Translations under genes and position numbers: made by a program
Assembly (NCBI GenBank): GCA_902793335.1
Contig: CADBCZ010000014.1
Span: 1-64,000 of the forward strand
Origin: an uncultured Lachnospiraceae bacterium
GTDB taxonomy: Bacteria > Bacillota > Clostridia > Lachnospirales > Lachnospiraceae
DNA: 64,000 nucleotides
Direction: 5' to 3'
Notes under the pieces: generated by a model
What the model saw: only the letters and a program-made list of their open reading frames with translations
What the model was told of the DNA's origin: nothing
Database searches by the model: none
Shown: piece after piece, positions 1 to 64,000 of the stretch
How positions within the stretch are numbered: the stretch's first letter is position 1
Layout of the letters: each line of letters begins with the position of its first letter

Positions 1-64
1 GGAAAAAATCAAAAGTCCATAGTATCTGAATTGTATTTAACCATGATATTAAAAAGAAAGGAAC

Positions 65-94
65 GTGTGATAATTAACTTCCTAATTATCATAC
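65..94 (+). promoter_or_regulatory. Hairpin abutting the ribosome binding site
   Basis: Positions 65-76 pair with 83-94 (12 bp, one G-T wobble) around a 6-nt loop. The hairpin ends exactly where the AAGGAT ribosome site (95-100) of the next gene begins. It lacks a U-tract, so it is not a classical terminator. It could affect ribosome access or mRNA stability; that role is inferred. Confidence 0.5.
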
Positions 95-104
95 AAGGAT
101 AAAT

Positions 105-3100
105 ATGAAGAGTTATTTCAAACGAGTTGCAGTGTTTTTACTTGTGCTATCAGTGATGACGTCAATACTGATTCCGTCACCTGTAGTAATGGCTGCTACC
201 AAAAAGGCAAAAATCAAAAAAGTAAATGTTACTAAAAGTGTGACTTTAACAAAAGGTAACAGCAAAACGATTAAGGTTACCGTTAAGTTGAAAAAGAAAG
301 GGAAATATAAACTGACAGCATCTAGTAGCAATAAAGGTGTTGCGAAAGTTTCAGTAAAAAAATCAAAGATAACAATTACGGCTAAAGAAGCAGGAAATGC
401 TGTAATTACCGTTAAAGCAAAAGGTAAGAATACAAAAAAGGCAAGTGTTAAGGTTAATGTAACGGCACCAACACCGACACCGACGCCAAAGCCGACGCCA
501 ACACCGACACCGACGCCAACGCCGACACCAAAGCCGACGCCAACACCAACACCTTCGAATGTTGAGGTTGAGGAGGTTATGGTTGCGCCAGAAACAAAGA
601 CAATTCTTGAGGGAGAGTCATTTACTTTGACTTCTTCAATCTATCCTGATGATGCTACGGATCAAAGTTTAGTATGGACAAGTTCTAATACGGCTGTAGC
701 CACTGTTTCCAATGGCGTTGTTACAGCGGTTGCTCCCGGAAGGGCAACAATAACTGCCAAAAATACAGCTAGTAATAAATACGGAGAATGTCGGGTGACA
801 GTAACCGGTGTTACGACAGTTAGTGATCAGAATGCGCTTAATCAGGCACTTGCATCCGGTTTGTACAGTAAGATTATTCTTGCGGGTGGAGATCTGGAAG
901 TACCGGAAGATGCTAATTCGAATTCGACATTTGAAATAGTTGCAAAGGGTGTATCGCTTAAAATGCCAGAAGGTCAGTCTACTTATGACGTAGTTGTTAA
1001 TATTCCTGGCGGAAACAAAGATTCGGATGTCACAATTACCAACAACGGAGGTCTTGGAAAATTGACAATGGTTTCCGGAGCGAATGTAAAACTGACAGGT
1101 GATACATCTGCAACTGTTCCGGTTGAGATATCATCAGATAACGTAAAATTTGTAACTTCAGAGACTGTTGCAATTAATGCTACCAAGAAGGTAGAGCTTC
1201 ATTTCGTTGGAGATAATGCGGATTCAACTATTACAGTTGATAATAAGGATAATACACCGGATATATATTCCGTAGCTACTTCACAGGATATCACTGTTAA
1301 TTATGATGACGGAACCAATGAAAAGGTTACACCGAAACAGTCAAATGAACTTAAAGTAGAAGTTACCGGTAAGGTTGTTGATATAAAGGATCCTGAGAAG
1401 GTGCTTACTGATGCAACTGTTTCTATTAAGCCGGTTAAGTCTTCTGACGGACTTGCAGATACAGAGATTAAAACCAACGATAAAGGTGAATATATATTTG
1501 CAGATATAGTTGGATCAGAGTATATACTTACATTTACTGCAGAAGGATACAAAGAAGATAAACATCGTATTCTTGCTATTGAAAATTTGAATCTTGAGGA
1601 TATGGCGCTTGTTTCTGAAAAAGTAACAGACAATAAGGATGCAGTAATTAAGGGTCAGGTTCGTGATGCTACGAATGGACAGGCAGTTTCTAATGTTACA
1701 TTGGAACTTCGTAAGGGAAAAGGATTTACCACAGGAGATATCATTTCAACAGTCAAGAGTGATGATGATGGTCAATACAGTTTTTCTGGAGTTGAAGCAG
1801 GACAGTATACTGTTCGAATGGTAGATAAGAGTAACAGAGAAGAGAAGTATATCGAGGACTCAGTCAATGTTACTGTTGCGCCGGGAAAGACTGCTGTTGC
1901 AAGTGACCTGGTAGTATCAGCTGCAGTTAATGGCGGACTTAGATTTGTATTGACATGGGGAACTCAGGCAGAAGGCGCTCCTAGTGATCTTGATTCGCAT
2001 TTATACGGACCTGCATGTGATGGTGGAACTTTCCATGTATATTATAGTGAAGACGTTTATGGTTTAGGTAACTGTAGTGTAATGCTTGATATTGATGATA
2101 CGGAATATGAAGGTCCTGAAACAACTACAGTTTTAAAACCGGAATCGAGAGGCATATATAACTATTATGTTTATCGTTATAGCTCTTATTCTAGTGTAGA
2201 TGATAGTTATTACGAAGATTATAATTCATACGAAGAAATACCTCTTCAGAAATCTAAGGCGGTTGTTAAGGTATTTAAGGGAAGCAGTCTTCTAAGAACT
2301 ATATCTATTCCTTCTAATTCTTCGGCTGAGGGAGCATGGTGGAAGGTGTGTAGCTATGATGCAGGCTCAGATTCTTTAACAGTATATAATAGAATTATAT
2401 CAAGTGATGAAGTTGTTGAGGGCTCCGATTATAAGACTGGTATTGATCATTTGATTACTGGGGTTAAGGATAAGAATGGTAATACATTGGCAGAATCCGA
2501 AGATGTATATAAAGATGTATATAAGGATGAAAACGATATCAACAAGTTGGATAAGGCGTATATCAATCTTTATGATGATAACAGTAGAAAATGGAGCGAG
2601 ATTCTAGGTGATGATCCGGATTCGTTGAAATTTGAGATGCTTAACGATACGGATACAGTGAAATATTTATATAAGAATAATATTAATGCTGACACAGGTA
2701 AAGTCGGAACAGCCCAAGTGCTTCGCGGGGGAAAGGTAATCGCCGAGTATGAACTTTACTATAACAGATATTGGGAAGATACCAATGGTCTTGCTGAATG
2801 GGAAGCAAAGTATGGCAAAGAAGGAAGCAATACCGGTTTGGGAGATAATCCCGGAGACGAGCCTTCACAGGATGGGTATACCGCTGATATCAAATCCTCT
2901 ATAGATTCATTTGAATTTAAAAAAGACGAAGATCTTACTTTGACTGCTACTCTTAAAGATGTACAAGGCGAAGAAGTAGAACCTACAGATATCACATGGG
3001 AAAGCAGTGTAGAAGATGTTGCTGTAGTTGGTGAGAACGGTAAAGTTATTGCCAAAAAGGCAGGTAAAACGAAGGTTACTGCAACGATAACATACGGTGA

Positions 3101-3176
3101 TAACAAAACTATCCAGGCAACAAAGGAGATTACTGTAACCGAAGAAAACGGAGATGATCCTGAGCAATCAGACTAG
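105..3176 (+). CDS. Secreted Ig-like/carboxypeptidase-regulatory-like surface protein
   Basis: A 1023-residue protein with a Sec signal peptide (about residues 1-31, ending VVMAA). A Lys-rich Ig-like domain (about 33-120) is followed by a Thr-Pro repeat linker (about 121-150) and a Big_2-like domain (about 154-235). A Ser/Asp-rich beta-solenoid-like region comes next, then two carboxypeptidase-regulatory-like repeats (about 418-500 and 515-600). A central domain carries an LDSHLYGP motif, and the C-terminus is another Ig-like domain. No sortase motif or transmembrane anchor follows, because the frame ends at TAG 3174-3176 while homologous sequence continues beyond it. The start ATG has an AAGGAT site 5 nt upstream. 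It is probably an adhesin or cell-surface protein. The exact ligand is unknown, and the product is probably C-terminally truncated. Confidence 0.75.
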   Translation: MKSYFKRVAVFLLVLSVMTSILIPSPVVMAATKKAKIKKVNVTKSVTLTKGNSKTIKVTVKLKKKGKYKLTASSSNKGVAKVSVKKSKITITAKEAGNAVITVKAKGKNTKKASVKVNVTAPTPTPTPKPTPTPTPTPTPTPKPTPTPTPSNVEVEEVMVAPETKTILEGESFTLTSSIYPDDATDQSLVWTSSNTAVATVSNGVVTAVAPGRATITAKNTASNKYGECRVTVTGVTTVSDQNALNQALASGLYSKIILAGGDLEVPEDANSNSTFEIVAKGVSLKMPEGQSTYDVVVNIPGGNKDSDVTITNNGGLGKLTMVSGANVKLTGDTSATVPVEISSDNVKFVTSETVAINATKKVELHFVGDNADSTITVDNKDNTPDIYSVATSQDITVNYDDGTNEKVTPKQSNELKVEVTGKVVDIKDPEKVLTDATVSIKPVKSSDGLADTEIKTNDKGEYIFADIVGSEYILTFTAEGYKEDKHRILAIENLNLEDMALVSEKVTDNKDAVIKGQVRDATNGQAVSNVTLELRKGKGFTTGDIISTVKSDDDGQYSFSGVEAGQYTVRMVDKSNREEKYIEDSVNVTVAPGKTAVASDLVVSAAVNGGLRFVLTWGTQAEGAPSDLDSHLYGPACDGGTFHVYYSEDVYGLGNCSVMLDIDDTEYEGPETTTVLKPESRGIYNYYVYRYSSYSSVDDSYYEDYNSYEEIPLQKSKAVVKVFKGSSLLRTISIPSNSSAEGAWWKVCSYDAGSDSLTVYNRIISSDEVVEGSDYKTGIDHLITGVKDKNGNTLAESEDVYKDVYKDENDINKLDKAYINLYDDNSRKWSEILGDDPDSLKFEMLNDTDTVKYLYKNNINADTGKVGTAQVLRGGKVIAEYELYYNRYWEDTNGLAEWEAKYGKEGSNTGLGDNPGDEPSQDGYTADIKSSIDSFEFKKDEDLTLTATLKDVQGEEVEPTDITWESSVEDVAVVGENGKVIAKKAGKTKVTATITYGDNKTIQATKEITVTEENGDDPEQSD

Positions 3177-3625
3177 GAATATACATTAGAGATAACAGGT
3201 AAAGACACCATTGGTGTGGGGAAGAAAAAACCTATACAGCAGTATTGAAGTGTGGAAGTGAAGTTGTGTCAGAAGAGGATATAACAGGTGCTGGTTGGGA
3301 ACTCGGTGATGAATCCACTTCATCTGCAGGATTAGGAGAGTCGATTACTAAAACTACACAAACCATAATAGCAGATACGACAGGTACAGTAACCATAAAA
3401 GCTGAAATAGAATATGGTTATAACAAAACTATTCAGGCAACAAAGGATATTGCAGTAGTTGTTCGGGTGACATATACTTTGCCATCGGGAGATGATGTTG
3501 ATCCTGAAAGTCAAGATGAAACCATACTTCAGCAGATGGATGGTATGTATAAGCTGGTTATACATGAAAATGATAAAGTAAAGAAAGAATACTCTGTAGT
3601 AATTGATTGGGCAAAAGTGGAGTAG
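3177..3625 (+). pseudogene. Decayed 3' continuation of the surface-protein gene
   Basis: Directly after TAG 3174-3176 the same frame reads EYTLEITGKDTIGVGKK, typical of the start of another Ig-like repeat. It reaches TGA at 3246. Slipping back one frame within the A-run at 3222-3230 continues the domain as KTYTAVLKCGSEVVSEEDI and runs to TAG at 3623. The segment reading EIEYGYNKTIQATKDI matches TITYGDNKTIQATKEI in the preceding repeat, so it is a tandem domain copy. The parent gene therefore carries a nonsense codon and a one-base indel. Its TTG at 3245 has no good ribosome site. Confidence 0.7.
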
Positions 3626-3647
3626 TAATAACTTTCGTGAAAAAGAG

Positions 3648-3680
3648 AAGAGACATGGACCTATGTTCATGTCTCTTTTA
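3648..3680 (+). terminator. Rho-independent terminator
   Basis: Positions 3648-3660 pair with 3665-3677 (13 bp, one G-T wobble) around a CTAT loop, followed by TTTTA. It ends the first transcription unit. Confidence 0.8.
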
Positions 3681-3755
3681 GTTTGCACATAAATGCGGAC
3701 ATTGATTTAAGGTTTTGTGTGCTAATAATAAGATAGCAATGTTATAGAAACCTTG

Positions 3756-3784
3756 TTGACAAATAATAATAATACTTCTATAAT
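3756..3784 (+). promoter_or_regulatory. Sigma-A promoter of the thiamine operon
   Basis: A perfect TTGACA (3756-3761) and a perfect TATAAT (3779-3784) are separated by 17 bp. Transcription would begin just before the TPP aptamer. Confidence 0.85.
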
Positions 3785-3796
3785 GACCAATGTTAT

Positions 3797-3892
3797 AAAC
3801 AGGAGTGCTTAAGGAATTAGGCTGAGAGATGACATAGTCCTGTCATCAATCCTATTACCTGATCCGGATAATGCCGGCGGAGGGAGTTGACA
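3797..3892 (+). promoter_or_regulatory. TPP riboswitch (THI element)
   Basis: The conserved Thi-box blocks are present in order: AGGAGTGC, GGCTGAGA (3820-3827), and ACCTGATCCGGATAATGCC followed by GGAGGGA. It senses thiamine pyrophosphate. Together with the downstream terminator at 3944-3972 it should switch off the transporter operon when TPP is abundant. The context, thiamine-precursor uptake genes, agrees. Confidence 0.95.
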
Positions 3893-3943
3893 GATTATGT
3901 TTAAGATTGCAGTATGTTATCTTACATATATGTGTATTTTGAA

Positions 3944-3972
3944 ACTCACTTCGGAAAGAAGTGAGTTTTTTT
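3944..3972 (+). terminator. Riboswitch expression-platform terminator
   Basis: Positions 3944-3952 pair with 3958-3966 (9 bp) around a 5-nt loop, followed by a run of seven T. It lies between the TPP aptamer and the first gene, as expected for OFF control by transcription termination. Confidence 0.85.
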
Positions 3973-4038
3973 GCATAATTTAGAACCTCGTTTTATATCA
4001 GAAAAACAAATATATGTTTTATTTTAGGAGGATGCGAA

Positions 4039-4341
4039 ATGAATGCGAATGTAGCAATTCAGGTTTTGCCTGCAGTGCAGGGAAATGAAGAAGTGGTAAG
4101 AGTTGTTGATGAGGTTATTGACTACATCAAAAGTACAGGTGTTACTTATTATGTCGGACCTTGTGAGACTGCTATGGAAGGCGATTACGAACAGCTTATG
4201 GAGATTGTTAAACAGTGCCAGTATATAGCGGTTAAGGCAGGTGCACCAAGTGTTATGAGCTATGTTAAGATAGGTTATAAACCGGAAGGTGATATTCTTA
4301 CTATTGAAAAAAAGACTTCAAAACATCACTTAAATGATTAG
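4039..4341 (+). CDS. Thiamine-binding protein, MTH1187/YkoF-like
   Basis: A 100-residue protein of the Thiamine_BP (formerly DUF77, MTH1187/YqgV) family. It starts with NVAIQVLP and contains an Ile-Lys-Ser-Thr-Gly-Val core (IKSTGVTYYVGPCETAMEG), the hallmark of this ferredoxin-like fold. The length fits the family. It is the first gene after the TPP riboswitch and precedes the thiX-thiY-thiZ genes, so a role in binding thiamine or its pyrimidine precursor in the cytoplasm is likely. The start has an AGGAGG site 6 nt upstream. The biochemical role is inferred from family and context. Confidence 0.85.
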   Translation: MNANVAIQVLPAVQGNEEVVRVVDEVIDYIKSTGVTYYVGPCETAMEGDYEQLMEIVKQCQYIAVKAGAPSVMSYVKIGYKPEGDILTIEKKTSKHHLND

Positions 4342-4391
4342 AAATAGCTTATTGATACTGCACAGTTTGCTGATGTGTGGAGGATTGATCA

Positions 4392-5192
4392 ATGAATAAG
4401 AAAAGTGAGAAAAAGAATATAAGTAAAGACAACCGAAATTGGAAATTGTCCGGAGTTAATATTGTACCGGGCGTAGTTATAGTATTATTGCTTATACTAT
4501 GGCAGGCTACATGTACCCTTGAGTGGGTTCCCGGATATATGCTTCCGTCACCTGTTATGGTAGTGATGGCATTTGTAAATGATTTTTCGTTGTTGATGGC
4601 GCATGCAAGAGTTACCTTGTTAGAAGCTGTTCTGGGACTGTTTTGCGGAGTGCTCTTAGGATTTGTATGTGCGGTTTTAATGGATGCATTTCCGATAGTT
4701 AAGAAAGGGCTTTATCCGATTCTTGTAATAAGTCAGACAATACCGCCGGTAGCGATAGCGCCGCTGCTTATTCTATGGTTTTCGTACGGTATAGCACCGA
4801 AGGTTATCCTTGTGGTATTGGTATCATTTTTCCCGATGGCAGTGGGACTGCTCGACGGTCTTTCTTCTGTGGATGAAGATATGATTAAGTTGATGCATTC
4901 TATGAAGGCAACGAAATGGCAGATATTCAAGTTTGTAAAATTTCCTGCAGCACTTCCTGAGTTTTTTTCGGGAGTAAGGATTGCGGTTGCTTATTCTGTG
5001 GTAGGTGCAGTGATTTCTGAGTGGCTGGGTGGATTTTCGGGACTTGGAGTATATATGACACGTGTCAAGAAATCAATGGCATATGACAAAATGTTTGCAG
5101 TAATCTTCTTTGTGTCGGTAATAAGTCTGTTGCTTATGGCACTTGTTAGTGTCTTTCAGAAGAAGGTCATGCCGTGGACGAGAAGGTCATAA
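4392..5192 (+). CDS. thiX: Thiamine-precursor ABC transporter permease ThiX
   Basis: A 266-residue BPD_transp_1 family permease with about six hydrophobic segments. The cytoplasmic EAA-type loop is visible around residues 155-200 (EDMIKLMHSMKATKWQIF, then FPAALPEFFSGVRIA). Relatives include the SsuC/TauC and ThiX permeases. A substrate-binding protein of the THI5-like type and an ATPase follow, and a TPP riboswitch precedes, so this is the membrane channel of a hydroxymethylpyrimidine-precursor importer. A ribosome site (GGAGG) lies about 9 nt upstream. The substrate is assigned from context, not demonstrated. Confidence 0.88.
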   Translation: MNKKSEKKNISKDNRNWKLSGVNIVPGVVIVLLLILWQATCTLEWVPGYMLPSPVMVVMAFVNDFSLLMAHARVTLLEAVLGLFCGVLLGFVCAVLMDAFPIVKKGLYPILVISQTIPPVAIAPLLILWFSYGIAPKVILVVLVSFFPMAVGLLDGLSSVDEDMIKLMHSMKATKWQIFKFVKFPAALPEFFSGVRIAVAYSVVGAVISEWLGGFSGLGVYMTRVKKSMAYDKMFAVIFFVSVISLLLMALVSVFQKKVMPWTRRS

Positions 5193-5260
5193 TAAGTGTA
5201 TAAAAGAACAATAAATAAGGCGTAATAATAACTTACTTGAAAGGAAAAAGAATTAATGGA

Positions 5261-5365
5261 ATGAAAAAAAGGACATGTTTTTTAATTGCCATTATACTAT
5301 TATTCTGTAATGGATGTACAAACTCAATTACAGAATATAAAGATATTACATGCCGCATATATTAA
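5261..5365 (+). CDS. 34-residue lipoprotein-like peptide (possible remnant)
   Basis: Starting at ATG 5261 the sequence encodes MKKRTCFLIAIILLFCNGC, then TNSITEYKD, ending at TAA 5363-5365. This looks like a lipoprotein signal peptide: a basic start, a hydrophobic stretch and a Cys after Asn-Gly. It is much too short for a binding protein. A weak AAGG site lies 16 nt upstream. It sits between thiX and thiY and its end is 22 nt before the thiY start. It may be a decayed duplicate of a binding-protein gene 5' end, or a small secreted peptide. Its expression is unproven. Confidence 0.4.
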   Translation: MKKRTCFLIAIILLFCNGCTNSITEYKDITCRIY

Positions 5366-5387
5366 GGCGGTGGATTGGAGATTAAAA

Positions 5388-6419
5388 ATGAGAATATTTA
5401 AAAAATTAGCAACAATGATTATGGCTGGAGCTATGGCTATGGCTCTTGCCGGATGTGGAAACTCAAAGGATGCGATTGACCCTCTGGTAAATGTTGAAGA
5501 TGAAAACAAAAATGCTGACCTTACCGAGATCACTCTTGTCCTTGACTGGACACCAAACACAAACCATACAGGTTTTTATGTGGCGGTAAATGAAGGCTTT
5601 TACGAGGAAGAAGGTCTCAAGGTTAATATAGTTCAGCCACCTGAGGACGGAGCTACAACTATGGTTGCAAGCGGACAGGCAGAGTTTGGAGTGGATTTCC
5701 AGGATTATCTTGCGCCGGTTTACACATCAGATGAGAATATTCCTATCACGGCGGTGGCTGCAATGATACAGCACAATACTTCAGGAATTATTTCTCTAAA
5801 AGAAGATAACATCAATTCTCCTAAGGATCTTGAAGGTAAGAATTACGCAACATGGGATCTTCCTGTTGAGAAGGCTATGATGCAGAACATTGTTGAAGCG
5901 GATGGCGGAGATTTTTCCAAGGTAAACCTTATTCCTGAATATGTGGAGAATGAGGCTGCGGCATTACAGCAGGATATAGACGCAATATGGATATATTATG
6001 CGTGGGCAGGAATTTCCACAAAGCAGGCAGGACTTGAAACTAACACATTATTCTTCAAGGACCTCAATCCTGCGTTTGATTTCTATAGTCCGGTAATTGT
6101 TTCCAATACAGACTGGCTTGAAAATAATCCCGACGTTGCCAAGGCATTTCTTCGTGCAACAAAGAAGGGATACGAATTTGCTATAGATGATCCGGATAAG
6201 GCTGCAGAGATTCTTGTTAAGCAGGTGCCTGAACTTAGTATAGATCTTGTTAAGGAGAGTCAGGAATGGTTATCACCTCAGTACAAGGCAGAGGTTTCAC
6301 AGTGGGGATACATTGATCAGACAAGATGGGATTCATTCTATAAATGGTTGTCTGATAACGGATTGTCAGAGGAGATACCTGCAGGATATGGATTTACTAA
6401 TGAGTATCTTCCGGAGTAA
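5388..6419 (+). CDS. thiY: Thiamine-precursor ABC transporter substrate-binding lipoprotein ThiY
   Basis: A 343-residue protein of the NMT1/THI5-like family. I place the start at ATG 5388 because GGAG lies 7 nt upstream and a clean lipoprotein signal follows: MRIFKK, a hydrophobic core, then the lipobox LAGC with Cys23. An open frame upstream to 5286 lacks such features. The mature part opens with ITLVLDWTPNTNHTGFYVA, the typical THI5/NMT1 start, followed by the EGFYEEEGL and GQAEFG motifs. It would bind an aminopyrimidine precursor of thiamine outside the cell and deliver it to ThiX. Confidence 0.9.
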   Translation: MRIFKKLATMIMAGAMAMALAGCGNSKDAIDPLVNVEDENKNADLTEITLVLDWTPNTNHTGFYVAVNEGFYEEEGLKVNIVQPPEDGATTMVASGQAEFGVDFQDYLAPVYTSDENIPITAVAAMIQHNTSGIISLKEDNINSPKDLEGKNYATWDLPVEKAMMQNIVEADGGDFSKVNLIPEYVENEAAALQQDIDAIWIYYAWAGISTKQAGLETNTLFFKDLNPAFDFYSPVIVSNTDWLENNPDVAKAFLRATKKGYEFAIDDPDKAAEILVKQVPELSIDLVKESQEWLSPQYKAEVSQWGYIDQTRWDSFYKWLSDNGLSEEIPAGYGFTNEYLPE

Positions 6420-6459
6420 AATATAGAATATTGTGTTATGACTTTAGAAAGGTTTTGCC

Positions 6460-7248
6460 ATGGAAACAATTTTAACCGTAGACAATATTTCGAAATCCTA
6501 TGGCAATAAACATGTCATTAAGGATATCAGTATTACATTAAATCGTGGTGAGCTTGTCAGTATTCTTGGAGTCAGCGGAGTCGGAAAAACAACATTGTTT
6601 AACGTACTCTCAGGTCTTACAGAGCCTGATGCTGGGAAAGTGCTGTTGTATCCTGACAAAGACGACGAGGATTTGCCGGGTGAGCCACAAAATAATGATG
6701 CAGAAATTGACATAACCGGAAAGAACGGTTACTTAAGTTATATGCTTCAAAAAGACCTGCTACTTCCGCATAAGACTGTAATAGAAAATGCAGCATTGCC
6801 TCTCCTGCTTGAACATGTGCCTAAGAAAAAAGCTTTGGAGAAAGCCGGAAAAGAGTTCAAACATTTTGGACTTGATGGAACCCAAAAACAATATCCGGCG
6901 GAGTTGTCCGGAGGAATGAGACAGCGTGTTGCACTTCTTAGAACTTATTTGTGTAATAAGGAAGTTGCACTTCTTGATGAACCTTTTAGTGCGTTAGATA
7001 CCATAACACGTTCATCAATGCAGCAGTGGTATCTGGATATGATGAAGGATATTAAACTCTCAACGCTGTTTATCACACACGATATGGATGAAGCGATACT
7101 GCTTTCAGACAGAATATATATATTGAAGGGAAAGCCGGCAACAATTGCAGAAGAAATAGTTGTTGATGAGGAGAAGCCGAGAACGCCTGACTTTGCACTA
7201 ACAGAAAAGTTTTTAAGTTACAAAAAACGAATCAGGACATTGCTCTAA
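6460..7248 (+). CDS. thiZ: Thiamine-precursor ABC transporter ATPase ThiZ
   Basis: A 262-residue ABC ATPase. The Walker A motif (GVSGVGKTT, about residue 40), the Q-loop (YMLQKDLLLPH), the LSGGMRQRVALLR signature, Walker B (VALLDEPFSALD) and the switch His (FITHDMDEA) are all intact. A short acidic insert (about residues 67-84, rich in Asp and Glu) sits between Walker A and the Q-loop, longer than in most SsuB/TauB-like ATPases. It lies 40 bp after thiY in the same operon, which ends at a terminator just downstream. It powers the ThiX/ThiY importer. Confidence 0.9.
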   Translation: METILTVDNISKSYGNKHVIKDISITLNRGELVSILGVSGVGKTTLFNVLSGLTEPDAGKVLLYPDKDDEDLPGEPQNNDAEIDITGKNGYLSYMLQKDLLLPHKTVIENAALPLLLEHVPKKKALEKAGKEFKHFGLDGTQKQYPAELSGGMRQRVALLRTYLCNKEVALLDEPFSALDTITRSSMQQWYLDMMKDIKLSTLFITHDMDEAILLSDRIYILKGKPATIAEEIVVDEEKPRTPDFALTEKFLSYKKRIRTLL

Positions 7249-7260
7249 ATATACTATAAA

Positions 7261-7284
7261 AGCGGGGATATACCTCGCTTTTTG
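7261..7284 (+). terminator. Rho-independent terminator of the thi operon
   Basis: Positions 7261-7267 pair with 7273-7279 (7 bp including one G-T) around ATATA, followed by TTTTT. Confidence 0.75.
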
Positions 7285-7327
7285 CTTTTGGACTTTAAAG
7301 AAGGCATTATCTTAAGTATATATTAAG

Positions 7328-7356
7328 TTGACATATTGAGGGTTTGCTGTAAGAAT
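7328..7356 (+). promoter_or_regulatory. Putative promoter of xseAB
   Basis: TTGACA (7328-7333) is perfect. The -10 is weak: AAGAAT at 17 bp or TAAGAA at 16 bp spacing. Confidence 0.5.
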
Positions 7357-7398
7357 AGATGTATGACTATTAAAAACATGTGTTAAGGAAGTGATGCT

Positions 7399-8823
7399 TT
7401 GATATATAGATTAAACGTACCATATGTGGAAAAAGATGAGGCTAAAGCTCTTGGCGCAAAGTGGAATTATAAAGAGAAGTTCTGGTATTGTGATGGGGAG
7501 CTTACGGAGGGTCTTAAGAGATGGTATATCGACCCGGATGCTACAAAAGAAAAGTCTTCAACAACCCAATTGTCATTTGTCTTTTCAAATGATTCTGTCC
7601 CTGAGCAGGAGGATGGTTATGAACTGTATAAGACAGTGTCTGAGGTTAATGACATGATATTTGGTCATTTTGATGACGCAGTCGAATTTCAGATGATAAT
7701 GGTCAAAGGCGAGGTGACAAATTTCAGTGGGCACAGGGGAAGACATTATTATTTTGCCATTAAAGATAATTATGCCCTTTTGCCATGCTTTATGTGGGAA
7801 GAAACAGCTAAAGCTGTCATGAAATTTGAGCTTGAGGCGGGTCAGCAGGTTGCTATTATTGGAAAATTAGATTATTACAGAGCGACCGGAAAAAGTCAGT
7901 TGATAGTCAGACAGATAGTAAATATCGGTGATGGTGCTGCAAATCTTGCTTATCTTAAACTGAAAGCAAAGTTAGAGGCAGAAGGCCTGTTTGATGAAGA
8001 GCATAAGAAACCGATTCCAAAATACCCGGAGAAGGTCGGAATAATTACTTCTAAGGATGGACAGGCAATTAAGGATATATGTAAGGTGGCGGGAAAGCGT
8101 AATCCGTTTGTTCAGCTTGTGCTATATCATGTCAATGTTCAGGGAAAAAATGCTGTCGAAACGATAATCAAAGGTATCAGATATATGGATAGCAAAGGTA
8201 TGGATACCATTATAGTCGGTCGTGGAGGTGGCTCTGACGAGGAACTCATGGCATATAATGATGAGATGATAGCAAGGACGGTTTTTGAGGCCACAACACC
8301 TATAATTTCAGCAGTAGGTCATGAGGGACACTGGACGCTTATAGATTATGTTGCTGATAAGAGGGTTGCCACTCCTTCCGAGGCTGCGGAGGAAGCTGTT
8401 CCGGATGTAATGGTCGATATCACAAGGGTTATGAGACTTAGAAAAAGTATTCAGGATAATATGAACAGTCAGCTTTTGCAGCGCAAACTGTTGTTGGATG
8501 CAAAGTGTGCGATGCTTGAAAAGAACAGCCCGGAAGCTAAGCTTAAGGAGAAGTTTGACAGATTAAATATTCTGACTGAACATTTAAGTAACAATATTAA
8601 GACACAATTTGAACTTAGAAAACATCGCTATGAACTTCTGGTTGCCGGACTTCATGGATTGTCACCAACGGCTAAATTGGTCAATGGCTTCGGATACATT
8701 TCACATGAAGGACGTCCTGTGACGGGAGTGGAAGAGGTCAAAGAGGGCGATACGATAAGCATTGATATTCATGATGGAACCATAGTATCTGAAATTACCG
8801 AGATTCACAAAAAACAGGAGTGA
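7399..8823 (+). CDS. xseA: Exonuclease VII large subunit with N-terminal DUF5710-like domain
   Basis: A 474-residue protein starting at TTG 7399, with AAGGAAGTG just upstream and no alternative in-frame ATG. Residues 1-45 (RLNVPYVEKDEAKALGAKWN, then a Trp/Tyr-rich end) match the DUF5710 pattern, which is not part of ordinary XseA. After a linker come the OB-fold (about 75-170, VKGEVTNFSGHRGRHYYFAIKD), the catalytic core with IITSKDGQAIKDI and GRGGGSDEEL, a coiled-coil region and the C-terminal NGFGYISHEGRPV segment. The usual GHETD motif is GHEGH here (H308, H311), so one acidic residue thought to be important is replaced. It is paired with xseB. The enzyme degrades single-stranded DNA processively. 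Confidence 0.88.
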   Translation: MIYRLNVPYVEKDEAKALGAKWNYKEKFWYCDGELTEGLKRWYIDPDATKEKSSTTQLSFVFSNDSVPEQEDGYELYKTVSEVNDMIFGHFDDAVEFQMIMVKGEVTNFSGHRGRHYYFAIKDNYALLPCFMWEETAKAVMKFELEAGQQVAIIGKLDYYRATGKSQLIVRQIVNIGDGAANLAYLKLKAKLEAEGLFDEEHKKPIPKYPEKVGIITSKDGQAIKDICKVAGKRNPFVQLVLYHVNVQGKNAVETIIKGIRYMDSKGMDTIIVGRGGGSDEELMAYNDEMIARTVFEATTPIISAVGHEGHWTLIDYVADKRVATPSEAAEEAVPDVMVDITRVMRLRKSIQDNMNSQLLQRKLLLDAKCAMLEKNSPEAKLKEKFDRLNILTEHLSNNIKTQFELRKHRYELLVAGLHGLSPTAKLVNGFGYISHEGRPVTGVEEVKEGDTISIDIHDGTIVSEITEIHKKQE

Positions 8824-8883
8824 ATTTTGATAAGAGCTGATAGTTGAGGATAGATAAATTATAATAAAAAGAGGTGCATAAAA

Positions 8884-9075
8884 ATGGCTGCGAAGAAAGA
8901 ATTTAACGTTGATGAATCATTGGACAGATTAGAAGAAATTAATAAAAAGCTGGCGGAAAAAGGTATTCCACTCAATGAGTCTTTAGAATTATATAAGGAA
9001 GGAACAATGCTTGCGACAAAGTGCAAGGAACATTTAGAGGGAGTTGAGAAACAGCTTCAGATAATAAATGAGTGA
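8884..9075 (+). CDS. xseB: Exonuclease VII small subunit
   Basis: A 63-residue helical protein with the XseB pattern: FNVDESLDRLEEINKKL, then PLNESLELYKEGT and a C-terminal CKEHLEGVEKQLQ. The length is slightly short but within the family range of about 60-80. An AGAGG-type ribosome site precedes it. It lies 60 bp after xseA and would form the exonuclease VII holoenzyme with it, binding the coiled-coil of the large subunit. Confidence 0.92.
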   Translation: MAAKKEFNVDESLDRLEEINKKLAEKGIPLNESLELYKEGTMLATKCKEHLEGVEKQLQIINE

Positions 9076-9091
9076 TAAATAATACAATTTC

Positions 9092-9120
9092 TTGCCGATT
9101 TCATAATTATTGTATATAAT
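9092..9120 (+). promoter_or_regulatory. Sigma-A promoter of the D,D-peptidase-like gene
   Basis: TTGCCG (9092-9097), a 17-bp spacer and a perfect TATAAT (9115-9120), about 60 bp ahead of the start codon. Confidence 0.7.
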
Positions 9121-9179
9121 AGAATGTTGTGATTAAAAAAGAACAAACTATTTGATACAGGACAAAAAGGAATAATACT

Positions 9180-11228
9180 ATGAAGAACGATAAAGAGTTT
9201 GATGAATATCTTAATCATTTAGATGCAAGTGATCAACAGGCGCTAAATGCATATATGGATAGTCTGGATTTTGAGAACAATAGTGAACTTGATGAATATC
9301 TTGATCGTATTGAAGAAGGTGTACAAGGCGGATACGACATGGCACCGGAGGCAACACAGGGACTGGGTTCATATATTGAGTTAGAACCACAGATAGAAAG
9401 TTTTCAGGATTATACTACTACAAGGCTGCAGCCTGTTTCACCGGAGACAATCGACAATAGTGAACAGTATGTTACACAGCAGACAGCAGGACAAAGCGAT
9501 CAGTATGTTGCACAGCAGACAGCAGGACAAAGCGATCAGTATGTTGCACAGCAGACAGTGGGTCAAAGCGATCAGTACGTTACACAGCAGGCAGTAGGAG
9601 AAAGTGTGCAGACGGTTAATCCGTTAGATGTTTCATTGCTTGATGATGAGTATGAACAGCCGTTTGTTGATACCTTAAGGTACAAGGATGATGAGGAAGC
9701 AACATCGAAGGACAGACAGTCAAAGTCTCCGGATAATAATAAGTCCTATGATAAATATGATGCAGGAAATTATAAAGATAACGTTAACGATTATGACAGT
9801 GTAATGTATATAGATAATGTTTCAAAGCAGAGCAAGGCTCCGGTTGTACTTGCCATTATTTGTATTTTAGCCATTATCTGTGGAGGAGTTTTTGCAACCT
9901 ATCATTTTACTGACGGGTTTAAAGATTTTGCTTTTTTCAAAAAAGGGGCAAAGAATGAGCAGACTACGGAAATACCAAAGACAACAGAGGCAACAACCGA
10001 GGAGGTTACAACTGAAGAACCGGTTGGTCCTTATGCGACAGTGGATTACACCTTGCATGAACCACATGCAACTGACAGTACTATCGTATATAACAGTAAT
10101 CCGTTCAGTTTGAGATTCCCCAAGGAAGAATGGCCGATATTCAGAGATGATAATGATGAGCAGAGAGATGCTACTCAGGAGGAACTTTATCCGTCAATTA
10201 CCCTAGAGGCAAGGGATGGTTCGCTTAACTCCACTAATCCGGTTCCGGATAATCTCGCAGAGACTCAGACCTTGACCAGTCGATATATGGTATTGGTTGA
10301 CCTTTCAGATGATTCGATAGTTGCAAAACGCGACAGTGACGTGGTTGTCAATCCTGCATCTATGACAAAGATACTTACTGTGCTTACAGCTGCCGATCTT
10401 ATCGAGGATCTTGATGATACATTTATCATGACAGATGAGGCGATAAGATATGCATATGACAATGGCGGTAGTGCTGTAGGATTCATAGCCGGTGAGAAAG
10501 TTACTGTCAGAGATCTCATTTACGGAACTATTGTATGTTCGGGTGCGGATGCTGCGGTTGGACTTGCACAGTATTGCTGTGGCAGTCATGAAGCATTTGT
10601 TGAGAAAATGAATGATAAGGCGAAAGAGCTTGGTATAGATGATACTGCACATTTTACCAATGTTGTGGGTATGTATGATGAGAATCTTCATTGTACAATG
10701 GAGGATATGGCGATAATACTTGCAACTGCAATGCAGAATGATCTTTTAAAAGAAGTGCTTAATGCAAGGACATACCAGACAACACCTGATCCTACAGTTC
10801 TTCCGGAGGATGTCAGAAAAGAGCTTGGTCTTTCTGAGGATGGTTCTTCTGAAGCTGAGAATACCGAAGCCGAGAATACCGAAGCTACTGGTGAAAATGA
10901 AACCACTGAGGCTTCCGCTGAAGCCGGAGATGGTGAAACAGCAAATGACGCGGAGGCTACTACCGAAGAGATAGACCCGGGTGTAAAACTGATTGCAACA
11001 GAGGGTATTCAGATATCTAACTGGTTTATGAGAAGAATCGAGGATAAGGACACCGGTGGTGAAGTGTTAGGCGCTAAGACAGGTTTTGTAAATGCAGCGG
11101 GATTCTGTTGTGCAAGTTATTACAAGAGTAATTCCGGTAAGGAGTATGTATGTGTGACCGGTGATACCTACAGCTCATGGAGATGTATATATGATCATGT
11201 TGGTATATACAGATCATTGGCTAATTGA
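9180..11228 (+). CDS. Membrane-anchored S11-type D-Ala-D-Ala carboxypeptidase-like protein
   Basis: A 682-residue protein with an unusual layout. Residues 1-215 are acidic and disordered and carry four 12-residue QYVTQQTAGQSD-type repeats; they should lie inside the cell. One membrane segment (about 219-241) follows, then a Thr/Glu-rich stalk and a penicillin-binding S11 peptidase domain. The nucleophile motif SMTK (S394, K397) and the KTG motif (K633) are present. The second motif reads SGA (S454-A456) where S11 enzymes have SGN, so an active-site Asn is missing. A Glu/Thr-rich insert (about 545-600) precedes KTG. It probably trims peptidoglycan stem peptides, but activity is uncertain. Type II anchoring differs from the usual secreted PBP5/6 form. 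Confidence 0.8.
   Translation: MKNDKEFDEYLNHLDASDQQALNAYMDSLDFENNSELDEYLDRIEEGVQGGYDMAPEATQGLGSYIELEPQIESFQDYTTTRLQPVSPETIDNSEQYVTQQTAGQSDQYVAQQTAGQSDQYVAQQTVGQSDQYVTQQAVGESVQTVNPLDVSLLDDEYEQPFVDTLRYKDDEEATSKDRQSKSPDNNKSYDKYDAGNYKDNVNDYDSVMYIDNVSKQSKAPVVLAIICILAIICGGVFATYHFTDGFKDFAFFKKGAKNEQTTEIPKTTEATTEEVTTEEPVGPYATVDYTLHEPHATDSTIVYNSNPFSLRFPKEEWPIFRDDNDEQRDATQEELYPSITLEARDGSLNSTNPVPDNLAETQTLTSRYMVLVDLSDDSIVAKRDSDVVVNPASMTKILTVLTAADLIEDLDDTFIMTDEAIRYAYDNGGSAVGFIAGEKVTVRDLIYGTIVCSGADAAVGLAQYCCGSHEAFVEKMNDKAKELGIDDTAHFTNVVGMYDENLHCTMEDMAIILATAMQNDLLKEVLNARTYQTTPDPTVLPEDVRKELGLSEDGSSEAENTEAENTEATGENETTEASAEAGDGETANDAEATTEEIDPGVKLIATEGIQISNWFMRRIEDKDTGGEVLGAKTGFVNAAGFCCASYYKSNSGKEYVCVTGDTYSSWRCIYDHVGIYRSLAN
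9465..9608 (+). repeat. Four tandem 36-bp coding repeats
   Basis: Four copies of a 36-bp unit encode QYVTQQTAGQSD and variants in the cytoplasmic N-terminal part of the D,D-peptidase-like protein. Units are contiguous and in frame, unlike a CRISPR array, and differ by a few bases each. Confidence 0.9.
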
Positions 11229-11295
11229 TGATTAAAGTTAGAGAAGAATATCATATGATATGTTACTTTTCATGAGGTTACTCTTAAATATAAAC

Positions 11296-11324
11296 TTGAC
11301 AATTGGGAAATGATACATTATATT
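11296..11324 (+). promoter_or_regulatory. Promoter of the valS leader
   Basis: TTGACA (11296-11301), a 17-bp spacer, TATATT (11319-11324). It fires just ahead of the T-box leader. Confidence 0.8.
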
Positions 11325-11331
11325 ATCGGTT

Positions 11332-11625
11332 AGTAATGAATAATAAAGGTTATGAGAAAGAGGAGTAGAAGCAGTTCCTTGCAAGAGAGAATGATTGATG
11401 CGCTGGAAGGTCATTTCAAGAAGAATGCTTTGAAGGTAGCTTTTGAACCGTGTGGCTGAATTTGAATTATTGATTAGGATTTGATAAGTTATGTCAAACC
11501 TTATGATTTTCTAGTAGGTCATGCCGGCATCGTCCCCGTTACAGGATAAGATAAGTGATAAGACAAGGTGGTACCGCGATATTTCGCCCTTACGTCTGTG
11601 TATGCAGATGTAAGGGCTTTCTTTA
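11332..11625 (+). promoter_or_regulatory. T-box riboswitch of valS
   Basis: The leader holds the T-box core AAGGTGGTACCGCG (11565-11578), Stem I sequences including AGAGAGAATGA and GGAAGGT, and a terminator at 11586-11624 (13-bp stem with one wobble, TTTCTTT tail). GTA at 11436-11438, followed by a purine, is a plausible valine specifier codon; that assignment was made by eye. Uncharged tRNA-Val should promote antitermination and valS expression. Confidence 0.92.
11586..11624 (+). terminator. T-box terminator
   Basis: Positions 11586-11598 pair with 11605-11617, followed by a U-rich tail. It competes with the T-box antiterminator. Confidence 0.85.
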
Positions 11626-11702
11626 TGCGTGTAAGCTATGAGAGATGGAACAAAGCGGAATCGAGGTGCACATGTGTTGCAAAAGCCTATAAGACAATTA
11701 AA

Positions 11703-11845
11703 TAGGCGTTTGCGAAACTATGGTTTTCTTTTTTGCTTTTGTGCATGTTATACAATCCAACGCAGGCACGCTCTCGCTGCTCGTCGCTCGCAACGGTACT
11801 AAACTCATGCTTCGCATTCGATTCATAGAGTTTCGCAATCACCTA
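11703..11845. mobile_element. Small non-autonomous element (MITE-like), copy 1
   Basis: A 143-bp segment begins TAGGCGTTTGCGAAAC and ends GTTTCGCAATCACCTA, imperfect terminal inverted repeats. It is flanked by a perfect 12-bp direct repeat, AAGACAATTAAA (11691-11702 and 11846-11857), which is a target-site duplication. It has no coding capacity. The interior shares long stretches with the copy at 34316-34526 (for example GCAGGCACGCT and CGCAACGGTACTAAA) but lacks most of the right arm, so it looks internally deleted. It sits between the T-box terminator and valS. Confidence 0.85.
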
Positions 11846-11878
11846 AAGACAATTAAAGTATAAAAGGAGAACAGGATC

Positions 11879-14554
11879 ATGGCAAAGGAATTAGAGAAGA
11901 ATTATAATCCTTCAGAGATTGAAGACAGAATTTACAAGAACTGGCTTGATAAGAAGTACTTTCATGCTGAGGTGGACAGAAGTAAGAAACCATTTACTAT
12001 AGTAATGCCACCTCCAAATATTACAGGACAGCTTCATATGGGTCATGCCCTTGACAATACTATGCAGGATATCCTTATCCGTTATAAGAGAATGGAAGGA
12101 TATAATGCGTTATGGCAGCCGGGTACAGACCATGCAGCTATCGCTACAGAGGTTAAGATCATTGAGTCTTTAAAAGAAAAAGGAATTGATAAAGAGGATC
12201 TCGGAAGAGACGGATTCCTAGAGAAAGCTTGGGAGTGGAAAGCTGAGTACGGCGGAAGAATCATCAATCAGTTAAAGAAGCTTGGTTCATCAGCTGACTG
12301 GGACAGAGAGCGTTTTACAATGGATGACGGTAATAACGATGCCGTTAATGAAGTTTTCTGTAAGCTCTACGAAAAAGGATGGTTATATAAAGGTTCGAGA
12401 ATCGTAAACTGGTGTCCTGTATGTCAGACAACTATTTCAGATGCTGAGGTTTTACATGAGGATCAGCAGGGTAACTTCTGGCATATCAATTATCCTATAG
12501 TTGGTGAGGAGGGAAGATTTGTTGAGATAGCAACTACCCGTCCTGAGACACTTCTCGGTGATACAGCTGTGGCTGTTAACCCTGAGGATGAGAGATATAA
12601 GGATATCATCGGTAAGATGCTTAAACTTCCTCTTACAGATAGAGAGATTCCGGTTATCGCTGATGAATATGTTGACAAAGAGTTCGGAACTGGTTGCGTT
12701 AAGATTACGCCTGCACATGACCCTAATGACTTTGAGGTTGGTAAGCGTCATAATCTTGAAGAGATTAATATCATGAATGATGATGCTACAATTAATCAGC
12801 TTGGTGGTAAGTATGCCGGAATGGATAGATATGAGGCAAGAAAGGCAATGCTTGCAGACTTAAAAGAACAGGGACTTCTCGTAAAAACTGTACCTCATGA
12901 GCATGCAGTAGGTATTCATGACCGCTGTAAGACTACAGTTGAACCTCTTATCAAACCACAGTGGTTTGTAAAAATGGAGGAAATGGCTAAGCCTGCACTT
13001 GAGGCTGTTAAGTCCGGTAAACTTAAGCTTATTCCTGAACGTATGAATAAGACATATTATAACTGGCTTGAAAATATCCGTGACTGGTGTGTGTCAAGAC
13101 AGTTATGGTGGGGACATAGAATTCCTGCATATTACTGTCAGGATTGTGGGGAAATAGTTGTATCGAAGACACCTGTTCATACTTGCCCGAAATGTAACAG
13201 CACTAATATGAAACAGGATCCGGATACACTTGATACATGGTTCTCATCAGCGTTATGGCCGTTCTCAACCCTTGGTTGGCCTGAAAAGACAGAGGATCTA
13301 GACTATTTCTTCCCGACAGATGTACTTGTTACCGGATATGATATCATTTTCTTCTGGGTAATAAGAATGGTATTTTCTTCTATCGAGCAGACAGGTGAGC
13401 TTCCGTTCCATACGGTTCTTTTCCATGGACTTGTTCGTGATGACCAGGGAAGAAAGATGAGTAAATCACTCGGAAATGGTATCGATCCACTTGAGGTTAT
13501 CGATAAATATGGTGCAGATGCGCTTAGATTTACACTTATTACCGGTAATGCTCCGGGAAATGATATGCGTTTCTATTGGGAGCGAGTTGAGGCAAGCCGT
13601 AACTTTGCAAACAAGGTTTGGAATGCTTCACGTTTCATAATGATGAATATGGAAAAGGCTAAGATCGCTGAAGTATCTGCCTCTGATCTTACACTTGCAG
13701 ACAGATGGATTTTATCTAAGGTTAATACTCTTGCAAAGGATATGACAGAAAACCTTGATAAGTATGAATTAGGTATTGCGGCTTCAAAGGTTTATGACTT
13801 CATCTGGGAAGAGTTCTGTGATTGGTATATAGAGATGGTTAAGCCTCGTCTTTACAATGATGATGACACAACCAAGGCAGCAGCACTCTGGACACTTAAG
13901 ACAGTTCTTATCCAGGCACTTAAGATGCTTCACCCTTATATGCCATTTATCACAGAAGAGATATATGTAAACCTTCGTGATGTATTGATTGAGGCCGGTG
14001 TTGATGCAGCTTCTATGGAAGAGTCAATTATGATAGCTTCATGGCCTGAATATAAAGTGGATTGGAACTTTGCAGAAGATGAGTATGCTGTTGATACTAT
14101 CAAGGATGCTGTAAGAGGAATTCGTAACTTAAGAACAGACATGAACGTTCCTAACTCAAGGAAAGCGACTGTATTTGTTGTTTCTGAGAAGGAAAATATC
14201 AGAAAGATATTTGAGGATGCAAAGGTATTCTTTGCAACTCTTGGATTTGCTTCAGAGGTTATAGTTCAGTCTGATAAGACAGGAATTGCGGATGATGCCG
14301 TATCTGCAGTTATCCATGACGCAGTAGTGTATATGCCGTTTGCAGAGCTTGTTGATATTGAAAAAGAAAAAGAACGTCTTACCAAGGAAGAGAAGAGACT
14401 TACTGGCGAGATCAAGCGATGTGAGGGAATGCTTAACAATCCTAACTTTGTAGGTAAAGCTCCTCAGGCTAAGATAGATGAAGAAAAGGCTAAGCTTGAG
14501 AAATACACGGGAATGTTAGAGACTGTTAAAGAGAGGCTCGCTCAGATTGGGTAA
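11879..14554 (+). CDS. valS: Valyl-tRNA synthetase
   Basis: An 891-residue class I aminoacyl-tRNA synthetase that charges tRNA-Val. The HIGH-type motif appears as [14 protein letters not shown] (about residues 41-54) and the KMSKS motif as [11 protein letters not shown]. The editing domain ([19 protein letters not shown]) and the C-terminal coiled-coil arm ([18 protein letters not shown] to the end) are complete, which separates ValS from IleS and LeuS. The length is normal for bacteria. The start has an AGGAG site about 8 nt upstream. Expression should depend on the upstream T-box. A mobile element lies in its leader. Confidence 0.98.
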
Positions 14555-14610
14555 GATTCTTGTTATAAATAGACAAGTGATTGTTTATAGAAGATAAAGA
14601 TTAAATATAA

Positions 14611-14675
14611 AGGAAGCACAGAATGGGATAATGAGATGTGATAATCAGTCCTCATTCTGTGCTTCTTTCATTTTC
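14611..14675 (+). terminator. Terminator after valS
   Basis: Positions 14613-14625 pair perfectly with 14653-14665 (13 bp) around a 27-nt loop, followed by a T-rich tract. The rest of the 14555-14881 gap (to the kinase start) is AT-rich and shows no further gene. Confidence 0.75.
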
Positions 14676-14881
14676 AGCAGAGGAACAAGATAATAAATAG
14701 ATGTGTCGGGGATTGTCGTATTCTGAAAAAAACGTGCATAATTATGGCTTATCATTGCAAAATACGGTGTAGAAATATGGTAAAAGCTATGATAATATAT
14801 TTCTGTAAACAATATGTAAACATTGTTAATATTATACAAGATATACTATTTCACTTGTAATTACTATTAGGGGATAATTAA

Positions 14882-15970
14882 TTGCGTTGTTATCGTTGTA
14901 TGAAAGAATATCCAAGTGAATATGAAGTGTGTCCACATTGTGGAAATATTGCAAGTGCAAGGAATGACAATGGTATATTTCTTGCAGAAGGCTCTATGTT
15001 GTCAGATAGATATTATATAGGGGTGGTGCTTGGATGTGGAGGATTTGGTATTACTTATAAGGCTTACGATACAGTTTTAGATGTAGTTGTGGCTATTAAG
15101 GAATACTATCCGCGTGGATTGGTCAGACGCTCAGAAGATGGCAACAGTGTAGATGTGTGTATCAAGGAGGATGAACATGAATACCGCGCCGGATTATATC
15201 GTTTTATGGCAGAGGCCAGGACTCTGGCAAGATTCTCAAAACATGAAAATATTGTAAGTGTATATAATTATTATGAACTGAATCGAACAGCAAATATTGT
15301 TATGGAGTACTTAGAAGGTATGACTTTAAAGCAGTACCTTGATGTCAATGAAGGAAAAATGTCAGTCAATGATACATTATGGGTAATGCAATCAATGGCG
15401 AAAGCATTGATTGCACTGCATAAAGAGAATATTCTTCATAGGGATATCAGTCCTGACAATATTTTTTTGTGCAGTAATGGGAAAGTTAAATTATTGGATT
15501 TTGGAGCAGCAAGACTTACAGGGGTGACGGAAGCGTCTTCAAAGGTGGTCGTTAAAGTTGGTTATGCTCCGCCTGAACAATACAGGATTAATGAAAAACA
15601 GGGGGCATGGACAGACCTATATGCTTTGGGAGCTACGTTTTATCGTGCCCTAACGGGCGTGGTTCCAACAGAGTCGTTGGCAAGAATGAGAGGTAATCAG
15701 TTAAAATCTCCGAGAGAATATATTGGAAAAGATGATGAGCCAATACCGGAGTATCTTAATAATGCAATCATGAAGCTATTGATGTTAGAGGTGTCGGATA
15801 GATTTGAAAGCGCCGAGGAGTTATTGGAAGTTTTGGAAAAGAAGAAAGTAGTTTCTCTTATATCTTCACAAAACAAACATAAGATTAAGGAACGAAGAAA
15901 ACGTGCTGTTGCAGTAGTGTTTGCGATACTACCGGTTTTGCTGATGGTTCTTGTGTGGCTATATACATAA
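14882..15970 (+). CDS. Zinc-ribbon Ser/Thr protein kinase with C-terminal membrane anchor
   Basis: A 362-residue protein starting at TTG 14882; AGGGG lies 8 nt upstream and the first codons already form the zinc ribbon, so no later start fits. Residues 1-22 carry CxxC...CPHC. The kinase domain (about 43-300) has a Gly-rich loop (LGCGGFG), catalytic Lys73 in VAIKEYYP, Glu in FMAEA, HRD with Asp188 and DFG with Asp206, so it should be active. The activation segment ends APPEQY. A single membrane span lies at about 342-361, with only a few residues outside. It heads a cluster with a pseudokinase, an FHA protein and LytTR regulators, which makes those proteins its likely partners or substrates. 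Confidence 0.9.
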   Translation: MRCYRCMKEYPSEYEVCPHCGNIASARNDNGIFLAEGSMLSDRYYIGVVLGCGGFGITYKAYDTVLDVVVAIKEYYPRGLVRRSEDGNSVDVCIKEDEHEYRAGLYRFMAEARTLARFSKHENIVSVYNYYELNRTANIVMEYLEGMTLKQYLDVNEGKMSVNDTLWVMQSMAKALIALHKENILHRDISPDNIFLCSNGKVKLLDFGAARLTGVTEASSKVVVKVGYAPPEQYRINEKQGAWTDLYALGATFYRALTGVVPTESLARMRGNQLKSPREYIGKDDEPIPEYLNNAIMKLLMLEVSDRFESAEELLEVLEKKKVVSLISSQNKHKIKERRKRAVAVVFAILPVLLMVLVWLYT

Positions 15971-16010
15971 TATTAATTGATAAAATGATTGATTATGAGG
16001 AAATTTTGAT

Positions 16011-17498
16011 ATGAAACTATGTTGTTTTTGCATGCATGAGTTGGTAAATATTGATAACGTATGTCCACATTGTGGAAGAAATCCGCTTGCCGACAAAAAG
16101 GAGCCATATCATATTACGCCAGGTACATGGCTTGCCGACAGATATTATGTTGGAATATCTGTTGAATATCGAGGTGATAGTATAATATATTCAGGATATG
16201 ACCGCGTTCTTCAACATCCGGTAACGATCAAGGAGTTTTTTCCTTTGGAATATACATTAAGAGAAGATGATTCAATAACCGTTGGACTGTTTTCTTATGA
16301 ATTTCAGGTTCCATTTGATGAAAAATTAAAAAGTTTTATTGATGAAGCAAAGAAATTAGCAAAATTTCGTGATGATGAAGGAATAACACGTATCTTTGAT
16401 GTTTTTCGGAATAACAATACTGCTTATCAGATAATAGAAGCTGTAGATGGAAAACGATTATCTGAGTATATCAATGAAAGAGTGAAAATATCGGCAGATG
16501 AAACTGTTAAATTATTAGAACCTGTAGCTCTGTCGTTGATAAAGATGCATTCAGAAGGATTGATTCATCGTAATATTTCACCGGAAACGATAGTTATTGA
16601 CAGAGAGGGTAATGCAAAATTAACGGATTTTGGTGCTGCTAAAGCAACATCGGCAACTGCAACCAAAAGTCTTTCTGTTCAGGTAGTGCCGGGATTTTCT
16701 CCAACTGAACAATATATGAGTTCAGGGAATCAGGGAGCATGGACAGATGTATACGCTTTCGCGGCAACAATGTATAAGTGTATAACAGGAATAACTCCGG
16801 AGGAGGCGATATTTCGTTCTAAAGAAGATGCATTGAAATATCCTTCTCAGTATGGGATTGAAATTGATAATGACATGGAATATGCAATAATGCATGCGTT
16901 AAGTACCGATATTACAGAGAGAACATTAACTGTTTCGGATTTCTTAGAGGAAATCCACAGTAAAGCAAATAAGGGTATTAAGAAAAAAATTAGCGGATGG
17001 TTCATGTATGGACTGTGTTGTGCTATTTTATGGATTATTTCAATTAGTGCTTCGTGTTATATGATTCATAATCATAGTCAAAATGAGTATGAAAAAAATA
17101 AAAAGATAACTGAAGAAAATTCAACTGTGGTTAATATTACAACAACGGAAAATGGTGAAAAGTCTTATACTGATAAATCTGAAGAAGAAAAAATAAAGAA
17201 TGTGGCTACAGAAGAACAGACAAGCACAGCTACAACAGAAGTTCCGACTAGTATTGCAGATATAGAGCAGGAAACGGGAAAGACTGAAGCCGTTCAAAGG
17301 AATACAGAAAGCAAAAAGACAAAAATAGATAACTCTTCAAAAGCTACTACAGAAAAAACTAATACTAACGAAAAAAAGAAAACAACAAAAAATACAGAAA
17401 ATAATGCGAATAAGAAGGCGGATACATCTGGGAAGAATAGTGATAAAAGTTCTTCGGAAGCAGTAGATTCTGAGGAAATAATTTATATAGAAGATTAG
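16011..17498 (+). CDS. Zinc-ribbon pseudokinase with membrane span and Thr/Lys-rich extracellular tail
   Basis: A 495-residue paralogue of the preceding kinase. The N-terminal zinc ribbon (CCFC...CPHC) and kinase fold are kept, with Lys74 (VTIKEFFP) and DFG Asp206. The catalytic Asp is replaced, though: the HRD motif reads HRN (Asn188) in HRNISPETI. The Gly-rich loop is also lost (VEYRGDSIIYSG). It should therefore not transfer phosphate. A membrane segment at about 331-349 is followed by some 145 residues rich in Thr, Lys, Glu and Asn, probably outside the cell. It starts 40 bp after the kinase gene. A role as allosteric partner, scaffold or wall-contact sensor for the active kinase is inferred. 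Confidence 0.88.
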   Translation: MKLCCFCMHELVNIDNVCPHCGRNPLADKKEPYHITPGTWLADRYYVGISVEYRGDSIIYSGYDRVLQHPVTIKEFFPLEYTLREDDSITVGLFSYEFQVPFDEKLKSFIDEAKKLAKFRDDEGITRIFDVFRNNNTAYQIIEAVDGKRLSEYINERVKISADETVKLLEPVALSLIKMHSEGLIHRNISPETIVIDREGNAKLTDFGAAKATSATATKSLSVQVVPGFSPTEQYMSSGNQGAWTDVYAFAATMYKCITGITPEEAIFRSKEDALKYPSQYGIEIDNDMEYAIMHALSTDITERTLTVSDFLEEIHSKANKGIKKKISGWFMYGLCCAILWIISISASCYMIHNHSQNEYEKNKKITEENSTVVNITTTENGEKSYTDKSEEEKIKNVATEEQTSTATTEVPTSIADIEQETGKTEAVQRNTESKKTKIDNSSKATTEKTNTNEKKKTTKNTENNANKKADTSGKNSDKSSSEAVDSEEIIYIED

Positions 17499-17531
17499 TA
17501 ACAATAAACGTATAACAGGAGGATATGGAGA

Positions 17532-17840
17532 TTGAGGGGGATAAAAATACTGAATGGAAAGTATAAGGGAGCAGAAATTAAGCTTCAATCCAAACAGGAA
17601 TTAGTGATCGGAAGGGATGTACATCTCTGTCAATTTGTTATCGAATCTTCGTGGATTAGCAGAGTACATGTCCGTATTCAATATGATGATAAAGAAGATG
17701 CATACCTGATTAAAGATGAGTCGAAACATGGAACTTACGATTCAGATAATCAAAGACTTCCTAATGGAGAAACAGTTCTGTTTGAAAGAAATAGTATTAT
17801 AAATATAGGACAAGATGGAATACAGATTCTTCTGATGTAA
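17532..17840 (+). CDS. Stand-alone FHA domain protein
   Basis: A 102-residue protein made of a single forkhead-associated domain. The key phosphothreonine-binding positions are present: VIGRD (Gly-Arg), then SSWISRVHVRI (Ser, Arg, His), and the later GTYDSDNQRL segment typical of FHA strands. The start is TTG 17532, with AGGAGG 9 nt upstream. It should read Thr-phosphorylated proteins in the cytoplasm; the adjacent kinase is the obvious source of such sites. It is 33 bp after the pseudokinase and 17 bp before the next gene, so it is co-transcribed. Confidence 0.88.
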   Translation: MRGIKILNGKYKGAEIKLQSKQELVIGRDVHLCQFVIESSWISRVHVRIQYDDKEDAYLIKDESKHGTYDSDNQRLPNGETVLFERNSIINIGQDGIQILLM

Positions 17841-17857
17841 TATGATGGTGAGGATTT

Positions 17858-18862
17858 ATGATAAAGATAGGTGTATGTGCAGATTGCAATATATCGGCAG
17901 GGATTAGAAAATATATAGCTGATGATAAGAATTTAAAAAGTGAAGTAAATGTGTTCGTTTATACTGACAGTGGACAAATGGTTGATAATATCGAGAATAA
18001 TAAGGATATTCCTGATATTATTTTTTGTGAAACAGATGATACGCTTGATATAATCGAAGAGATACGCAGGAAAAATGATGTGGTGGAGATAGTATTATTG
18101 TTACCAAAGAACAAAAAGCTGGGTGATATTATTCTTTACCGCGCGTTTGGAATTCTTACTGTTCCTTTAAAATTGAGCGGAATTAAGAAAATTATTGAAA
18201 AATATAAGGAACTTCATAATGTTGATAAGAACTGTTTGACCGTAACTGTTAATAAGGAACCATTTTCTGTTCAGCTTAAAGATATTTTATATTTTGAGAG
18301 TAGAAAAAGGATAATATATACGCATGGCTTAAAGAATGAAATTCATTTTTATAAGACTATAAGGGATCTTGAAAAAGAATTATCTGACAGAGGATTTGTG
18401 AGATGTCATCGTTCTTTTCTGGTAAATGCAAAATATGTTGAAGAAGTACATAGAGAATACTTAATTATCAGAGGTGAAAAGATTCCGGTTGGTCGGGATT
18501 ATTATGAACAGGGTGACGGAGGTATATGGAAAAGTCTTCGTAAGTGGAATAAATATGGAGCGATAATAGGGGTTGGAGGAGCATATGACGGCGTGATATT
18601 CCGAATAAAACCGGAAGTTGAAATAATAATTGGAAAAGATGCGAGATATGCGGATATAGTTATAAATGATGCGGTTGTCAGTGATAAGCAGGGAATAATA
18701 ATATTTCACCAAAATAGTAAAAGTTATAGTCTTTGGAATGTTGCTGATGAAGTTATTGTTGTCAACGATAATTTGCGTATATTGCAGGGAGAGTCTGTAA
18801 GCCTTAAGACGGGGGATGTTTTTGGAACAGAAGATTCCTCACAACGCTTTGAATTGGGATGA
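17858..18862 (+). CDS. Pseudo-receiver / LytTR / FHA-like fusion regulator
   Basis: A 334-residue protein with three modules. Residues 1-120 resemble a response-regulator receiver (KIGVCADC start, then PDIIFCETDD), but the expected phospho-acceptor Asp position reads Glu, so phosphorylation is doubtful. Residues about 127-218 are a clear LytTR DNA-binding domain (LKDILYFESRKRIIYTH, FVRCHRSFLVNAKYV). Residues about 235-334 look FHA-like (EIIIGKDARYADIVINDAVVSD), but the canonical GR and SRxH residues are changed to GK and SDKQ. It is likely a transcription factor whose input is the Ser/Thr kinase pathway or protein contact, not a histidine kinase. The fusion of LytTR with an FHA-like domain is unusual. 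Confidence 0.82.
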   Translation: MIKIGVCADCNISAGIRKYIADDKNLKSEVNVFVYTDSGQMVDNIENNKDIPDIIFCETDDTLDIIEEIRRKNDVVEIVLLLPKNKKLGDIILYRAFGILTVPLKLSGIKKIIEKYKELHNVDKNCLTVTVNKEPFSVQLKDILYFESRKRIIYTHGLKNEIHFYKTIRDLEKELSDRGFVRCHRSFLVNAKYVEEVHREYLIIRGEKIPVGRDYYEQGDGGIWKSLRKWNKYGAIIGVGGAYDGVIFRIKPEVEIIIGKDARYADIVINDAVVSDKQGIIIFHQNSKSYSLWNVADEVIVVNDNLRILQGESVSLKTGDVFGTEDSSQRFELG

Positions 18863-18877
18863 AAAGGAGATGATGTT

Positions 18878-19081
18878 TTGAAACTTGTACAATGTAAAAA
18901 AAATCATTACTATGACGCAGATAAATTTGCATCCTGCCCACATTGCGCAGTTTATGATAAGCAGGCGGAAGATACTGATAGCAGGGAGGCAGAAGAAGAA
19001 AATAGTGATGAGGCGGCTGTGACATTGGAGCAGGGGTTGGCAAACTCAGTAAGGGAAGCTATGAAAAAGCACAGTAGTTAA
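18878..19081 (+). CDS. Small zinc-ribbon protein
   Basis: A 67-residue protein starting at TTG 18878 with a GGAGATG site upstream. The N-terminus has CKKNHYYDADKFASCPHC, which supplies Cys and His metal ligands in the same CPHC style as the two kinases. The remainder is acidic (TDSREAEEENSDEAA) with a short C-terminal helix. It lies 16 bp after the LytTR-FHA gene in the same operon. Possible roles are a kinase substrate, an adaptor recognised by the FHA protein, or a partner of the zinc ribbons. No enzymatic motif is visible. Confidence 0.65.
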   Translation: MKLVQCKKNHYYDADKFASCPHCAVYDKQAEDTDSREAEEENSDEAAVTLEQGLANSVREAMKKHSS

Positions 19082-19192
19082 AGCTATACCAATTATATTG
19101 TTATATGGTACATCTTGTTTGTATTATGGAACATTTTAGCGCATTTTAATCAATATTTGTGATAAAATCAATCGACTTTTAGAATAAGCGTA

Positions 19193-19927
19193 ATGAAAGT
19201 GATTGACGATACGATGAAGTTGATGATTTGCTTTGATGATAAGAATTTTACTGACAAAATTAAAAGAACTGTTGAATCATTATTTCCTTACCGGATAACG
19301 GAGATAAACCAGTGTGAAATTATTGAGTTGATAGAGAGTATAGATGATCAAAGATTCGATTATGATATTATTTTTCTTGATATTCAGTATTGTAATATAA
19401 GATTTGATGGAGTTTCTATAGGAAAACGTATTAATAAAATTCTTCCGACCTGTGTAATAATGTATTTTGTTGACGATTATGATGTAATTCCTAAGATATA
19501 TGAAGTCAACCATTACTGTTTGTGTCGAAAGACAGAAGTGGATATATGGCTTGAACATTTTATCAGTCGATTGCTATTAAATGATAAAGAGAATTTTGAA
19601 AACAATTATCTGGAATTAATTTCTAAACGAAGACACATTATAATCTGTCAGGATGAGGTCGAATATATTGAGAGAAAACACAGGATGATAGAGGTTCATA
19701 CAGTAGATAAGGAATATGACGTATATTCCTCTATCAAAAAGATTAATAGTCAGTTGAATCCGATATTTGAAAGATGTCATGGCAGTTTTATAGTTAATAT
19801 GGGGTATGTAAAAGGCTTAGACGGTGATGAAATATTAATGCAGTCCGGAGTAGTAATACCTTTGGGCGAGACTTATAAGAAAAAATTTGATGAACAATAT
19901 CGATTATATATACGAAATGGAATTTAA
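19193..19927 (+). CDS. LytTR-family response regulator
   Basis: A 244-residue AgrA/LytT-like response regulator. The receiver (about 8-130) has an acidic patch (CFDDKNF) and the phospho-acceptor Asp in DIIFLDIQY. The LytTR DNA-binding domain follows (about 142-240: CQDEVEYIERKHRMIEVH, FERCHGSFIVNMGYVKGL). No histidine kinase gene is adjacent, so its sensor is elsewhere or it is governed by the preceding cluster. It is 111 bp after the zinc-ribbon gene and may have its own promoter. A terminator follows. Likely targets include nearby surface-protein genes; that is an inference. Confidence 0.85.
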   Translation: MKVIDDTMKLMICFDDKNFTDKIKRTVESLFPYRITEINQCEIIELIESIDDQRFDYDIIFLDIQYCNIRFDGVSIGKRINKILPTCVIMYFVDDYDVIPKIYEVNHYCLCRKTEVDIWLEHFISRLLLNDKENFENNYLELISKRRHIIICQDEVEYIERKHRMIEVHTVDKEYDVYSSIKKINSQLNPIFERCHGSFIVNMGYVKGLDGDEILMQSGVVIPLGETYKKKFDEQYRLYIRNGI

Positions 19928-19962
19928 GTATTAAAGATTTGATTATAAAGGCGGATGTATAA

Positions 19963-19994
19963 AAGCAGGGAGAATAGGAAACCTTGCTTTTTTT
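19963..19994 (+). terminator. Terminator of the kinase/LytTR cluster
   Basis: Positions 19963-19970 pair with 19982-19989 (8 bp, one G-T), followed by a run of T. Confidence 0.75.
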
Positions 19995-20123
19995 GTTACT
20001 ATTGTTTTTGCCTGTGTTTGTGGTAGAATGATAACAATAAGTGATTGTTAATTATGTCGAAACCAAGTGGCAAAGTTACTTTGGATATTCTTGTTATAAT
20101 AAGCTTTTAGTGGGTGAAAAGAT

Positions 20124-22952
20124 ATGGATAATACATTTTATGGGAAAGGTATATATTTAAGAGGACAAGTGTTTGTGGTTTGGGTACTTGCTTTGATAAT
20201 GGTTTTGTGTGTAGGTAGTCATACAAATGCTGCTTCTATACAAAATGATAGTGATTCTGAAATTGAGATCAACAAACCGAAGCTTGTCAGTGACGATGAC
20301 GGACAGGAATACATGTGCTATGACATTGTTGAATTTGGCTCGTATCCTCAGAGTGATCCGTCAGGGTCTTCAAAGGATCCTATCAAATGGCGTGTTATTG
20401 ATATTGATGATGAGAAGGTATTACTGTGGGCGGATTCGATATTAGATTACAGGGTGTTTGATCCAGTTGACAACGGTGGGAAATATTGGGATATTTGCGA
20501 GCTTAGAAACTGGCTGATGGGAGAATTTGCAGATGCGGCATTTTCAATTGATGAAAAAAAGGCGATTTCATATATTGACCATTGGGTAAATTATCCGGAA
20601 AGTGATAAATGTGAGGTGGTAAGAGATTCTGTATTCTTACCTGATATGGACGAATTGTATTCGTATAATTATAAAGATGTGCAATCACGATATATCAATG
20701 ATAACCGACAGATATTGTATTGGAGATATGCAACGGCATATGCTCATTTGATACAGGCAAAAGCAGGAGGTTCGCCGGATAATCTTGATGGTTATTGGCT
20801 TAGAACGTCAGGAAATCAGAATGGCATTTATCAATATGTAAAACAGGATAAATATGATAGTTTTAACAATGAGAGTGTATGGTACAACTCAGCTATTGAT
20901 ACTCCAAGGATTCTTCTTGGAGTATGTCCAATGGTATATGTTTCTAAGGCATATTTAGAGCAGACGTTAAAGGATAAAGAGAATAGAGTGATAAGACCAT
21001 ATACTGAGTATGCTCCGCCGTATGCGGATACAGTCTGGGTCGATGATGAGGTTAAAGATCCACGATATAAAATGCAGGATGGCAACGAGAATTCTGTTGT
21101 ATATGATATAGTTGAAATGGGAAGCTATCCTCAGTCTGATATAAATGGAGTTGAGAAAGAACCGATTAAATGGCGCGTGATGAATGCAACAGAGACAAAA
21201 CTGGTACTCATGGCAGATTCAATATTGGATTACAGCAAGTATAATGAAAGCAGTGATCGAAATGGTATATACTGGGGCTCTTCGGATGTAAGAAAATGGC
21301 TCAATGATTATTTCTATAATAATGCATTTAATGAAGCTGAAAAGAAAGAAATATTACTGACATCACATGAAAATGGCAGCAAGCTAATAGATAGTGTATA
21401 TAAGGGGAAGACAAATGACCATTTAATGCTCCCAGCCTATGATGATATATGCGAGTGGATGCAGGGGGGAAAAGATACACTTTCACAACAGGAGCAGACG
21501 GCGGTAATATGGAGATATCCGACTGCATATTCTCATGAACAATATAAGAAAACGACAGGTGCAGATGATGAAGGATTGTCATATTGGCTGGGTACCTCCA
21601 GCAGTCAGGATGGTTATTATATGAATGTTATAGAGGAGGAGACAGAGGGTAATATAAGGGCGGTATACAGTCAGATTAACTCATCTGCCGAATACCTAGG
21701 TATATGTCCTGTGATGGTAGTGAATCGTTCTGATGCAGGAATATATCACAAGACGGGTGAAAAGAAGGTTACTGTTATTGAAGAAATCAAACTGCCGTTT
21801 TCTGATGAAACAACAGAGCCGGGTGAAGGCAAAGATCCTGCAGGCAGCGATGAAGGGAATAAAGAGCAGACTGGTAACGGAGAAGAAGGAGAGGAAAAAA
21901 CCGGGAGTGATACAGAAGTTGTAAGCGGAGACAACGGTAAAGATGTAGAAGGCGGCAAAGAAGAAGAAAAAACCGGGAGTGACACAGAAGTTGTAAGCGG
22001 AGATGACGGTAAAGATGTAGAAGGCGGCAAAGAAGAAGAAAATACAAGGAGTGATACAGAAGTTGTAAGTGGAGACGATAATAAAGACCCGGTTGGCAAC
22101 GGAGAAGAAGGAAAGACCGGCAATAATACAAACTCAGGAAAAGCGGAAAAAGGAAGTGAGAAGAACGACGGTTCCTTACAGAATACAGGTAGTATTGTGA
22201 AGGAAATAAAAAATGCAATTCTTGGTGAACTTGAAGAACAGGTATATACAGGAGATTCTCTTACACCTGAACTGCTCATTAGTTATGGTGGCAGACAATT
22301 AATTAAAGATGTAGATTACACAGTTACATATTCAAATAATGTTAATAGCGGAATAGCATATGCTAATGTTACAGGCAAAGGCGAATACAGAGGTTCGGTT
22401 GGATATGCATTTGCAATTCAACCAAGAGTTATTGATGGACTGAATACTATACTTAAAGGTAAGGATGGCAATATATATAAAGCAGTATATACAGGCAGTG
22501 ATATTCGCCCAAAGACTTCCTTCCGTCTGCCTGTTAAAGAAGGAGATGCACAAAAGCGTCTGTCTCCTCAGGAGGGTAAGGATTATACGGTATCTTATGC
22601 GAACAACCGTAAGATAGGTGTGGCAACAATTACTTATCGTTTTTATGGAAATTATACGGGAATTGTCACAAAGGATTTTCAGATTGTTCCCGACAAAGTT
22701 ACAAAACTTCAAGCGAAGAGAAAAGGTCATAAAACAATCTTAACATGGAAAAAAGTCAAAGGTGCAGCGGGATATGAGATACTAAGAGCGTCTAAGAAGA
22801 ACGGTAAATATAAACGCATTGCAAGATTAGGCAATAAGGGAAAGTATACTGATAAGAAGGCGAAGAAAAAGTATTATTATAAAGTCAGAGCATTTGGGAA
22901 GAATTCGGGTGTACGTTATTATGGCAGTTATACTATAGTGAAAGCAAAGTAG
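20124..22952 (+). CDS. Secreted protein with two DUF6273-like domains, acidic repeats and Ig/FN3-like C-terminus
   Basis: A 942-residue protein with an N-terminal signal segment (about residues 14-36, ending HTNAA). Two copies of a DUF6273-like domain follow (about 65-285 and 325-545). Each opens YDIVEFGSYPQSD or YDIVEMGSYPQSD, then has PIKWRV, a Trp-Leu core and a closing GVCP or GICP motif. An acidic linker contains 24-residue repeats. Next come a YDG-like Ig domain (about 705-770), a second similar unit, and a Lys-rich fibronectin-like C-terminus (KVTKLQAKRKGHKTILTWKK to the end), common in Lachnospiraceae wall proteins. It is probably a surface protein. It follows the kinase/LytTR cluster but has its own leader. 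DUF6273 function is unknown to me. Confidence 0.78.
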   Translation: MDNTFYGKGIYLRGQVFVVWVLALIMVLCVGSHTNAASIQNDSDSEIEINKPKLVSDDDGQEYMCYDIVEFGSYPQSDPSGSSKDPIKWRVIDIDDEKVLLWADSILDYRVFDPVDNGGKYWDICELRNWLMGEFADAAFSIDEKKAISYIDHWVNYPESDKCEVVRDSVFLPDMDELYSYNYKDVQSRYINDNRQILYWRYATAYAHLIQAKAGGSPDNLDGYWLRTSGNQNGIYQYVKQDKYDSFNNESVWYNSAIDTPRILLGVCPMVYVSKAYLEQTLKDKENRVIRPYTEYAPPYADTVWVDDEVKDPRYKMQDGNENSVVYDIVEMGSYPQSDINGVEKEPIKWRVMNATETKLVLMADSILDYSKYNESSDRNGIYWGSSDVRKWLNDYFYNNAFNEAEKKEILLTSHENGSKLIDSVYKGKTNDHLMLPAYDDICEWMQGGKDTLSQQEQTAVIWRYPTAYSHEQYKKTTGADDEGLSYWLGTSSSQDGYYMNVIEEETEGNIRAVYSQINSSAEYLGICPVMVVNRSDAGIYHKTGEKKVTVIEEIKLPFSDETTEPGEGKDPAGSDEGNKEQTGNGEEGEEKTGSDTEVVSGDNGKDVEGGKEEEKTGSDTEVVSGDDGKDVEGGKEEENTRSDTEVVSGDDNKDPVGNGEEGKTGNNTNSGKAEKGSEKNDGSLQNTGSIVKEIKNAILGELEEQVYTGDSLTPELLISYGGRQLIKDVDYTVTYSNNVNSGIAYANVTGKGEYRGSVGYAFAIQPRVIDGLNTILKGKDGNIYKAVYTGSDIRPKTSFRLPVKEGDAQKRLSPQEGKDYTVSYANNRKIGVATITYRFYGNYTGIVTKDFQIVPDKVTKLQAKRKGHKTILTWKKVKGAAGYEILRASKKNGKYKRIARLGNKGKYTDKKAKKKYYYKVRAFGKNSGVRYYGSYTIVKAK
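21894..22109 (+). repeat. In-frame 72-bp tandem repeats (acidic linker)
   Basis: A 72-bp unit encodes a 24-residue block (EKTGSDTEVVSGDN, then GKDVEGGKEE). Two copies are nearly identical; a third diverges after its first half. Recombination between copies could change linker length. Confidence 0.85.
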
Positions 22953-23000
22953 TAATTAATATCACTATTATGCTCTGTTTATCAGCAGTACTCATTTTCA

Positions 23001-23029
23001 TTGCAGATAGATATGGAATTGGGTATAAT
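23001..23029 (+). promoter_or_regulatory. Sigma-A promoter of the AAA/PD-(D/E)XK gene
   Basis: TTGCAG (23001-23006), 17 bp, perfect TATAAT (23024-23029). It rules out a translation start at the TTG inside its -35 and supports ATG 23115. Confidence 0.8.
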
Positions 23030-23114
23030 TACGATAATTGAAAAACTATTATTTGTTTTACGTTTATGTAATAGAATGTGCAGTTATAATTATGAAATGA
23101 GAAAAGGTGATAAC

Positions 23115-24710
23115 ATGGGAATGCATTTGAATCCTGGAAATGAAGCGTTTGCAGAAATTATAAATGGTGATTATGTTGACAAGACAGGTTTGATAGATAT
23201 TGTAAATGGAACAATTAATACTCTTAATAAGCTTACTTGTATAAGTAGACCGAGAAGATTTGGAAAATCAATTGCTGCAAGTATGCTTGTTGCATATTAT
23301 GATTGTAGCTGTGATTCGCACGAATTGTTCAAAGATTATGAGATTAGCAAATGCGAAAGCTATGAGAAGCATTTGAATCAATATAATGTTATTTCGCTGG
23401 ATATTACAGGCTTTATATCTGAGGTGAAAAGCAATAAGGCTATTAATAAAGATGTTTCGGATGTTCCCGATATGATTCGAGAGGCTATCAAAAAGGATAT
23501 TGTAAGGATTTACCCGGATCTTCAGGACATAACAAGTTTGCCGGAATGCTTGAAGCAGTATGGAGAGAAATCAGGACGTAAGTTTGTATTTGTTATTGAC
23601 GAATGGGATGCCTTGATTCGTGAGGCAAAGGAGGACGGGGAGACGCAGAAACGTTACCTGAGTTTTCTTCGCAGTTTGTTTAAGAATAGAGATTTCACGC
23701 CTTATGTTGTGGCAGGATGCTATATGACCGGAATTCTTCCGATTAAGAAGGATGGAACACAATCTGCAATATCTGATTTTCGTGAGTATTCCGTACTGAA
23801 GCCGGGACGATTTGCTAAGTATACCGGATTTACTGAGGATGATGTTAGAAAGCTCTGTGAACAGAATGGTTTGGATTTTTTGATGACGAAGAAGTGGTAT
23901 GATGGATATTCAATTGGTAAAGAAAAATCTATATATAATCCGTATTCTGTCATGCAGGCGGTTAATATGGAGGAATACTGTTCATATTGGAAATATACAT
24001 CTGCGGCTGATGCGCTGGAAACATATATAAATATGAATTTTGATGGACTGAAGGAAATGGTTTTAAGACTGATTTCAGGTGAGGAGATTGAGGTTAGTAC
24101 AGATGAATTTAAAAATGATTTTGTGTCCTTTCGTAAAAAAGATGATGTGCTGACACTGATGATACATTTGGGATATCTGACATATGACTGCGTGACAGGA
24201 CAGGCTAGAATACCTAATGCCGAGGTGCAGAGTGAATTTGTGAAACTGGTTGGTAATGCAGAATTGACGGCGCTTGCAAATCTCATTAAAACATCACAGA
24301 AATTGCTTGATGATACTCTTGTCGGCAATAGTGATGAAGTTGCACAAGCCATTGAACGCATTCGTCAATCTAACTATGCACCAACCTTCTACAACAATGA
24401 ACAGGCGCTTCGGTATGTAATCAAGTTTGCATACATTGTATGTGTTGACAGATATATGAAGGTAGAAGAGTTGCCGTCAGGATGCGGAATAGCGGATGTC
24501 GTATACATTCCAAAGAGAAACAGACCTGACCCTGCAATCGTTGTAGAGCTTAAATGGAATAAATCAGAAAGTGCAGCCATATCACAGATAAAAGAGAAGA
24601 ATTATCCTGCGGTGCTGGAAGAATACGGTGGAGAGATTGTTCTTGTAGGAATCAATTATGATGATAAGACAAAGAGTCATAGTTGTGTAATTGAGAGAGT
24701 TGAGAAATAA
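23115..24710 (+). CDS. AAA-ATPase-like protein with C-terminal PD-(D/E)XK nuclease-like domain
   Basis: A 531-residue protein of the AAA-ATPase_like/PDDEXK_9 family, common in gut anaerobes. The start is ATG 23115, with AAGGTG 6 nt upstream. The N-terminus has NPGNEAFAEIINGDYVDKTG and the Walker-A-like SRPRRFGKSIAASML; Walker B is KFVFVIDEWDALI. The C-terminal part carries the nuclease-like motif IADVVYIP, then PAIVVELKWNK (Asp...Glu-x-Lys). The biological role is unknown; mobile-element or defence links have been suggested for the family. A truncated paralogue with almost identical N-terminal DNA lies at 30675. Confidence 0.85.
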   Translation: MGMHLNPGNEAFAEIINGDYVDKTGLIDIVNGTINTLNKLTCISRPRRFGKSIAASMLVAYYDCSCDSHELFKDYEISKCESYEKHLNQYNVISLDITGFISEVKSNKAINKDVSDVPDMIREAIKKDIVRIYPDLQDITSLPECLKQYGEKSGRKFVFVIDEWDALIREAKEDGETQKRYLSFLRSLFKNRDFTPYVVAGCYMTGILPIKKDGTQSAISDFREYSVLKPGRFAKYTGFTEDDVRKLCEQNGLDFLMTKKWYDGYSIGKEKSIYNPYSVMQAVNMEEYCSYWKYTSAADALETYINMNFDGLKEMVLRLISGEEIEVSTDEFKNDFVSFRKKDDVLTLMIHLGYLTYDCVTGQARIPNAEVQSEFVKLVGNAELTALANLIKTSQKLLDDTLVGNSDEVAQAIERIRQSNYAPTFYNNEQALRYVIKFAYIVCVDRYMKVEELPSGCGIADVVYIPKRNRPDPAIVVELKWNKSESAAISQIKEKNYPAVLEEYGGEIVLVGINYDDKTKSHSCVIERVEK

Positions 24711-24832
24711 TATACACGAATGTATATAGCATAAGCGAGAGCATTTTAGTTCCACGTCAGGTGCAGTTATGAAGTTCAAGATATAATATATGTTGGAAAC
24801 ATATGATAAAGAAACGGATGATAATAAATGAA

Positions 24833-24863
24833 AAGATCAGCTCGCGGAGTTGGTCTTTTTTTG
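24833..24863 (+). terminator. Rho-independent terminator
   Basis: Positions 24833-24843 pair with 24847-24857 (11 bp, with wobbles) and a T-run follows. Confidence 0.65.
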
Positions 24864-24946
24864 ATGCTTTGAGAGAATGAAAAGTTGATGTATGGAACAA
24901 ATGCCTTGTTGTATATTACCGTTCGTGACACAAGTATCATAAATAG

Positions 24947-24955
24947 TGCTATACT
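24947..24955 (+). promoter_or_regulatory. Extended -10 promoter of c-di-GMP cassette 1
   Basis: TGC then TATACT (24950-24955), an extended -10 element. The 70 bp upstream closely match the DNA ahead of cassette 2. Confidence 0.65.
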
Positions 24956-24971
24956 CCATGTATACTAGTAT

Positions 24972-25050
24972 TTTTGGCAAACCTAAGGAAACTTAGTGAC
25001 GCAAAATTATAGGGCCTGGAAAATGGTAGCCAGTTGCAGAAAATGGTCTA
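24972..25050 (+). promoter_or_regulatory. Cyclic-di-GMP-I (GEMM) riboswitch, copy 1
   Basis: Hallmarks appear in order: GGCAAACC, a GGAAAC tetraloop hairpin, GTGACGCAAA, AGGGCCT and AGCCAG. It precedes a secreted-protein gene. The region after the aptamer (25057-25082) resembles the terminator of copy 2 but has lost base pairing, so the expression platform may act differently. Confidence 0.9.
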
Positions 25051-25118
25051 TAAGATTAAGCGTCATCAGGGCGGCACTCTTTTTGAAAGTGTATAGGGGA
25101 TGAAAGGAGAGATGAGGT

Positions 25119-25907
25119 GTGAGTAAAAATGTAAGAAGTTTAATGACAATTGTTTTGGTGCTCGTAATGGCACTTGGTGTTTTTGCGACAGAATGTAAGG
25201 CAGGCGGATGGCTTGATAATGTTCAAACTATCGATTTAGACACAACACATAATGATTCGATTTCTAATTCGGATTATCAGAATGGAGCGTATTATTATGA
25301 TGTGTACCAATTTACCATGCCTCAAAAGGGTATTATAAATATATATACAGAGTCGGTCAGTGATTTATGTGTGTGCGGTAGAACAGAGTATAAAATATAT
25401 AAAGTATCAAATGTGGATTCAAAAATATGGAGTGGTCATCGTGGCGGTGATGATTATAAATATAGTTCTGCTCGAGATATATACTATGGCCCGTTGAATG
25501 TTATTCTTGATTCTGGAACTTATTACTTGGTACAAATATGTGATCGCTTTGCTTGGGATAATCGGAATAATGATATTAACTATGATATTACACTTAAATA
25601 CACGCCCAATATTACTTCACCCCAAATTAAATCGGTATTAGGTGGGAAGAAGTCTATAAAAGTCAGCTGGTATAAAGTGGCTGATGCTACAGGGTATGAA
25701 TTACAATATTCTACTAATAAAAAGTTAAAAAAGGCAACAACTGTTGTTATTGATAAAGACTCAACTATAAATAAAACTATAAAAAAATTAAAGAAAGAGA
25801 AAAAATATTATATTAGATTAAGGAGCTGTAAGTCGATGAGTGTTGCAGGTACTGATAAGGTATATAAATCTAAATGGTCGGAAACTAAAGAAATTAGAAC
25901 AAAATAA
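25119..25907 (+). CDS. Secreted protein with C-terminal fibronectin-like domain (c-di-GMP riboswitch controlled)
   Basis: A 262-residue protein starting at GTG 25119 with an AAAGGAGAG site upstream. The signal peptide (MSKNVRSLMTIVLVLVMALG, cleaved after about residue 28) is nearly the same as that of the protein at 27952. The middle (about 35-165) is Tyr/Asp-rich, with YYYDVYQFTMPQKG and DSGTYYLVQICD, resembling pre-peptidase or beta-sandwich carbohydrate-binding-like domains. The C-terminus (about 170-262) is the fibronectin-like module (IKVSWYKVADATGYELQYST). It is the first gene after riboswitch copy 1, so its expression should follow c-di-GMP levels. Confidence 0.75.
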   Translation: MSKNVRSLMTIVLVLVMALGVFATECKAGGWLDNVQTIDLDTTHNDSISNSDYQNGAYYYDVYQFTMPQKGIINIYTESVSDLCVCGRTEYKIYKVSNVDSKIWSGHRGGDDYKYSSARDIYYGPLNVILDSGTYYLVQICDRFAWDNRNNDINYDITLKYTPNITSPQIKSVLGGKKSIKVSWYKVADATGYELQYSTNKKLKKATTVVIDKDSTINKTIKKLKKEKKYYIRLRSCKSMSVAGTDKVYKSKWSETKEIRTK

Positions 25908-25934
25908 AATCTATCTTATATGGGGTGATTAGTT

Positions 25935-26738
25935 ATGAAAGATATAAAGAAACATAATGTTATTTTATGTATAGTAATTCTGGGGATTTGTTTATTAGAT
26001 GTAAAAGCTTTTGCTGCAAACAGAAAATATGTAAAAAAATTAACAATAAATACAGATGATATTGTGTTTGATGAGGGTGAATCTGTATCAAGAAAATACA
26101 ATATTAAAGTAGTTAATAAAGCATCTAAAAAAATACAGATTAAGGTTCATAATAAAAAAGTTGTTGAGGTATCTATATCAGGTAATGAAGTGTATTTTGT
26201 TGCAAAGTCTCCTGGAAAAACTGCTGTGACTTTGACGACGAAAGCAAAAAATAATAAAGGGAAAAAGATAACAAAGAAAATATATGTTAAAGTTGAACCA
26301 AAAGAAAAAGAATTGGTTTATTTTAAGACATATGCTGAGTCAGGATATATTTATGTAGGTGATAAATATAATGGTTATTGGGCAGGCATGTTTGATGACA
26401 CAATGTTTACGGATAATTTAGGTAAGACATACAAAAATGGAATAAATTGGAGACGTCCTAATTTTTCGATATCAGATAGTTATGTTGAATATAGGGTAGA
26501 TGAATATAATTATTTGAAGGGTACTATAATACTAAACTATAGTGAGAGATCAGAAGAAAAGGCTGGTTATATGAAATTATATGGTGACGGAGAACTTATT
26601 TACACCTCTCCAGAAGTGAAAAAAGGTGCTGATCCGTTTGAGGTTAATCTTGATATTTCGGGAATAAGAGTATTAAGAATTGAATTTGAAGGACAAACTA
26701 GTAATTTAAGTTTTGTAGAGCCTAAAGTGGGAAAATAA
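25935..26738 (+). CDS. Secreted Ig-like protein with NPCBM-like C-terminal domain
   Basis: A 267-residue protein with a signal peptide (about 1-28, ending AFAAN). The first half is a Lys-rich Ig-like domain (about 30-125, VKVVNKASKKIQIKVHNKK). The second half (about 130-260) reads YLKGTIILNYSERSEEKAGYM, then LYGDGELIYTS and LDISGIRVLRIEFEG. This is the pattern of NPCBM/NEW2 carbohydrate-binding modules. It lies 27 bp after the previous gene with GGGGTG upstream, so it likely shares the c-di-GMP-controlled transcript. A sugar-binding surface role is inferred. Confidence 0.72.
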   Translation: MKDIKKHNVILCIVILGICLLDVKAFAANRKYVKKLTINTDDIVFDEGESVSRKYNIKVVNKASKKIQIKVHNKKVVEVSISGNEVYFVAKSPGKTAVTLTTKAKNNKGKKITKKIYVKVEPKEKELVYFKTYAESGYIYVGDKYNGYWAGMFDDTMFTDNLGKTYKNGINWRRPNFSISDSYVEYRVDEYNYLKGTIILNYSERSEEKAGYMKLYGDGELIYTSPEVKKGADPFEVNLDISGIRVLRIEFEGQTSNLSFVEPKVGK

Positions 26739-26762
26739 AACGTTAATTTGACAAGGAGAGGA

Positions 26763-26928
26763 ATGATAATAATAAAAATTGATATTAATTAGAAAACTGC
26801 TTATGACAGTTTTGATAACGATATTGTTAATGTTTGTTGGAATTGATACTTTACTAGAGAAGGTAACTGGAACTAGTATTATTTGGATAAAAAAGAAATA
26901 TTTATGCTATACGGAAAAGCATAGATAA
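26763..26928 (+). pseudogene. Frameshifted remnant of a small secreted or membrane protein
   Basis: ATG 26763 follows GGAG, a good ribosome site, but the frame ends after nine codons (TAG). One base later a frame from 26779 reads LILIRKLLMTVLITILLMFVG and continues to TAA 26926-26928. Removing one A from the run at 26773-26777 joins the two parts into a signal-peptide-like protein of about 54 residues. It is probably a decayed member of the secreted gene row. Confidence 0.4.
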
Positions 26929-26958
26929 GAATAATAAAAAAGAAGGGTGAAAGGGGTC

Positions 26959-27627
26959 ATGATAAATAAACATATAATAAAATTAGGTTTTGTTTTTGCA
27001 GTTGTATTTTATATGACATTTATTTTTCCTATTTCAACGAATGCGGCTGAAAAAAATATTTCCTGTGTAGAATATAAAAACTTAAAGAGTGCTGATATTT
27101 TGAAAAGTGGAAAAACATATAAGATAACAAAGAAGGGATTTGATCATGGTTATTTGCGATTTAAGGCTTCAAAGACAAAAATATATAAATTTATAATATC
27201 TGAATATAGGTCTATAGGAATAAAGAAATCAAAAGATTTAGGATATGGATTTATGGTAGCATATAAACCTAAAGCGTTAGAGAATCTAAATAATTCAACT
27301 AATCCTGATTCGATGTTTTGGAATTCAATAAAGTATGGAGAGGAAGATATAGAAGGTTTTCAAAGTGTAGATTTCTCAAGTCAGAAGTTTTCATCTAAAG
27401 AAAAAGAATATTCTGAAAAATCTGCGATATATACAGATTATTCTACAGGAGAAAAATACTATAATGAAGAAGAGGCAGATGATTATATAAGAACATATAA
27501 TGAGGCTACGATGAAACTTAAAAAGGGGGAGACGATTTATTTGATGTTTGGTAATAGTGTTTCGGACTCAACGAAAACTGATAAGAAAAAAAATAAAGGT
27601 TTTACGTGTATACTTAAAATAAAGTGA
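26959..27627 (+). CDS. Secreted protein of unknown function
   Basis: A 222-residue protein if started at ATG 26959; GTG 26947 is an alternative, and neither is ideally spaced from the AGAAGGG/AAGGGG sites. The signal peptide (MINKHIIKLGFVFAVVFYMT, cleaved near STNAA) is clear. The mature part is Lys- and Tyr-rich with a beta-strand pattern (GKTYKITKKGFDHGYLRFK, then IYLMFGNS near the end), similar to other small exported proteins in this cluster. No known family is recognised. A promoter and riboswitch copy 2 follow it. Confidence 0.65.
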   Translation: MINKHIIKLGFVFAVVFYMTFIFPISTNAAEKNISCVEYKNLKSADILKSGKTYKITKKGFDHGYLRFKASKTKIYKFIISEYRSIGIKKSKDLGYGFMVAYKPKALENLNNSTNPDSMFWNSIKYGEEDIEGFQSVDFSSQKFSSKEKEYSEKSAIYTDYSTGEKYYNEEEADDYIRTYNEATMKLKKGETIYLMFGNSVSDSTKTDKKKNKGFTCILKIK

Positions 27628-27782
27628 ATGATTTTAGCAAGCAAAAATTGAAATTGGAAAAGGGGATTTATGTAAAAAGAAGATGAATCGGTTTTTATGA
27701 TGTTTTGAGTAAATAAAAAGTTGGTGTATGGAACAATTGCCTTGTTGTATATTCCTGTTCGTAACACAAGTGTCACTAATTG

Positions 27783-27791
27783 TGCTATACT
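27783..27791 (+). promoter_or_regulatory. Extended -10 promoter of c-di-GMP cassette 2
   Basis: TGC then TATACT (27786-27791), in the same context as cassette 1. Confidence 0.65.
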
Positions 27792-27807
27792 CCGCTTATG
27801 TTAATAT

Positions 27808-27886
27808 TTTGGGCAAACCTAAGGAAACTTAGTGACGCAAAACTATAGGGCCTGTGAAATGGCAGCCAGTTACAGAAATGGTCGAT
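27808..27886 (+). promoter_or_regulatory. Cyclic-di-GMP-I (GEMM) riboswitch, copy 2
   Basis: It has the same conserved blocks as copy 1 (GGGCAAACC, GGAAAC, GTGACGCAAA, AGGGCCT, GCAGCCAG). A strong terminator at 27893-27918 follows, so this copy should regulate by transcription termination. Confidence 0.93.
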
Positions 27887-27892
27887 AAGATT

Positions 27893-27918
27893 AAGCGTCA
27901 CTTGAGTGGCGCTTTTTT
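27893..27918 (+). terminator. Riboswitch copy 2 terminator
   Basis: AAGCGTCACT pairs with AGTGGCGCTT (27893-27902 with 27905-27914, one G-T; the innermost pairs open into the loop), followed by TTTT. Confidence 0.8.
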
Positions 27919-27951
27919 GAAGGCGCAGGGGGGTGAAAGGAGAGATGAGGT

Positions 27952-30462
27952 ATGAAGAAGAAAAATGTAAGAAGAAGTTTAATGACAGTTGTTTTAGCGT
28001 TGGTAATGGTGATTGGCGGAATTGCTATTTCGCCTAATAGAGTCGGAGCGGCTTCTAATGTATACGACGGAAAGGCTAATGGGAAAGATTTAGCAACCAT
28101 AAAAAACAAAATTACAGGGTATTGCATAACAAGCGGTGATTACAAATGTACAGGTAGTGTTGGTAAAGGAAAACACTATTGCTGCTGGAATTTTGCGGCA
28201 AAAGCATATAATTCTATTTGGGGACAAAGTTTTTCAAGAAATAATAATTATAATTATTTAAGAAAAGTAAATGCCAATGATAGATTGTTTAATAAAGACA
28301 ACTTGAAAAAATATCTTAGTGGGGCAACTAAGGGAGCTATGATAAGAATAGACAACAATTCTAATCCGACAGCAGGAGATTCGGATGGTCATTCGTTGAT
28401 ATTTGTTGGGATGAATTCATCAAATGATGGTGCTTATTTTTTACAAGCTAATTACGATGGGACGGGGACAAAACAAATTAGTGAACTAAAGTTCTCTTCT
28501 TTTACATCTGGCTATTACAAGCGTTATAAATACATAAAATACATTATATGGCCTAGCGCGCCTGAATATAAACCAAATGCTAGTACAATAGCAAATTCTA
28601 ACATAGCCAAGATTCCAAGTACAATAACACAAGGTAATGCATGGACATGTGATGGAACAGTTTCATCAAATTACAACATTAAATATGTGAATGGCTATAT
28701 TATTACAAATACAGGCAAAAAAGATAAATGGAATGATGAGACAAAAGTTTATTCAAGTTTTAATAGTAATATAGGGGCAAAAACTTATAATTTGAAAAAT
28801 TCAAAAACTGATAGGGAGTTGTTATTTGATAAATTATCTCCTGGTAACTATTATTATATTATTACGGCAAGAGATACAACAGATGCGCCGTTACAAGTGG
28901 TTCAGAATTTTACTGTTGTTGAAAAACAACCGACAAATAACCAACCTGTCGGAGTTGTAGATAGTGTTGTATGTGATACTTCAGGGAAAATCCATGTACA
29001 GGGTTGGGCGTATGATCCTGACTCAAAAGCTACAGCGCTTGATATACATGTGTATGTGGGAGGCCCTGCAGGACAAGGTGGTGTTTATTCTGGGAAAACA
29101 ACGGCAAATTTGGAAAGGACAGATGTTAACAAGGTGTACAATTGTGGTAATTATCATGGTTATAATGCGGAGATAAGTACTAGCAAAATCGGAAATGTGG
29201 CGGTATATATATATGCAATAGATACAGCGGGAGGAAATAATCCATTACTTGGAAATAAGACAGTAAATGTTGCCACAGCAGCACCGATAGGAGTTTTTGA
29301 AAAAGTTGAATCAGTGTCTGCAAATAAGATTCATGTTGTCGGATGGGCATATGACCCTGACACAAAAGATAAAGCGGTAACAGTTGCTGTTTATATTGGA
29401 GGACAATGTAATGTTGCAGGTGTAGAGAGTCACCAGATAACTGCAGATATTACACGGGAAGACATTAATAAGTCAAAAAATTGTGGTACAAAACATGGCT
29501 TTGATGCAGTTATAACGACACAAAAGACTGGTGTACAAGCTATATATGTATGGGCTCATAACACAGATGGTTCTCCATCGAATATAAACACATTTTTAGG
29601 TAATAAAGAGGTAAATATTCATAATTGTAATGCGGTTATTGATCCTGCTGTTGCACCAACATGTGAGGCAACAGGACTGACTGAAGGTAGTCATTGTTCA
29701 GTTTGCGGTAAAGTGATTGTGGCTCAGGAAGTAGTTCCGAAACTTCTAGATGAGTCATTTAATAATGATCAGGAAAATAACAATTATTATGATGAAAAAG
29801 ATTATACAGATATAGAAAAACAGAAATTAGTTGATGAGTCAGCTACAACAGATAAAGAAGTAATATCTCCAATAAATGCATCCGATAATAATTCATCAAT
29901 GGATAAGCAGGTTTCCAAAGAAAATGATAATAATATTGAAACAGGAAGTAAGAGTTCTACAGATAGCAAACCTTCAACAACAAATACAGTGTCAAATGAG
30001 CAGTCAAACAATGACACATCAAATGATGATGAGAGCGATGACGAATTTGTTATAGGTAATATTTCTTATGAAATAATATCCGGTAACAGAGTAATGATTA
30101 CTTCTATTGAAAATCATGAGATGCAGTCAGTAAATGTTCCTGATACTGTAATCTATAATAAAAAGAAATATAAAGTAGTATGCATTTTTGATGAAGCATT
30201 TATGAATTGTAGTTCACTCAAGAAGATAGAAATTGGCAAAAATGTTGAAGAAATTGGAGATTCTGCTTTCAAAAACTGCAGCAACTTGAAGTCAATAACC
30301 ATTAAGACTACTAAACTTACAAAGAAGAGTATTGGTAAAAATGCATTTAAAGGTATAAGCAAAAAGGCAACATTTAAATTTTCTAAGAAGCAGTTTAAAA
30401 ATTATAAGAAGTGGATCAAGAAGGCAGGGGCGCCAAAGATAGCAAAATTTAAGAAACAATGA
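27952..30462 (+). CDS. Secreted Cys/His hydrolase-like protein with tandem Ig-like and BspA-type LRR domains
   Basis: An 836-residue surface protein under c-di-GMP riboswitch copy 2. The signal peptide (about 1-34) matches that of the gene at 25119. Residues about 40-205 look like an NlpC/CHAP-type thiol hydrolase: [10 protein letters not shown] (Cys77/Cys78), [10 protein letters not shown] (His147) and QANYDG, so peptidoglycan or peptide cleavage is plausible. Two repeats of about 105 residues follow with a GWAYDPD motif (about 325-560), then a [12 protein letters not shown] segment, an Asp/Asn/Ser-rich linker, and a C-terminal leucine-rich BspA-type region (about 695-836). It is probably an adhesin or wall-modifying enzyme. 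The catalytic assignment is by motif only. Confidence 0.78.
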
Positions 30463-30530
30463 TGGGAATAATGAGTGTTATTACATCACTTGCTAAAATG
30501 AATAGAGGTATTAAAGACTGAAAAGAAAAA

Positions 30531-30588
30531 GGAAGCAACTTTCTACTGCAGAGATACGGTGTCTGTAGGGCAAGCTGCTTCTTTTTTG
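30531..30588 (+). terminator. Rho-independent terminator
   Basis: GAAGCA (30532-30537) pairs with TGCTTC (30576-30581), with an inner CTACTGCAGA/TCTGTAG stem, followed by six T. Confidence 0.65.
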
Positions 30589-30674
30589 ACATTGCGTATC
30601 TATGAAGCATAGCTGAATAGATACATTCTATTTATTATAGACAGGTCGGTATATATGTGAAAGAAGGTGCAGAT

Positions 30675-31869
30675 ATGGGTATGTATGTAAATCCCGTTAA
30701 TGAAGCATTTGCAGGAATAATAAAAAGCAATTATGTTGATAAGACAGGCTTGATAGATATTGTAAATGGAACGCTTAATACTCTTAATAAGCTTACGTGT
30801 ATAAGCAGACCGAGACGATTTGGAAAATCATTTGCTGCAAGTATGCTTACAGCTAAAGGATATATGCTTTTGTGGATGACATTAGTATATGTTGCGGTTA
30901 TACTTTTATCAGACATTCTAATCTGTATAAGAGACAAAAAAATAAATGTAAGAAATTGGGCGACATTTGACGTGTTTGAATGTTGCCTTCTTGTATTTTC
31001 TTTTGCCGTCATTTTGTCTGTTTGTGTTTCGACAACCAAAATAACAGCGCTTTTAGGAAGCGATGGATGTTGTATTGGTTCTCTTACGATAATTTTACTT
31101 TGCATATCATGTATATTTATGAAAAGGTACTTGGAACTCGAAAAGTGGATGATATTTATCATGGCTATTTCCGGAATCATAGTGTTTCTTTTAGGTATCA
31201 CAGACTGTTTTGATCCTTTTTATTATTGCCTGTTTTGTTGTTAAGATAATGTGTTTTTGGATACCTTCTGAGAATGTTGTTGGAAATTCGATAATGGGTT
31301 TGCTGCAAGATAAGCAGTGGCATCTGGGACTTTGTGGAATAGCAGTTGTTATGTGGCTTTTTAGAAATAAAACTCTACCCGATAGAGCGATTAATACATG
31401 GATTGTATTTTCTACAACAGTTATTATATTACTCTTTGTAATTGTAGTAAGTGGATATGATAATAGCTTTGCATCAAATAGAGGATATATATGGAGTTAT
31501 GGTATAGAAACTTTTTCGAAATCCTCGATTGCAATGAAAATATTTGGCTGGGGTGCAGATTGTTATAAAAATGCAATATATACTACTGTTGGAGAAAGGA
31601 TTGCTTCAACATGGCCTGAACCGGTATTAATAGCTACTGCACATAATGAGATTGTGCAGTAGCTTGTGACTACAGGATTGCTTGGGATGTTTGCATATGT
31701 GTATGTTTATGTAGTAACGCTTTTTTCAAAATCGGAAAAAAGAGATATAGCTGTAATGGCAGCGAGATGCGGGATATTTGCCTATTTTTGTACTGCGCTC
31801 GGAAATAATCCCAATGGTTTGAATTATGGTATTCTATTTGCTATGCTTGCATTGGCAAATAAAAAATGA
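30675..31869 (+). pseudogene. Chimeric pseudogene: AAA-ATPase N-terminus fused to a broken O-antigen-ligase-like membrane protein
   Basis: From ATG 30675 (GAAGGTG upstream) the first 57 or so codons copy the start of the AAA/PD-(D/E)XK gene at 23115, through SRPRRFGKSFAASML. At about 30850 the sequence changes abruptly to a multi-span membrane protein. That part is shifted by one base near 31209-31244 and then interrupted by TAG at 31660-31662 (AHNEIVQ, stop, LVTTGLLGMFAYV), with the frame open again to 31869. The membrane part resembles Wzy/O-antigen-ligase proteins (the NRGYIWSYG and AHNE patterns). It records a deletion that fused two genes, followed by decay. Confidence 0.8.
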
Positions 31870-31884
31870 TCTCCTTACTGCGTA

Positions 31885-34032
31885 TTAATTAACTGACATA
31901 ACAACTACTGCGCAGGCGATAACACCCGTTACCGGGTTGACAGCAACACGTCTTATATATGAGTTGACTGTTACACCGTCTTTGATAGTTTCTCTGATAA
32001 ATAATGTTTTGCCGTTCTTGGCTGTATTATACATTGATCTTACAAAAACACTGCTGTGTCTTTCGGAATTAATATTTATTTTTGCGGACACTTTTAAATC
32101 TCCGTAATATTTGATCATGAATTCTCTGTATGATTTGTTACAACGTGATACCTTTATCCAATCGTTCTTGGTTTCGATTATTGCCATTGGGAGGGTGTCA
32201 AAATAGTTGTCAAAGTTTTCACATGCATCACTTGTGACAATAGCCAGGTCATAGAGGTTAATCTTTCCTAGAGATGTGAAATATTCTGTCTCATCAGGAT
32301 TCTCAAAACCTATCTGCACTCCATTTCTGTATCTGGCTAGTATATCAGATAAAGAGATTGGTTTTGTGTAATAGAATCCCTGGAGTTTTGTGCATCCAAC
32401 CTCTTTTAGAAATTCCACCTGCTCATCGGTTTCAACACCCTCACAGATTGTTTCAATATCAAGATTTACCATCATTCTGATAAGTTCGGTCAGTATAATC
32501 TTGTTGCGATTGCTTTTGTCAAAATTACGCATGAATTGCATATCAAATTTGATAAGGTCAAAGTTAAAATCCTGAAGAAGGTCAAGCGATGAGTAGCCAC
32601 TTCCGAAATCATCCATCCATACCTTGAAACCAAGATTTTGAAATTTTGACATCTGTTCTTTCATATAATCCATATTTTGGATGAAAACGCCTTCTGTGAT
32701 TTCAATTGTGATTTTGCTTCGATCAATACCGGAATTGTCAACACGCTTTCTTACTTCTTCAACAATATCGCATACCTCGAAATCAACCCTGGATAGGTTA
32801 ATAGAGGTAGGAACTATGTAAAGACCTGATCTGGCTTGGATTTCCATCTTTTTTAAGGTATAGTCAAGTATATGAAGATCAACTTTGTAAATCAGTTTGG
32901 AATCTTCAAGGATGGGTATAAATTCAGCAGGAGATAGAACTCCTTTGATTGGATCTATCCAACGTGCAAGCGCTTCTTCGTCACATACTGAACCGTTTGC
33001 AGTTCGGACTATAGGCTGATAGTAAGCCTGTATCCAGTTTTCTTTTATAGCACGATCAAGATTATCAATAATGTACTGGCGTCTTACCTCGAAGGCAAGC
33101 ATATTTTTATCGTAGTAGGTATAATAAGAGCGATAGTTATCATGCTTTGCGTTGCAGGCATACTTTGCCCGATCACAGGCAAGGCTTGTTTCGACAACTC
33201 CCATAGTATCCAAATATATGCCTATTCGAATGTTGAGAGTCTTGTTATCGTTAAGGGAGCGGCATTCATCAATTAGTTTGTTAAGCCTATTATCAAGATC
33301 GTTTGAAGAAGTAAACACAGCAAAGTGATCCTGCCCGAATCTGCTACAGTTCTTTTCACCAAAATTATTTGCAAGAGTTATGGCGAATGCTTTAATAAGC
33401 TTATCGCCTTCTGCAAAGCCGTATTTTTTGTTGAAATATTTCATGCCACTTAGATCGGTATATAAAATGGCAGATGATTCACCATTTTCCTGCATACGGC
33501 TTCTGCCTTCGTCGGCAAGCCTTAAAAAATAAGTCATACTGGGAAGTCCTGTGAGATAGTCGTAGTTCATCTCGTGTGACATACAGTCTTCATGTAAAGA
33601 TCTTTGGTAGAATCGGTTGAGGATTACTTCGTCAACCTCACCTGTTAAGTTGTAGGTGCCTTCGCTGGAATACCAAATAACAGAGAGTTTAACATCCGGT
33701 TTGGGATGAATATTACGGACATATGAATGGACTGTAATATATTCGTTATCGACTTTAACACGGTATATAAGGTCATATATTTCATTCGTTTCTATGTGCT
33801 GCTTAGTTGCTTCGAGAATTCGGGGAACATCGTCAGGATGAACAACACCATACAGGTCGTTATTAAGCGTAACATAAGCTTGTTCCTTATTTTCAAATTT
33901 GAATAATTCAAGAAAGCCCGCGGAAAAAGCAATGGGTACCACTGTGTTGTCACCAAGCTGATAAATTGCAAGCGGGATGCAGCTTTTCTCGATGAATTTA
34001 AGTTCTTCATCACTGTATCTGTATTTCTTCAT
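31885..34032 (-). CDS. EAL-domain c-di-GMP phosphodiesterase with degenerate GGDEF domain
   Basis: A 715-residue protein. I start it at 34032 because AGGAGAG lies just upstream; a start 13 codons earlier is possible. An N-terminal PAS-like region (about 15-140) is followed by a GGDEF-like domain whose signature reads GQDHF, so cyclase activity is unlikely. The EAL domain is complete: EEALARW, the Asn of SINLSR, Glu in IEITEG, DDFGSGYSSL, CEGVET and LQGFYY, so it should hydrolyse c-di-GMP. A second PAS-like segment ends the protein. No membrane span is seen. It lies next to two c-di-GMP riboswitch genes and probably tunes their ligand. Confidence 0.92.
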   Translation of the reverse strand: MKKYRYSDEELKFIEKSCIPLAIYQLGDNTVVPIAFSAGFLELFKFENKEQAYVTLNNDLYGVVHPDDVPRILEATKQHIETNEIYDLIYRVKVDNEYITVHSYVRNIHPKPDVKLSVIWYSSEGTYNLTGEVDEVILNRFYQRSLHEDCMSHEMNYDYLTGLPSMTYFLRLADEGRSRMQENGESSAILYTDLSGMKYFNKKYGFAEGDKLIKAFAITLANNFGEKNCSRFGQDHFAVFTSSNDLDNRLNKLIDECRSLNDNKTLNIRIGIYLDTMGVVETSLACDRAKYACNAKHDNYRSYYTYYDKNMLAFEVRRQYIIDNLDRAIKENWIQAYYQPIVRTANGSVCDEEALARWIDPIKGVLSPAEFIPILEDSKLIYKVDLHILDYTLKKMEIQARSGLYIVPTSINLSRVDFEVCDIVEEVRKRVDNSGIDRSKITIEITEGVFIQNMDYMKEQMSKFQNLGFKVWMDDFGSGYSSLDLLQDFNFDLIKFDMQFMRNFDKSNRNKIILTELIRMMVNLDIETICEGVETDEQVEFLKEVGCTKLQGFYYTKPISLSDILARYRNGVQIGFENPDETEYFTSLGKINLYDLAIVTSDACENFDNYFDTLPMAIIETKNDWIKVSRCNKSYREFMIKYYGDLKVSAKININSERHSSVFVRSMYNTAKNGKTLFIRETIKDGVTVNSYIRRVAVNPVTGVIACAVVVMSVN

Positions 34033-34315
34033 TTTGTCTCTCCTGTGTAAAACGTGGTCATTTGGCAACATAATGGAGCTTGTTTATCTGTGAATAAAAT
34101 AGATATAATTATTAAAGAATCTATATCACTTGTACAATAAATTTAGATATATATTCATTATATCAGACATACGTTACCAGCACAATATGAAACGTTATAT
34201 TGTGATTATCAAAAAATATTAGATAATTTATACTTAAATAGTGATGAGGGGATTTTTACGTTGCCGATATAAGAATAATTGAGTATAATCAGCGATAATA
34301 ATGTTTTGTTGAAAT

Positions 34316-34526
34316 TAGGCAATTGCGAAATGCTATTTCTTTGTTTTGCCTTTGTGCATATTATACAGTTCCATTGCAGGCACGCTTTCACTGCTTGTCG
34401 CACGCAACGGTACTAAATTCGCGCATAGCGCTCATTAAGTACCGGCGTCTCCAAAGCACCTGCGTATGGAATCTGTACAATATGCACAAGGCAGTTAACT
34501 GTATTGATTAGTTTCGCAATTACCTA
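34316..34526. mobile_element. Small non-autonomous element (MITE-like), copy 2
   Basis: A 211-bp segment starts TAGGCAATTGCGAAA and ends GTTTCGCAATTACCTA. A perfect 12-bp duplication, TTTTGTTGAAAT, flanks it (34304-34315 and 34527-34538). The whole element is nearly a long inverted repeat: the left arm (TTTGTGCATATTATACAG, then TTGCAGG) returns inverted on the right (CCTGCG, then TGTACAATATGCACAA), so it can fold into one large hairpin. It has no ORF of its own. It inserted just upstream of the ribosome site of the next gene. The rest of 34033-34555 is AT-rich and shows no gene. Confidence 0.9.
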
Positions 34527-34555
34527 TTTTGTTGAAATTATGAAAGGGAGAAATC

Positions 34556-37500
34556 ATGAAAAGATATTGTAGGAAATTAAAATGTGTTCTTATACTACTT
34601 TCTGTAATATTGTCATTTGATATAGTTAACGCTAAACCTAAGGAGACAGCTTCTGTTGAAAGTATAGCGCCTGAAATTAATGAAGAGGAGAGTGATATGC
34701 CGGAGGGCGGATGGTCGCCTATGGTCGGATATAGGATTGAAGAGAAACAGGTTAAAGAAAAGTCTATTCGTAGTTTCCGGAGAGTGATAAATGCGCCATT
34801 GGATGATGTTTTTGCGAAAGGTGTGGGAACAAATGGATATAACGCATTATCAAGTGATGGTCAGAGATCATATTACACACGGATAAATTCAGCTGCGGTT
34901 GAATTTATGGAATCAACGGATGATCTGGAGCCCACACAGATTAAGTCTTCATATGAGTATGTTGTATCCATAATAGATTATAAATCGTTAGGGATTAGTA
35001 CAGATGAGGCTTTTCAGGCATTATATGCATATGATTACGATCATCCGGCTTATTACTGGATAAGCAATAAATACTTTTATTCAGATTCTCATATTTATCT
35101 TTGTACTGAAGAGGAGTATGCTTCGGTCTCAAATAGAAAAAGTCTTAACAATAAGATAATAGATGGTGTTAATAAATATGTTGCCATGACAGATAAAACA
35201 GATGATGTATTTGAAAAGATTGCCTTGGTTCACGATGGTATTATTGCGGATATAGATTATGCATATGAGGATGATGGAAAAACACCGGTAGATGAAAAAT
35301 GGGCTCATAGTGTACAGGGTGTGTTTGATTCAAACTATGGTCATGCTGTTTGTGAAGGTTATTCAGATGCGTTTTCACTTATTATGAATTACCTTGGCAT
35401 CCCTAATTATTATATAGTCGGTCATACAGCAAAAGGAGGCGGTCATGCATGGAATGCCGTATCCGATGATGGTGGTGCGACATTTATGTATATGGATCTG
35501 ACCTGGGATGATTTGGGAAAGGATAAGGGGGTATTTTATAAGTACTTTGGTATGCCTTCAAGTAATTTTGAGCAATATCATATTGCGAATTCGCCATCAG
35601 ATACGGGTGTACGCTGGTTGTATGATATAAATGCTAATTTGACGAATGATTTTGAAAATACCTATTATTATAAGGCGGGATTCTATTGCTCTGCTTCTGA
35701 TGACTGCAAAAAATTTGCAAAACTTGCAAGAATTAGGGCATATCGATTTGGTACAGTTTTTTCATACCTGACTGACGATATGACTGTTATGGGTAAAGTG
35801 GCATCTGAATTTAATCTGAATGGACAATACAGTTATTATACGATTGATTATTTGGACAGAGAATATTGTCTGGTTATTGTATCAAAAATCAAGGATATCG
35901 ACCTTTCGTCTGCAGAGATAGTACTTAAAAACAGCAGGCTTGCCTATACGGGAGAGGAAATCAAACCTGAAATTGATAAAGTTACTTTGGATGGAATAAA
36001 GCTCATCAAAGATGATAACTATACGGTGTCGTATGATAACAATATTGAAGTAGGAACAAATACAGCAAATGTTATAGTACAAGGAGCAGGACATTTTACA
36101 GGCGAGTGTAGTAAAGCCTTTTCGATTGTATATGAAATCAAAGAAGATAACGTAATCCTTTCAGCTACAGAGTTTACTTATGACGGAACCGATAAAAAGC
36201 CGGTGGTTACTGTGAAAGCCGGCAATAAAACTTTGATAGAAAATACGAACTATACAGTAGCCTTTAGTGAGAATACAACCGATGCCGGAACAGTAACTGT
36301 AACCGTTGAAGGAATTGGAGAATATGAGGGTTTTGTTGAAAAGAATTACACAATAGAGCCGGCATCAATTGCTGATTACAGCGTTAGTATAGAAGATGGA
36401 AACTGGATTTATGACGGGACACCGAAGGAGCCACGGGTCATCTCTTTAAAGAATGAGGATTTTACAATAGGAGCAGATAATTATTCTGTTGCATATGAAA
36501 ACAATGTAAATGCAGGAGATGCGGCAAGAGTAATTGTTAAGGGATGTGGTAACTATACCGGTGAAATATCTGATATCAGTTATACAATATTGCCTAAAGA
36601 AGTGACAATCACGGGTATAACTGCCGGGAATAAAATATATGACGGAACTACTGATGTAGTGTTGGATTATTCCAATGTTAATCTGGATAAATGCGGAATT
36701 ATAGAAGGTGACAAGGCTTTGGTGGAAGCTGAGGGTTCATATATTGATGCTGATGCGGGTGTGGATAAGAAAGTTTCAATAAGTAACATTAAGCTAACTG
36801 GTGAAGATGCCGGTAACTATAAGCTTTCATCTTCCGGTCAACAGGGTGAGACATTTGCAGATATTAATACTAAACCGGTGACGATAACAGCGCTTGATCA
36901 GGCGGTTTATCCACTTGGCGAGGTCGCTGAGGAAACTGCGACTGTTAGTGGCAGGGTTTCTAAGGAGGCAACGTGTAAAGATAAAGGTGTGACAACATAT
37001 ACGGCAACATTTAGTGATGAATCATTTATCACACAGACAAAGGATGTATGTGATATAGCTGTTTTAACTACACACACACCTTCTTTAGCTGTAAAAGAGA
37101 ATGAAGAGTCGGAGACTTGCACTGAGAATGGTTCATATGATGAAGTTGTATATTGTTCGGTGTGTGGTGCTGAACTTGATAGAAACAAAGTAGTAATTGA
37201 AGCATTTGGCCATGAATGGAGCGAGTGGGTTGTAGTTACTCAGGCAACGCAAACATCAGAAGGTTTGGAAGAAAGAGTAACAACACCTGAGAAAACAGAT
37301 AATATTATTCCTTCTGATTCCGGCGATAATGTATTGGAATATAAGGCACCACCTGACGCAACTGTTAAGACGGTGATAGTCCCGGATACTCAAACTATAG
37401 ATGGTGTTGAATATGAGGTGACTAAGCTCTATGTTGGGGCATTCGCTGGAAATAAGACAATAGAGAAGGTTATAATAGGCAGTAATATAGATTCAATTGG

Positions 37501-37849
37501 AGATGATGCGTTTAGGGGATGTACTAATCTTAAATCGATAACGATTCCGAAAAGTGTAAAAGAAATCGGTGAGAATGCATTTGCCGACTGTACAGCACTT
37601 ACAAAGGTAATCATTCCTGCGAAGGTGAGAAAGATTAAGAAAAACGCATTCAGAAATAACAAGAAGTTAAAGACTGTAATAATCAAGTCCCAAAAACTAA
37701 AGAGTATAGGAAAGAATGCATTTAAAAACATCAATAAAAAAGCTACTTTTTATGTGCCGAAGAAATTGACGAAAAAGCAGTATACAAAATATAAGAAAAT
37801 GTTGAAAAAATCAGGTATTTCCAAGAGCGTTAAGATAAAGAAGAAATGA
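34556..37849 (+). CDS. Secreted transglutaminase-like surface protein with YDG-like Ig repeats and LRR C-terminus
   Basis: A 1097-residue protein with a signal peptide (about 1-26, ending VNA). Residues about 130-345 form a transglutaminase-like (papain-fold) domain with Cys266 in AVCEGYSDAF, His297 in GGHAWNAV and Asp314 in MDLTWDD, so the triad is complete. Then come several Ig-like repeats of the YDG type (about 455-780: YTGEEIKPEI, YDGTDKKP, YDGTPKEP, YDGTTDVV). A YCSVCGAELDR segment and a C-terminal BspA-type leucine-rich region (about 940-1075) follow. The domain plan resembles the riboswitch-controlled hydrolase at 27952. It may cross-link or cleave proteins at the cell surface; the substrate is unknown. 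Confidence 0.8.
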   Translation: MKRYCRKLKCVLILLSVILSFDIVNAKPKETASVESIAPEINEEESDMPEGGWSPMVGYRIEEKQVKEKSIRSFRRVINAPLDDVFAKGVGTNGYNALSSDGQRSYYTRINSAAVEFMESTDDLEPTQIKSSYEYVVSIIDYKSLGISTDEAFQALYAYDYDHPAYYWISNKYFYSDSHIYLCTEEEYASVSNRKSLNNKIIDGVNKYVAMTDKTDDVFEKIALVHDGIIADIDYAYEDDGKTPVDEKWAHSVQGVFDSNYGHAVCEGYSDAFSLIMNYLGIPNYYIVGHTAKGGGHAWNAVSDDGGATFMYMDLTWDDLGKDKGVFYKYFGMPSSNFEQYHIANSPSDTGVRWLYDINANLTNDFENTYYYKAGFYCSASDDCKKFAKLARIRAYRFGTVFSYLTDDMTVMGKVASEFNLNGQYSYYTIDYLDREYCLVIVSKIKDIDLSSAEIVLKNSRLAYTGEEIKPEIDKVTLDGIKLIKDDNYTVSYDNNIEVGTNTANVIVQGAGHFTGECSKAFSIVYEIKEDNVILSATEFTYDGTDKKPVVTVKAGNKTLIENTNYTVAFSENTTDAGTVTVTVEGIGEYEGFVEKNYTIEPASIADYSVSIEDGNWIYDGTPKEPRVISLKNEDFTIGADNYSVAYENNVNAGDAARVIVKGCGNYTGEISDISYTILPKEVTITGITAGNKIYDGTTDVVLDYSNVNLDKCGIIEGDKALVEAEGSYIDADAGVDKKVSISNIKLTGEDAGNYKLSSSGQQGETFADINTKPVTITALDQAVYPLGEVAEETATVSGRVSKEATCKDKGVTTYTATFSDESFITQTKDVCDIAVLTTHTPSLAVKENEESETCTENGSYDEVVYCSVCGAELDRNKVVIEAFGHEWSEWVVVTQATQTSEGLEERVTTPEKTDNIIPSDSGDNVLEYKAPPDATVKTVIVPDTQTIDGVEYEVTKLYVGAFAGNKTIEKVIIGSNIDSIGDDAFRGCTNLKSITIPKSVKEIGENAFADCTALTKVIIPAKVRKIKKNAFRNNKKLKTVIIKSQKLKSIGKNAFKNINKKATFYVPKKLTKKQYTKYKKMLKKSGISKSVKIKKK

Positions 37850-37855
37850 ATACGC

Positions 37856-37884
37856 TTGCATCTTTTCTGCAAAACTGATACGAT
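37856..37884 (+). promoter_or_regulatory. Promoter of the S1-domain protein gene
   Basis: TTGCAT (37856-37861), 17 bp, TACGAT (37879-37884). Confidence 0.55.
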
Positions 37885-37926
37885 AATAGGCAATAAACAG
37901 TTTCGAAAACAGGAGGATTAAAGGTA

Positions 37927-38865
37927 ATGGCAGAAGAAACAATGAAGGATTTTGAAAAGGAGCTTGATGCGTCATTTCGTGTAATACGCGAAGGCGATTT
38001 CGTTGAGGGAATGATAGTTGATATCAATGATGAAGTGGTAACTCTTGATATCGGATACTATGTACCGGGAGTGGTACCTCTTGATGCGATTTCGGATGAT
38101 CCGGATTTTTCTCCTATGAGAGATCTTAAGATCGGTGATACAACACAGGCTGTAATAATAGAAAAGGATGATGGCAAGGGCAACGTTTTGTTATCTATGA
38201 AAGAAGCAAAAGAGGCAGCTGCATGGGATAAGCTGCGTGAGTTGTTTGCAAGTCAGGAGATAGTAAATGTCAGAGTTAAGGACGAGGTTCCTTCAGGTGT
38301 TGTTGGATATTTAGAAGGTATTCGCGCATTTATTCCGGCATCACAATTATCACTTTCGTATGTTGAAGATACATCTGAATATGTAGGTAAGCAGTTAGAA
38401 GTAAGAGTTATCACAGTAGATGAAAATGCTAATAAGCTTGTTCTTTCGGCTAAGTCTGTACTTAAAGAGAAAGAGGACGACAACAATCGTAAGAAAATGT
38501 CTGCAATAGCAGTCGGTGCAATTCTTAATGGCACGGTTGAGACACTCCAGCCATACGGAGCGTTTGTACTGTTAGAGAATGGTCTCACTGGACTTGTTCA
38601 TATATCTAAGATATGTATGAAACGTATTAAGAAGCCGTCTGAGGTTCTTAAAGTAGGACAGGAAGTTAAGGTTAAAGTTCTTAAGATTGAGGACGGAAAA
38701 CTTTCTCTTTCTATTAAAGATGCAGAGATGAATACTTCTGATGTTGCTGAGGATTCGGGTAATGCAGGCGGAGGAGCAGATGATGTTCCTGCAACAGAGT
38801 ATCACTCAGAAGAGATACCTAATAATCCGTTTGCAGCGCTTCTTTCGGGAATTAAGGTAGATTGA
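37927..38865 (+). CDS. S1 RNA-binding domain protein (ribosomal protein S1-like)
   Basis: A 312-residue protein with three S1 (OB-fold) domains at about 20-95, 105-180 and 195-265. The last two contain FIPASQLSLSYV, and PYGAFVLLENGLTGLVHIS followed by KVKVLKIEDGKLSLSIKDA, which are classic S1 signatures. The length is shorter than E. coli S1 (six domains) but typical of Firmicutes RpsA/YpfD-like proteins. A strong AGGAGG site precedes the ATG. It probably binds mRNA and assists translation or RNA turnover. It is transcribed alone and ends at a terminator. Confidence 0.9.
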   Translation: MAEETMKDFEKELDASFRVIREGDFVEGMIVDINDEVVTLDIGYYVPGVVPLDAISDDPDFSPMRDLKIGDTTQAVIIEKDDGKGNVLLSMKEAKEAAAWDKLRELFASQEIVNVRVKDEVPSGVVGYLEGIRAFIPASQLSLSYVEDTSEYVGKQLEVRVITVDENANKLVLSAKSVLKEKEDDNNRKKMSAIAVGAILNGTVETLQPYGAFVLLENGLTGLVHISKICMKRIKKPSEVLKVGQEVKVKVLKIEDGKLSLSIKDAEMNTSDVAEDSGNAGGGADDVPATEYHSEEIPNNPFAALLSGIKVD

Positions 38866-38958
38866 TTTTGCTTAAGAAGTAATTCTTGGATTAAATGGTT
38901 GTCACGATAAATTATGCTGGAACAAATAGTATAAACACAAGAACATTAAGAGAGATGA

Positions 38959-39002
38959 GAAAGGAATTTTGCAATATTGCTTGACAGAATTCCTTTCTTT
39001 TA
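38959..39002 (+). terminator. Terminator after the S1-domain gene
   Basis: GAAAGGAATT (38959-38968) pairs with AATTCCTTTC (38989-38998), followed by a T-rich tail. Confidence 0.75.
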
Positions 39003-39123
39003 TTATAATCCACTTTATGACGTTAAAGCGTTAAATTATCAAATTAATAAAGCTGGTTTATGAGTTTCGTGTATATGATAAGAAACCACAAAAGACCAAT
39101 TAAACAAGATGGGAGAAAAGAAA

Positions 39124-40662
39124 ATGGTTGCAAAAATTATTATGCTGATTGTATTCTTTGCGCTGATGATCGGTATCGGTATTTACTCAAGAAAGAATGC
39201 GACTAATGTTAATGACTTTGTACTCGGCGGAAGAGGTGTTGGACCATGGCTTACAGCATTTGCTTTCGGAACATCTTATTTTTCGGCGGTAGTATTTGTA
39301 GGATATGCCGGACAGTTTGGATGGAAATACGGTCTTTCAACTACATGGGTTGGGCTTGGTAATGCATTTATAGGTAGTTTACTTGCATGGCTCGTGCTTG
39401 GCAGAAGAACCCGTGTTATGACACAAAAGCTGGATGCCAAAACAATGCCGGAGTATTTTGGAAAGCGTTTTGATTCTAAATCACTTAGGATTGTTGGGTC
39501 GATAGTTTCATTTGTTTTCCTTGTGCCATATACATCTTCGGTATACAACGGTCTCTCAAGACTATTTGGAATGGCATTTAACATTGATTATAAAGTTTGT
39601 ATTATTGTTATGGCTGTTCTTACAGGCGTATATGTTATCGTTGGCGGTTACATGGCTACAGCGCTAAATGATTTCGTACAGGGAATAATTATGTTATTTG
39701 GTATCAGTGCAGTTATATATGCAGTTCTTAAAGGACAGGGCGGATTTTTGGCTGCAGTTAAAAAGCTTTCAGAGATTCCGATGGATGCATCCGTAACAGT
39801 TCCTGCATTACAGGGAAGCCAGGGATTGTTTGCAAGTTTCTTTGGACCTGATCCGTTAAATCTTGTGGGCGTTATCGTGCTTACATCACTTGGTACATGG
39901 GGACTTCCTCAGATGGTTCAGAAGTTCTATGCTATCAAGGATGAGCATTCAATCAAGCAGGGAACTATCGTTTCTACATTCTTTGCTATCGTAATTGCAG
40001 GCGGATGTTATTTCCTTGGAGGTTTCGGAAGACTATTTGATGTTCCTGAGATATATAAACCGGACGGATCGGTAGCATTTGATGCGATTATTCCACAGAT
40101 GCTTTCTACACTTCCTGATATGCTTATTGGTATTGTTGTAGTGTTGGTGCTTTCAGCATCAATGTCAACTCTTTCATCACTGGTACTTACATCAAGCTCA
40201 ACCGTTACACTCGATTTCTTAAAGGAAACAGCATTTAAGGATATGGACGAGAAGACACAACTTATAATAATGCGTGCGTTTATCGCATTCTTTATCGTGT
40301 TATCTGTTATACTTGCCCTTAATCCTCCGACATTTATTGCACAGCTTATGGGATATTCATGGGGAGCGCTTGCAGGTGCATTCCTTGCTCCGTTTATGTA
40401 TGGGCTCTACTCAAAGAAAATCACAAAGGCTTCGGTATGGGCAAGCTATATTATGGGTGTTTGTTTTACAGTGTTTAATATGTTTACTAAGGTTATTCCA
40501 TCACCAATCAATGCCGGTGCGATAACAATGCTTGCAGGACTGGTTATTGTCCCTGTTGTAAGTGTGATTACACCTAAACTGGATTCTAAGTATGTTGATG
40601 ACATATTTACATGTTATGATGAGACTGTTACTGTTCAGAAGAAGTTCTCTCTCGAGGAGTAA
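39124..40662 (+). CDS. Sodium:solute symporter (SSS family)
   Basis: A 512-residue membrane protein with about 13 spans. I start it at ATG 39124, as GGGAG lies 8 nt upstream; the in-frame ATG at 39109 overlaps that site. Family marks are the DFVLGGRGVGPWLTAFAFG start, TMPEYFGKRF and the Ser-rich SASMSTLSSLVLTSSSTV segment that forms the sodium site. The substrate cannot be read from sequence; proline, pantothenate and other solutes are carried by relatives. It is a single-gene unit between two terminators. Confidence 0.9.
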   Translation: MVAKIIMLIVFFALMIGIGIYSRKNATNVNDFVLGGRGVGPWLTAFAFGTSYFSAVVFVGYAGQFGWKYGLSTTWVGLGNAFIGSLLAWLVLGRRTRVMTQKLDAKTMPEYFGKRFDSKSLRIVGSIVSFVFLVPYTSSVYNGLSRLFGMAFNIDYKVCIIVMAVLTGVYVIVGGYMATALNDFVQGIIMLFGISAVIYAVLKGQGGFLAAVKKLSEIPMDASVTVPALQGSQGLFASFFGPDPLNLVGVIVLTSLGTWGLPQMVQKFYAIKDEHSIKQGTIVSTFFAIVIAGGCYFLGGFGRLFDVPEIYKPDGSVAFDAIIPQMLSTLPDMLIGIVVVLVLSASMSTLSSLVLTSSSTVTLDFLKETAFKDMDEKTQLIIMRAFIAFFIVLSVILALNPPTFIAQLMGYSWGALAGAFLAPFMYGLYSKKITKASVWASYIMGVCFTVFNMFTKVIPSPINAGAITMLAGLVIVPVVSVITPKLDSKYVDDIFTCYDETVTVQKKFSLEE

Positions 40663-40676
40663 GAGCCCTCAAAATA

Positions 40677-40714
40677 AAAAAGTCAAGGAAATCAATAATT
40701 TTCCTTGACTTTTT
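40677..40714 (+). terminator. Terminator after the symporter gene
   Basis: Positions 40677-40691 pair perfectly with 40700-40714 (15 bp), ending in five T. The A-run on the other side makes it potentially bidirectional. Confidence 0.85.
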
Positions 40715-40737
40715 ATATGCTTTCTGATATTCTACCT

Positions 40738-40765
40738 AAGTCGGCAAAGGCCGGGCTTTTTTTTG
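40738..40765 (+). terminator. Second terminator-like hairpin
   Basis: AAGTCGGC pairs with GCCGGGCTT across AAAG, with one bulge and one wobble, followed by eight T. No gene lies between this and the preceding terminator. Confidence 0.55.
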
Positions 40766-40828
40766 TTGTGTTTAAATGAGCCTGTTTTACCGGCGAAGAC
40801 GTTGATCTGTCAGGGTTTTCGATAACGC

Positions 40829-40856
40829 TTGAACTTTGACGGAGAAGCTATACAAT
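40829..40856 (+). promoter_or_regulatory. Putative promoter of rpmG-secE-nusG
   Basis: TTGAAC (40829-40834), 16 bp, TACAAT (40851-40856). The start point would lie very close to the rpmG ribosome site, so the leader would be short. Confidence 0.45.
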
Positions 40857-40876
40857 CAAAGATGGAGGTGGAAGTT

Positions 40877-41026
40877 GTGCGAGTTAAAATCACATTGGCA
40901 TGTACAGAGTGTAAACAGCGTAATTACAATCTGACAAAGGACAAGAGAGTCCACACAGAGCGTATGGAAACAAAGAAGTATTGTCCATTTTGTAAGGCTC
41001 ATACCTTACACAAAGAGACCAAATAA
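40877..41026 (+). CDS. rpmG: 50S ribosomal protein L33
   Basis: A 49-residue protein starting at GTG 40877, with GGAGGTG 6 nt upstream; the open frame upstream from 40829 lacks homology and overlaps the promoter. [16 protein letters not shown] and [15 protein letters not shown] hold two CxxC pairs, so this is the zinc-binding C+ form of bL33. Its place just before secE and nusG is the standard order in Firmicutes. Confidence 0.95.
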
Positions 41027-41046
41027 TATTGTGGAGGTGATTTAAA

Positions 41047-41250
41047 GTGGCAAAGGATAATGAGAATGCATCCTTGAAAAGAAGCTATTTTACAGAGCTT
41101 AAAGCTGAATTCCGCAAGATTGTTTGGCCTGATAAGGAGAAACTTGGAAAACAGTCAGTGGCAGTTATAATCGCTGCTATCGTGATTGGTGTTATAATCG
41201 CTGCTATTGATTGGGTAATGCAGGTTGGCTTATCATTCATTATCGGTTAA
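41047..41250 (+). CDS. secE: Preprotein translocase subunit SecE
   Basis: A 67-residue protein with the cytoplasmic amphipathic region YFTELKAEFRKIVWPDKEKL, the SecE signature, and one C-terminal membrane span (VAVIIAAIVIGVIIAAIDWV). It stabilises SecY in the export channel. It lies 20 bp after rpmG and 15 bp before nusG, and is co-transcribed. Confidence 0.96.
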   Translation: MAKDNENASLKRSYFTELKAEFRKIVWPDKEKLGKQSVAVIIAAIVIGVIIAAIDWVMQVGLSFIIG

Positions 41251-41265
41251 GGTGGAGGACATATT

Positions 41266-41799
41266 ATGGCAGATGTTGAAAAAAATGGCGAAGCAAGATG
41301 GTATGTTGCACACACTTACTCAGGATATGAGAACAAAGTAAAAGCTGATATTGAAAAGACGATTGAAAACAGAAAACTTCAGGACCAGATATTTGAGGTT
41401 TCGGTTCCTGTACAGGACGTAATGGAACTGAAGAATGGATCTAAGAAATCAGTATCTAAGAAGATGTTTCCGGGATATGTTCTTATCAATATGATCATGA
41501 ACGATGTTACATGGTATATTGTAAGAAATACACGTGGTGTAACCGGATTCGTAGGTCCCGGATCAAAGCCGGTACCGCTTACAGAGCTCGAGATGAAGAA
41601 TCTCGGTATTCGTGTTCCTGAAATGGAAATTGATGTTGAACTTGGTGACACTGTTAAGGTTGTTTCCGGAGCGTGGGAAGGAACTGTCGGTGTTATTACT
41701 GACATCAATGAAGGTAAGCAGGCTGTTACAATCGAAGTTGACATTTTTGGTCGTGCCACATCAGTGGAGATCAGTTTTATGGACGTTGTGAAAATGTAA
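41266..41799 (+). CDS. nusG: Transcription termination/antitermination factor NusG
   Basis: A 177-residue protein. The N-terminal NGN domain (ARWYVAHTYSGYENKVKADI, PGYVLINMIMND, VRNTRGVTGFVG) is followed by a C-terminal KOW domain (GDTVKVVSGAWEGTVGVITD). The length is normal. It binds RNA polymerase and couples transcription to translation and Rho. It is the third gene of the rpmG-secE-nusG unit and precedes rplK. Confidence 0.97.
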   Translation: MADVEKNGEARWYVAHTYSGYENKVKADIEKTIENRKLQDQIFEVSVPVQDVMELKNGSKKSVSKKMFPGYVLINMIMNDVTWYIVRNTRGVTGFVGPGSKPVPLTELEMKNLGIRVPEMEIDVELGDTVKVVSGAWEGTVGVITDINEGKQAVTIEVDIFGRATSVEISFMDVVKM

Positions 41800-41805
41800 G
41801 AAAAA

Positions 41806-41832
41806 GTGGGAGGGTATATCCCGTTTGACCAC
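41806..41832 (+). promoter_or_regulatory. L1-type mRNA binding site upstream of rplK
   Basis: GTGG (41806-41809) pairs with CCAC (41829-41832), enclosing GAGGG...TCCCG. It resembles the ribosomal protein L1 site on rRNA and on L11-L1 mRNAs. L1 would repress translation of the operon. A matching copy lies before rplA. Confidence 0.7.
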
Positions 41833-41853
41833 ATGAATTAGGAGGAAAGACAA

Positions 41854-42279
41854 ATGGCTAAGAAAGTTGAAGGTTATATTAAATTACAGATACCAGCAGG
41901 TAAGGCAACTCCTGCACCACCGGTTGGACCTGCTCTTGGTCAGCATGGTGTTAACATTGTTGAATTTACTAAGCAGTTCAATGCTAAGACAGCAGATCAG
42001 GGTGATATGATCATCCCTGTTGTAATCACAGTTTATGCTGATAGAAGTTTCAGTTTCATTACTAAGACTCCACCGGCTGCAGTTTTATTAAAGAAGGCAT
42101 GTAAGCTTCAGAAAGCTTCATCAGTTCCTAATAAAACTAAAGTTGCTACAATTTCTAAAGCTGAGGTTCAGAAAATCGCAGAGCTTAAGATGCCTGACTT
42201 AAATGCAGGTAGTATTGAAGCAGCTATAAGCATGATTTCCGGTACAGCTCGTTCAATGGGAATCGTTGTTGAGGAGTAG
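41854..42279 (+). CDS. rplK: 50S ribosomal protein L11
   Basis: A 141-residue uL11, complete in both domains: [20 protein letters not shown] at the N-terminus and [20 protein letters not shown] near the C-terminus. It binds the GTPase-associated centre of 23S rRNA. An AGGAGG site precedes the ATG. It stands 54 bp after nusG, with the L1-type hairpin between them. Confidence 0.98.
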
Positions 42280-42385
42280 AGAACTTAACGAGAACAAGCG
42301 ATAGCGAAGTTCGAGTTTAGAGAGAGGCAGTAGATAGAGAACTTAGTGAAAGCGAGTCGAAAGACGATGCTTGAACTTAGTCGTA
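42277..42385 (+). repeat. Imperfect tandem repeat between rplK and rplA
   Basis: TAGAGAACTTA occurs at 42277-42287 (its first three bases are the rplK stop) and again at 42335-42345. Each copy is followed by a similar GCGA/TCGA-rich tract. The unit is about 58 bp. It has no ORF and enlarges an otherwise short intergenic gap. Confidence 0.55.
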
Positions 42386-42406
42386 GATTATAATTAGTAC
42401 AGACAC

Positions 42407-42433
42407 GTGGGAGGGTCGCTCCCGATAATACCA
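42407..42433 (+). promoter_or_regulatory. L1-type mRNA binding site upstream of rplA
   Basis: GTGG (42407-42410) pairs with CCAC (42430-42433), enclosing GAGGG...TCCCG, the same layout and 27-nt length as the site before rplK. It suggests direct autogenous control of L1 synthesis. Confidence 0.72.
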
Positions 42434-42449
42434 CAGGAGGTTTTTTATT

Positions 42450-43142
42450 ATGAAAAAAGGAAAAAGATATGTTGAAGCTAGCAAGCTTGTAGACAAGACA
42501 CAGGCTTATGATATACCTGAAGCAGTTGCATTGGTTAAGAAGGCTGCAAGTGCTAAGTTTGATGAGACTGTAGAGGCACACCTTAGAATGGGTCTTGACG
42601 GTCGTCATGCAGACCAGCAGATTCGTGGTGCAGTTGTACTTCCTCACGGAACAGGTAAGACAGTTAAGGTTTTAGTTTTCGCAAAGGGAGATAAAGTTGA
42701 TGAGGCTACTGCAGCAGGTGCTGATTTTGTAGGTGGCGAGGAATTGATTCCAAAGATTCAGAATGATGGATGGTTGGATTTCGACGTTGTAGTTGCAACT
42801 CCTGATATGATGGGTGTTGTTGGACGTCTTGGTCGTGTACTTGGACCTAAGGGATTAATGCCAAACCCTAAAGCAGGAACAGTTACTCCTGATGTAACAA
42901 AGGCAGTACAGGATATCAAAGCAGGTAAGATTGAGTACAGACTTGATAAGAACAACATTGTACATGTGCCAGTTGGAAAGGCTTCTTTCTCAGAGGAGCA
43001 GTTAGCAGACAACTTCCAAGCGTTAATAGATGAAATTAATAAGGTTAAGCCTGCTGCAGCAAAAGGACAGTATTTCAAGAGTGTAACAATCTCTTCTACT
43101 ATGGGTCCTGGTGTTAAGATTAATACTGTTAAGTTAGTATAA
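42450..43142 (+). CDS. rplA: 50S ribosomal protein L1
   Basis: A 230-residue uL1 with the usual start ([20 protein letters not shown]) and the signature [20 protein letters not shown]. It forms the mobile L1 stalk for E-site tRNA release and is a known translational repressor of its own operon. A strong AGGAGG site precedes it. A strong terminator follows, so rplJ-rplL are not transcribed from this unit within the window. Confidence 0.98.
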
Positions 43143-43170
43143 TTTAAGCAGAGATTAATACCTGATATTA

Positions 43171-43217
43171 AAAGACGTCATGTCCGTAAGTGTTTCGGAT
43201 ATGACGTCTTTTTTTGA
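43171..43217 (+). terminator. Terminator after rplA
   Basis: Positions 43171-43186 pair with 43196-43211 (16 bp, one G-T), followed by a T-run. Confidence 0.9.
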
Positions 43218-43270
43218 TAAATAGTTCTTGGTAGTGTATCTTTTCAGTGTTATTTTATCATTATATCGTT

Positions 43271-44038
43271 TTATATCGGAGTACTGTCCTTATTAAACAT
43301 CGGTGATATATCCTGTCTGTGCTCAAAAAAAGCCTGAAATGCATTACATAGAAGAGGATGTGTAAATGTCATTGTAAGCTGGGGCAGTGAGCTTTTTACA
43401 ACAACAACCTTTTTCGGTGTGATTGAGAGTGACAGACTGTTGTAGCTGGCATGCGGGTCTATTTCAAGATTGGAGAGCTGCAAAGTGCCCTTTGACAGAC
43501 TGACAAGCGAGTCCGCATTCTTTAATAAATAGTCAAAGTTTTCTTTGAAAAAGTTAAGGTGTAATGAATCAGTATGATAATTATATAATCCTAGGTTGTC
43601 CATTTCAGAAGGATGACAGGCTGTAATACAAGCTTTGCCCGGACATAAAAAAAATGTGTGTTTGAATCGAGTTCCGGATGGTTTTTTATTGTAAAAAGAT
43701 TCAATCATACCGGTTGCATATAAAGGTAGCCAGCTTTCTATAGCATCTATCATTTCTGTAATATCACGATCTATATTGTGAATGATCTTAATATGAGTGC
43801 CGTTTCTAATACACATAGCCATAAGAGCAGCCCATTTTGATCTAAATGCAATATCATTTGTCATCCATTCCATACCCTGATCTGAATAGAGCATTAATTG
43901 CTCGGATTTTTCCTTTATGGCACATGCAAGGAAACGGAGTACTGCCATCTGAAGTCCTTCTATACCTTCGTATACGGTTCGGTCATCATTTGTTATGTCT
44001 TCAGAAACAAGCATTTCAATGGGAGGTATAGCCAACAA
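43271..44038 (-). pseudogene. 5'-truncated regulator-like protein
   Basis: A 255-residue frame on the minus strand that begins only with TTG and has no good ribosome site; upstream it stays open to a stop at 44057-44059, inside DNA of an unrelated plus-strand surface gene. The sequence (KWAALMAMCIRNGTHIKIIHNIDRDITEMIDAIESWLPLY, FFKENFDYLL, and QAFFEHRQDISPMF near the end) resembles the C-terminal half of large Clostridial transcriptional regulators. The expected N-terminal DNA-binding region is absent. The junction at about 44038 also removes the start of the neighbouring gene. Confidence 0.6.
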
Positions 44039-45703
44039 TATAAGGATATAGATTGGTCAATAAGATATATTGGTGAAAATGTTGTTAAGTTTGTTGATTA
44101 TATGAATCAGGAGGCATCTGATAATAATTATGTTGTTTGGGAAGGTTATGCGAAAGAAAACGAAACCCTTGTAGATATACTTCCTGATGGTAAGCTTCCT
44201 GATGCTGCCGGTGCTGATATACAGCATTTTACGGGTTGGTTTAATAGTTCTTATGAAGTAGAAGGTCAGATTGAAGCAACGTTGTCGCTTGTGGTTAATG
44301 AAGATATAACATTTTATGCACAATATGAATATGTACCGCATGAATATACTTTGACATTAATGTCTGACGGAGCAGTGTATAGATCATTGAAGGTATCTGA
44401 CCAACAGAATCTTAATGAAATATTGACCAATGAAATTCCTTCAAAGTCAGGATACAGATTCCTTGGCTGGAGTGATACGGATGGTGGCGCAGTACTGGAG
44501 AATATGCATCATATATTTGGAGATACTACGTTGTATGCTGTATGGGAGAATACATCAGGTGACGATCCGGCAGGCGGCAACGATCCGGCAGGCGGCGACA
44601 ATCCGGCAGGCGGTAACGATCCGGCGGGCGGAAATAATCCGGCAGGCGGCAACGATCCGGCGGGCGGAAATGATCCGGCAGGCGGCGACAATTCGGCGGG
44701 CGGCGACAATCCGGCGGGCGGTAACGATCCGGCAGGTGGAAATAATCCGGCAGGTGGCAACAACCCGGCAGGCGGAGATAATCCGGCAGACAGCGGAACA
44801 CAATCCGGAACTACACCGAGTACGACAGAAGCACCTGCGCCTGTAACAACAGGTACAAAAGAGACTGATAAAACATCAGGAGCTACATATACTGTTACAG
44901 AAACAATGGAGAATGCACTTGTAGGAGATAAAAAACTATACAAGTGGGTAGTTACTATTGAAGATATATATTTATCTATAACTTTGCCGGGACTTGAGGA
45001 AGATGTGATAATTGATCAAGAAAGCAGCGGAATGGTTATTCCGGTAGATTTTGATAAGATGTATGAAGAAAATGGTGCAGTTCATGGATTCTTTTCATTT
45101 GATTATATAGGTCCGGAAACGTCGTTATATGATGATTCTGAACCTTAGCAAAAAAGAAATGAACTCTTAGAAGGAGCAGGATGGAACGTCAATAAAAACT
45201 ATTTTAAGATAGATCACGACAGGGGATTGGGAGGTTTCCGGGGAGATTTGTTATATAACGGATTGATTCCTGTGACATTTGAGATACCATCTGTCGGATT
45301 TTCGTTAACATTTTCAGTTAATGTTATTGCTACCCCTAGGATAGAAATTGTAGGTGAAAAAGGTACCGGAGTTGACTTTGAAATAGTAGTGGCTTTGATA
45401 CATGTCCCTAAATATGATGTGGTATGTAATGATAATTATGACAAGACGAAGTATGGTGCAGAATATATTCCGACACCTACAAATGTCGAGTGGAATATTA
45501 CATCCGGAAGTGATTGTTTTTACCTTGTGCCGGATACGTCATCGACGTCATATTATGCTACGTATAAAGTCAAGTCAATACCTGATGGATATATAGATTG
45601 GGTAAATAATCAGACCGGTGATCTGATTCTTGGAATTTCTGCCGGTTGGATGGACTATACTGTAAATGCAGAAAAAGTATATAAACATCTTTCGGATTAT
45701 TAA
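44039..45703 (+). pseudogene. 5'-truncated, stop-interrupted InlB-like surface protein
   Basis: Recognisable sequence begins at about 44039 (DIDWSIRYIGENVVKFVDYM) without signal peptide or start. It contains InlB-type repeats (GYRFLGWSDTDG, TLYAVWE), a long Gly-Gly-Asn-Pro-Ala repeat linker and a C-terminal domain. TAG at 45146-45148 interrupts the frame (YDDSEP, stop, QKRNELLEGAGWN), yet the same frame continues to 45703 with coherent protein (GGFRGDLLYNGLIPVTFEIP to HLSDY). The open frame that extends upstream to 43898 reads antisense through the truncated regulator and is not real protein. It is a decayed adhesin. Confidence 0.75.
44556..44796 (+). repeat. 18-bp tandem repeats encoding GGNDPA
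   Basis: About 13 imperfect 18-bp units code for GG(N/D)(D/N)PA, forming a flexible linker in the surface pseudogene. They are the most GC-rich stretch in the area and create long spurious frames on the other strand. Confidence 0.9.
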
Positions 45704-45768
45704 AGGAAATGAAGATGTTAAAGAAGGCAGGCTTTAAGGTTAAAGTTATAAGAGATCGGATTTAAATA

Positions 45769-45797
45769 TTGACCTATACCTTTAAAAATGATAAAAT
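45769..45797 (+). promoter_or_regulatory. Putative promoter of the AAA ATPase gene
   Basis: TTGACC (45769-45774), 17 bp, TAAAAT (45792-45797). The -10 lies within the left arm of a large palindrome. Confidence 0.6.
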
Positions 45798-45848
45798 ATG
45801 CATAGACGCAGAATTTTAAGCTTAAAAATCTGCGTCTATGCATATTTT
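45793..45848. repeat. 56-bp near-perfect palindrome
   Basis: Positions 45793-45812 are a perfect inverted match to 45829-45848 (20 bp), and the central TTTTAAGCTTAAAA is itself palindromic. It could be a bidirectional terminator (A-run on one side, T-run on the other) or an operator, since it overlaps the -10 element. Confidence 0.85.
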
Positions 45849-45899
45849 TAATGTTTTTTACCTGCTATAATAACATATGCAAAATTTGGAGGTAGTAAG

Positions 45900-47210
45900 A
45901 TGTTACAAAGAGAGGTTACATCCAAAATAAAGAAATGGAAAGAAAAGCATGATCATAAATGTCTTGTTATTAGAGGAGCAAGACAGGTTGGGAAAACATT
46001 TACTGTTGAGCACTTTTGCAGGGATGAATACAGTTCTTTTGTTGAGATGAACTTTCTGGAAATGCCGTCTATGAAGAATATTTTTTCAGGAGATCTGGAT
46101 GCAAGAACAATTAAAAAGAATATATCTCTATATATTCCTGAGGCTAAGTTTATTCCTGGTGAAACATGTATTTTTATTGATGAGATACAGGAATGTCCGG
46201 AAGCTATAACTTCTTTGAAATTTCTGGCGAAAGAAAAAGATTTCGATGTGATTGCATCCGGTTCAATGTTGGGAATTGATTATAAGCGACCTACATCTTA
46301 TCCGGTCGGTTCTGTTCAGTATATAGATATGTTTTCCCTTAATTTTAGAGAATTTCTAAGATCATCCGGTGTTGGAGATGAAATAATAGAAGAGCTTAAG
46401 GAACATTTTTTGAATAGAACTTCTGTACCATGGGCGATTCACGATAAAATAATGGAATTGTTCAGGTTGTATATAATACTTGGTGGGATGCCTGAAGCAT
46501 TAAGCATATATTATAATAATAATTCTATAGCTGATGCAGACCGAAAAATTCGCGATATCCTTAATGATTATCGATATGATATAGCACATTACGCCGTAGC
46601 TGATGTAAAGATAAAAGCAGAAGAATGTTATTTTTCTCTGTCAAATCAGCTATCAAAAGATAATCATAAATTTAAATATTCAATCATTGAAAAAGGCGGG
46701 ACTGCCAGGAAATTTGGTTCTAGTATAGACTGGTTAAAGAGTGCAGATCTGATAAAATGTGTGCATAACATATCGGGATATGATATTCCGCTTGGTAATG
46801 GAGCGATAACAGATAATTTCAGGGTATATCCCACAGATATAGGATTATTGATGGGGATGTTTGATAAAAATGTTAAAGAATATATCTTACATCCTGATGA
46901 TTCGACACTTAGAGGAACTGTTAAAGGTGGAATATATGAGGCGGCGATTGCAGATATACTTATAAAAAACGGATACAAGGAGCTGTTTTTCAGAAAGAAC
47001 GAAACAGCGACATTTGAGATTGAGTTTTTAATTGAGAATCAGGATGGCGTGATTCCTATTGAGGTTAAATCCGGAAGGAGTAAATCAAAGTCGCTGGATA
47101 ATCTCTTGAAAAGAGATGAGATTCCTTATGGTTATAAGTTGATAGATGGAAATGTAGGAGTTGCCGGAAAGAAAATAACACTTCCGTTGTATATGGCTAT
47201 GTTTATATAG
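45900..47210 (+). CDS. AAA_14/DUF4143-type ATPase
   Basis: A 436-residue protein. The N-terminal ATPase has Walker A (GARQVGKT, about residues 28-35), Walker B (CIFIDEIQE) and the sensor VIASGSMLG. The C-terminal DUF4143 region ends in a PD-(D/E)XK-like motif (FEIEFLIE, then VIPIEVKSG). A clear GGAGG site is 8 nt upstream. Such proteins are common and scattered in anaerobe genomes, often near mobile DNA; their function is unsettled. It is intact, unlike its neighbours on both sides. Confidence 0.88.
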   Translation: MLQREVTSKIKKWKEKHDHKCLVIRGARQVGKTFTVEHFCRDEYSSFVEMNFLEMPSMKNIFSGDLDARTIKKNISLYIPEAKFIPGETCIFIDEIQECPEAITSLKFLAKEKDFDVIASGSMLGIDYKRPTSYPVGSVQYIDMFSLNFREFLRSSGVGDEIIEELKEHFLNRTSVPWAIHDKIMELFRLYIILGGMPEALSIYYNNNSIADADRKIRDILNDYRYDIAHYAVADVKIKAEECYFSLSNQLSKDNHKFKYSIIEKGGTARKFGSSIDWLKSADLIKCVHNISGYDIPLGNGAITDNFRVYPTDIGLLMGMFDKNVKEYILHPDDSTLRGTVKGGIYEAAIADILIKNGYKELFFRKNETATFEIEFLIENQDGVIPIEVKSGRSKSKSLDNLLKRDEIPYGYKLIDGNVGVAGKKITLPLYMAMFI

Positions 47211-47211
47211 T

Positions 47212-47241
47212 GTGTATAAGAAGTATTTTATACTTCTTATA
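47212..47241 (+). terminator. Hairpin after the AAA ATPase gene
   Basis: An AT-rich 12-bp inverted repeat (TATAAGAAGTAT / ATACTTCTTATA) immediately after the stop codon. There is no strong U-tract, so termination is uncertain. Confidence 0.5.
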
Positions 47242-47273
47242 GTATAGATAAGGATGCAGACGGTGCTGATTAT

Positions 47274-47310
47274 AATTGCCGTGATTTGGCATTGCCAAAT
47301 CATGGCAATT
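47274..47310. repeat. 37-bp palindrome upstream of a surface gene
   Basis: Positions 47274-47291 are inverted at 47293-47310 with one mismatch (TTGCC...GGCAA ends, GATTTGGCA centre). It lies just upstream of an extended -10 element, so it may be an operator. Confidence 0.75.
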
Positions 47311-47332
47311 TGTGGTTGAAGGGTGATGTAGA

Positions 47333-47341
47333 TGGTATAAT
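47333..47341 (+). promoter_or_regulatory. Extended -10 promoter
   Basis: TGG followed by a perfect TATAAT (47336-47341), with no clear -35 at normal spacing. Confidence 0.6.
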
Positions 47342-47393
47342 ATGGAATATATTTTGTTGGTCAGAACTATTTTTAAGAAAGGTGGAATGACGT

Positions 47394-49009
47394 ATGAATA
47401 TTTCAAGGGAGAAAGGATTCCATAAGATACTGTACGGACTGTTGTTTATAGCAGTATTTACGGTATTTATGAAACCGATCAGTGTTAATGCGGAAACTTA
47501 TGAGACGGATCAGACATTAACTTCTGACAGAACGGTCAATGGTGATCTTACTATAGCGAATAAGAGTATTACGATTGATCTGAACGGACACAAATTAACA
47601 GTAACAGGTAATCTGCTTCAGTGTAACGGTACAATGAAGATCAATGGGGGAACTCTTAATGTTGGAGGAGATTATCGTATCCAAAGAGTAAATACAAACA
47701 ATGAAGATGGCTATGATTGGTCAGACGGCTGCCTTATTATGAATAATACCAATGATTTAGTCATAGTAAAGGGTAGTTTTGCTACATCAAGTGATGCTAA
47801 CGGTAATAGCAGTACGCCGAATAATGTTCTTACAGCCGGAAAGATGGATGCCTTGTTATGGATAATGTTGCTGATGTTTTGAGAGTGGAAGGTAGTTTCT
47901 ACACATCAAGTGATGCAAATGGAAATAGCAATACACCTAGTAATGTTATTAGTGCCGGAACAATGGAAGTCAAAGGTGATTTTAAACAGGTAAATCACGG
48001 ATTCGATACAAAGGCATATCCTGCTGAAGGAACACACAAACTTATACTTAGCGGTACTGGTGAAGAACCACAATATATCACGTTTGATAACTATCCTAAT
48101 TCACATTTGAACAATGTAATACTTACCAGGGATTCATCTTATTATGTTTTTTCACCTGCTGATTGTTATAGTAATATATCTACAATTCAGGGAGAAAAAA
48201 GTTACATGATACTCTTTGATGCTAATGGAGGCAGTTTGAACAAGGCATATGTTCTGGTTAAAGAAGGGGATTCATATGGAACTCTGCCTGTACCTGCTAA
48301 TCCTAATGGTACATTTCTTGGATGGTTTACTGATAGAAGTGAAGGAGTGAAAGTTCAAGAGACTTATGTTCCGGAAGCTGATATAACACTATATGCACAT
48401 TGGGAAGCTAATGAATGTGAACATAAAAATACTGAAATCCGTAATAGCAAAGCCGCAACGGCAACAGAGGCAGGTTACACAGGAGATAAATATTGTAAGG
48501 ATTGTGGAGAAAAGGTTAAATCCGGAGAGACGATTCCCGCAACTAAGCCCGGGGGAACCACAACTCCTTCAACAGAAGCTCCTACAACGCAGGCACCTGC
48601 AACAGAAGCTCCTAAGACAGAGGCGCCTACAACACAGCAGCCTACTACTCAGGCTCCCGAGGATGCAACGACAATTGGTGATGACGACGATGACGAAATA
48701 GAAGTTGCTCAGGTCAAAAATGTGAAGCTTACTAATAAGAGAGTAAAACGTATATACATTTCATACAGTCCTGTTTCAGGTGCGACTGGATATGAGATTC
48801 GTTATTCAACTAAGAAATCTATGAGTGGTTCTAAGAAGATGACAGCAAAAGTAACCAAGGGCTACTTCAAAACTGCTAAGGGTAAAAAGGCAACATTTAA
48901 GAAGGGTAAGACATATTATGTTCAGGTTAGAGCATTTGTCAAAGACTCTGACGGAGACAAAGTATATGGTCCATGGTCAGTTAAGAAGTTTGTGAAAATA
49001 AAAAAGTAA
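47394..49009 (+). pseudogene. Frameshifted InlB/FN3-type surface protein
   Basis: The first part (from 47394) has a signal peptide (about 1-33, ending VNA) and a beta-solenoid-like start (TVNGDLTIANKSITIDLNGH). It breaks near 47845 and ends at 47882. A second frame, one base back, reads GCLVMDNVADVLRVEGSFYT to 49009. This matches GCLIMNNTNDLVIVKGSFAT in the first part, so an out-of-frame deletion between two repeats of about 42 codons caused the break. The 3' part still has an InlB repeat (MILFDANGG, FLGWFTD), a CKDCGEKV segment, a Pro/Thr linker and a fibronectin-like C-terminus. The product is lost unless the frame is restored. Confidence 0.8.
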
Positions 49010-49059
49010 CCTCGTTGGCTTATTGCCTACGGTTGTGAGAGTAATTAGTTGCAAAGCAA

Positions 49060-49091
49060 AAGCAGCCATGCGAATGTGCATGGCTGTTATT
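49060..49091 (+). terminator. Terminator-like hairpin
   Basis: CAGCCATGC (49063-49071) pairs with GCATGGCTG (49078-49086), followed by TTATTG. Confidence 0.6.
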
Positions 49092-49126
49092 GCGTAAAAA
49101 ACAATCAAATTTGTTTGTAAGATGAC

Positions 49127-49155
49127 TTGCGGGCAGTCATAATACATGGTAAAAT
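49127..49155 (+). promoter_or_regulatory. Promoter of ddh
   Basis: TTGCGG (49127-49132), 17 bp, TAAAAT (49150-49155). Confidence 0.6.
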
Positions 49156-49197
49156 CGAAAGCATATTGTAAACATATCATTTAGGAGGACTTAAGTA

Positions 49198-50184
49198 ATG
49201 AGTATTAGAATTGGTATTATAGGTTACGGAAACCTTGGAAGAGGAATTGAGTGTGCGATTCGCCAGAATGATGATTTAGAGCTTGCTGCAGTATTTACAA
49301 GAAGAGATCCTGCTACAGTTTCTATACTTACAGATGGTGTTGCAGTATGTAATGTTGCTGATGTTGAGAATTGGAAGGGCAAAATTGATGTAATGATTCT
49401 TTGTGGAGGAAGTGCAACAGATCTTCCTGAGCAGACACCTAAGTTTGCTAAACTTTTCAATGTAATTGACAGTTTTGATACTCACGCAAGAATTCCTGAG
49501 CACTTCGCTAACGTTGATGCTGCTGCAAAGGAAGGCGGCAATGTAGGTATTATCTCTGTTGGTTGGGATCCGGGAATGTTCTCACTTAATAGAATGTATG
49601 CAAATGCAATCTTACCTGACGGCAAGGATTATACTTTCTGGGGTAAGGGAGTAAGCCAGGGTCATTCAGATGCTATCAGAAGAATAAATGGTGTTAAGAA
49701 TGCTAAGCAGTATACAATTCCTGTAGACAGTGCCTTGGATGCAGTTCGTGCAGGAGAGAATCCTGAGCTTACTACAAGACAGAAGCATACAAGAGAGTGC
49801 TTCGTTGTACTTGAAGAAGGTGCAGATGCTGCTAAGGTTGAGGAAGAGATTAAAACAATGCCTAACTACTTCGCTGATTACGATACAACAGTTCACTTTA
49901 TAAGCGAGGAAGAGCTTTTAAGAGATCACAGCGGTATTCCTCATGGTGGATTTGTTATCCGTACAGGAAAGACAGGTTGGGATGGAGAAAACAAGCATGT
50001 TATCGAGTATAGCTTGAAGTTGGATTCTAACCCTGAGTTTACATCATCAGTACTTGTAGCATATGCAAGAGCTGCTTACAAGTTATCTAAAGAAGGTCAG
50101 AGCGGATGCAAGACTGTATTTGATATTGCGCCTGCTTATCTTTCTGCAAAAGATGGAGCTGAACTTAGAAAGAACTTGCTGTAA
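49198..50184 (+). CDS. ddh: meso-Diaminopimelate D-dehydrogenase
   Basis: A 328-residue NADP-dependent enzyme that makes meso-diaminopimelate from tetrahydrodipicolinate in one step, for lysine and peptidoglycan. The Rossmann start (RIGIIGYGNLGRGIE), CGGSATDLPEQTP, DSFDTHARIP, SVGWDPGMFSLNR, WGKGVSQGHSDAIRR and SGIPHGGFVIR are all hallmark segments. The length matches characterised enzymes of about 325 residues. A clear AGGAGG site precedes the ATG. Single-gene unit, closed by a terminator shared with mscL on the other strand. Confidence 0.97.
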   Translation: MSIRIGIIGYGNLGRGIECAIRQNDDLELAAVFTRRDPATVSILTDGVAVCNVADVENWKGKIDVMILCGGSATDLPEQTPKFAKLFNVIDSFDTHARIPEHFANVDAAAKEGGNVGIISVGWDPGMFSLNRMYANAILPDGKDYTFWGKGVSQGHSDAIRRINGVKNAKQYTIPVDSALDAVRAGENPELTTRQKHTRECFVVLEEGADAAKVEEEIKTMPNYFADYDTTVHFISEEELLRDHSGIPHGGFVIRTGKTGWDGENKHVIEYSLKLDSNPEFTSSVLVAYARAAYKLSKEGQSGCKTVFDIAPAYLSAKDGAELRKNLL

Positions 50185-50240
50185 ACGACTATGCTAAGCT
50201 CATCTTTCGCTCTGAGGGCTTAGATTCTTTTTTAGAAAAT

Positions 50241-50287
50241 AAAAACGAGTATAAGAATAATTCGAATTAATCCTTATACTCGTTTTT
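50241..50287. terminator. Bidirectional terminator between ddh and mscL
   Basis: Positions 50241-50255 pair perfectly with 50273-50287 (15 bp); the arms end in A-run and T-run, serving both convergent genes. Confidence 0.85.
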
Positions 50288-50333
50288 TATATGATAATGT
50301 TAATATTGACATTAATTATAAACAGGTTCGCCC

Positions 50334-50741
50334 TTATACCTCAGATGTACAGTGGGGACATTTTGTGGCTTTAATATCTATCTCGCTCTGGCAGTAAGGA
50401 CATTTCTTGGTTGTAGGAGCAGCTTCTTCTTCTTTTTTCTTTCCTATGCTCATAGCTTTGTTCATAGCTTTGATTACCATGAAAAGTACAAGTGCCATAA
50501 GAAGGAAATTGATGATGGCTGTGATAAGTGCGCCGAGGTTGATTTCCTGTCCCTTGATAAGAGGGATAACAAATCCTGTAACCTCAGGATTACCGATACA
50601 ACCGATGAGTGGGTTGATAACATTCTCTGTTAAAGCTGTGATTATGTTACCGAATGCAGCACCGATGATAACACCGATTGCCATGTCCATTACATTACCC
50701 TTGAGGGCAAATTCTTTGAATTCATCTAAAAATTTCTTCAT
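50334..50741 (-). CDS. mscL: Large-conductance mechanosensitive channel MscL with C-terminal zinc ribbon
   Basis: A 135-residue channel subunit. The amphipathic start ([20 protein letters not shown]) and first span ([19 protein letters not shown]), then the second span ([21 protein letters not shown]), are typical. After the cytoplasmic helix region the last 25 residues form a zinc ribbon ([20 protein letters not shown]), an addition found in some Clostridial MscL but absent from E. coli MscL. It opens on membrane tension to release solutes. Transcribed alone, with AGGAG upstream. Confidence 0.95.
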
Positions 50742-50834
50742 CAGATTATCTCCTTTGTTTGTAGAATAATTAACAATTTAATAGCTGTAATCATTATACC
50801 CTGATTCGGGAATGATACAATTGTTATTTTTACA

Positions 50835-51437
50835 TTAGAACTTGAATGTATCCTTAAGTCCTGCCCATTTCTGGTCCTTTTCACTTAAGTTGAGCTTGGT
50901 ACCATCCTTTAACTGATATCCGGAACCATCAGCACTTCCCGGATACTCACCAACAAGTTCAGGCCACTCGATACCAATCTCAGGATCATTCCATGCAAGT
51001 CCGCCTTCATCACCGGGATGATAGAAGTCTGTACATTTATAACAGAATTCGGCTACGTCTGAGAGCACAAGGAAACCGTGTGCAAAGCCCGGTGAAATGT
51101 AGAACTGTTTTTTGTTCTCCTCTGTAAGTTCAACACCATACCATTTTCCGTATGTCTTGCTGTCGCTTCGAAGGTCAACAGCTACATCAAAAACAGATCC
51201 TTTGATTACACGAACCAGCTTTCCCTGTGGAAATTCTTTTTGGAAATGAAGTCCTCTGAGAACTCCCTTGGTAGAGCATGACTGGTTATCCTGTACGAAT
51301 ACCATATCAAGACCTGCTTCGGTCATGTCATTCTGATTATATGTTTCCATGAAATATCCTCTTGAATCTCCATGTACTGTTGGCTCGATTACATAGAGTC
51401 CTTCAATCGGACAAGTTGTTACTTTTATCTGTCCCAT
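50835..51437 (-). CDS. rfbC: dTDP-4-dehydrorhamnose 3,5-epimerase
   Basis: A 200-residue RmlC-type cupin. Family motifs are EPTVHGDSRGYFMETYNQ, VQDNQSCSTKGVLRGLHFQ, GKLVRVIKGSVFDVAVDLR and SPGFAHGFLVLSD, with the catalytic His in LRGLHFQ and the Tyr in FCYKCTDFY. It is the third step of dTDP-L-rhamnose synthesis and the last gene of the rfbA-rfbB-rfbD-rfbC operon. Confidence 0.95.
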   Translation of the reverse strand: MGQIKVTTCPIEGLYVIEPTVHGDSRGYFMETYNQNDMTEAGLDMVFVQDNQSCSTKGVLRGLHFQKEFPQGKLVRVIKGSVFDVAVDLRSDSKTYGKWYGVELTEENKKQFYISPGFAHGFLVLSDVAEFCYKCTDFYHPGDEGGLAWNDPEIGIEWPELVGEYPGSADGSGYQLKDGTKLNLSEKDQKWAGLKDTFKF

Positions 51438-51516
51438 TTTATTTTTATATCCTTTCTTAAAAGCCGCTCCAATATAATGGAGCGACTTCGTTTTAATTTT
51501 TGTTTATAATAATAGA

Positions 51517-52470
51517 TTAATCAAGGTTGTCAAAATCAAGATTTTTGAGATATCTCTCTACTGCATCCTGCCAGGTTGGAAGAGGTGTGAAGCCCTGCTC
51601 AACCAACTTACTCTTGTCGAGTCTGCTATTAAATGGACGAGCAGCTTTAGATTCGCCGTATTCTTCTGTAGTAACAGGAATTACTTTGACATGTTCTTCG
51701 CTGTATTCGTCATGACCAAGTTCAACAGCTTTCGCAAATATCTCTTTGGTAAAATCATACCAGCTTATATATCCACCTTCATTGGTTGCGTGATAGTAGC
51801 CGTATTTGTCTGTCTGAATCATATCTACTAATAATCTTGCAAGATCATATGTGTATGTCGGTGTACCAATCTGGTCGTTGACCACCTTGAGCTCATTGTG
51901 ATTCTTTCCAACCTTTAACATTGTCTTTATAAAGTTCTTGCCGTTTGTTCCGAAAACCCATGCAATACGAACAATAAAGAATTTCTCAAGGTTAGATTTA
52001 ACGGCATACTCGCCCATGAGCTTGGTATTTCCATAGTGATTTAACGGTTTATAATCTGTACAATCAGGCTTCCATGGTTCTGTACCCTGGCCGTCAAATA
52101 CGTAGTCAGTAGAAATATACATCATCGGAATATTAAGCTGTGCACAAACTGTTGCAATATTTTTTGTGCCACCAAAGTTGATTCCTTTAACCATGGCGCA
52201 GTTCTCATCATCCTCTGCAGCGTCTACTGCAGTCCATGCTGCACAGTGAATTACTGCATCAGGTTGTTCAAATATGATTCGTGCTTCTACTGATTCAGCA
52301 TCTGTAAGGTCAATTGGAATATAGCGCATAGTTGTTACAGCTGTTCCATCATCTGCCCCATTGTATTCCGGTGCTATATCACTTCCGATTCCTTCCATGC
52401 TGCGTTTTGCAAGTTCGTTCATTACATCATGGCCTAACTGGCCGGCCACGCCCGTTACTAATACTTTCAT
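51517..52470 (-). CDS. rfbD: dTDP-4-dehydrorhamnose reductase
   Basis: A 317-residue RmlD-type NADPH-dependent reductase. The Rossmann start (VLVTGVAGQLGHDVMNEL), the YISTDYVFDGQGTEPW segment with the active-site Thr and Tyr, the YGNTKLMGEYAV Lys motif and the FIVRIAWVFG strand are present. The length is slightly above the usual 290-300. Fourth step of dTDP-L-rhamnose synthesis, lying 39 bp after rfbB. Confidence 0.95.
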   Translation of the reverse strand: MKVLVTGVAGQLGHDVMNELAKRSMEGIGSDIAPEYNGADDGTAVTTMRYIPIDLTDAESVEARIIFEQPDAVIHCAAWTAVDAAEDDENCAMVKGINFGGTKNIATVCAQLNIPMMYISTDYVFDGQGTEPWKPDCTDYKPLNHYGNTKLMGEYAVKSNLEKFFIVRIAWVFGTNGKNFIKTMLKVGKNHNELKVVNDQIGTPTYTYDLARLLVDMIQTDKYGYYHATNEGGYISWYDFTKEIFAKAVELGHDEYSEEHVKVIPVTTEEYGESKAARPFNSRLDKSKLVEQGFTPLPTWQDAVERYLKNLDFDNLD

Positions 52471-52509
52471 ATTGACATCCTTTCTGTGGCAAATGTCGGG
52501 TTCGACATA

Positions 52510-53529
52510 TTAACGGTTCTTATACATCTTATCGTAGTAGTCCTGATATTCTCCTGAAATGATAGTCTCCCACCACTGCTTGTTGTCGAGGTACCATTTA
52601 ATGGTCTTCTTGATACCATCTTCAAACTTTGTCTCCGGAAGCCAGCCTAATTCATTGTGAATCTTTGTAGGGTCGATAGCGTATCTCATATCGTGACCCT
52701 TACGGTCTGTAACATATGTGATAAGGCTTTCAGGCTTGCCAAGCTCCTTACAAATAATTTTAACGATGTCGATGTTCTTCATTTCGTTGTGACCACCTAC
52801 GTTATATACCTCGCCAACCTTTCCGTTGTGGATGATAAGGTCGATAGCGCGGCAGTGATCCTCAACATAGAGCCAGTCACGAACATTTTCTCCCTTGCCA
52901 TATACGGGAAGTGGCTTATCATTTAAAGCATTAGCAATCATAAGAGGGATAAGCTTCTCAGGGAAATGATAAGGGCCGTAGTTGTTAGAACAACGGCTGA
53001 TTGTTACAGGAAGACCATAGGTTCTATGATATGCAAGAACGAGAAGGTCTGCGCCTGCTTTTGATGAGCTGTAAGGGCTGCTTGTGTGGATTGGTGTCTC
53101 TTCTGTGAAGAAGAGGTCAGGTCTGTCAAGCGGAAGATCGCCATATACCTCATCGGTTGATACCTGATGATAACGCTTGATGCCGTATTTTCTACATGCA
53201 TCCATAAGAACAGCAGTACCCTTGATGTTGGTATCTAAGAATACTTCAGGGTTCTCGATTGAACGGTCAACATGACTTTCTGCAGCAAAGTTGACAACCA
53301 TATCTGGATGTTCTTCCTCGAAGAGTTTGTATACTGCTTCGCGGTCTGTGATGCTTTCCTTAACAAAACGGAAGTTAGGGTTGTCCATAACAGGCTCAAG
53401 TGTTGAGAGATTACCTGCATAGGTTAAGCAGTCAAGACAAATGATTCTATAGTCAGGATATTTGTCTAACATGTGAAATACAAAATTACTGCCGATAAAT
53501 CCGGCTCCTCCGGTTACGATAATTGTCAT
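52510..53529 (-). CDS. rfbB: dTDP-glucose 4,6-dehydratase
   Basis: A 339-residue extended short-chain dehydrogenase. TGGAGFIGSNF binds NAD, NFAAESHVDRSI is typical, and VSTDEVYGDLP plus YSSSKAGADLL hold the active-site Thr-Asp-Glu and Tyr-x3-Lys. It converts dTDP-glucose to the 4-keto-6-deoxy sugar. It is 26 bp after rfbA in the same operon. Confidence 0.97.
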   Translation of the reverse strand: MTIIVTGGAGFIGSNFVFHMLDKYPDYRIICLDCLTYAGNLSTLEPVMDNPNFRFVKESITDREAVYKLFEEEHPDMVVNFAAESHVDRSIENPEVFLDTNIKGTAVLMDACRKYGIKRYHQVSTDEVYGDLPLDRPDLFFTEETPIHTSSPYSSSKAGADLLVLAYHRTYGLPVTISRCSNNYGPYHFPEKLIPLMIANALNDKPLPVYGKGENVRDWLYVEDHCRAIDLIIHNGKVGEVYNVGGHNEMKNIDIVKIICKELGKPESLITYVTDRKGHDMRYAIDPTKIHNELGWLPETKFEDGIKKTIKWYLDNKQWWETIISGEYQDYYDKMYKNR

Positions 53530-53555
53530 AATATTTTCTCCTTTATTTCTTGTTA

Positions 53556-54458
53556 TTATTTGTCGTGAAGTATATCGACATATTTGCCGTCTAAAACATC
53601 TTTTAAGTACTGACCGTACTGGTTCTTCTTGAGAAGCTCGTACACATCCATAACATCTTCTTTGGTAATCCAGTTGTTATGGTAGGCAATCTCTTCAAGA
53701 CAAGCTATCTTTCTGTGCTGGTGCTGCTCTATAGTCTTAACAAAGTTGGTGGCTTCGACAAGGCTTTCGTGTGTTCCTGTATCAAGCCATGTGAATCCCT
53801 GACCTAAGAGCTCGACATTTAATGTGCCATTCTCAAGATATATTCTGTTCAAATCTGTTATTTCCAATTCGCCTCTAGCACTTGGTTTTAAGTTCTTGGC
53901 ATATTCAACAACCTTATTATCGTAGAAATATAATCCTGTTACACAGTAGTTGCTCTTTGGCTGTGCAGGTTTTTCTTCTATAGAAATGGCTTTTCCCTCA
54001 TCGTTGAATTCTACGATACCGAAACGTTCGGGATCATCAACGTAGTAGCCAAATACTGTAGCGCCAAGACCGTTTTCGGCATTTTCTACGGCTGCTTTAA
54101 GACGTTTCTTAAGACCATGACCTGCAAAGATATTGTCGCCAAGTACCATGGCAACTGTATCATCCCCAATGAATTTCTCACCTATTATAAATGCCTGAGC
54201 AAGTCCGTCCGGACTAGGCTGCACTTCATACGAAAGAGTAACTCCGAACTGATGTCCGTCGCCAAGAAGTTCTTTGAAACGAGGTGTATCCTGTGGAGTT
54301 GATATGATAAGAATATCTCTGATTCCGGCGTTCATAAGAACTGACATAGGATAATAGATCATCGGTTTGTCATAGATTGGTAACAACTGCTTGGAAGTTA
54401 CCATTGTCAGCGGATACAGCCGTGTACCTGATCCACCGGCTAAAATAATTCCCTTCAT
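53556..54458 (-). CDS. rfbA: Glucose-1-phosphate thymidylyltransferase
   Basis: A 300-residue Rml[17 protein letters not shown] is the nucleotide-binding signature, followed by [28 protein letters not shown]-type Asp and [13 protein letters not shown]. It makes dTDP-glucose from glucose-1-phosphate and dTTP, the first and feedback-regulated step of the rhamnose pathway. It is the first gene of the operon, preceded by AGGAGG and by a promoter at 54557-54587. Confidence 0.97.
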
Positions 54459-54556
54459 TATTATACCTCCTGGTTTAAATGTGTGCGGTACGATATTGTT
54501 ACTGTATACTTCTATTTTTGCCTAAACGTACCTTTATTATAAAGTTCATGAAAAAG

Positions 54557-54587
54557 ATTATAATGGGTGACGTTACGTCATGTGCAA
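54557..54587 (-). promoter_or_regulatory. rfb operon promoter with long spacer
   Basis: On the minus strand, TTGCAC (54587-54582) and a perfect TATAAT (54562-54557) are 19 bp apart, longer than the usual 17. A palindrome fills the spacer. Such spacing is typical of MerR-family-activated promoters; that link is inferred. Confidence 0.55.
54568..54580. promoter_or_regulatory. 13-bp palindromic operator candidate
   Basis: TGACGTTACGTCA is a perfect dyad placed between the -35 and -10 of the rfb promoter. Confidence 0.55.
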
Positions 54588-54691
54588 GCGTTTTTTCATC
54601 TTTGACAAATGTAACAAATATGATTGGTAAAAATAGACATGGAAACTCGTAGTGCAAAATTAGTTTTTGGTAACATTTTCGTAATATTTGC

Positions 54692-54720
54692 TTGTCATAG
54701 CTTGATAAGTGTGTTAATAT
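54692..54720 (+). promoter_or_regulatory. Promoter of the large Ig-like surface protein
   Basis: TTGTCA (54692-54697), 17 bp, TAATAT (54715-54720). The leader would be about 200 nt and AT-rich. I see no known riboswitch in it. Confidence 0.55.
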
Positions 54721-54930
54721 GGGATTTGTACCAATTTGTGACAATGATTTTGTAATGTTTGTCGGAAGTTGTTTGTTAATATTTTACAATGGATGGTTTT
54801 TGATCAATAATATTGGTAATAATGGTCAGAAATGTTGTTGGAAAATATTACAAATGAACAGAAAGCTAAACATTAGCTGAGTCATTGAAGAAGAAAAAAG
54901 AGAATCTAATTTTAAGGAGGATGAAATGGT

Positions 54931-57900
54931 ATGAAGAGAAACACATTAATGAAGCGTTTTGCCGCTGGTATGTTGGCATTTTCGCTCATCATTCCGGCTG
55001 TACCGGTTGGGGCACATACAAGTTATAACCCGTATCTCAACAAGACAGACGGAATTCAGATTTTAACTACAAGATTGGATAACTTACATGCTGATGCTAG
55101 TGATATTAAAGTTGTAGGCAATACTATTGAAACTAGAACGAACGTAAGATTTTTCCTTGATTGTACTGTTGATTGTACTTGGAGTGCAGAGGAAAATCTT
55201 ATAAATCCAGGAACGGGAGAGGTAAGAATACCGACTGGCACTCCGGCAGGTACATATGAGGTGACTGCAACTGCAAAGAATTTGACAGAAGATACAAGTG
55301 CTGATGGACCAACAGTTGCGCATTTTTATATTAAGGTAAAGAATTCACCTGCCGAAGCAGAAGGTGTGGAATTAATTCCTTCAGAAGATGATCAGGTGAC
55401 AGTTACACAAACAGGTATTACTGTTAATGGATATATTAATGATGATTTAGATGATGAAGGGTTTGATAGAGAGGAGGATGCGCATAAGATAGGTGTTAAA
55501 GTTGTTCCTTCTTATATAAATAGTAATCATATTGAACTTAGCACAAAAGCGGGTGATACAAAATTCGAAACTGTTAAGGATGAAGAAGATGATGAAGAAA
55601 CCGTATATTTAGTTAGAGCTACTGAGAAAGTTGATAAGGAAAAGAAATTAACAGTTAAAGTTGGTAAACCTGAAGTTGATGAAACACCTTTGCCTAATGT
55701 ATTTGACATTGAGGTGAAAAGGGTTGGATTGAAAACTGCATGGGAGTCAGGAGATGAGGAAATAACTTCAACTAATAATACAACTTATAATATACCTGCA
55801 AATAAAAAAGTTGAGTTTACTTTAACTGATAATGGTAAGAAGACCCTTCCACTAAATCTTATCACTGGTTATTCGTGGGATATTAAGAGCGCTTCTACAG
55901 ATACAGAGTTTGATGAAGCAACTTTTATAAAGAGAACTAATAATCGTGTAGATGTATATGGTAAAGTATCAAATGGTGGAATTGATAAAGCTGCTGAAGT
56001 GACATATGAAGATAATAAAGTTACGGTAAAGACTACAGCAAATGCAAATAATTTATCAATTCCAGATGTATCAATAAATCCAATATTGCAAGCTAGAGAT
56101 GCTAATGGTGGAAATACAACTAATGGTGCTAAGCTGATTCTAAAATTCAACAATGGTCTTGCTGAGGTTAAATCTGCAAAATATAATTTTGAACAGATTG
56201 GATATGAGGAAGGCAAGGATTACACTATTCGCAAAGAAAATATTGGAAATGTATATTACTTTGAGGCTGATGGTAGAGAAATTGATTTGTCTAAGATAAT
56301 AGAAACAAAGAACAAAAATGTAGTTTCGTTTGAGAATGATAGAGACAATGACTTTGCTAATCCTAAAGATTATAGAGTGTCTTTTGAAGTTGCAGCTATA
56401 GAAGACGATACTTTTGGTAGTAAGAAAGTAACAGATAAATATAAGATAAACAATGCTTGGGATAATGTTGAAGGTATTGTTGTGAATCCGGTTGATGGAA
56501 AATATACATTGAAAAAAGAAGGTATCGGTTATTTTATTCTTAGGACAGTAATTAAGAAGGCGACTGGTACAGGAAAAACTGTTGATACAGTAGAAGAATA
56601 TATTCGTTTTGTTACTCCTTCAACTTGCGATTTTTATGTTGCAGATAGCGGAAGTTTTTATTATTCTAAGGATGAAGTTATTCATTTAAGAAAAGGTGAG
56701 TCAATTCAGCCATATATTCTTAGACAACAGTATGAACCATTCTCAGATTATAATGAGTTTGCCGATATCAGCTTTGAAGATATGAATGGTAATGAAATTG
56801 CAAATGGAAGTATTGCATCATATTTCAAAGATAATGATGGTAATATCAAAATTAATGCAAAGAATACGGGATTTGTAAAAGTAATTTTTAGAGATAGAGT
56901 AGATGTTAAAAAGGAAGGATATTTACTACTATATGTTAATAGAGATACTTTGAAAGCAAATTCATATGAGTTTAATTTTTCTGAAGCTATCAAAGACGGA
57001 TACATGGTTAATGAGAATAAAGTTAATGGTATCCAGAATAAAATCCAGTTGAAGCTTCGTGGAACTTCTGGAGCTGGAGATATAGGTGAGTATACATCAG
57101 CAGATTTTGATTTTGAATTGGTGACTGCTAATGCAGATCAGTATGCAGAGATTAAAGATGGATATTTAATAACAAAGAAGGCTACTAATAGAGATATAGA
57201 GGTAGTAGCTAAAGATAAAGAAGGTAATGCAGTTGTTTCTACAACATTTACAATTGCTGAAGTTAAAGCTGGAAAGATAGAGGAAATTGGTGTTTCTGCG
57301 GATAATAAAGATGTGCAACCATCAGCAACAGGCAATGGTGGTACTTGTGAGGTTGGAAAAAGCTTCAATTTAATCCCAACAAAGTTGTCTCCAGAGAATG
57401 CTACATCATCAGATATTGTATTAATTGGATGGGCGAGCGATAATCCTGAGGTGGCAACAGTAACTCCAGATCAGGATAGTACAGCTGTTGTGAGAACTTT
57501 GTCAGCAGGTACAGCAACTATTACAGCGACATATAACGGAAATGATAAGGCTACATTACAGTATGTTATTACGGTTAATCCTTCTAATAAGATTCAGAGT
57601 ATAACACCTGAGCAGAGTGCTATTACTTTAAACCGTGTAGGTGCAACTGCTACAATTAAATATACTACTTCTCCAGTTGTTGAGAATCCATCAGTTCAGT
57701 TCTTAGCAGAAGATCCTAGCATTATTGATGTTGATCCATCAACAGGTGTGGTTACAGCTAAAAAAGTTGGAACAACAAAAGTAACGATAACAGCTAAGAA
57801 TAATCCGGAAGCTAAGGCAGTAATTACTGTTACAGTAGAGGGAAAAGATGATGTAGTACCTACAGATAAGGCAGTAGAAGAAGCAAAGGCTGCAATTGAT

Positions 57901-58485
57901 GCAATCGGAACTGTAACAGCTGATGCTAATTCTAAGGCTAAGATTGATGCAGCAAGAGCAGCTTATAATAAGCTTACAGATGCACAGAAGAGTGAACTTG
58001 GAACAACTGCATTAAATACACTTACAAGTGCAGAGGCAAGCTATACAACAGTTAAGGCAGCAGCAGATAAAGCAGCAGCAGACAAGGCGGCAGCAGATAA
58101 GGCGGCAGCAGACAAGGCAGCAGCAGACAAAGCGGCAGCAGACAAGGCAGCAGCAGATGCAGCAGCACAGGCAGCAGCAGATGCAGCAGCTGAGAATATT
58201 CAGAATGCTAAGGCTAAGATTAAAACAGTTAAGAATCTTAAGGGTAAGAAGATCAAGGTTGGTGTTGCTAAAGTTGATGGAGCAGCAGGTTACCAGATTA
58301 AATATAGCCTTAAGAAGAACATGAAGAGTGCTAAGACTAAGACAATTGCAAAGACTTCTGTAAATCTTACAAAGCTTAAGAAGGGCAAGACATATTATAT
58401 TCAGGCCAGAGCATTCTCTGAGTATAATGGAACTAAGTACTACTCTAAGTGGTCAGCAAAGAAGAAAGTTACTGTTAAGAAATAA
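54931..58485 (+). CDS. Large secreted Big_2-type surface protein
   Basis: An 1184-residue protein with a signal peptide (about 1-28, ending PVGAH) and an AAGGAGG site 10 nt upstream of the ATG. The long middle part (about 30-780) is Asp/Asn/Lys-rich beta structure without an assigned family. Two Big_2 domains follow (about 795-890, with ATSSDIVLIGWASDNPEVATV, and about 890-970, with VDPSTGVVTAKKVGTTKVTI). A helical FIVAR-like unit (AAIDAIGTVTADANSKAKID) leads to an Ala-Asp-Lys repeat stalk and a C-terminal Lys-rich fibronectin-like module (about 1100-1184). It lacks LPxTG. It is likely an abundant cell-surface or S-layer-like protein; that role is inferred. Confidence 0.8.
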   Translation: MKRNTLMKRFAAGMLAFSLIIPAVPVGAHTSYNPYLNKTDGIQILTTRLDNLHADASDIKVVGNTIETRTNVRFFLDCTVDCTWSAEENLINPGTGEVRIPTGTPAGTYEVTATAKNLTEDTSADGPTVAHFYIKVKNSPAEAEGVELIPSEDDQVTVTQTGITVNGYINDDLDDEGFDREEDAHKIGVKVVPSYINSNHIELSTKAGDTKFETVKDEEDDEETVYLVRATEKVDKEKKLTVKVGKPEVDETPLPNVFDIEVKRVGLKTAWESGDEEITSTNNTTYNIPANKKVEFTLTDNGKKTLPLNLITGYSWDIKSASTDTEFDEATFIKRTNNRVDVYGKVSNGGIDKAAEVTYEDNKVTVKTTANANNLSIPDVSINPILQARDANGGNTTNGAKLILKFNNGLAEVKSAKYNFEQIGYEEGKDYTIRKENIGNVYYFEADGREIDLSKIIETKNKNVVSFENDRDNDFANPKDYRVSFEVAAIEDDTFGSKKVTDKYKINNAWDNVEGIVVNPVDGKYTLKKEGIGYFILRTVIKKATGTGKTVDTVEEYIRFVTPSTCDFYVADSGSFYYSKDEVIHLRKGESIQPYILRQQYEPFSDYNEFADISFEDMNGNEIANGSIASYFKDNDGNIKINAKNTGFVKVIFRDRVDVKKEGYLLLYVNRDTLKANSYEFNFSEAIKDGYMVNENKVNGIQNKIQLKLRGTSGAGDIGEYTSADFDFELVTANADQYAEIKDGYLITKKATNRDIEVVAKDKEGNAVVSTTFTIAEVKAGKIEEIGVSADNKDVQPSATGNGGTCEVGKSFNLIPTKLSPENATSSDIVLIGWASDNPEVATVTPDQDSTAVVRTLSAGTATITATYNGNDKATLQYVITVNPSNKIQSITPEQSAITLNRVGATATIKYTTSPVVENPSVQFLAEDPSIIDVDPSTGVVTAKKVGTTKVTITAKNNPEAKAVITVTVEGKDDVVPTDKAVEEAKAAIDAIGTVTADANSKAKIDAARAAYNKLTDAQKSELGTTALNTLTSAEASYTTVKAAADKAAADKAAADKAAADKAAADKAAADKAAADAAAQAAADAAAENIQNAKAKIKTVKNLKGKKIKVGVAKVDGAAGYQIKYSLKKNMKSAKTKTIAKTSVNLTKLKKGKTYYIQARAFSEYNGTKYYSKWSAKKKVTVKK
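58055..58195 (+). repeat. 15-bp Ala-Asp-Lys repeats
   Basis: Repeats of a 15-bp unit encode KAAAD, predicted to form a charged helical stalk ahead of the fibronectin-like domain. Confidence 0.9.
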
Positions 58486-58513
58486 TAATTAAATATATTG
58501 ATTATAGTAACGG

Positions 58514-58542
58514 CTGCCGCACCATTAGGTGCGGCAGTTTTT
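58514..58542 (+). terminator. Rho-independent terminator
   Basis: CTGCCGCACC (58514-58523) pairs perfectly with GGTGCGGCAG (58528-58537) around ATTA, followed by TTTTT. Confidence 0.92.
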
Positions 58543-58711
58543 CAGTTATAAGAGAATCTATCAAAAATAATATAATTATATAAATATTGTTATAATAAAA
58601 ATAGTATTTATATAATTTTCAATTGTTTATCCATGGTATTTAATAATTTTGTCTTATATAATATTGGCATCAGATGCGCATGTGAAATATAATGTGAAGG
58701 GTAACATTTAT

Positions 58712-59668
58712 ATGGACAAGAAGGATGAAGTAATTAAAGATACTAATGAGGTAAAAGAGAGCGTTGTTGAGGAATTGTTTGGAGATGATTTTCCGACCGG
58801 GCCAATACGATACACGTTGAGGAATGATTACATGTTTAAAGCGGTATTGCAGAAGAATGAAAGAGCACTTAAAGGGTTACTTTCCGCACTTCTTAATATG
58901 CCGGTGGAGAATATCAAGGAAATACAGATCATGAATCCGATAGAGCTAGGCGAGGCTATTGACGATAAGACATGTATACTTGATATAAAGCTTAAGTTAA
59001 ATAATAATAAGATTATTAATATAGAACTTCAAGTAGCGTATTTCAAGGACTGGGTGGATAGGTCGCTGATATATCTGTGTAAGATGTTTGATAATCTGCA
59101 CGAGGGTCAAAAATATGGGGAAGTGCTACCGGCGTATCATATAGGTATTTTGGATTTCTGGTTGCCGGAAAAGACGAGGGAGTTCTATTCAGAGTATAGA
59201 CTTATGAATGTCAAAAACCATGAAATATATAGTGGTAAGTTTGGAATTAATGTGCTACACTTAAAGGCAGTAGATGATGATTCTGTAACGAAGGAGCCAG
59301 GGGAACTTTATGAATGGGCGAAGTTATTCAAGGCTACCAGTTGGGAGGAGATCAAGATGCTTGCTGAAAAGAATGAGTATATAGCAGATACGGTGGTAAC
59401 CTTAAAAGAGTTGTCAGATGATGAAAAGATTAAGATGCAGGCGGAAGCAAGGTGGAGATATGAGCATGATATTGCTTCTTATATAGGTCAAGGGCGTGAA
59501 GAAGGTCGGGAAGAGGGACTCAGAGAAGGAAGGCTCGAAGGGCGTGAAGAGGGAAAACTCGAAGAAAAAGAAGATAATATCAGAAAGCTTGCAGAACACT
59601 ATTTGAAAGAAGATGCATCTTTGACTGAAGAAAGGGCGCTTGAGAAAGCGAGAGCTATATTGTTATAA
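58712..59668 (+). CDS. Rpn-family recombination-promoting nuclease/PD-(D/E)XK transposase-like protein
   Basis: A 318-residue protein; I start it at ATG 58712 with an AAGG site upstream. The N-terminal core (LRNDYMFKAVLQKNERALKG, then LDIKLKLNNNKIINIELQV) has the Asp...Glu-x-Gln pattern of the PD-(D/E)XK nuclease fold. The C-terminus has the GREEGREEGLREGRLEG run typical of Rpn proteins. Relatives in E. coli promote RecA-independent recombination. These genes are often multicopy and mobile-like. No inverted repeats were found around it. Confidence 0.88.
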   Translation: MDKKDEVIKDTNEVKESVVEELFGDDFPTGPIRYTLRNDYMFKAVLQKNERALKGLLSALLNMPVENIKEIQIMNPIELGEAIDDKTCILDIKLKLNNNKIINIELQVAYFKDWVDRSLIYLCKMFDNLHEGQKYGEVLPAYHIGILDFWLPEKTREFYSEYRLMNVKNHEIYSGKFGINVLHLKAVDDDSVTKEPGELYEWAKLFKATSWEEIKMLAEKNEYIADTVVTLKELSDDEKIKMQAEARWRYEHDIASYIGQGREEGREEGLREGRLEGREEGKLEEKEDNIRKLAEHYLKEDASLTEERALEKARAILL

Positions 59669-59701
59669 ACAGAGAAAACTATAATATAAGGAGATTGAAT
59701 T

Positions 59702-60823
59702 ATGGCTGCAAAAAAACTTGGTTTTGGGTTGATGAGGTTACCGTCTTTGGATCCTAATGATCCGGCGAAGATTGATATTGAACAGACTAAGAGGATGGTA
59801 GATTCATTTATTGAACAGGGATTTACCTACTTTGATACTGCATGGATGTATTGCAATTTTGCAAGTGAGCCTACAGCAAAAGAAGTATTGGTTGACAGAT
59901 ATCCTAGAGATAGTTTCACTCTTGCTACAAAGCTGCATTCAAGTTATATTCATACTAAGGAAGACAGGGATAAGATATTTAATGCGCAGCTAGAGAAGAC
60001 AGGAGCGGGTTATTTTGACTACTACCTGTTACATGATATGGGAGCAGGGGCATATAAGATATATAATGATCTTGATTGTTTTAACTGGCTGATTGATAAA
60101 AAGAAGCAGGGATTAGTTAAGCATATTGGTTTTTCATGTCATGATAATGCTGAATTTATTGATAAGGCGTTAAATGAGCATCCTGAGATGGAATTTGTCC
60201 AGTTACAGATTAATTATCTAGACTGGGAAAGTGATGCTATTCAGTCGAGAAAGTGTTACGAGACGGTTACCAAACACGGTAAACCGGTTATAGTTATGGA
60301 GCCGGTTAAGGGTGGAACTTTGGCAAATGTTCCGGAAGATGTTGAAAAGATGTTCAAGAATTATAAATCGGATATGTCTGTATCTTCCTGGGCGATTAGA
60401 TTTGCTGCTAGTCTTGATAATGTAATGATGGTTCTTAGTGGTATGAGCAATATGGAACAGATTCTTGACAATACCGCTTATATGAGAGAGTTTGAACCAC
60501 TTAACGATGAAGATAATAAGGTTATCAAGACTGCAGTAGATATGATTAATTCGAATATAATAATCCCATGTACAGGTTGTTCGTACTGTACAGACGGATG
60601 TCCGAAAAAGATTGCGATTCCGAAATATTTTTCTCTGTATAATGCAGATAAGCAGGAGGTTAAAGGAAAGGGCTGGACTCCGCAGGGTGAATATTATGAA
60701 AGACTTACACATACATTTGGTAAAGCAAGTGAGTGTGTGGGATGTGGACAATGCGAGAAAGTATGTCCACAGCATTTACCTATAGTAGAAGATCTTAAGA
60801 TGGTCGCTGGTTATTTTGAATGA
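59702..60823 (+). CDS. Aldo/keto reductase with C-terminal 4Fe-4S domain
   Basis: A 373-residue protein. The AKR barrel (about 1-275) has FGLMRLP, FDTAWMY with the catalytic Asp and Tyr, LATKLHSS and [10 protein letters not shown]. The C-terminal part binds iron-sulfur clusters: [14 protein letters not shown] (about residues 289-302) and [14 protein letters not shown] (about 345-358). This fusion is common in anaerobes and is thought to link ferredoxin-like electron flow to carbonyl or other reductions; the substrate is unknown. An AAGGAGA site precedes the ATG. It lies 33 bp after the Rpn-like gene. Confidence 0.93.
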
Positions 60824-60937
60824 CAAAGTCAACGTTAGTTGTGGAATCTGTTTAAGCAGATAGTTTGCGGCATGTTTGGTGCTATAGCGAATACTAAAGA
60901 GAAGAATAATATATAAAATATATGGAGGAAATGTATA

Positions 60938-62050
60938 ATGACAGAAACACGTCCGTTTGTATCATGGGAACTGATGAATGATTTTATGATTGATGCTTTC
61001 AAAGGATATGGGGTGCCTGAGGAAGATGCAAGGATTTGTGCAGATGTACTTTTGGAATCTGACAGAAGAGGAATTGAAAGCCATGGGTGCAATCGATTCA
61101 AGCCTATATACATAGACAGGATTGTTAAAGGTACATTACTTCCGAAAACTGAAATAGAGATACTCAAAGAGACACCAACAACAGTTGTAATGGATGCGCA
61201 TGATGGCATGGGTATGGTTGCAAGTCATAAAATGATGACTATGTTGATTGATAAGGCTAAGAAATACGGAATGGCCGGTGGTGCAATTCGTAATTCCACC
61301 CATTATGGAATCGCAGGTTATTGGTCTTCTATGGCTAGTAGCGAGGGTATGATCGGACTTACGGGTACTAATGCGAGACCTTCGATAGCTCCTACCTTTG
61401 GTGTTGAGAATATGCTTGGAACCAATCCGCTGACATTTTCTCTGCCGACAGATGAAGAATTTCCGTTCTGTCTTGACTGTGCTACATCAATAGTACAGAG
61501 AGGCAAGATTGAGTATTATGCCAGAGAAGGAAAACCCACGCCTAAGGGAATGGTTATTTCCGAAGAAGGAGATGCTCTTACGGACAGCGAGACTATCTTA
61601 AAGAGACTTGTTGATGGTACGGCTGCACTTGCACCACTTGGTGGAATAGGCGATGAAATGTGCGGATATAAGGGTTATGGATATGCAACGGTAGTTGAGA
61701 TTCTTTCCGCAGCACTTTCGGGTGGACAGTTTATGAAAGCACTTACAGGAGTGGATAGTGATGGTAAGCCTGCCATGTATCATCTCGGTCATTTCTTCTT
61801 TGTTGTTGATCCTGAGGCTTTTATGGGAAGAGAAGAGTTTAAGAAGATTGCAGGAGATATTTGTAGAGGACTTAGAGCTTCTAAACTGGCACCGGGGCAG
61901 GATAAGATATACACAGCCGGAGAGAAGGAATACGAAACCTGGCTCTTTAGAAAAGATAAGGGGGTTCCGGTTGGAGAGGCAGTTCAGAAGGATATATTGA
62001 CCGTCAGAGATGAGTTAGGTCTTTCTTATAAATTCCCATTTGAGGTGTAA
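60938..62050 (+). CDS. Ldh_2 family malate/L-lactate-type dehydrogenase
   Basis: A 370-residue NAD(P)-dependent dehydrogenase of the Ldh_2 (YlbC/AllD/ComC-like) fold, unrelated to classical LDH. Signatures: DRRGIESHGCNRFKPIYID near the start, RNSTHYGIAGYW with the catalytic His, and GTNPLTFSLPT. Members oxidise 2-hydroxyacids such as malate, sulfolactate or ureidoglycolate, so the substrate is not fixed by sequence. A GGAGG site precedes the ATG. It lies downstream of the AKR gene and may share its transcript. Confidence 0.9.
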   Translation: MTETRPFVSWELMNDFMIDAFKGYGVPEEDARICADVLLESDRRGIESHGCNRFKPIYIDRIVKGTLLPKTEIEILKETPTTVVMDAHDGMGMVASHKMMTMLIDKAKKYGMAGGAIRNSTHYGIAGYWSSMASSEGMIGLTGTNARPSIAPTFGVENMLGTNPLTFSLPTDEEFPFCLDCATSIVQRGKIEYYAREGKPTPKGMVISEEGDALTDSETILKRLVDGTAALAPLGGIGDEMCGYKGYGYATVVEILSAALSGGQFMKALTGVDSDGKPAMYHLGHFFFVVDPEAFMGREEFKKIAGDICRGLRASKLAPGQDKIYTAGEKEYETWLFRKDKGVPVGEAVQKDILTVRDELGLSYKFPFEV

Positions 62051-62088
62051 TATTTATAAATAAAATATTTACGTTTTCTTATAATCTA

Positions 62089-62097
62089 TGCTATACT
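62089..62097 (+). promoter_or_regulatory. Extended -10 promoter of thrH
   Basis: TGC followed by TATACT (62092-62097). A TTTACG lies about 18 bp upstream of the hexamer. Confidence 0.55.
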
Positions 62098-62183
62098 GTC
62101 TATGTTTTTCAGATGATGAAAAATCTATAATTCCATACAGATTATATTGTGTGGTTAATATTTATTATGGAGGAATTAAGAAA

Positions 62184-62783
62184 ATGAACATTGTGTGCTT
62201 GGATATGGAAGGTGTATTGGTACCGGAGATTTGGATTGCATTCGCGGAGGAAACAGGTATTCCTGAGCTTAAGAGAACTACAAGAGATGAACCGGACTAT
62301 GACAAGCTTATGAACTACAGAATTAATATTCTTAAAGAGCATGGACTTGGACTTAAGGAGATTCAGGAAACTATTGCAAAGATTGATCCTATGCCGGGAG
62401 CTAAGGAGTTTCTTGACGAGCTTCGTTCAATTACACAGGTTATCATTCTGAGTGATACATTTGAGCAGTTTGCAACTCCTCTTATGGAGAAGCTTGGTTG
62501 GCCTACAATTTTCTGTAATACCTTAGAGGTTGCAGATAACGGTGAGATTACAGGTTTCCAGATGCGTTGTCCAAAGTCAAAATTAACTACGGTTAAAGCA
62601 TTGCAGTCTATCGGTTATGATACTATTGCAAGCGGTGACAGCCACAACGATCTTGGTATGATCGAAGCCAGCAAGGCAGGTTTCTTGTTTAAGAGTACAG
62701 ACGCAATTAAGGCAGAGTATCCACAGTATCCTGCTTTCGAAGAGTATGATGAACTTCTTGATGCAATCAAGAAAGCATTATAA
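62184..62783 (+). CDS. thrH: ThrH-type phosphoserine phosphatase / homoserine kinase
   Basis: A 199-residue HAD-superfamily protein. The start is ATG 62184 with GGAGG 10 nt upstream; the longer frame from 62088 overlaps the promoter. CLDMEGVLVPEIWIAFAEETG (with the HAD Asp pair reduced to DME) closely resembles Pseudomonas ThrH. IILSDTFEQFATPLM and SGDSHNDLGMIEAS supply the other HAD motifs. ThrH can dephosphorylate phosphoserine and transfer phosphate to homoserine, so it may work in serine or threonine synthesis. Confidence 0.9.
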   Translation: MNIVCLDMEGVLVPEIWIAFAEETGIPELKRTTRDEPDYDKLMNYRINILKEHGLGLKEIQETIAKIDPMPGAKEFLDELRSITQVIILSDTFEQFATPLMEKLGWPTIFCNTLEVADNGEITGFQMRCPKSKLTTVKALQSIGYDTIASGDSHNDLGMIEASKAGFLFKSTDAIKAEYPQYPAFEEYDELLDAIKKAL

Positions 62784-62855
62784 TTGTTAAGAAAAGGGCG
62801 AAATATATGATATTTTGTCCGCAAGATAATTAATATATACGTGATTATAATAGAT

Positions 62856-62894
62856 GTGCAAGTCAGATTTGAACAGTAACAATTTGATTTGCAC
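62856..62894. promoter_or_regulatory. Dyad between thrH and the LysR gene
   Basis: GTGCAAGTCAGATT (62856-62869) pairs with AATTTGATTTGCAC (62881-62894), 14 bp with two wobbles. A TATAAT lies just upstream (62846-62851). There is no U-tract, so an autoregulatory operator or leader hairpin is more likely than a terminator. Confidence 0.5.
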
Positions 62895-62947
62895 ATTTAG
62901 TAAATTATATCAACATATTGGATGGATAGGATATAGGAGGGTGTCAT

Positions 62948-63859
62948 ATGACCTTAGTGCAGTTGAAATATGCCATAACAGTTGCAAATGCCAATTCTAT
63001 GAGTGAAGCTTCCCGGGAGCTGTTTATTTCGCAGCCAAGCTTATCTGCAGCTATAAAAGACCTTGAGGAAGAGATAGGGATTGAATTGTTTAACAGAACC
63101 AACAGGGGAATCTCTTTGACACCGGATGGAAAAGAATTTATCGGATACGCAAAGCAGGTTATTGAACAGTATGAGTTAATGGAGGCTAAGTATATAGAGA
63201 AGACAGCTGAGAAAAAGAAGTTTTCGGTTTCTATGCAACACTACAGCTTTGCTGTTAATGCATTTGTTGAGATGGTCAAAGAATTCGGGATGGATAAATA
63301 TGAGTTTGCAATCAGAGAATGCAGAACTGCTGAGGTCATAGAGGATGTCAGATTTTTTCGAAGTGAAATAGGTATTTTATACGTAAATGATTTTAACAGA
63401 AAAGTTATGCAGAAGATATTTAATGACAGTGAACTCGAATTTATTCCTTTGTTTGATTGCAGTATCTACGTGTACTTGTGGAAGGGGCACCCTCTTGCAA
63501 AACGTCAGAAGATCAGATTAGAGGAGCTAAATGAATATCCATGCCTTGCATTTGATCAGGGAAACAATAACTCATTCTATTTTGCGGAAGAGGTCTTAAG
63601 TACCTATGATTACAAGCAGATAATACATGCTAATGACAGGGCGACAATGCTTAATCTTATGGTTGGGCTTAATGGTTATACCTTGTGTTCGGGAATTATT
63701 TGTGAGCCTTTAAATGGTACAGATTACTATGCTGTTAAGCTGGACTCTGACGAGATAATGACTATAGGATATCTCAAGAGAAAGAATATAGCACTTAGCA
63801 AACGTGGTCAGAAGTATGTTGAGGAACTTGAAAAATACAAGGATCAGACTTTGATATAA
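62948..63859 (+). CDS. LysR-family transcriptional regulator
   Basis: A 303-residue regulator. The N-terminal winged helix-turn-helix (MTLVQLKYAITVANANSMSE, then LFISQPSLSAAIKDLEEEIG and LFNRTNRGISLTPDG) is complete. The effector-binding domain follows (about 90-295). A strong AGGAGG site precedes the ATG. The ligand is unknown. A perfect-consensus promoter sits directly downstream (63906-63934), so the LysR target may be the next gene, outside the window. Confidence 0.93.
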   Translation: MTLVQLKYAITVANANSMSEASRELFISQPSLSAAIKDLEEEIGIELFNRTNRGISLTPDGKEFIGYAKQVIEQYELMEAKYIEKTAEKKKFSVSMQHYSFAVNAFVEMVKEFGMDKYEFAIRECRTAEVIEDVRFFRSEIGILYVNDFNRKVMQKIFNDSELEFIPLFDCSIYVYLWKGHPLAKRQKIRLEELNEYPCLAFDQGNNNSFYFAEEVLSTYDYKQIIHANDRATMLNLMVGLNGYTLCSGIICEPLNGTDYYAVKLDSDEIMTIGYLKRKNIALSKRGQKYVEELEKYKDQTLI

Positions 63860-63905
63860 AAACAAAATACTGACATTTATTCCTAAAAAATTAAATAAAA
63901 AAGTA

Positions 63906-63934
63906 TTGACAAATAGGTAAACCGGTAATATAAT
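63906..63934 (+). promoter_or_regulatory. Consensus sigma-A promoter at the window edge
   Basis: A perfect TTGACA (63906-63911) and TATAAT (63929-63934) are 17 bp apart. The spacer contains ACCGGT. It drives a gene beyond the window. Confidence 0.85.
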
Positions 63935-64000
63935 CCCATTAAAACATACTTAACACATAGGAATATAGTTAATATATATTTCGTATAATAAAAGGGATGT

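Follow-up and report, generated by a model that had tools for sequence, protein, structure and literature searches.

The gene cluster of the window

The window, a stretch of 64,000 nucleotides from the genome of an uncultured Lachnospiraceae bacterium, contains the six adjacent genes described in the original prediction, all of which are in place and oriented in the same direction, followed by a gene for a large protein that is a putative target or partner:

14882..15970, plus strand: membrane Ser/Thr kinase, 362 aa (Pfam Pkinase, 8.4e-36)
16011..17498, plus strand: pseudokinase, 495 aa (Pfam Pkinase, 1.2e-22)
17532..17840, plus strand: single-domain FHA protein, 102 aa, with GR and SR.H retained (Pfam FHA, 9.9e-12)
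17858..18862, plus strand: fusion of a receiver-like part, a LytTR domain and a degenerate FHA domain, 334 aa (Pfam LytTR, 1.4e-20; FHA, 1.4e-4)
18878..19081, plus strand: small zinc-ribbon protein, 67 aa, C-x3-H...CPHC (no Pfam family above the cut-off)
19193..19927, plus strand: second LytTR regulator, 244 aa, with a divergent receiver-like domain (Pfam LytTR, 9.5e-17)
20124..22952, plus strand: DUF6273 protein, 942 aa, with a signal-like start; putative target or partner

The 362-aa kinase carries a CxxC...CPHC zinc ribbon at its N-terminus and a membrane helix at its C-terminus, lacks an outer domain, and contains the VAIK, HRDISPDN and DFG motifs. These motifs make its earlier description as active-looking a fair one. 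Its nearest solved structure is PpkA (E 1.3e-41), and the usual catalytic-loop Lys, missing in this kinase (HRDIS), is missing in PpkA as well. The 495-aa protein consists of a zinc ribbon, a kinase fold, a membrane helix and a Thr/Lys-rich outer tail with an EEIIYIED end; it retains the Lys and DFG, but HRN..T replaces HRD..N and the glycine loop is broken, so that its earlier description as catalytically dead is fair too. Its structure model (pLDDT 71.4) has PpkA as the top PDB match. The membrane helix at the C-terminus of both kinases was not part of the original prediction. A zinc ribbon of the CxxC/CPHC type had been assigned to the start of three proteins, which is correct for the two kinases but not for the small protein, where there are not two CxxC pairs.

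In the 334-aa fusion, the LytTR part lies at 18263-18508 and the FHA part at about 18626-18823. The receiver-like part has no phospho-Asp (IIFCET), and the phospho-Thr pocket of the FHA domain is lost. Structural matches to the model are ComE (first by E-value), the AgrA LytTR domain and FHA domains. The 67-aa protein is similar to the N-terminal half of the zinc-ribbon-FHA proteins described below, and two Thr, in DTDS and AVTLEQGLANSV, are common to its orthologues. The last gene of the six had been taken for a normal LytTR regulator: it does have a LytTR domain and retains the receiver Asp, but the Pfam search found no receiver domain in it. DUF6273 proteins also come after the cluster in two orthologous loci (L083 and L099).

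Two other identities were considered and rejected. In a search with PADLOC (E up to 1e-5) for an anti-phage kinase system only the kinases matched, to many kinase models at once, and the FHA, fusion, zinc-ribbon and LytTR proteins matched nothing. The fusion profile matched viral contigs at three loci, each over the LytTR half alone, and hence there is no sign of a phage module.

LytTR-FHA fusions and their neighbours in related genomes

The fusion of LytTR and FHA was found in 18 of the 26 genomes of the window's genus, with 44 full-length matches and at most six per genome; some of these loci sit on short contigs, and one fusion (G200:C53) contains an internal stop. The window's own genome has three, two of them in cassettes with a canonical fused FHA. 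Of the 44 fusions, 35 have a Ser/Thr kinase at most 5 kb away, compared with 5 of the 121 unfused proteins among the best LytTR matches listed (Fisher 4e-22; the kinase list holds 150 of 154 kinases, and the per-genome sum of LytTR matches is 296), and this co-occurrence exceeds chance. On the same strand and within 5 kb of the fusion, a zinc-ribbon-FHA protein or the split pair is present in 40/44 loci (a count that missed the window's own cluster, the 41st), a kinase in 38/44 and both in 36/44. No kinase was recognised within 5 kb in six of the 44 loci, several of these being located on a short contig or at the end of one. The common gene order is (receiver-like-)LytTR-FHA, zinc-ribbon-FHA, membrane kinase.

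The key residues of these proteins are largely conserved. All four tested pocket residues are retained in 40 of the 44 fused FHAs, although not in the window's own, and among 32 longer kin-TM proteins from the genus loci, 30 match the patterns for K, HxD..N and DFG; the remaining two, with HRDIKLEN, failed the Lys pattern only. The profile of the zinc-ribbon-FHA proteins has EmbR as its best solved relative (through its FHA), with GarA next. A candidate phospho-Thr site is found between zinc ribbon and FHA in 29 of 34 such proteins by a loose Thr pattern; on visual inspection, two of these matches (one L116 protein, and L119) are doubtful, and the stretch is seen in two of the five misses (L081, L100). 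This stretch is absent from the window's 67-aa zinc-ribbon protein, whose conserved Thr are others.

A scan anchored on zinc-ribbon-FHA instead of LytTR covered 49 loci (4 of 53, with no recognised anchor, were left out, and several contigs are shared with the genus set) and recovered a kinase in 45 and a LytTR-FHA fusion in 28. Intermediate arrangements exist as well, in which FHA is encoded by a gene of its own immediately after a receiver-LytTR gene (L054, L151, L164). A PP2C without the fusion is present in 17 of the 49 loci; none of the 28 anchored fusion loci has one, the exception in the genus set being L116. Two clusters without the fusion encode a VWA-FHA protein, with VWA domains assigned by Pfam; a first 'vWA' profile (94 matches) was dropped as it was contaminated by FHA domains.

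Beyond the genus the fusion is rare, with five further genomes of 397 in a sample of the family and one further of 391 in a sample of the class, counts which may miss fusions since at most seven candidates were scored per genome. Conserved co-occurrence, the check originally envisaged, is borne out within the window's genus (35/44 near a kinase). A literature search found no description of an FHA joined to LytTR.

Direct repeats and candidate promoters

Two features lie in the window between the small zinc-ribbon gene and the second LytTR gene:

19105..19134, plus strand: direct repeat ATGGTACAT-N12-ATGGAACAT, 21 bp from start to start, LytTR-box-like
19163..19168, plus strand: candidate -10 TAAAAT, in TGTGATAAAAT, 29 nt past the GAACA of the second repeat

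The repeat sits in the 111 bases that precede the second LytTR gene and differs in sequence from the TTACA repeats. Uniqueness at the window site is a circular result for a pattern derived from that very site, and when the window was shuffled 100 times, 31 of the shuffled sequences contained a match at equal tolerance. A fairer test is that of spacing, although the core TTACA was picked after the upstream sequences had been seen: once deduplicated, there are 22 intergenic TTACA repeats at 21 bp, while every other spacing between 15 and 27 gives 0-5 (an earlier total of 27 intergenic sites included contigs fetched twice), and 17 of the 22 are at most 300 bp upstream of module-type genes. Of the 36 fusion genes tested in other genomes, 8 are preceded by repeats spaced by 21 bp, and at six of the seven fusion sites in that direction TATAAT or TATACT is found 27-28 nt downstream of the repeat. 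At the sites of unfused LytTR genes (L114-L116, three in all) such a -10 is absent. Of the six promoters, three (L088, L091, L092) come from closely similar cassettes.

In the window's own genome, the 220 bp ahead of each of the other two fusions contain no good 20-22 bp repeat, and TTACA repeats show no excess genome-wide (6 sites, compared with 8 for the reversed control and 8 at 22 bp), which speaks against a large regulon of TTACA sequence in this species. Some candidate sites were discarded: the second-best site of G201 (C22:64964) lies within FHA coding sequence and was taken as chance, and in at least two of ten upstream regions with a 21-bp repeat (those of the window and L018) the repeat falls within the preceding gene and is not a promoter site. 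A consensus promoter scan (41 matches, 29.4 expected) was set aside.

A probable phosphothreonine route to LytTR regulators

The observed basis of the module is its gene content, its conserved neighbourhood, its residues and motifs, and its spacing-specific repeats. Read together, these sequence features make it probable that LytTR regulators receive their signal from a membrane Ser/Thr kinase by way of a phospho-Thr/FHA switch, an arrangement similar to PknH-EmbR but built from different components. Kinase and pseudokinase, both membrane proteins, would form a pair, in which the pseudokinase, bearer of the outer tail, would respond to a signal from outside and control the kinase, and the kinase would supply catalysis. 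The kinase would phosphorylate a Thr of the zinc-ribbon protein, which in the common cassettes may be the conserved one in the linker that joins zinc ribbon and FHA. The phospho-Thr would then be read by an FHA domain, putatively the one fused to LytTR in the common cassettes and the separate FHA protein in the window's branch, where the fused FHA has no pocket. Finally, the assembled LytTR protein would bind the 21-bp direct repeats just upstream of the -35 region and switch on its own cassette and neighbouring genes, often those of surface proteins.

A different explanation, which we regard as unlikely, is that the LytTR proteins are ordinary regulators of the kinase and FHA genes, and that the output of the kinase lies elsewhere, for example in envelope assembly or in control of secretion of the PpkA/Fha kind, rather than on LytTR. 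The closeness of the kinases to PpkA and the position of the repeats upstream of the module genes themselves are consistent with it, as are the 17 of 49 zinc-ribbon-FHA loci with PP2C and the two clusters with VWA-FHA, all free of the fusion, which imply that the parts function elsewhere without a fused LytTR. It is at odds, however, with the intact-pocket FHA joined to LytTR in 40 of the 44 genus copies, with the intermediates in which a receiver-LytTR gene precedes a separate FHA gene, and with the lack of PP2C in the 28 anchored fusion loci (L116 of the genus set excepted).

It is less probable still that the receiver-LytTR proteins are regulators of two-component systems with a distant histidine kinase, and that the Ser/Thr branch fine-tunes them as StkP does with ComE, whose Thr128 it phosphorylates with an increase in DNA binding (PMC6010298). 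The receiver Asp is indeed retained in the second LytTR regulator and in many fusions, and the genomes are rich in histidine-kinase-type ATPase domains (39-45 per genome in three genomes). In these three genomes, 2 of 13 fusions have such a domain at a distance of at most 5 kb, and 4 of 13 at a distance of at most 10 kb; the two closer cases (G217:C25, G200:C33) are a divergent pair with its own receiver protein. The remaining 11 have none within 5 kb, a search for HATPase_c on the window's contig (C14) found none, and 17 of the 44 genus fusions have no recognised receiver. With neither an adjacent histidine kinase nor a receiver phospho-Asp, the window fusion does not qualify as a two-component regulator.

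The claim that a phosphothreonine pathway feeds LytTR regulators without a histidine kinase is accordingly supported in part: the co-occurrence and the few nearby histidine-kinase-type ATPases (2/13) agree with it, but the fusion is concentrated in one genus, with few occurrences in the family sample, and in the window's branch the FHA joined to LytTR has no phospho-Thr pocket. The window type comprises three orthologous clusters (the window, L083 and L099) of conserved gene order, in which one kinase and the fused FHA are dead and the separate FHA is canonical; HRN is also present in the pseudokinases of both orthologues, and SR.H and the phospho-Thr pocket are lost from the fused FHA in all three. 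Judging from pN/pS against L083 (pseudokinase 0.21/0.71; fusion 0.22/0.64), its proteins are conserved and under purifying selection. That the window cluster is a decaying copy, its work being done by the other two cassettes of the genome, is very improbable: it has three degenerate domains (kinase, receiver, FHA), those cassettes have canonical fused FHAs, and the L083 pseudokinase frame is split into two overlapping ORFs (an assembly error or real), but the gene order and dead motifs are shared by L083 and L099 under purifying selection, and the partner kinase and the separate FHA are still canonical. The cluster is better regarded as what it probably is, a 'type B' branch of the conserved kinase-FHA-LytTR module, in which, the pocket of the fused FHA being lost, the signal would have to go via the separate FHA protein.

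Bacterial Ser/Thr kinases are usually regarded as few per genome and pleiotropic (PMC4601284), and the route from kinase to gene is often unclear. In gut and rumen relatives of the window genome there are instead repeated cassettes with a membrane kinase beside a LytTR-FHA regulator, and the module looks like a complete surface-to-gene switch without the usual two-component partner. To judge by its named relatives, the host itself appears to be one of the Lachnospiraceae of gut and rumen. As kinase, adaptor and regulator, in some copies with a candidate DNA site, are adjacent and present in many copies, a single operon suffices for a test of the entire path. The split between kinase and pseudokinase, with the outer tail on the latter, offers a natural experiment on the possible control of receptors by pseudokinases. 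A broader and more tentative proposal, which we would put at somewhat under even chances, is that this is a new modular class of signalling, a Ser/Thr counterpart of two-component systems made of a membrane kinase receptor, a zinc-ribbon phospho-Thr adaptor and a LytTR-FHA transcription factor in one self-regulating cassette, which would have multiplied to as many as six copies per genome. In such a class the receptor would be either a single kinase or a kinase split from a tail-bearing pseudokinase, and the copies would differ in their outer sensors and surface-protein targets.

Comparison with known systems

GarA and OdhI are small FHA proteins with a phosphorylatable Thr segment ahead of the FHA domain, and they act on metabolic enzymes. 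They are not known to carry a zinc ribbon, and the Thr of the module's zinc-ribbon-FHA proteins is a candidate. The PpkA/PppA/Fha system, which acts post-translationally on type VI secretion, has a PpkA-like kinase, as the module does. A zinc ribbon is carried by ArnA of archaea. The ArnA/ArnB system of Sulfolobales comprises an FHA protein, a VWA partner and Ser/Thr kinases with an effect on transcription, and the sections of the source used here do not mention LytTR (PMC10470591). Zinc-ribbon kinase, PP2C and VWA genes are also found in the GAP1-N2 systems of actinobacteria, which are GTPase-centred conflict systems described, in the corresponding excerpt, with no mention of LytTR (PMC7159879). 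Kinase, pseudokinase domain and FHA protein form one chain in the mycobacterial PknB-MviN-FhaA system, which governs peptidoglycan synthesis and for which the cited extract gives no DNA-binding output (PMC12599244).

Three further systems involve transcription factors. In PknH-EmbR of Mycobacterium tuberculosis a Ser/Thr kinase acts on an FHA-bearing transcription factor (PMC4601284), and as in that system a Hanks-type kinase with its catalytic residues is encoded here near the regulator. EmbR has an OmpR-type DNA-binding domain and a BTA domain, whereas the module has LytTR and is therefore not a member of the EmbR family; moreover, the account of PknH-EmbR, in the portion consulted, names no zinc-ribbon-FHA protein, pseudokinase partner or repeated cassette (PMC4601284). 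In Streptococcus pneumoniae, the Ser/Thr kinase StkP phosphorylates a Thr of the receiver-LytTR regulator ComE and increases its DNA binding; according to the passages cited, ComE has receiver and LytTR only and is also activated by the histidine kinase ComD (PMC6010298). LytTR Regulatory Systems show positive autoregulation through direct repeats, mostly 12 bp apart and just upstream of the -35 region, a geometry that is the same as that of the 21-bp repeats described here; the partner of the regulator is the membrane protein of the system, and FHA is not mentioned in the text drawn on (PMC6193735). That membrane partner is not a kinase, whereas the conserved partners of the LytTR proteins here are kinases with a membrane helix.

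The cluster and its arrangements

Pfam and alignments bear out the original prediction of a six-gene kinase/pseudokinase/FHA/LytTR cluster at 14882-19927. All six genes run in one direction, with gaps of 15-40 bases among the first five and 111 bases before the sixth, and they are flanked by a valyl-tRNA synthetase gene before and a gene for a DUF6273 protein after.

Genes of the window's cluster, as assigned by Pfam and alignments
Gene 1: zinc-ribbon kinase with a membrane helix
Gene 2 (16011-17498): zinc-ribbon pseudokinase with a membrane helix and a Thr/Lys-rich outer tail
Gene 3: single FHA
Gene 4: receiver-like/LytTR/FHA fusion
Gene 5: small zinc-ribbon protein
Gene 6: second LytTR protein, with a divergent receiver-like domain

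Searching the window's assembly turned up seven FHA and eight kinase places, and two further clusters in which LytTR-FHA, zinc-ribbon-FHA and kinase genes stand in a row. The fused FHAs of both have the canonical residues, and the C20 kinase carries a PASTA domain outside its membrane helix.

Further clusters in the window's assembly
Contig C13 (locus L017, 2756-5633): LytTR-FHA, zinc-ribbon-FHA, kinase
Contig C20 (locus L018, 7358-10421): LytTR-FHA, zinc-ribbon-FHA, kinase

Across the fetched loci three arrangements recur. Type A consists of a (receiver-)LytTR-FHA protein, a zinc-ribbon-FHA protein and a kinase; type B, found in the window and in loci L083 and L099, has the six genes in one order followed by a DUF6273 protein; and type C has the fusion, a short zinc-ribbon protein and a separate FHA (L113, L114, L115, L118). 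In other genomes the parts are unfused neighbours, with an FHA gene directly after a receiver-LytTR gene (L054, L151, L164), and in genome G017 (L056) the row reads kinase, receiver-LytTR, zinc-ribbon-FHA, 60-aa zinc-ribbon, FHA, kinase. We read these arrangements as candidate stages in the fusion and fission of one set of parts. In the metagenome-type assembly of L083 the pseudokinase gene (4788-6307) lies in two overlapping ORFs, the second with the tail, a frame break that is either an assembly error or a real change.

A broader type of cluster, with kinase-FHA, PP2C, VWA-FHA and zinc-ribbon-FHA proteins and zinc-ribbon kinases (L054, L059-L062, L151-L172, L192), spans Lachnospiraceae and beyond, and many of its linkers contain acidic-x-[KD]-T-[VI] stretches. 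Two Chlorobiaceae loci (L175, L176) have zinc-ribbon-FHA, kinases and PP2C.

Neighbourhood and distribution of the fusion

Of the 26 genus genomes, 18 matched the fusion profile, with 44 full-length hits in all and no more than six in any one genome; one hit has an internal stop. From the coordinates of these fusions, of the listed unfused LytTR genes and of the listed kinases, a kinase lies within 5 kb of 35 of the 44 fusions, against 5 of 121 unfused LytTR genes from those genomes (Fisher p = 4e-22); conversely, 38 of 150 kinases have a fusion within 5 kb. In the fetched regions, a same-strand kinase is found within 5 kb at 38 of the 44 loci (six have no recognised kinase), and a same-strand zinc-ribbon-FHA gene at 34, with a split pair at six more; the remaining four, one of which is the window, through the script, were scored as having no zinc-ribbon part. 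Zinc-ribbon part and kinase occur together at 36 loci, an LRR protein (our own profile) at 29, and a receiver domain within the fusion at 27.

When named genomes were scanned with zinc-ribbon-FHA as the anchor, 53 loci resulted; the named relatives are mostly metagenome assemblies of rumen and gut Lachnospiraceae (V9D3004 carries no MAG label in its record). The 49 with a recognised anchor include a kinase in 45 cases, a LytTR gene in 31, the fusion in 28 and a PP2C gene in 17, and fusion and PP2C together in none; the exclusion is not absolute, since both occur at L116 of the genus set.

In the wider samples the fusion was found in at least 6 of 397 genomes of the family, one copy lying in two neighbouring ORFs because of a stop, and in at least 2 of 391 of the class, the window's own genome counted in each; up to seven candidates per genome were scored, so that these counts are lower bounds. 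An earlier three-sequence profile matched mostly the LytTR half or the FHA half alone in the family. The conserved co-occurrence proposed for related genomes thus holds in the genus for fusion and kinase, but the fusion is rare outside it. The aligned part of the FHA in a fusion from another family of the class (L125, G572:C7) is almost identical to that of L100 (G200:C53), a likeness that points to a recent transfer or to a contaminated assembly.

The pathway had also been proposed to work without a histidine kinase. A search of G000 found no HATPase_c on the window's contig. In G000, G217 and G200, which together hold 13 of the 44 fusions, HATPase_c lies within 5 kb of two (G217:C25 and G200:C33, as a divergent pair with a receiver protein) and within 10 kb of two more (G000:C13, G200:C1). 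Two LytTR-FHA cassettes that closely resemble each other each have, pointing away from them, genes for a receiver protein and for a protein of two helices plus a histidine-kinase ATPase domain (L101 10206-11928; L108 11873-13598).

Domains, tails and candidate phosphorylation sites

The zinc ribbon-FHA linkers of the cassettes share a recurring Q-x-x-[IV]-[DE]-T, often followed by x-x-P-[DE], and a loose form of this threonine pattern is present in 29 of 34 zinc-ribbon-FHA proteins. Among solved structures, the best relatives of the zinc-ribbon-FHA profile are led by EmbR, with GarA and OdhI lower; the latter two are FHA proteins with a phospho-Thr ahead of the FHA domain. By sequence comparison, the window's short zinc-ribbon protein lacks the linker stretch; two other threonines are common to it and its two orthologues. 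The linker and shared threonines may be phosphorylation sites.

HRD, intact in the partner kinase, reads HRN in the pseudokinase of all three type B clusters, and in L117 and L120 the catalytic half of the second zinc-ribbon "kinase" is gone, leaving a zinc ribbon, an N-lobe-like part, a membrane helix, a PASTA domain and a tail. All four tested pocket residues are intact in 40 of the 44 fused FHAs of the genus, the exceptions being those of type B (three clusters) and that of L080, with a single differing site. Between the window and L083, with synonymous sites near saturation, pN/pS is 0.16/0.67 for the kinase, 0.21/0.71 for the pseudokinase (first 359 residues) and 0.22/0.64 for the fusion. 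Judging from these values, the type B proteins are under purifying selection, and for their degenerate domains we prefer a division of labour to decay.

In many cassette kinases (L017, L018, L080-L120) the outer C-terminus is a short acidic and aromatic/aliphatic tag (for example DDGYTTIHLD, DDEYDTFTD, DFYLDD) preceded by a Ser/Thr/Asn/Lys-rich stretch. In type B and in L117/L120 it lies on the pseudokinase side (EEIIYIED, EEIFIED, EVIVIED), not on the active partner; it ends the window's pseudokinase, and the L083 version, EEVIYIED, is in the overlapping ORF. The tag is possibly a ligand, an anchor or a protease site. The active kinases of L120 (7265-9094) and L117 (8512-10485) have a large outer part, which in L120 weakly matches extracellular solute-binding proteins (SBP_bac_1, 2.6e-05, just under the cut-off); on this match it would be a Ser/Thr kinase that senses a ligand.

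The predicted structure of the window's fusion has a mean pLDDT of 81.9 and a pTM of 0.42, with residues 84-103 poor. Its first match by E-value is ComE, at an rmsd of 8-14 Å over the whole, so that the domain packing is not reliable; taken singly, its domains match the AgrA LytTR domain and a number of FHA structures at roughly 2 Å. For the pseudokinase the model has a pLDDT of 71.4 and a disordered tail, and it resembles PpkA and PknB. As PpkA shares HRDIS with the kinases described here, the missing catalytic-loop lysine is by itself no argument against their activity.

Candidate DNA sites and targets

Nine-base direct repeats at 21 bp occur in 10 of 54 fusion upstream regions against 1.4 in shuffles, and in at least two of the ten the repeat lies inside the preceding gene. 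With the core TTACA, derived by inspecting these repeats, 22 deduplicated exact pairs between genes are spaced at 21 bp, against 0-5 for every further spacing between 15 and 27, and 17 of the 22 have a LytTR, kinase, FHA, PP2C or LRR gene no more than 300 bp downstream. In the upstream regions tested, the 21-bp pairs precede 8 of 36 fusions (0.07 of 36 in shuffles) against 12 of 376 genes of other kinds (Fisher 9e-5), and TATAAT or TATACT follows the second repeat by 27-28 nt at six of the seven fusion sites in that repeat direction. The window has one candidate:

19105-19134: LytTR-box-like direct repeat, ATGGTACAT-N12-ATGGAACAT, with TAAAAT 29 nt downstream

L083 and L099 both retain its second half and the -10 stretch. 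For LytTR regulators the geometry described is one of repeats with a 12-bp gap directly before the -35 (PMC6193735). The TTACA repeat shows no genome-wide excess in the window's own genome, and none of this type was found in the regions upstream of the C13 and C20 fusions, which argues against a large regulon. A TGTAA pair 21 bp apart at 11609, before the valyl-tRNA synthetase gene, is probably due to chance.

Read by eye, the window encodes many large proteins that look secreted (9180-11228, 20124-22952, 27952-30462, 34556-37849), of which only that at 20124-22952 is DUF6273 by profile; they are possible targets of the cluster.

Comparison with known systems

The cluster is real and is conserved within its branch, and it belongs to a kinase-FHA-LytTR cassette that occurs in repeated copies. 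That a membrane Ser/Thr kinase acts through a phospho-Thr/FHA switch on a LytTR regulator, as stated, we regard as moderately probable. The open-access literature searched yielded no account of FHA joined to LytTR, and "LytTR" does not appear in the paper on actinobacterial GAP1-N2 systems with a zinc-ribbon kinase, PP2C and VWA genes (PMC7159879). The nearest precedents are EmbR-PknH (PMC4601284) and StkP-ComE (PMC6010298). EmbR-PknH resembles the cluster in its proposed working but differs in its DNA-binding domain, and because of that difference the cluster is not a member of the EmbR family.
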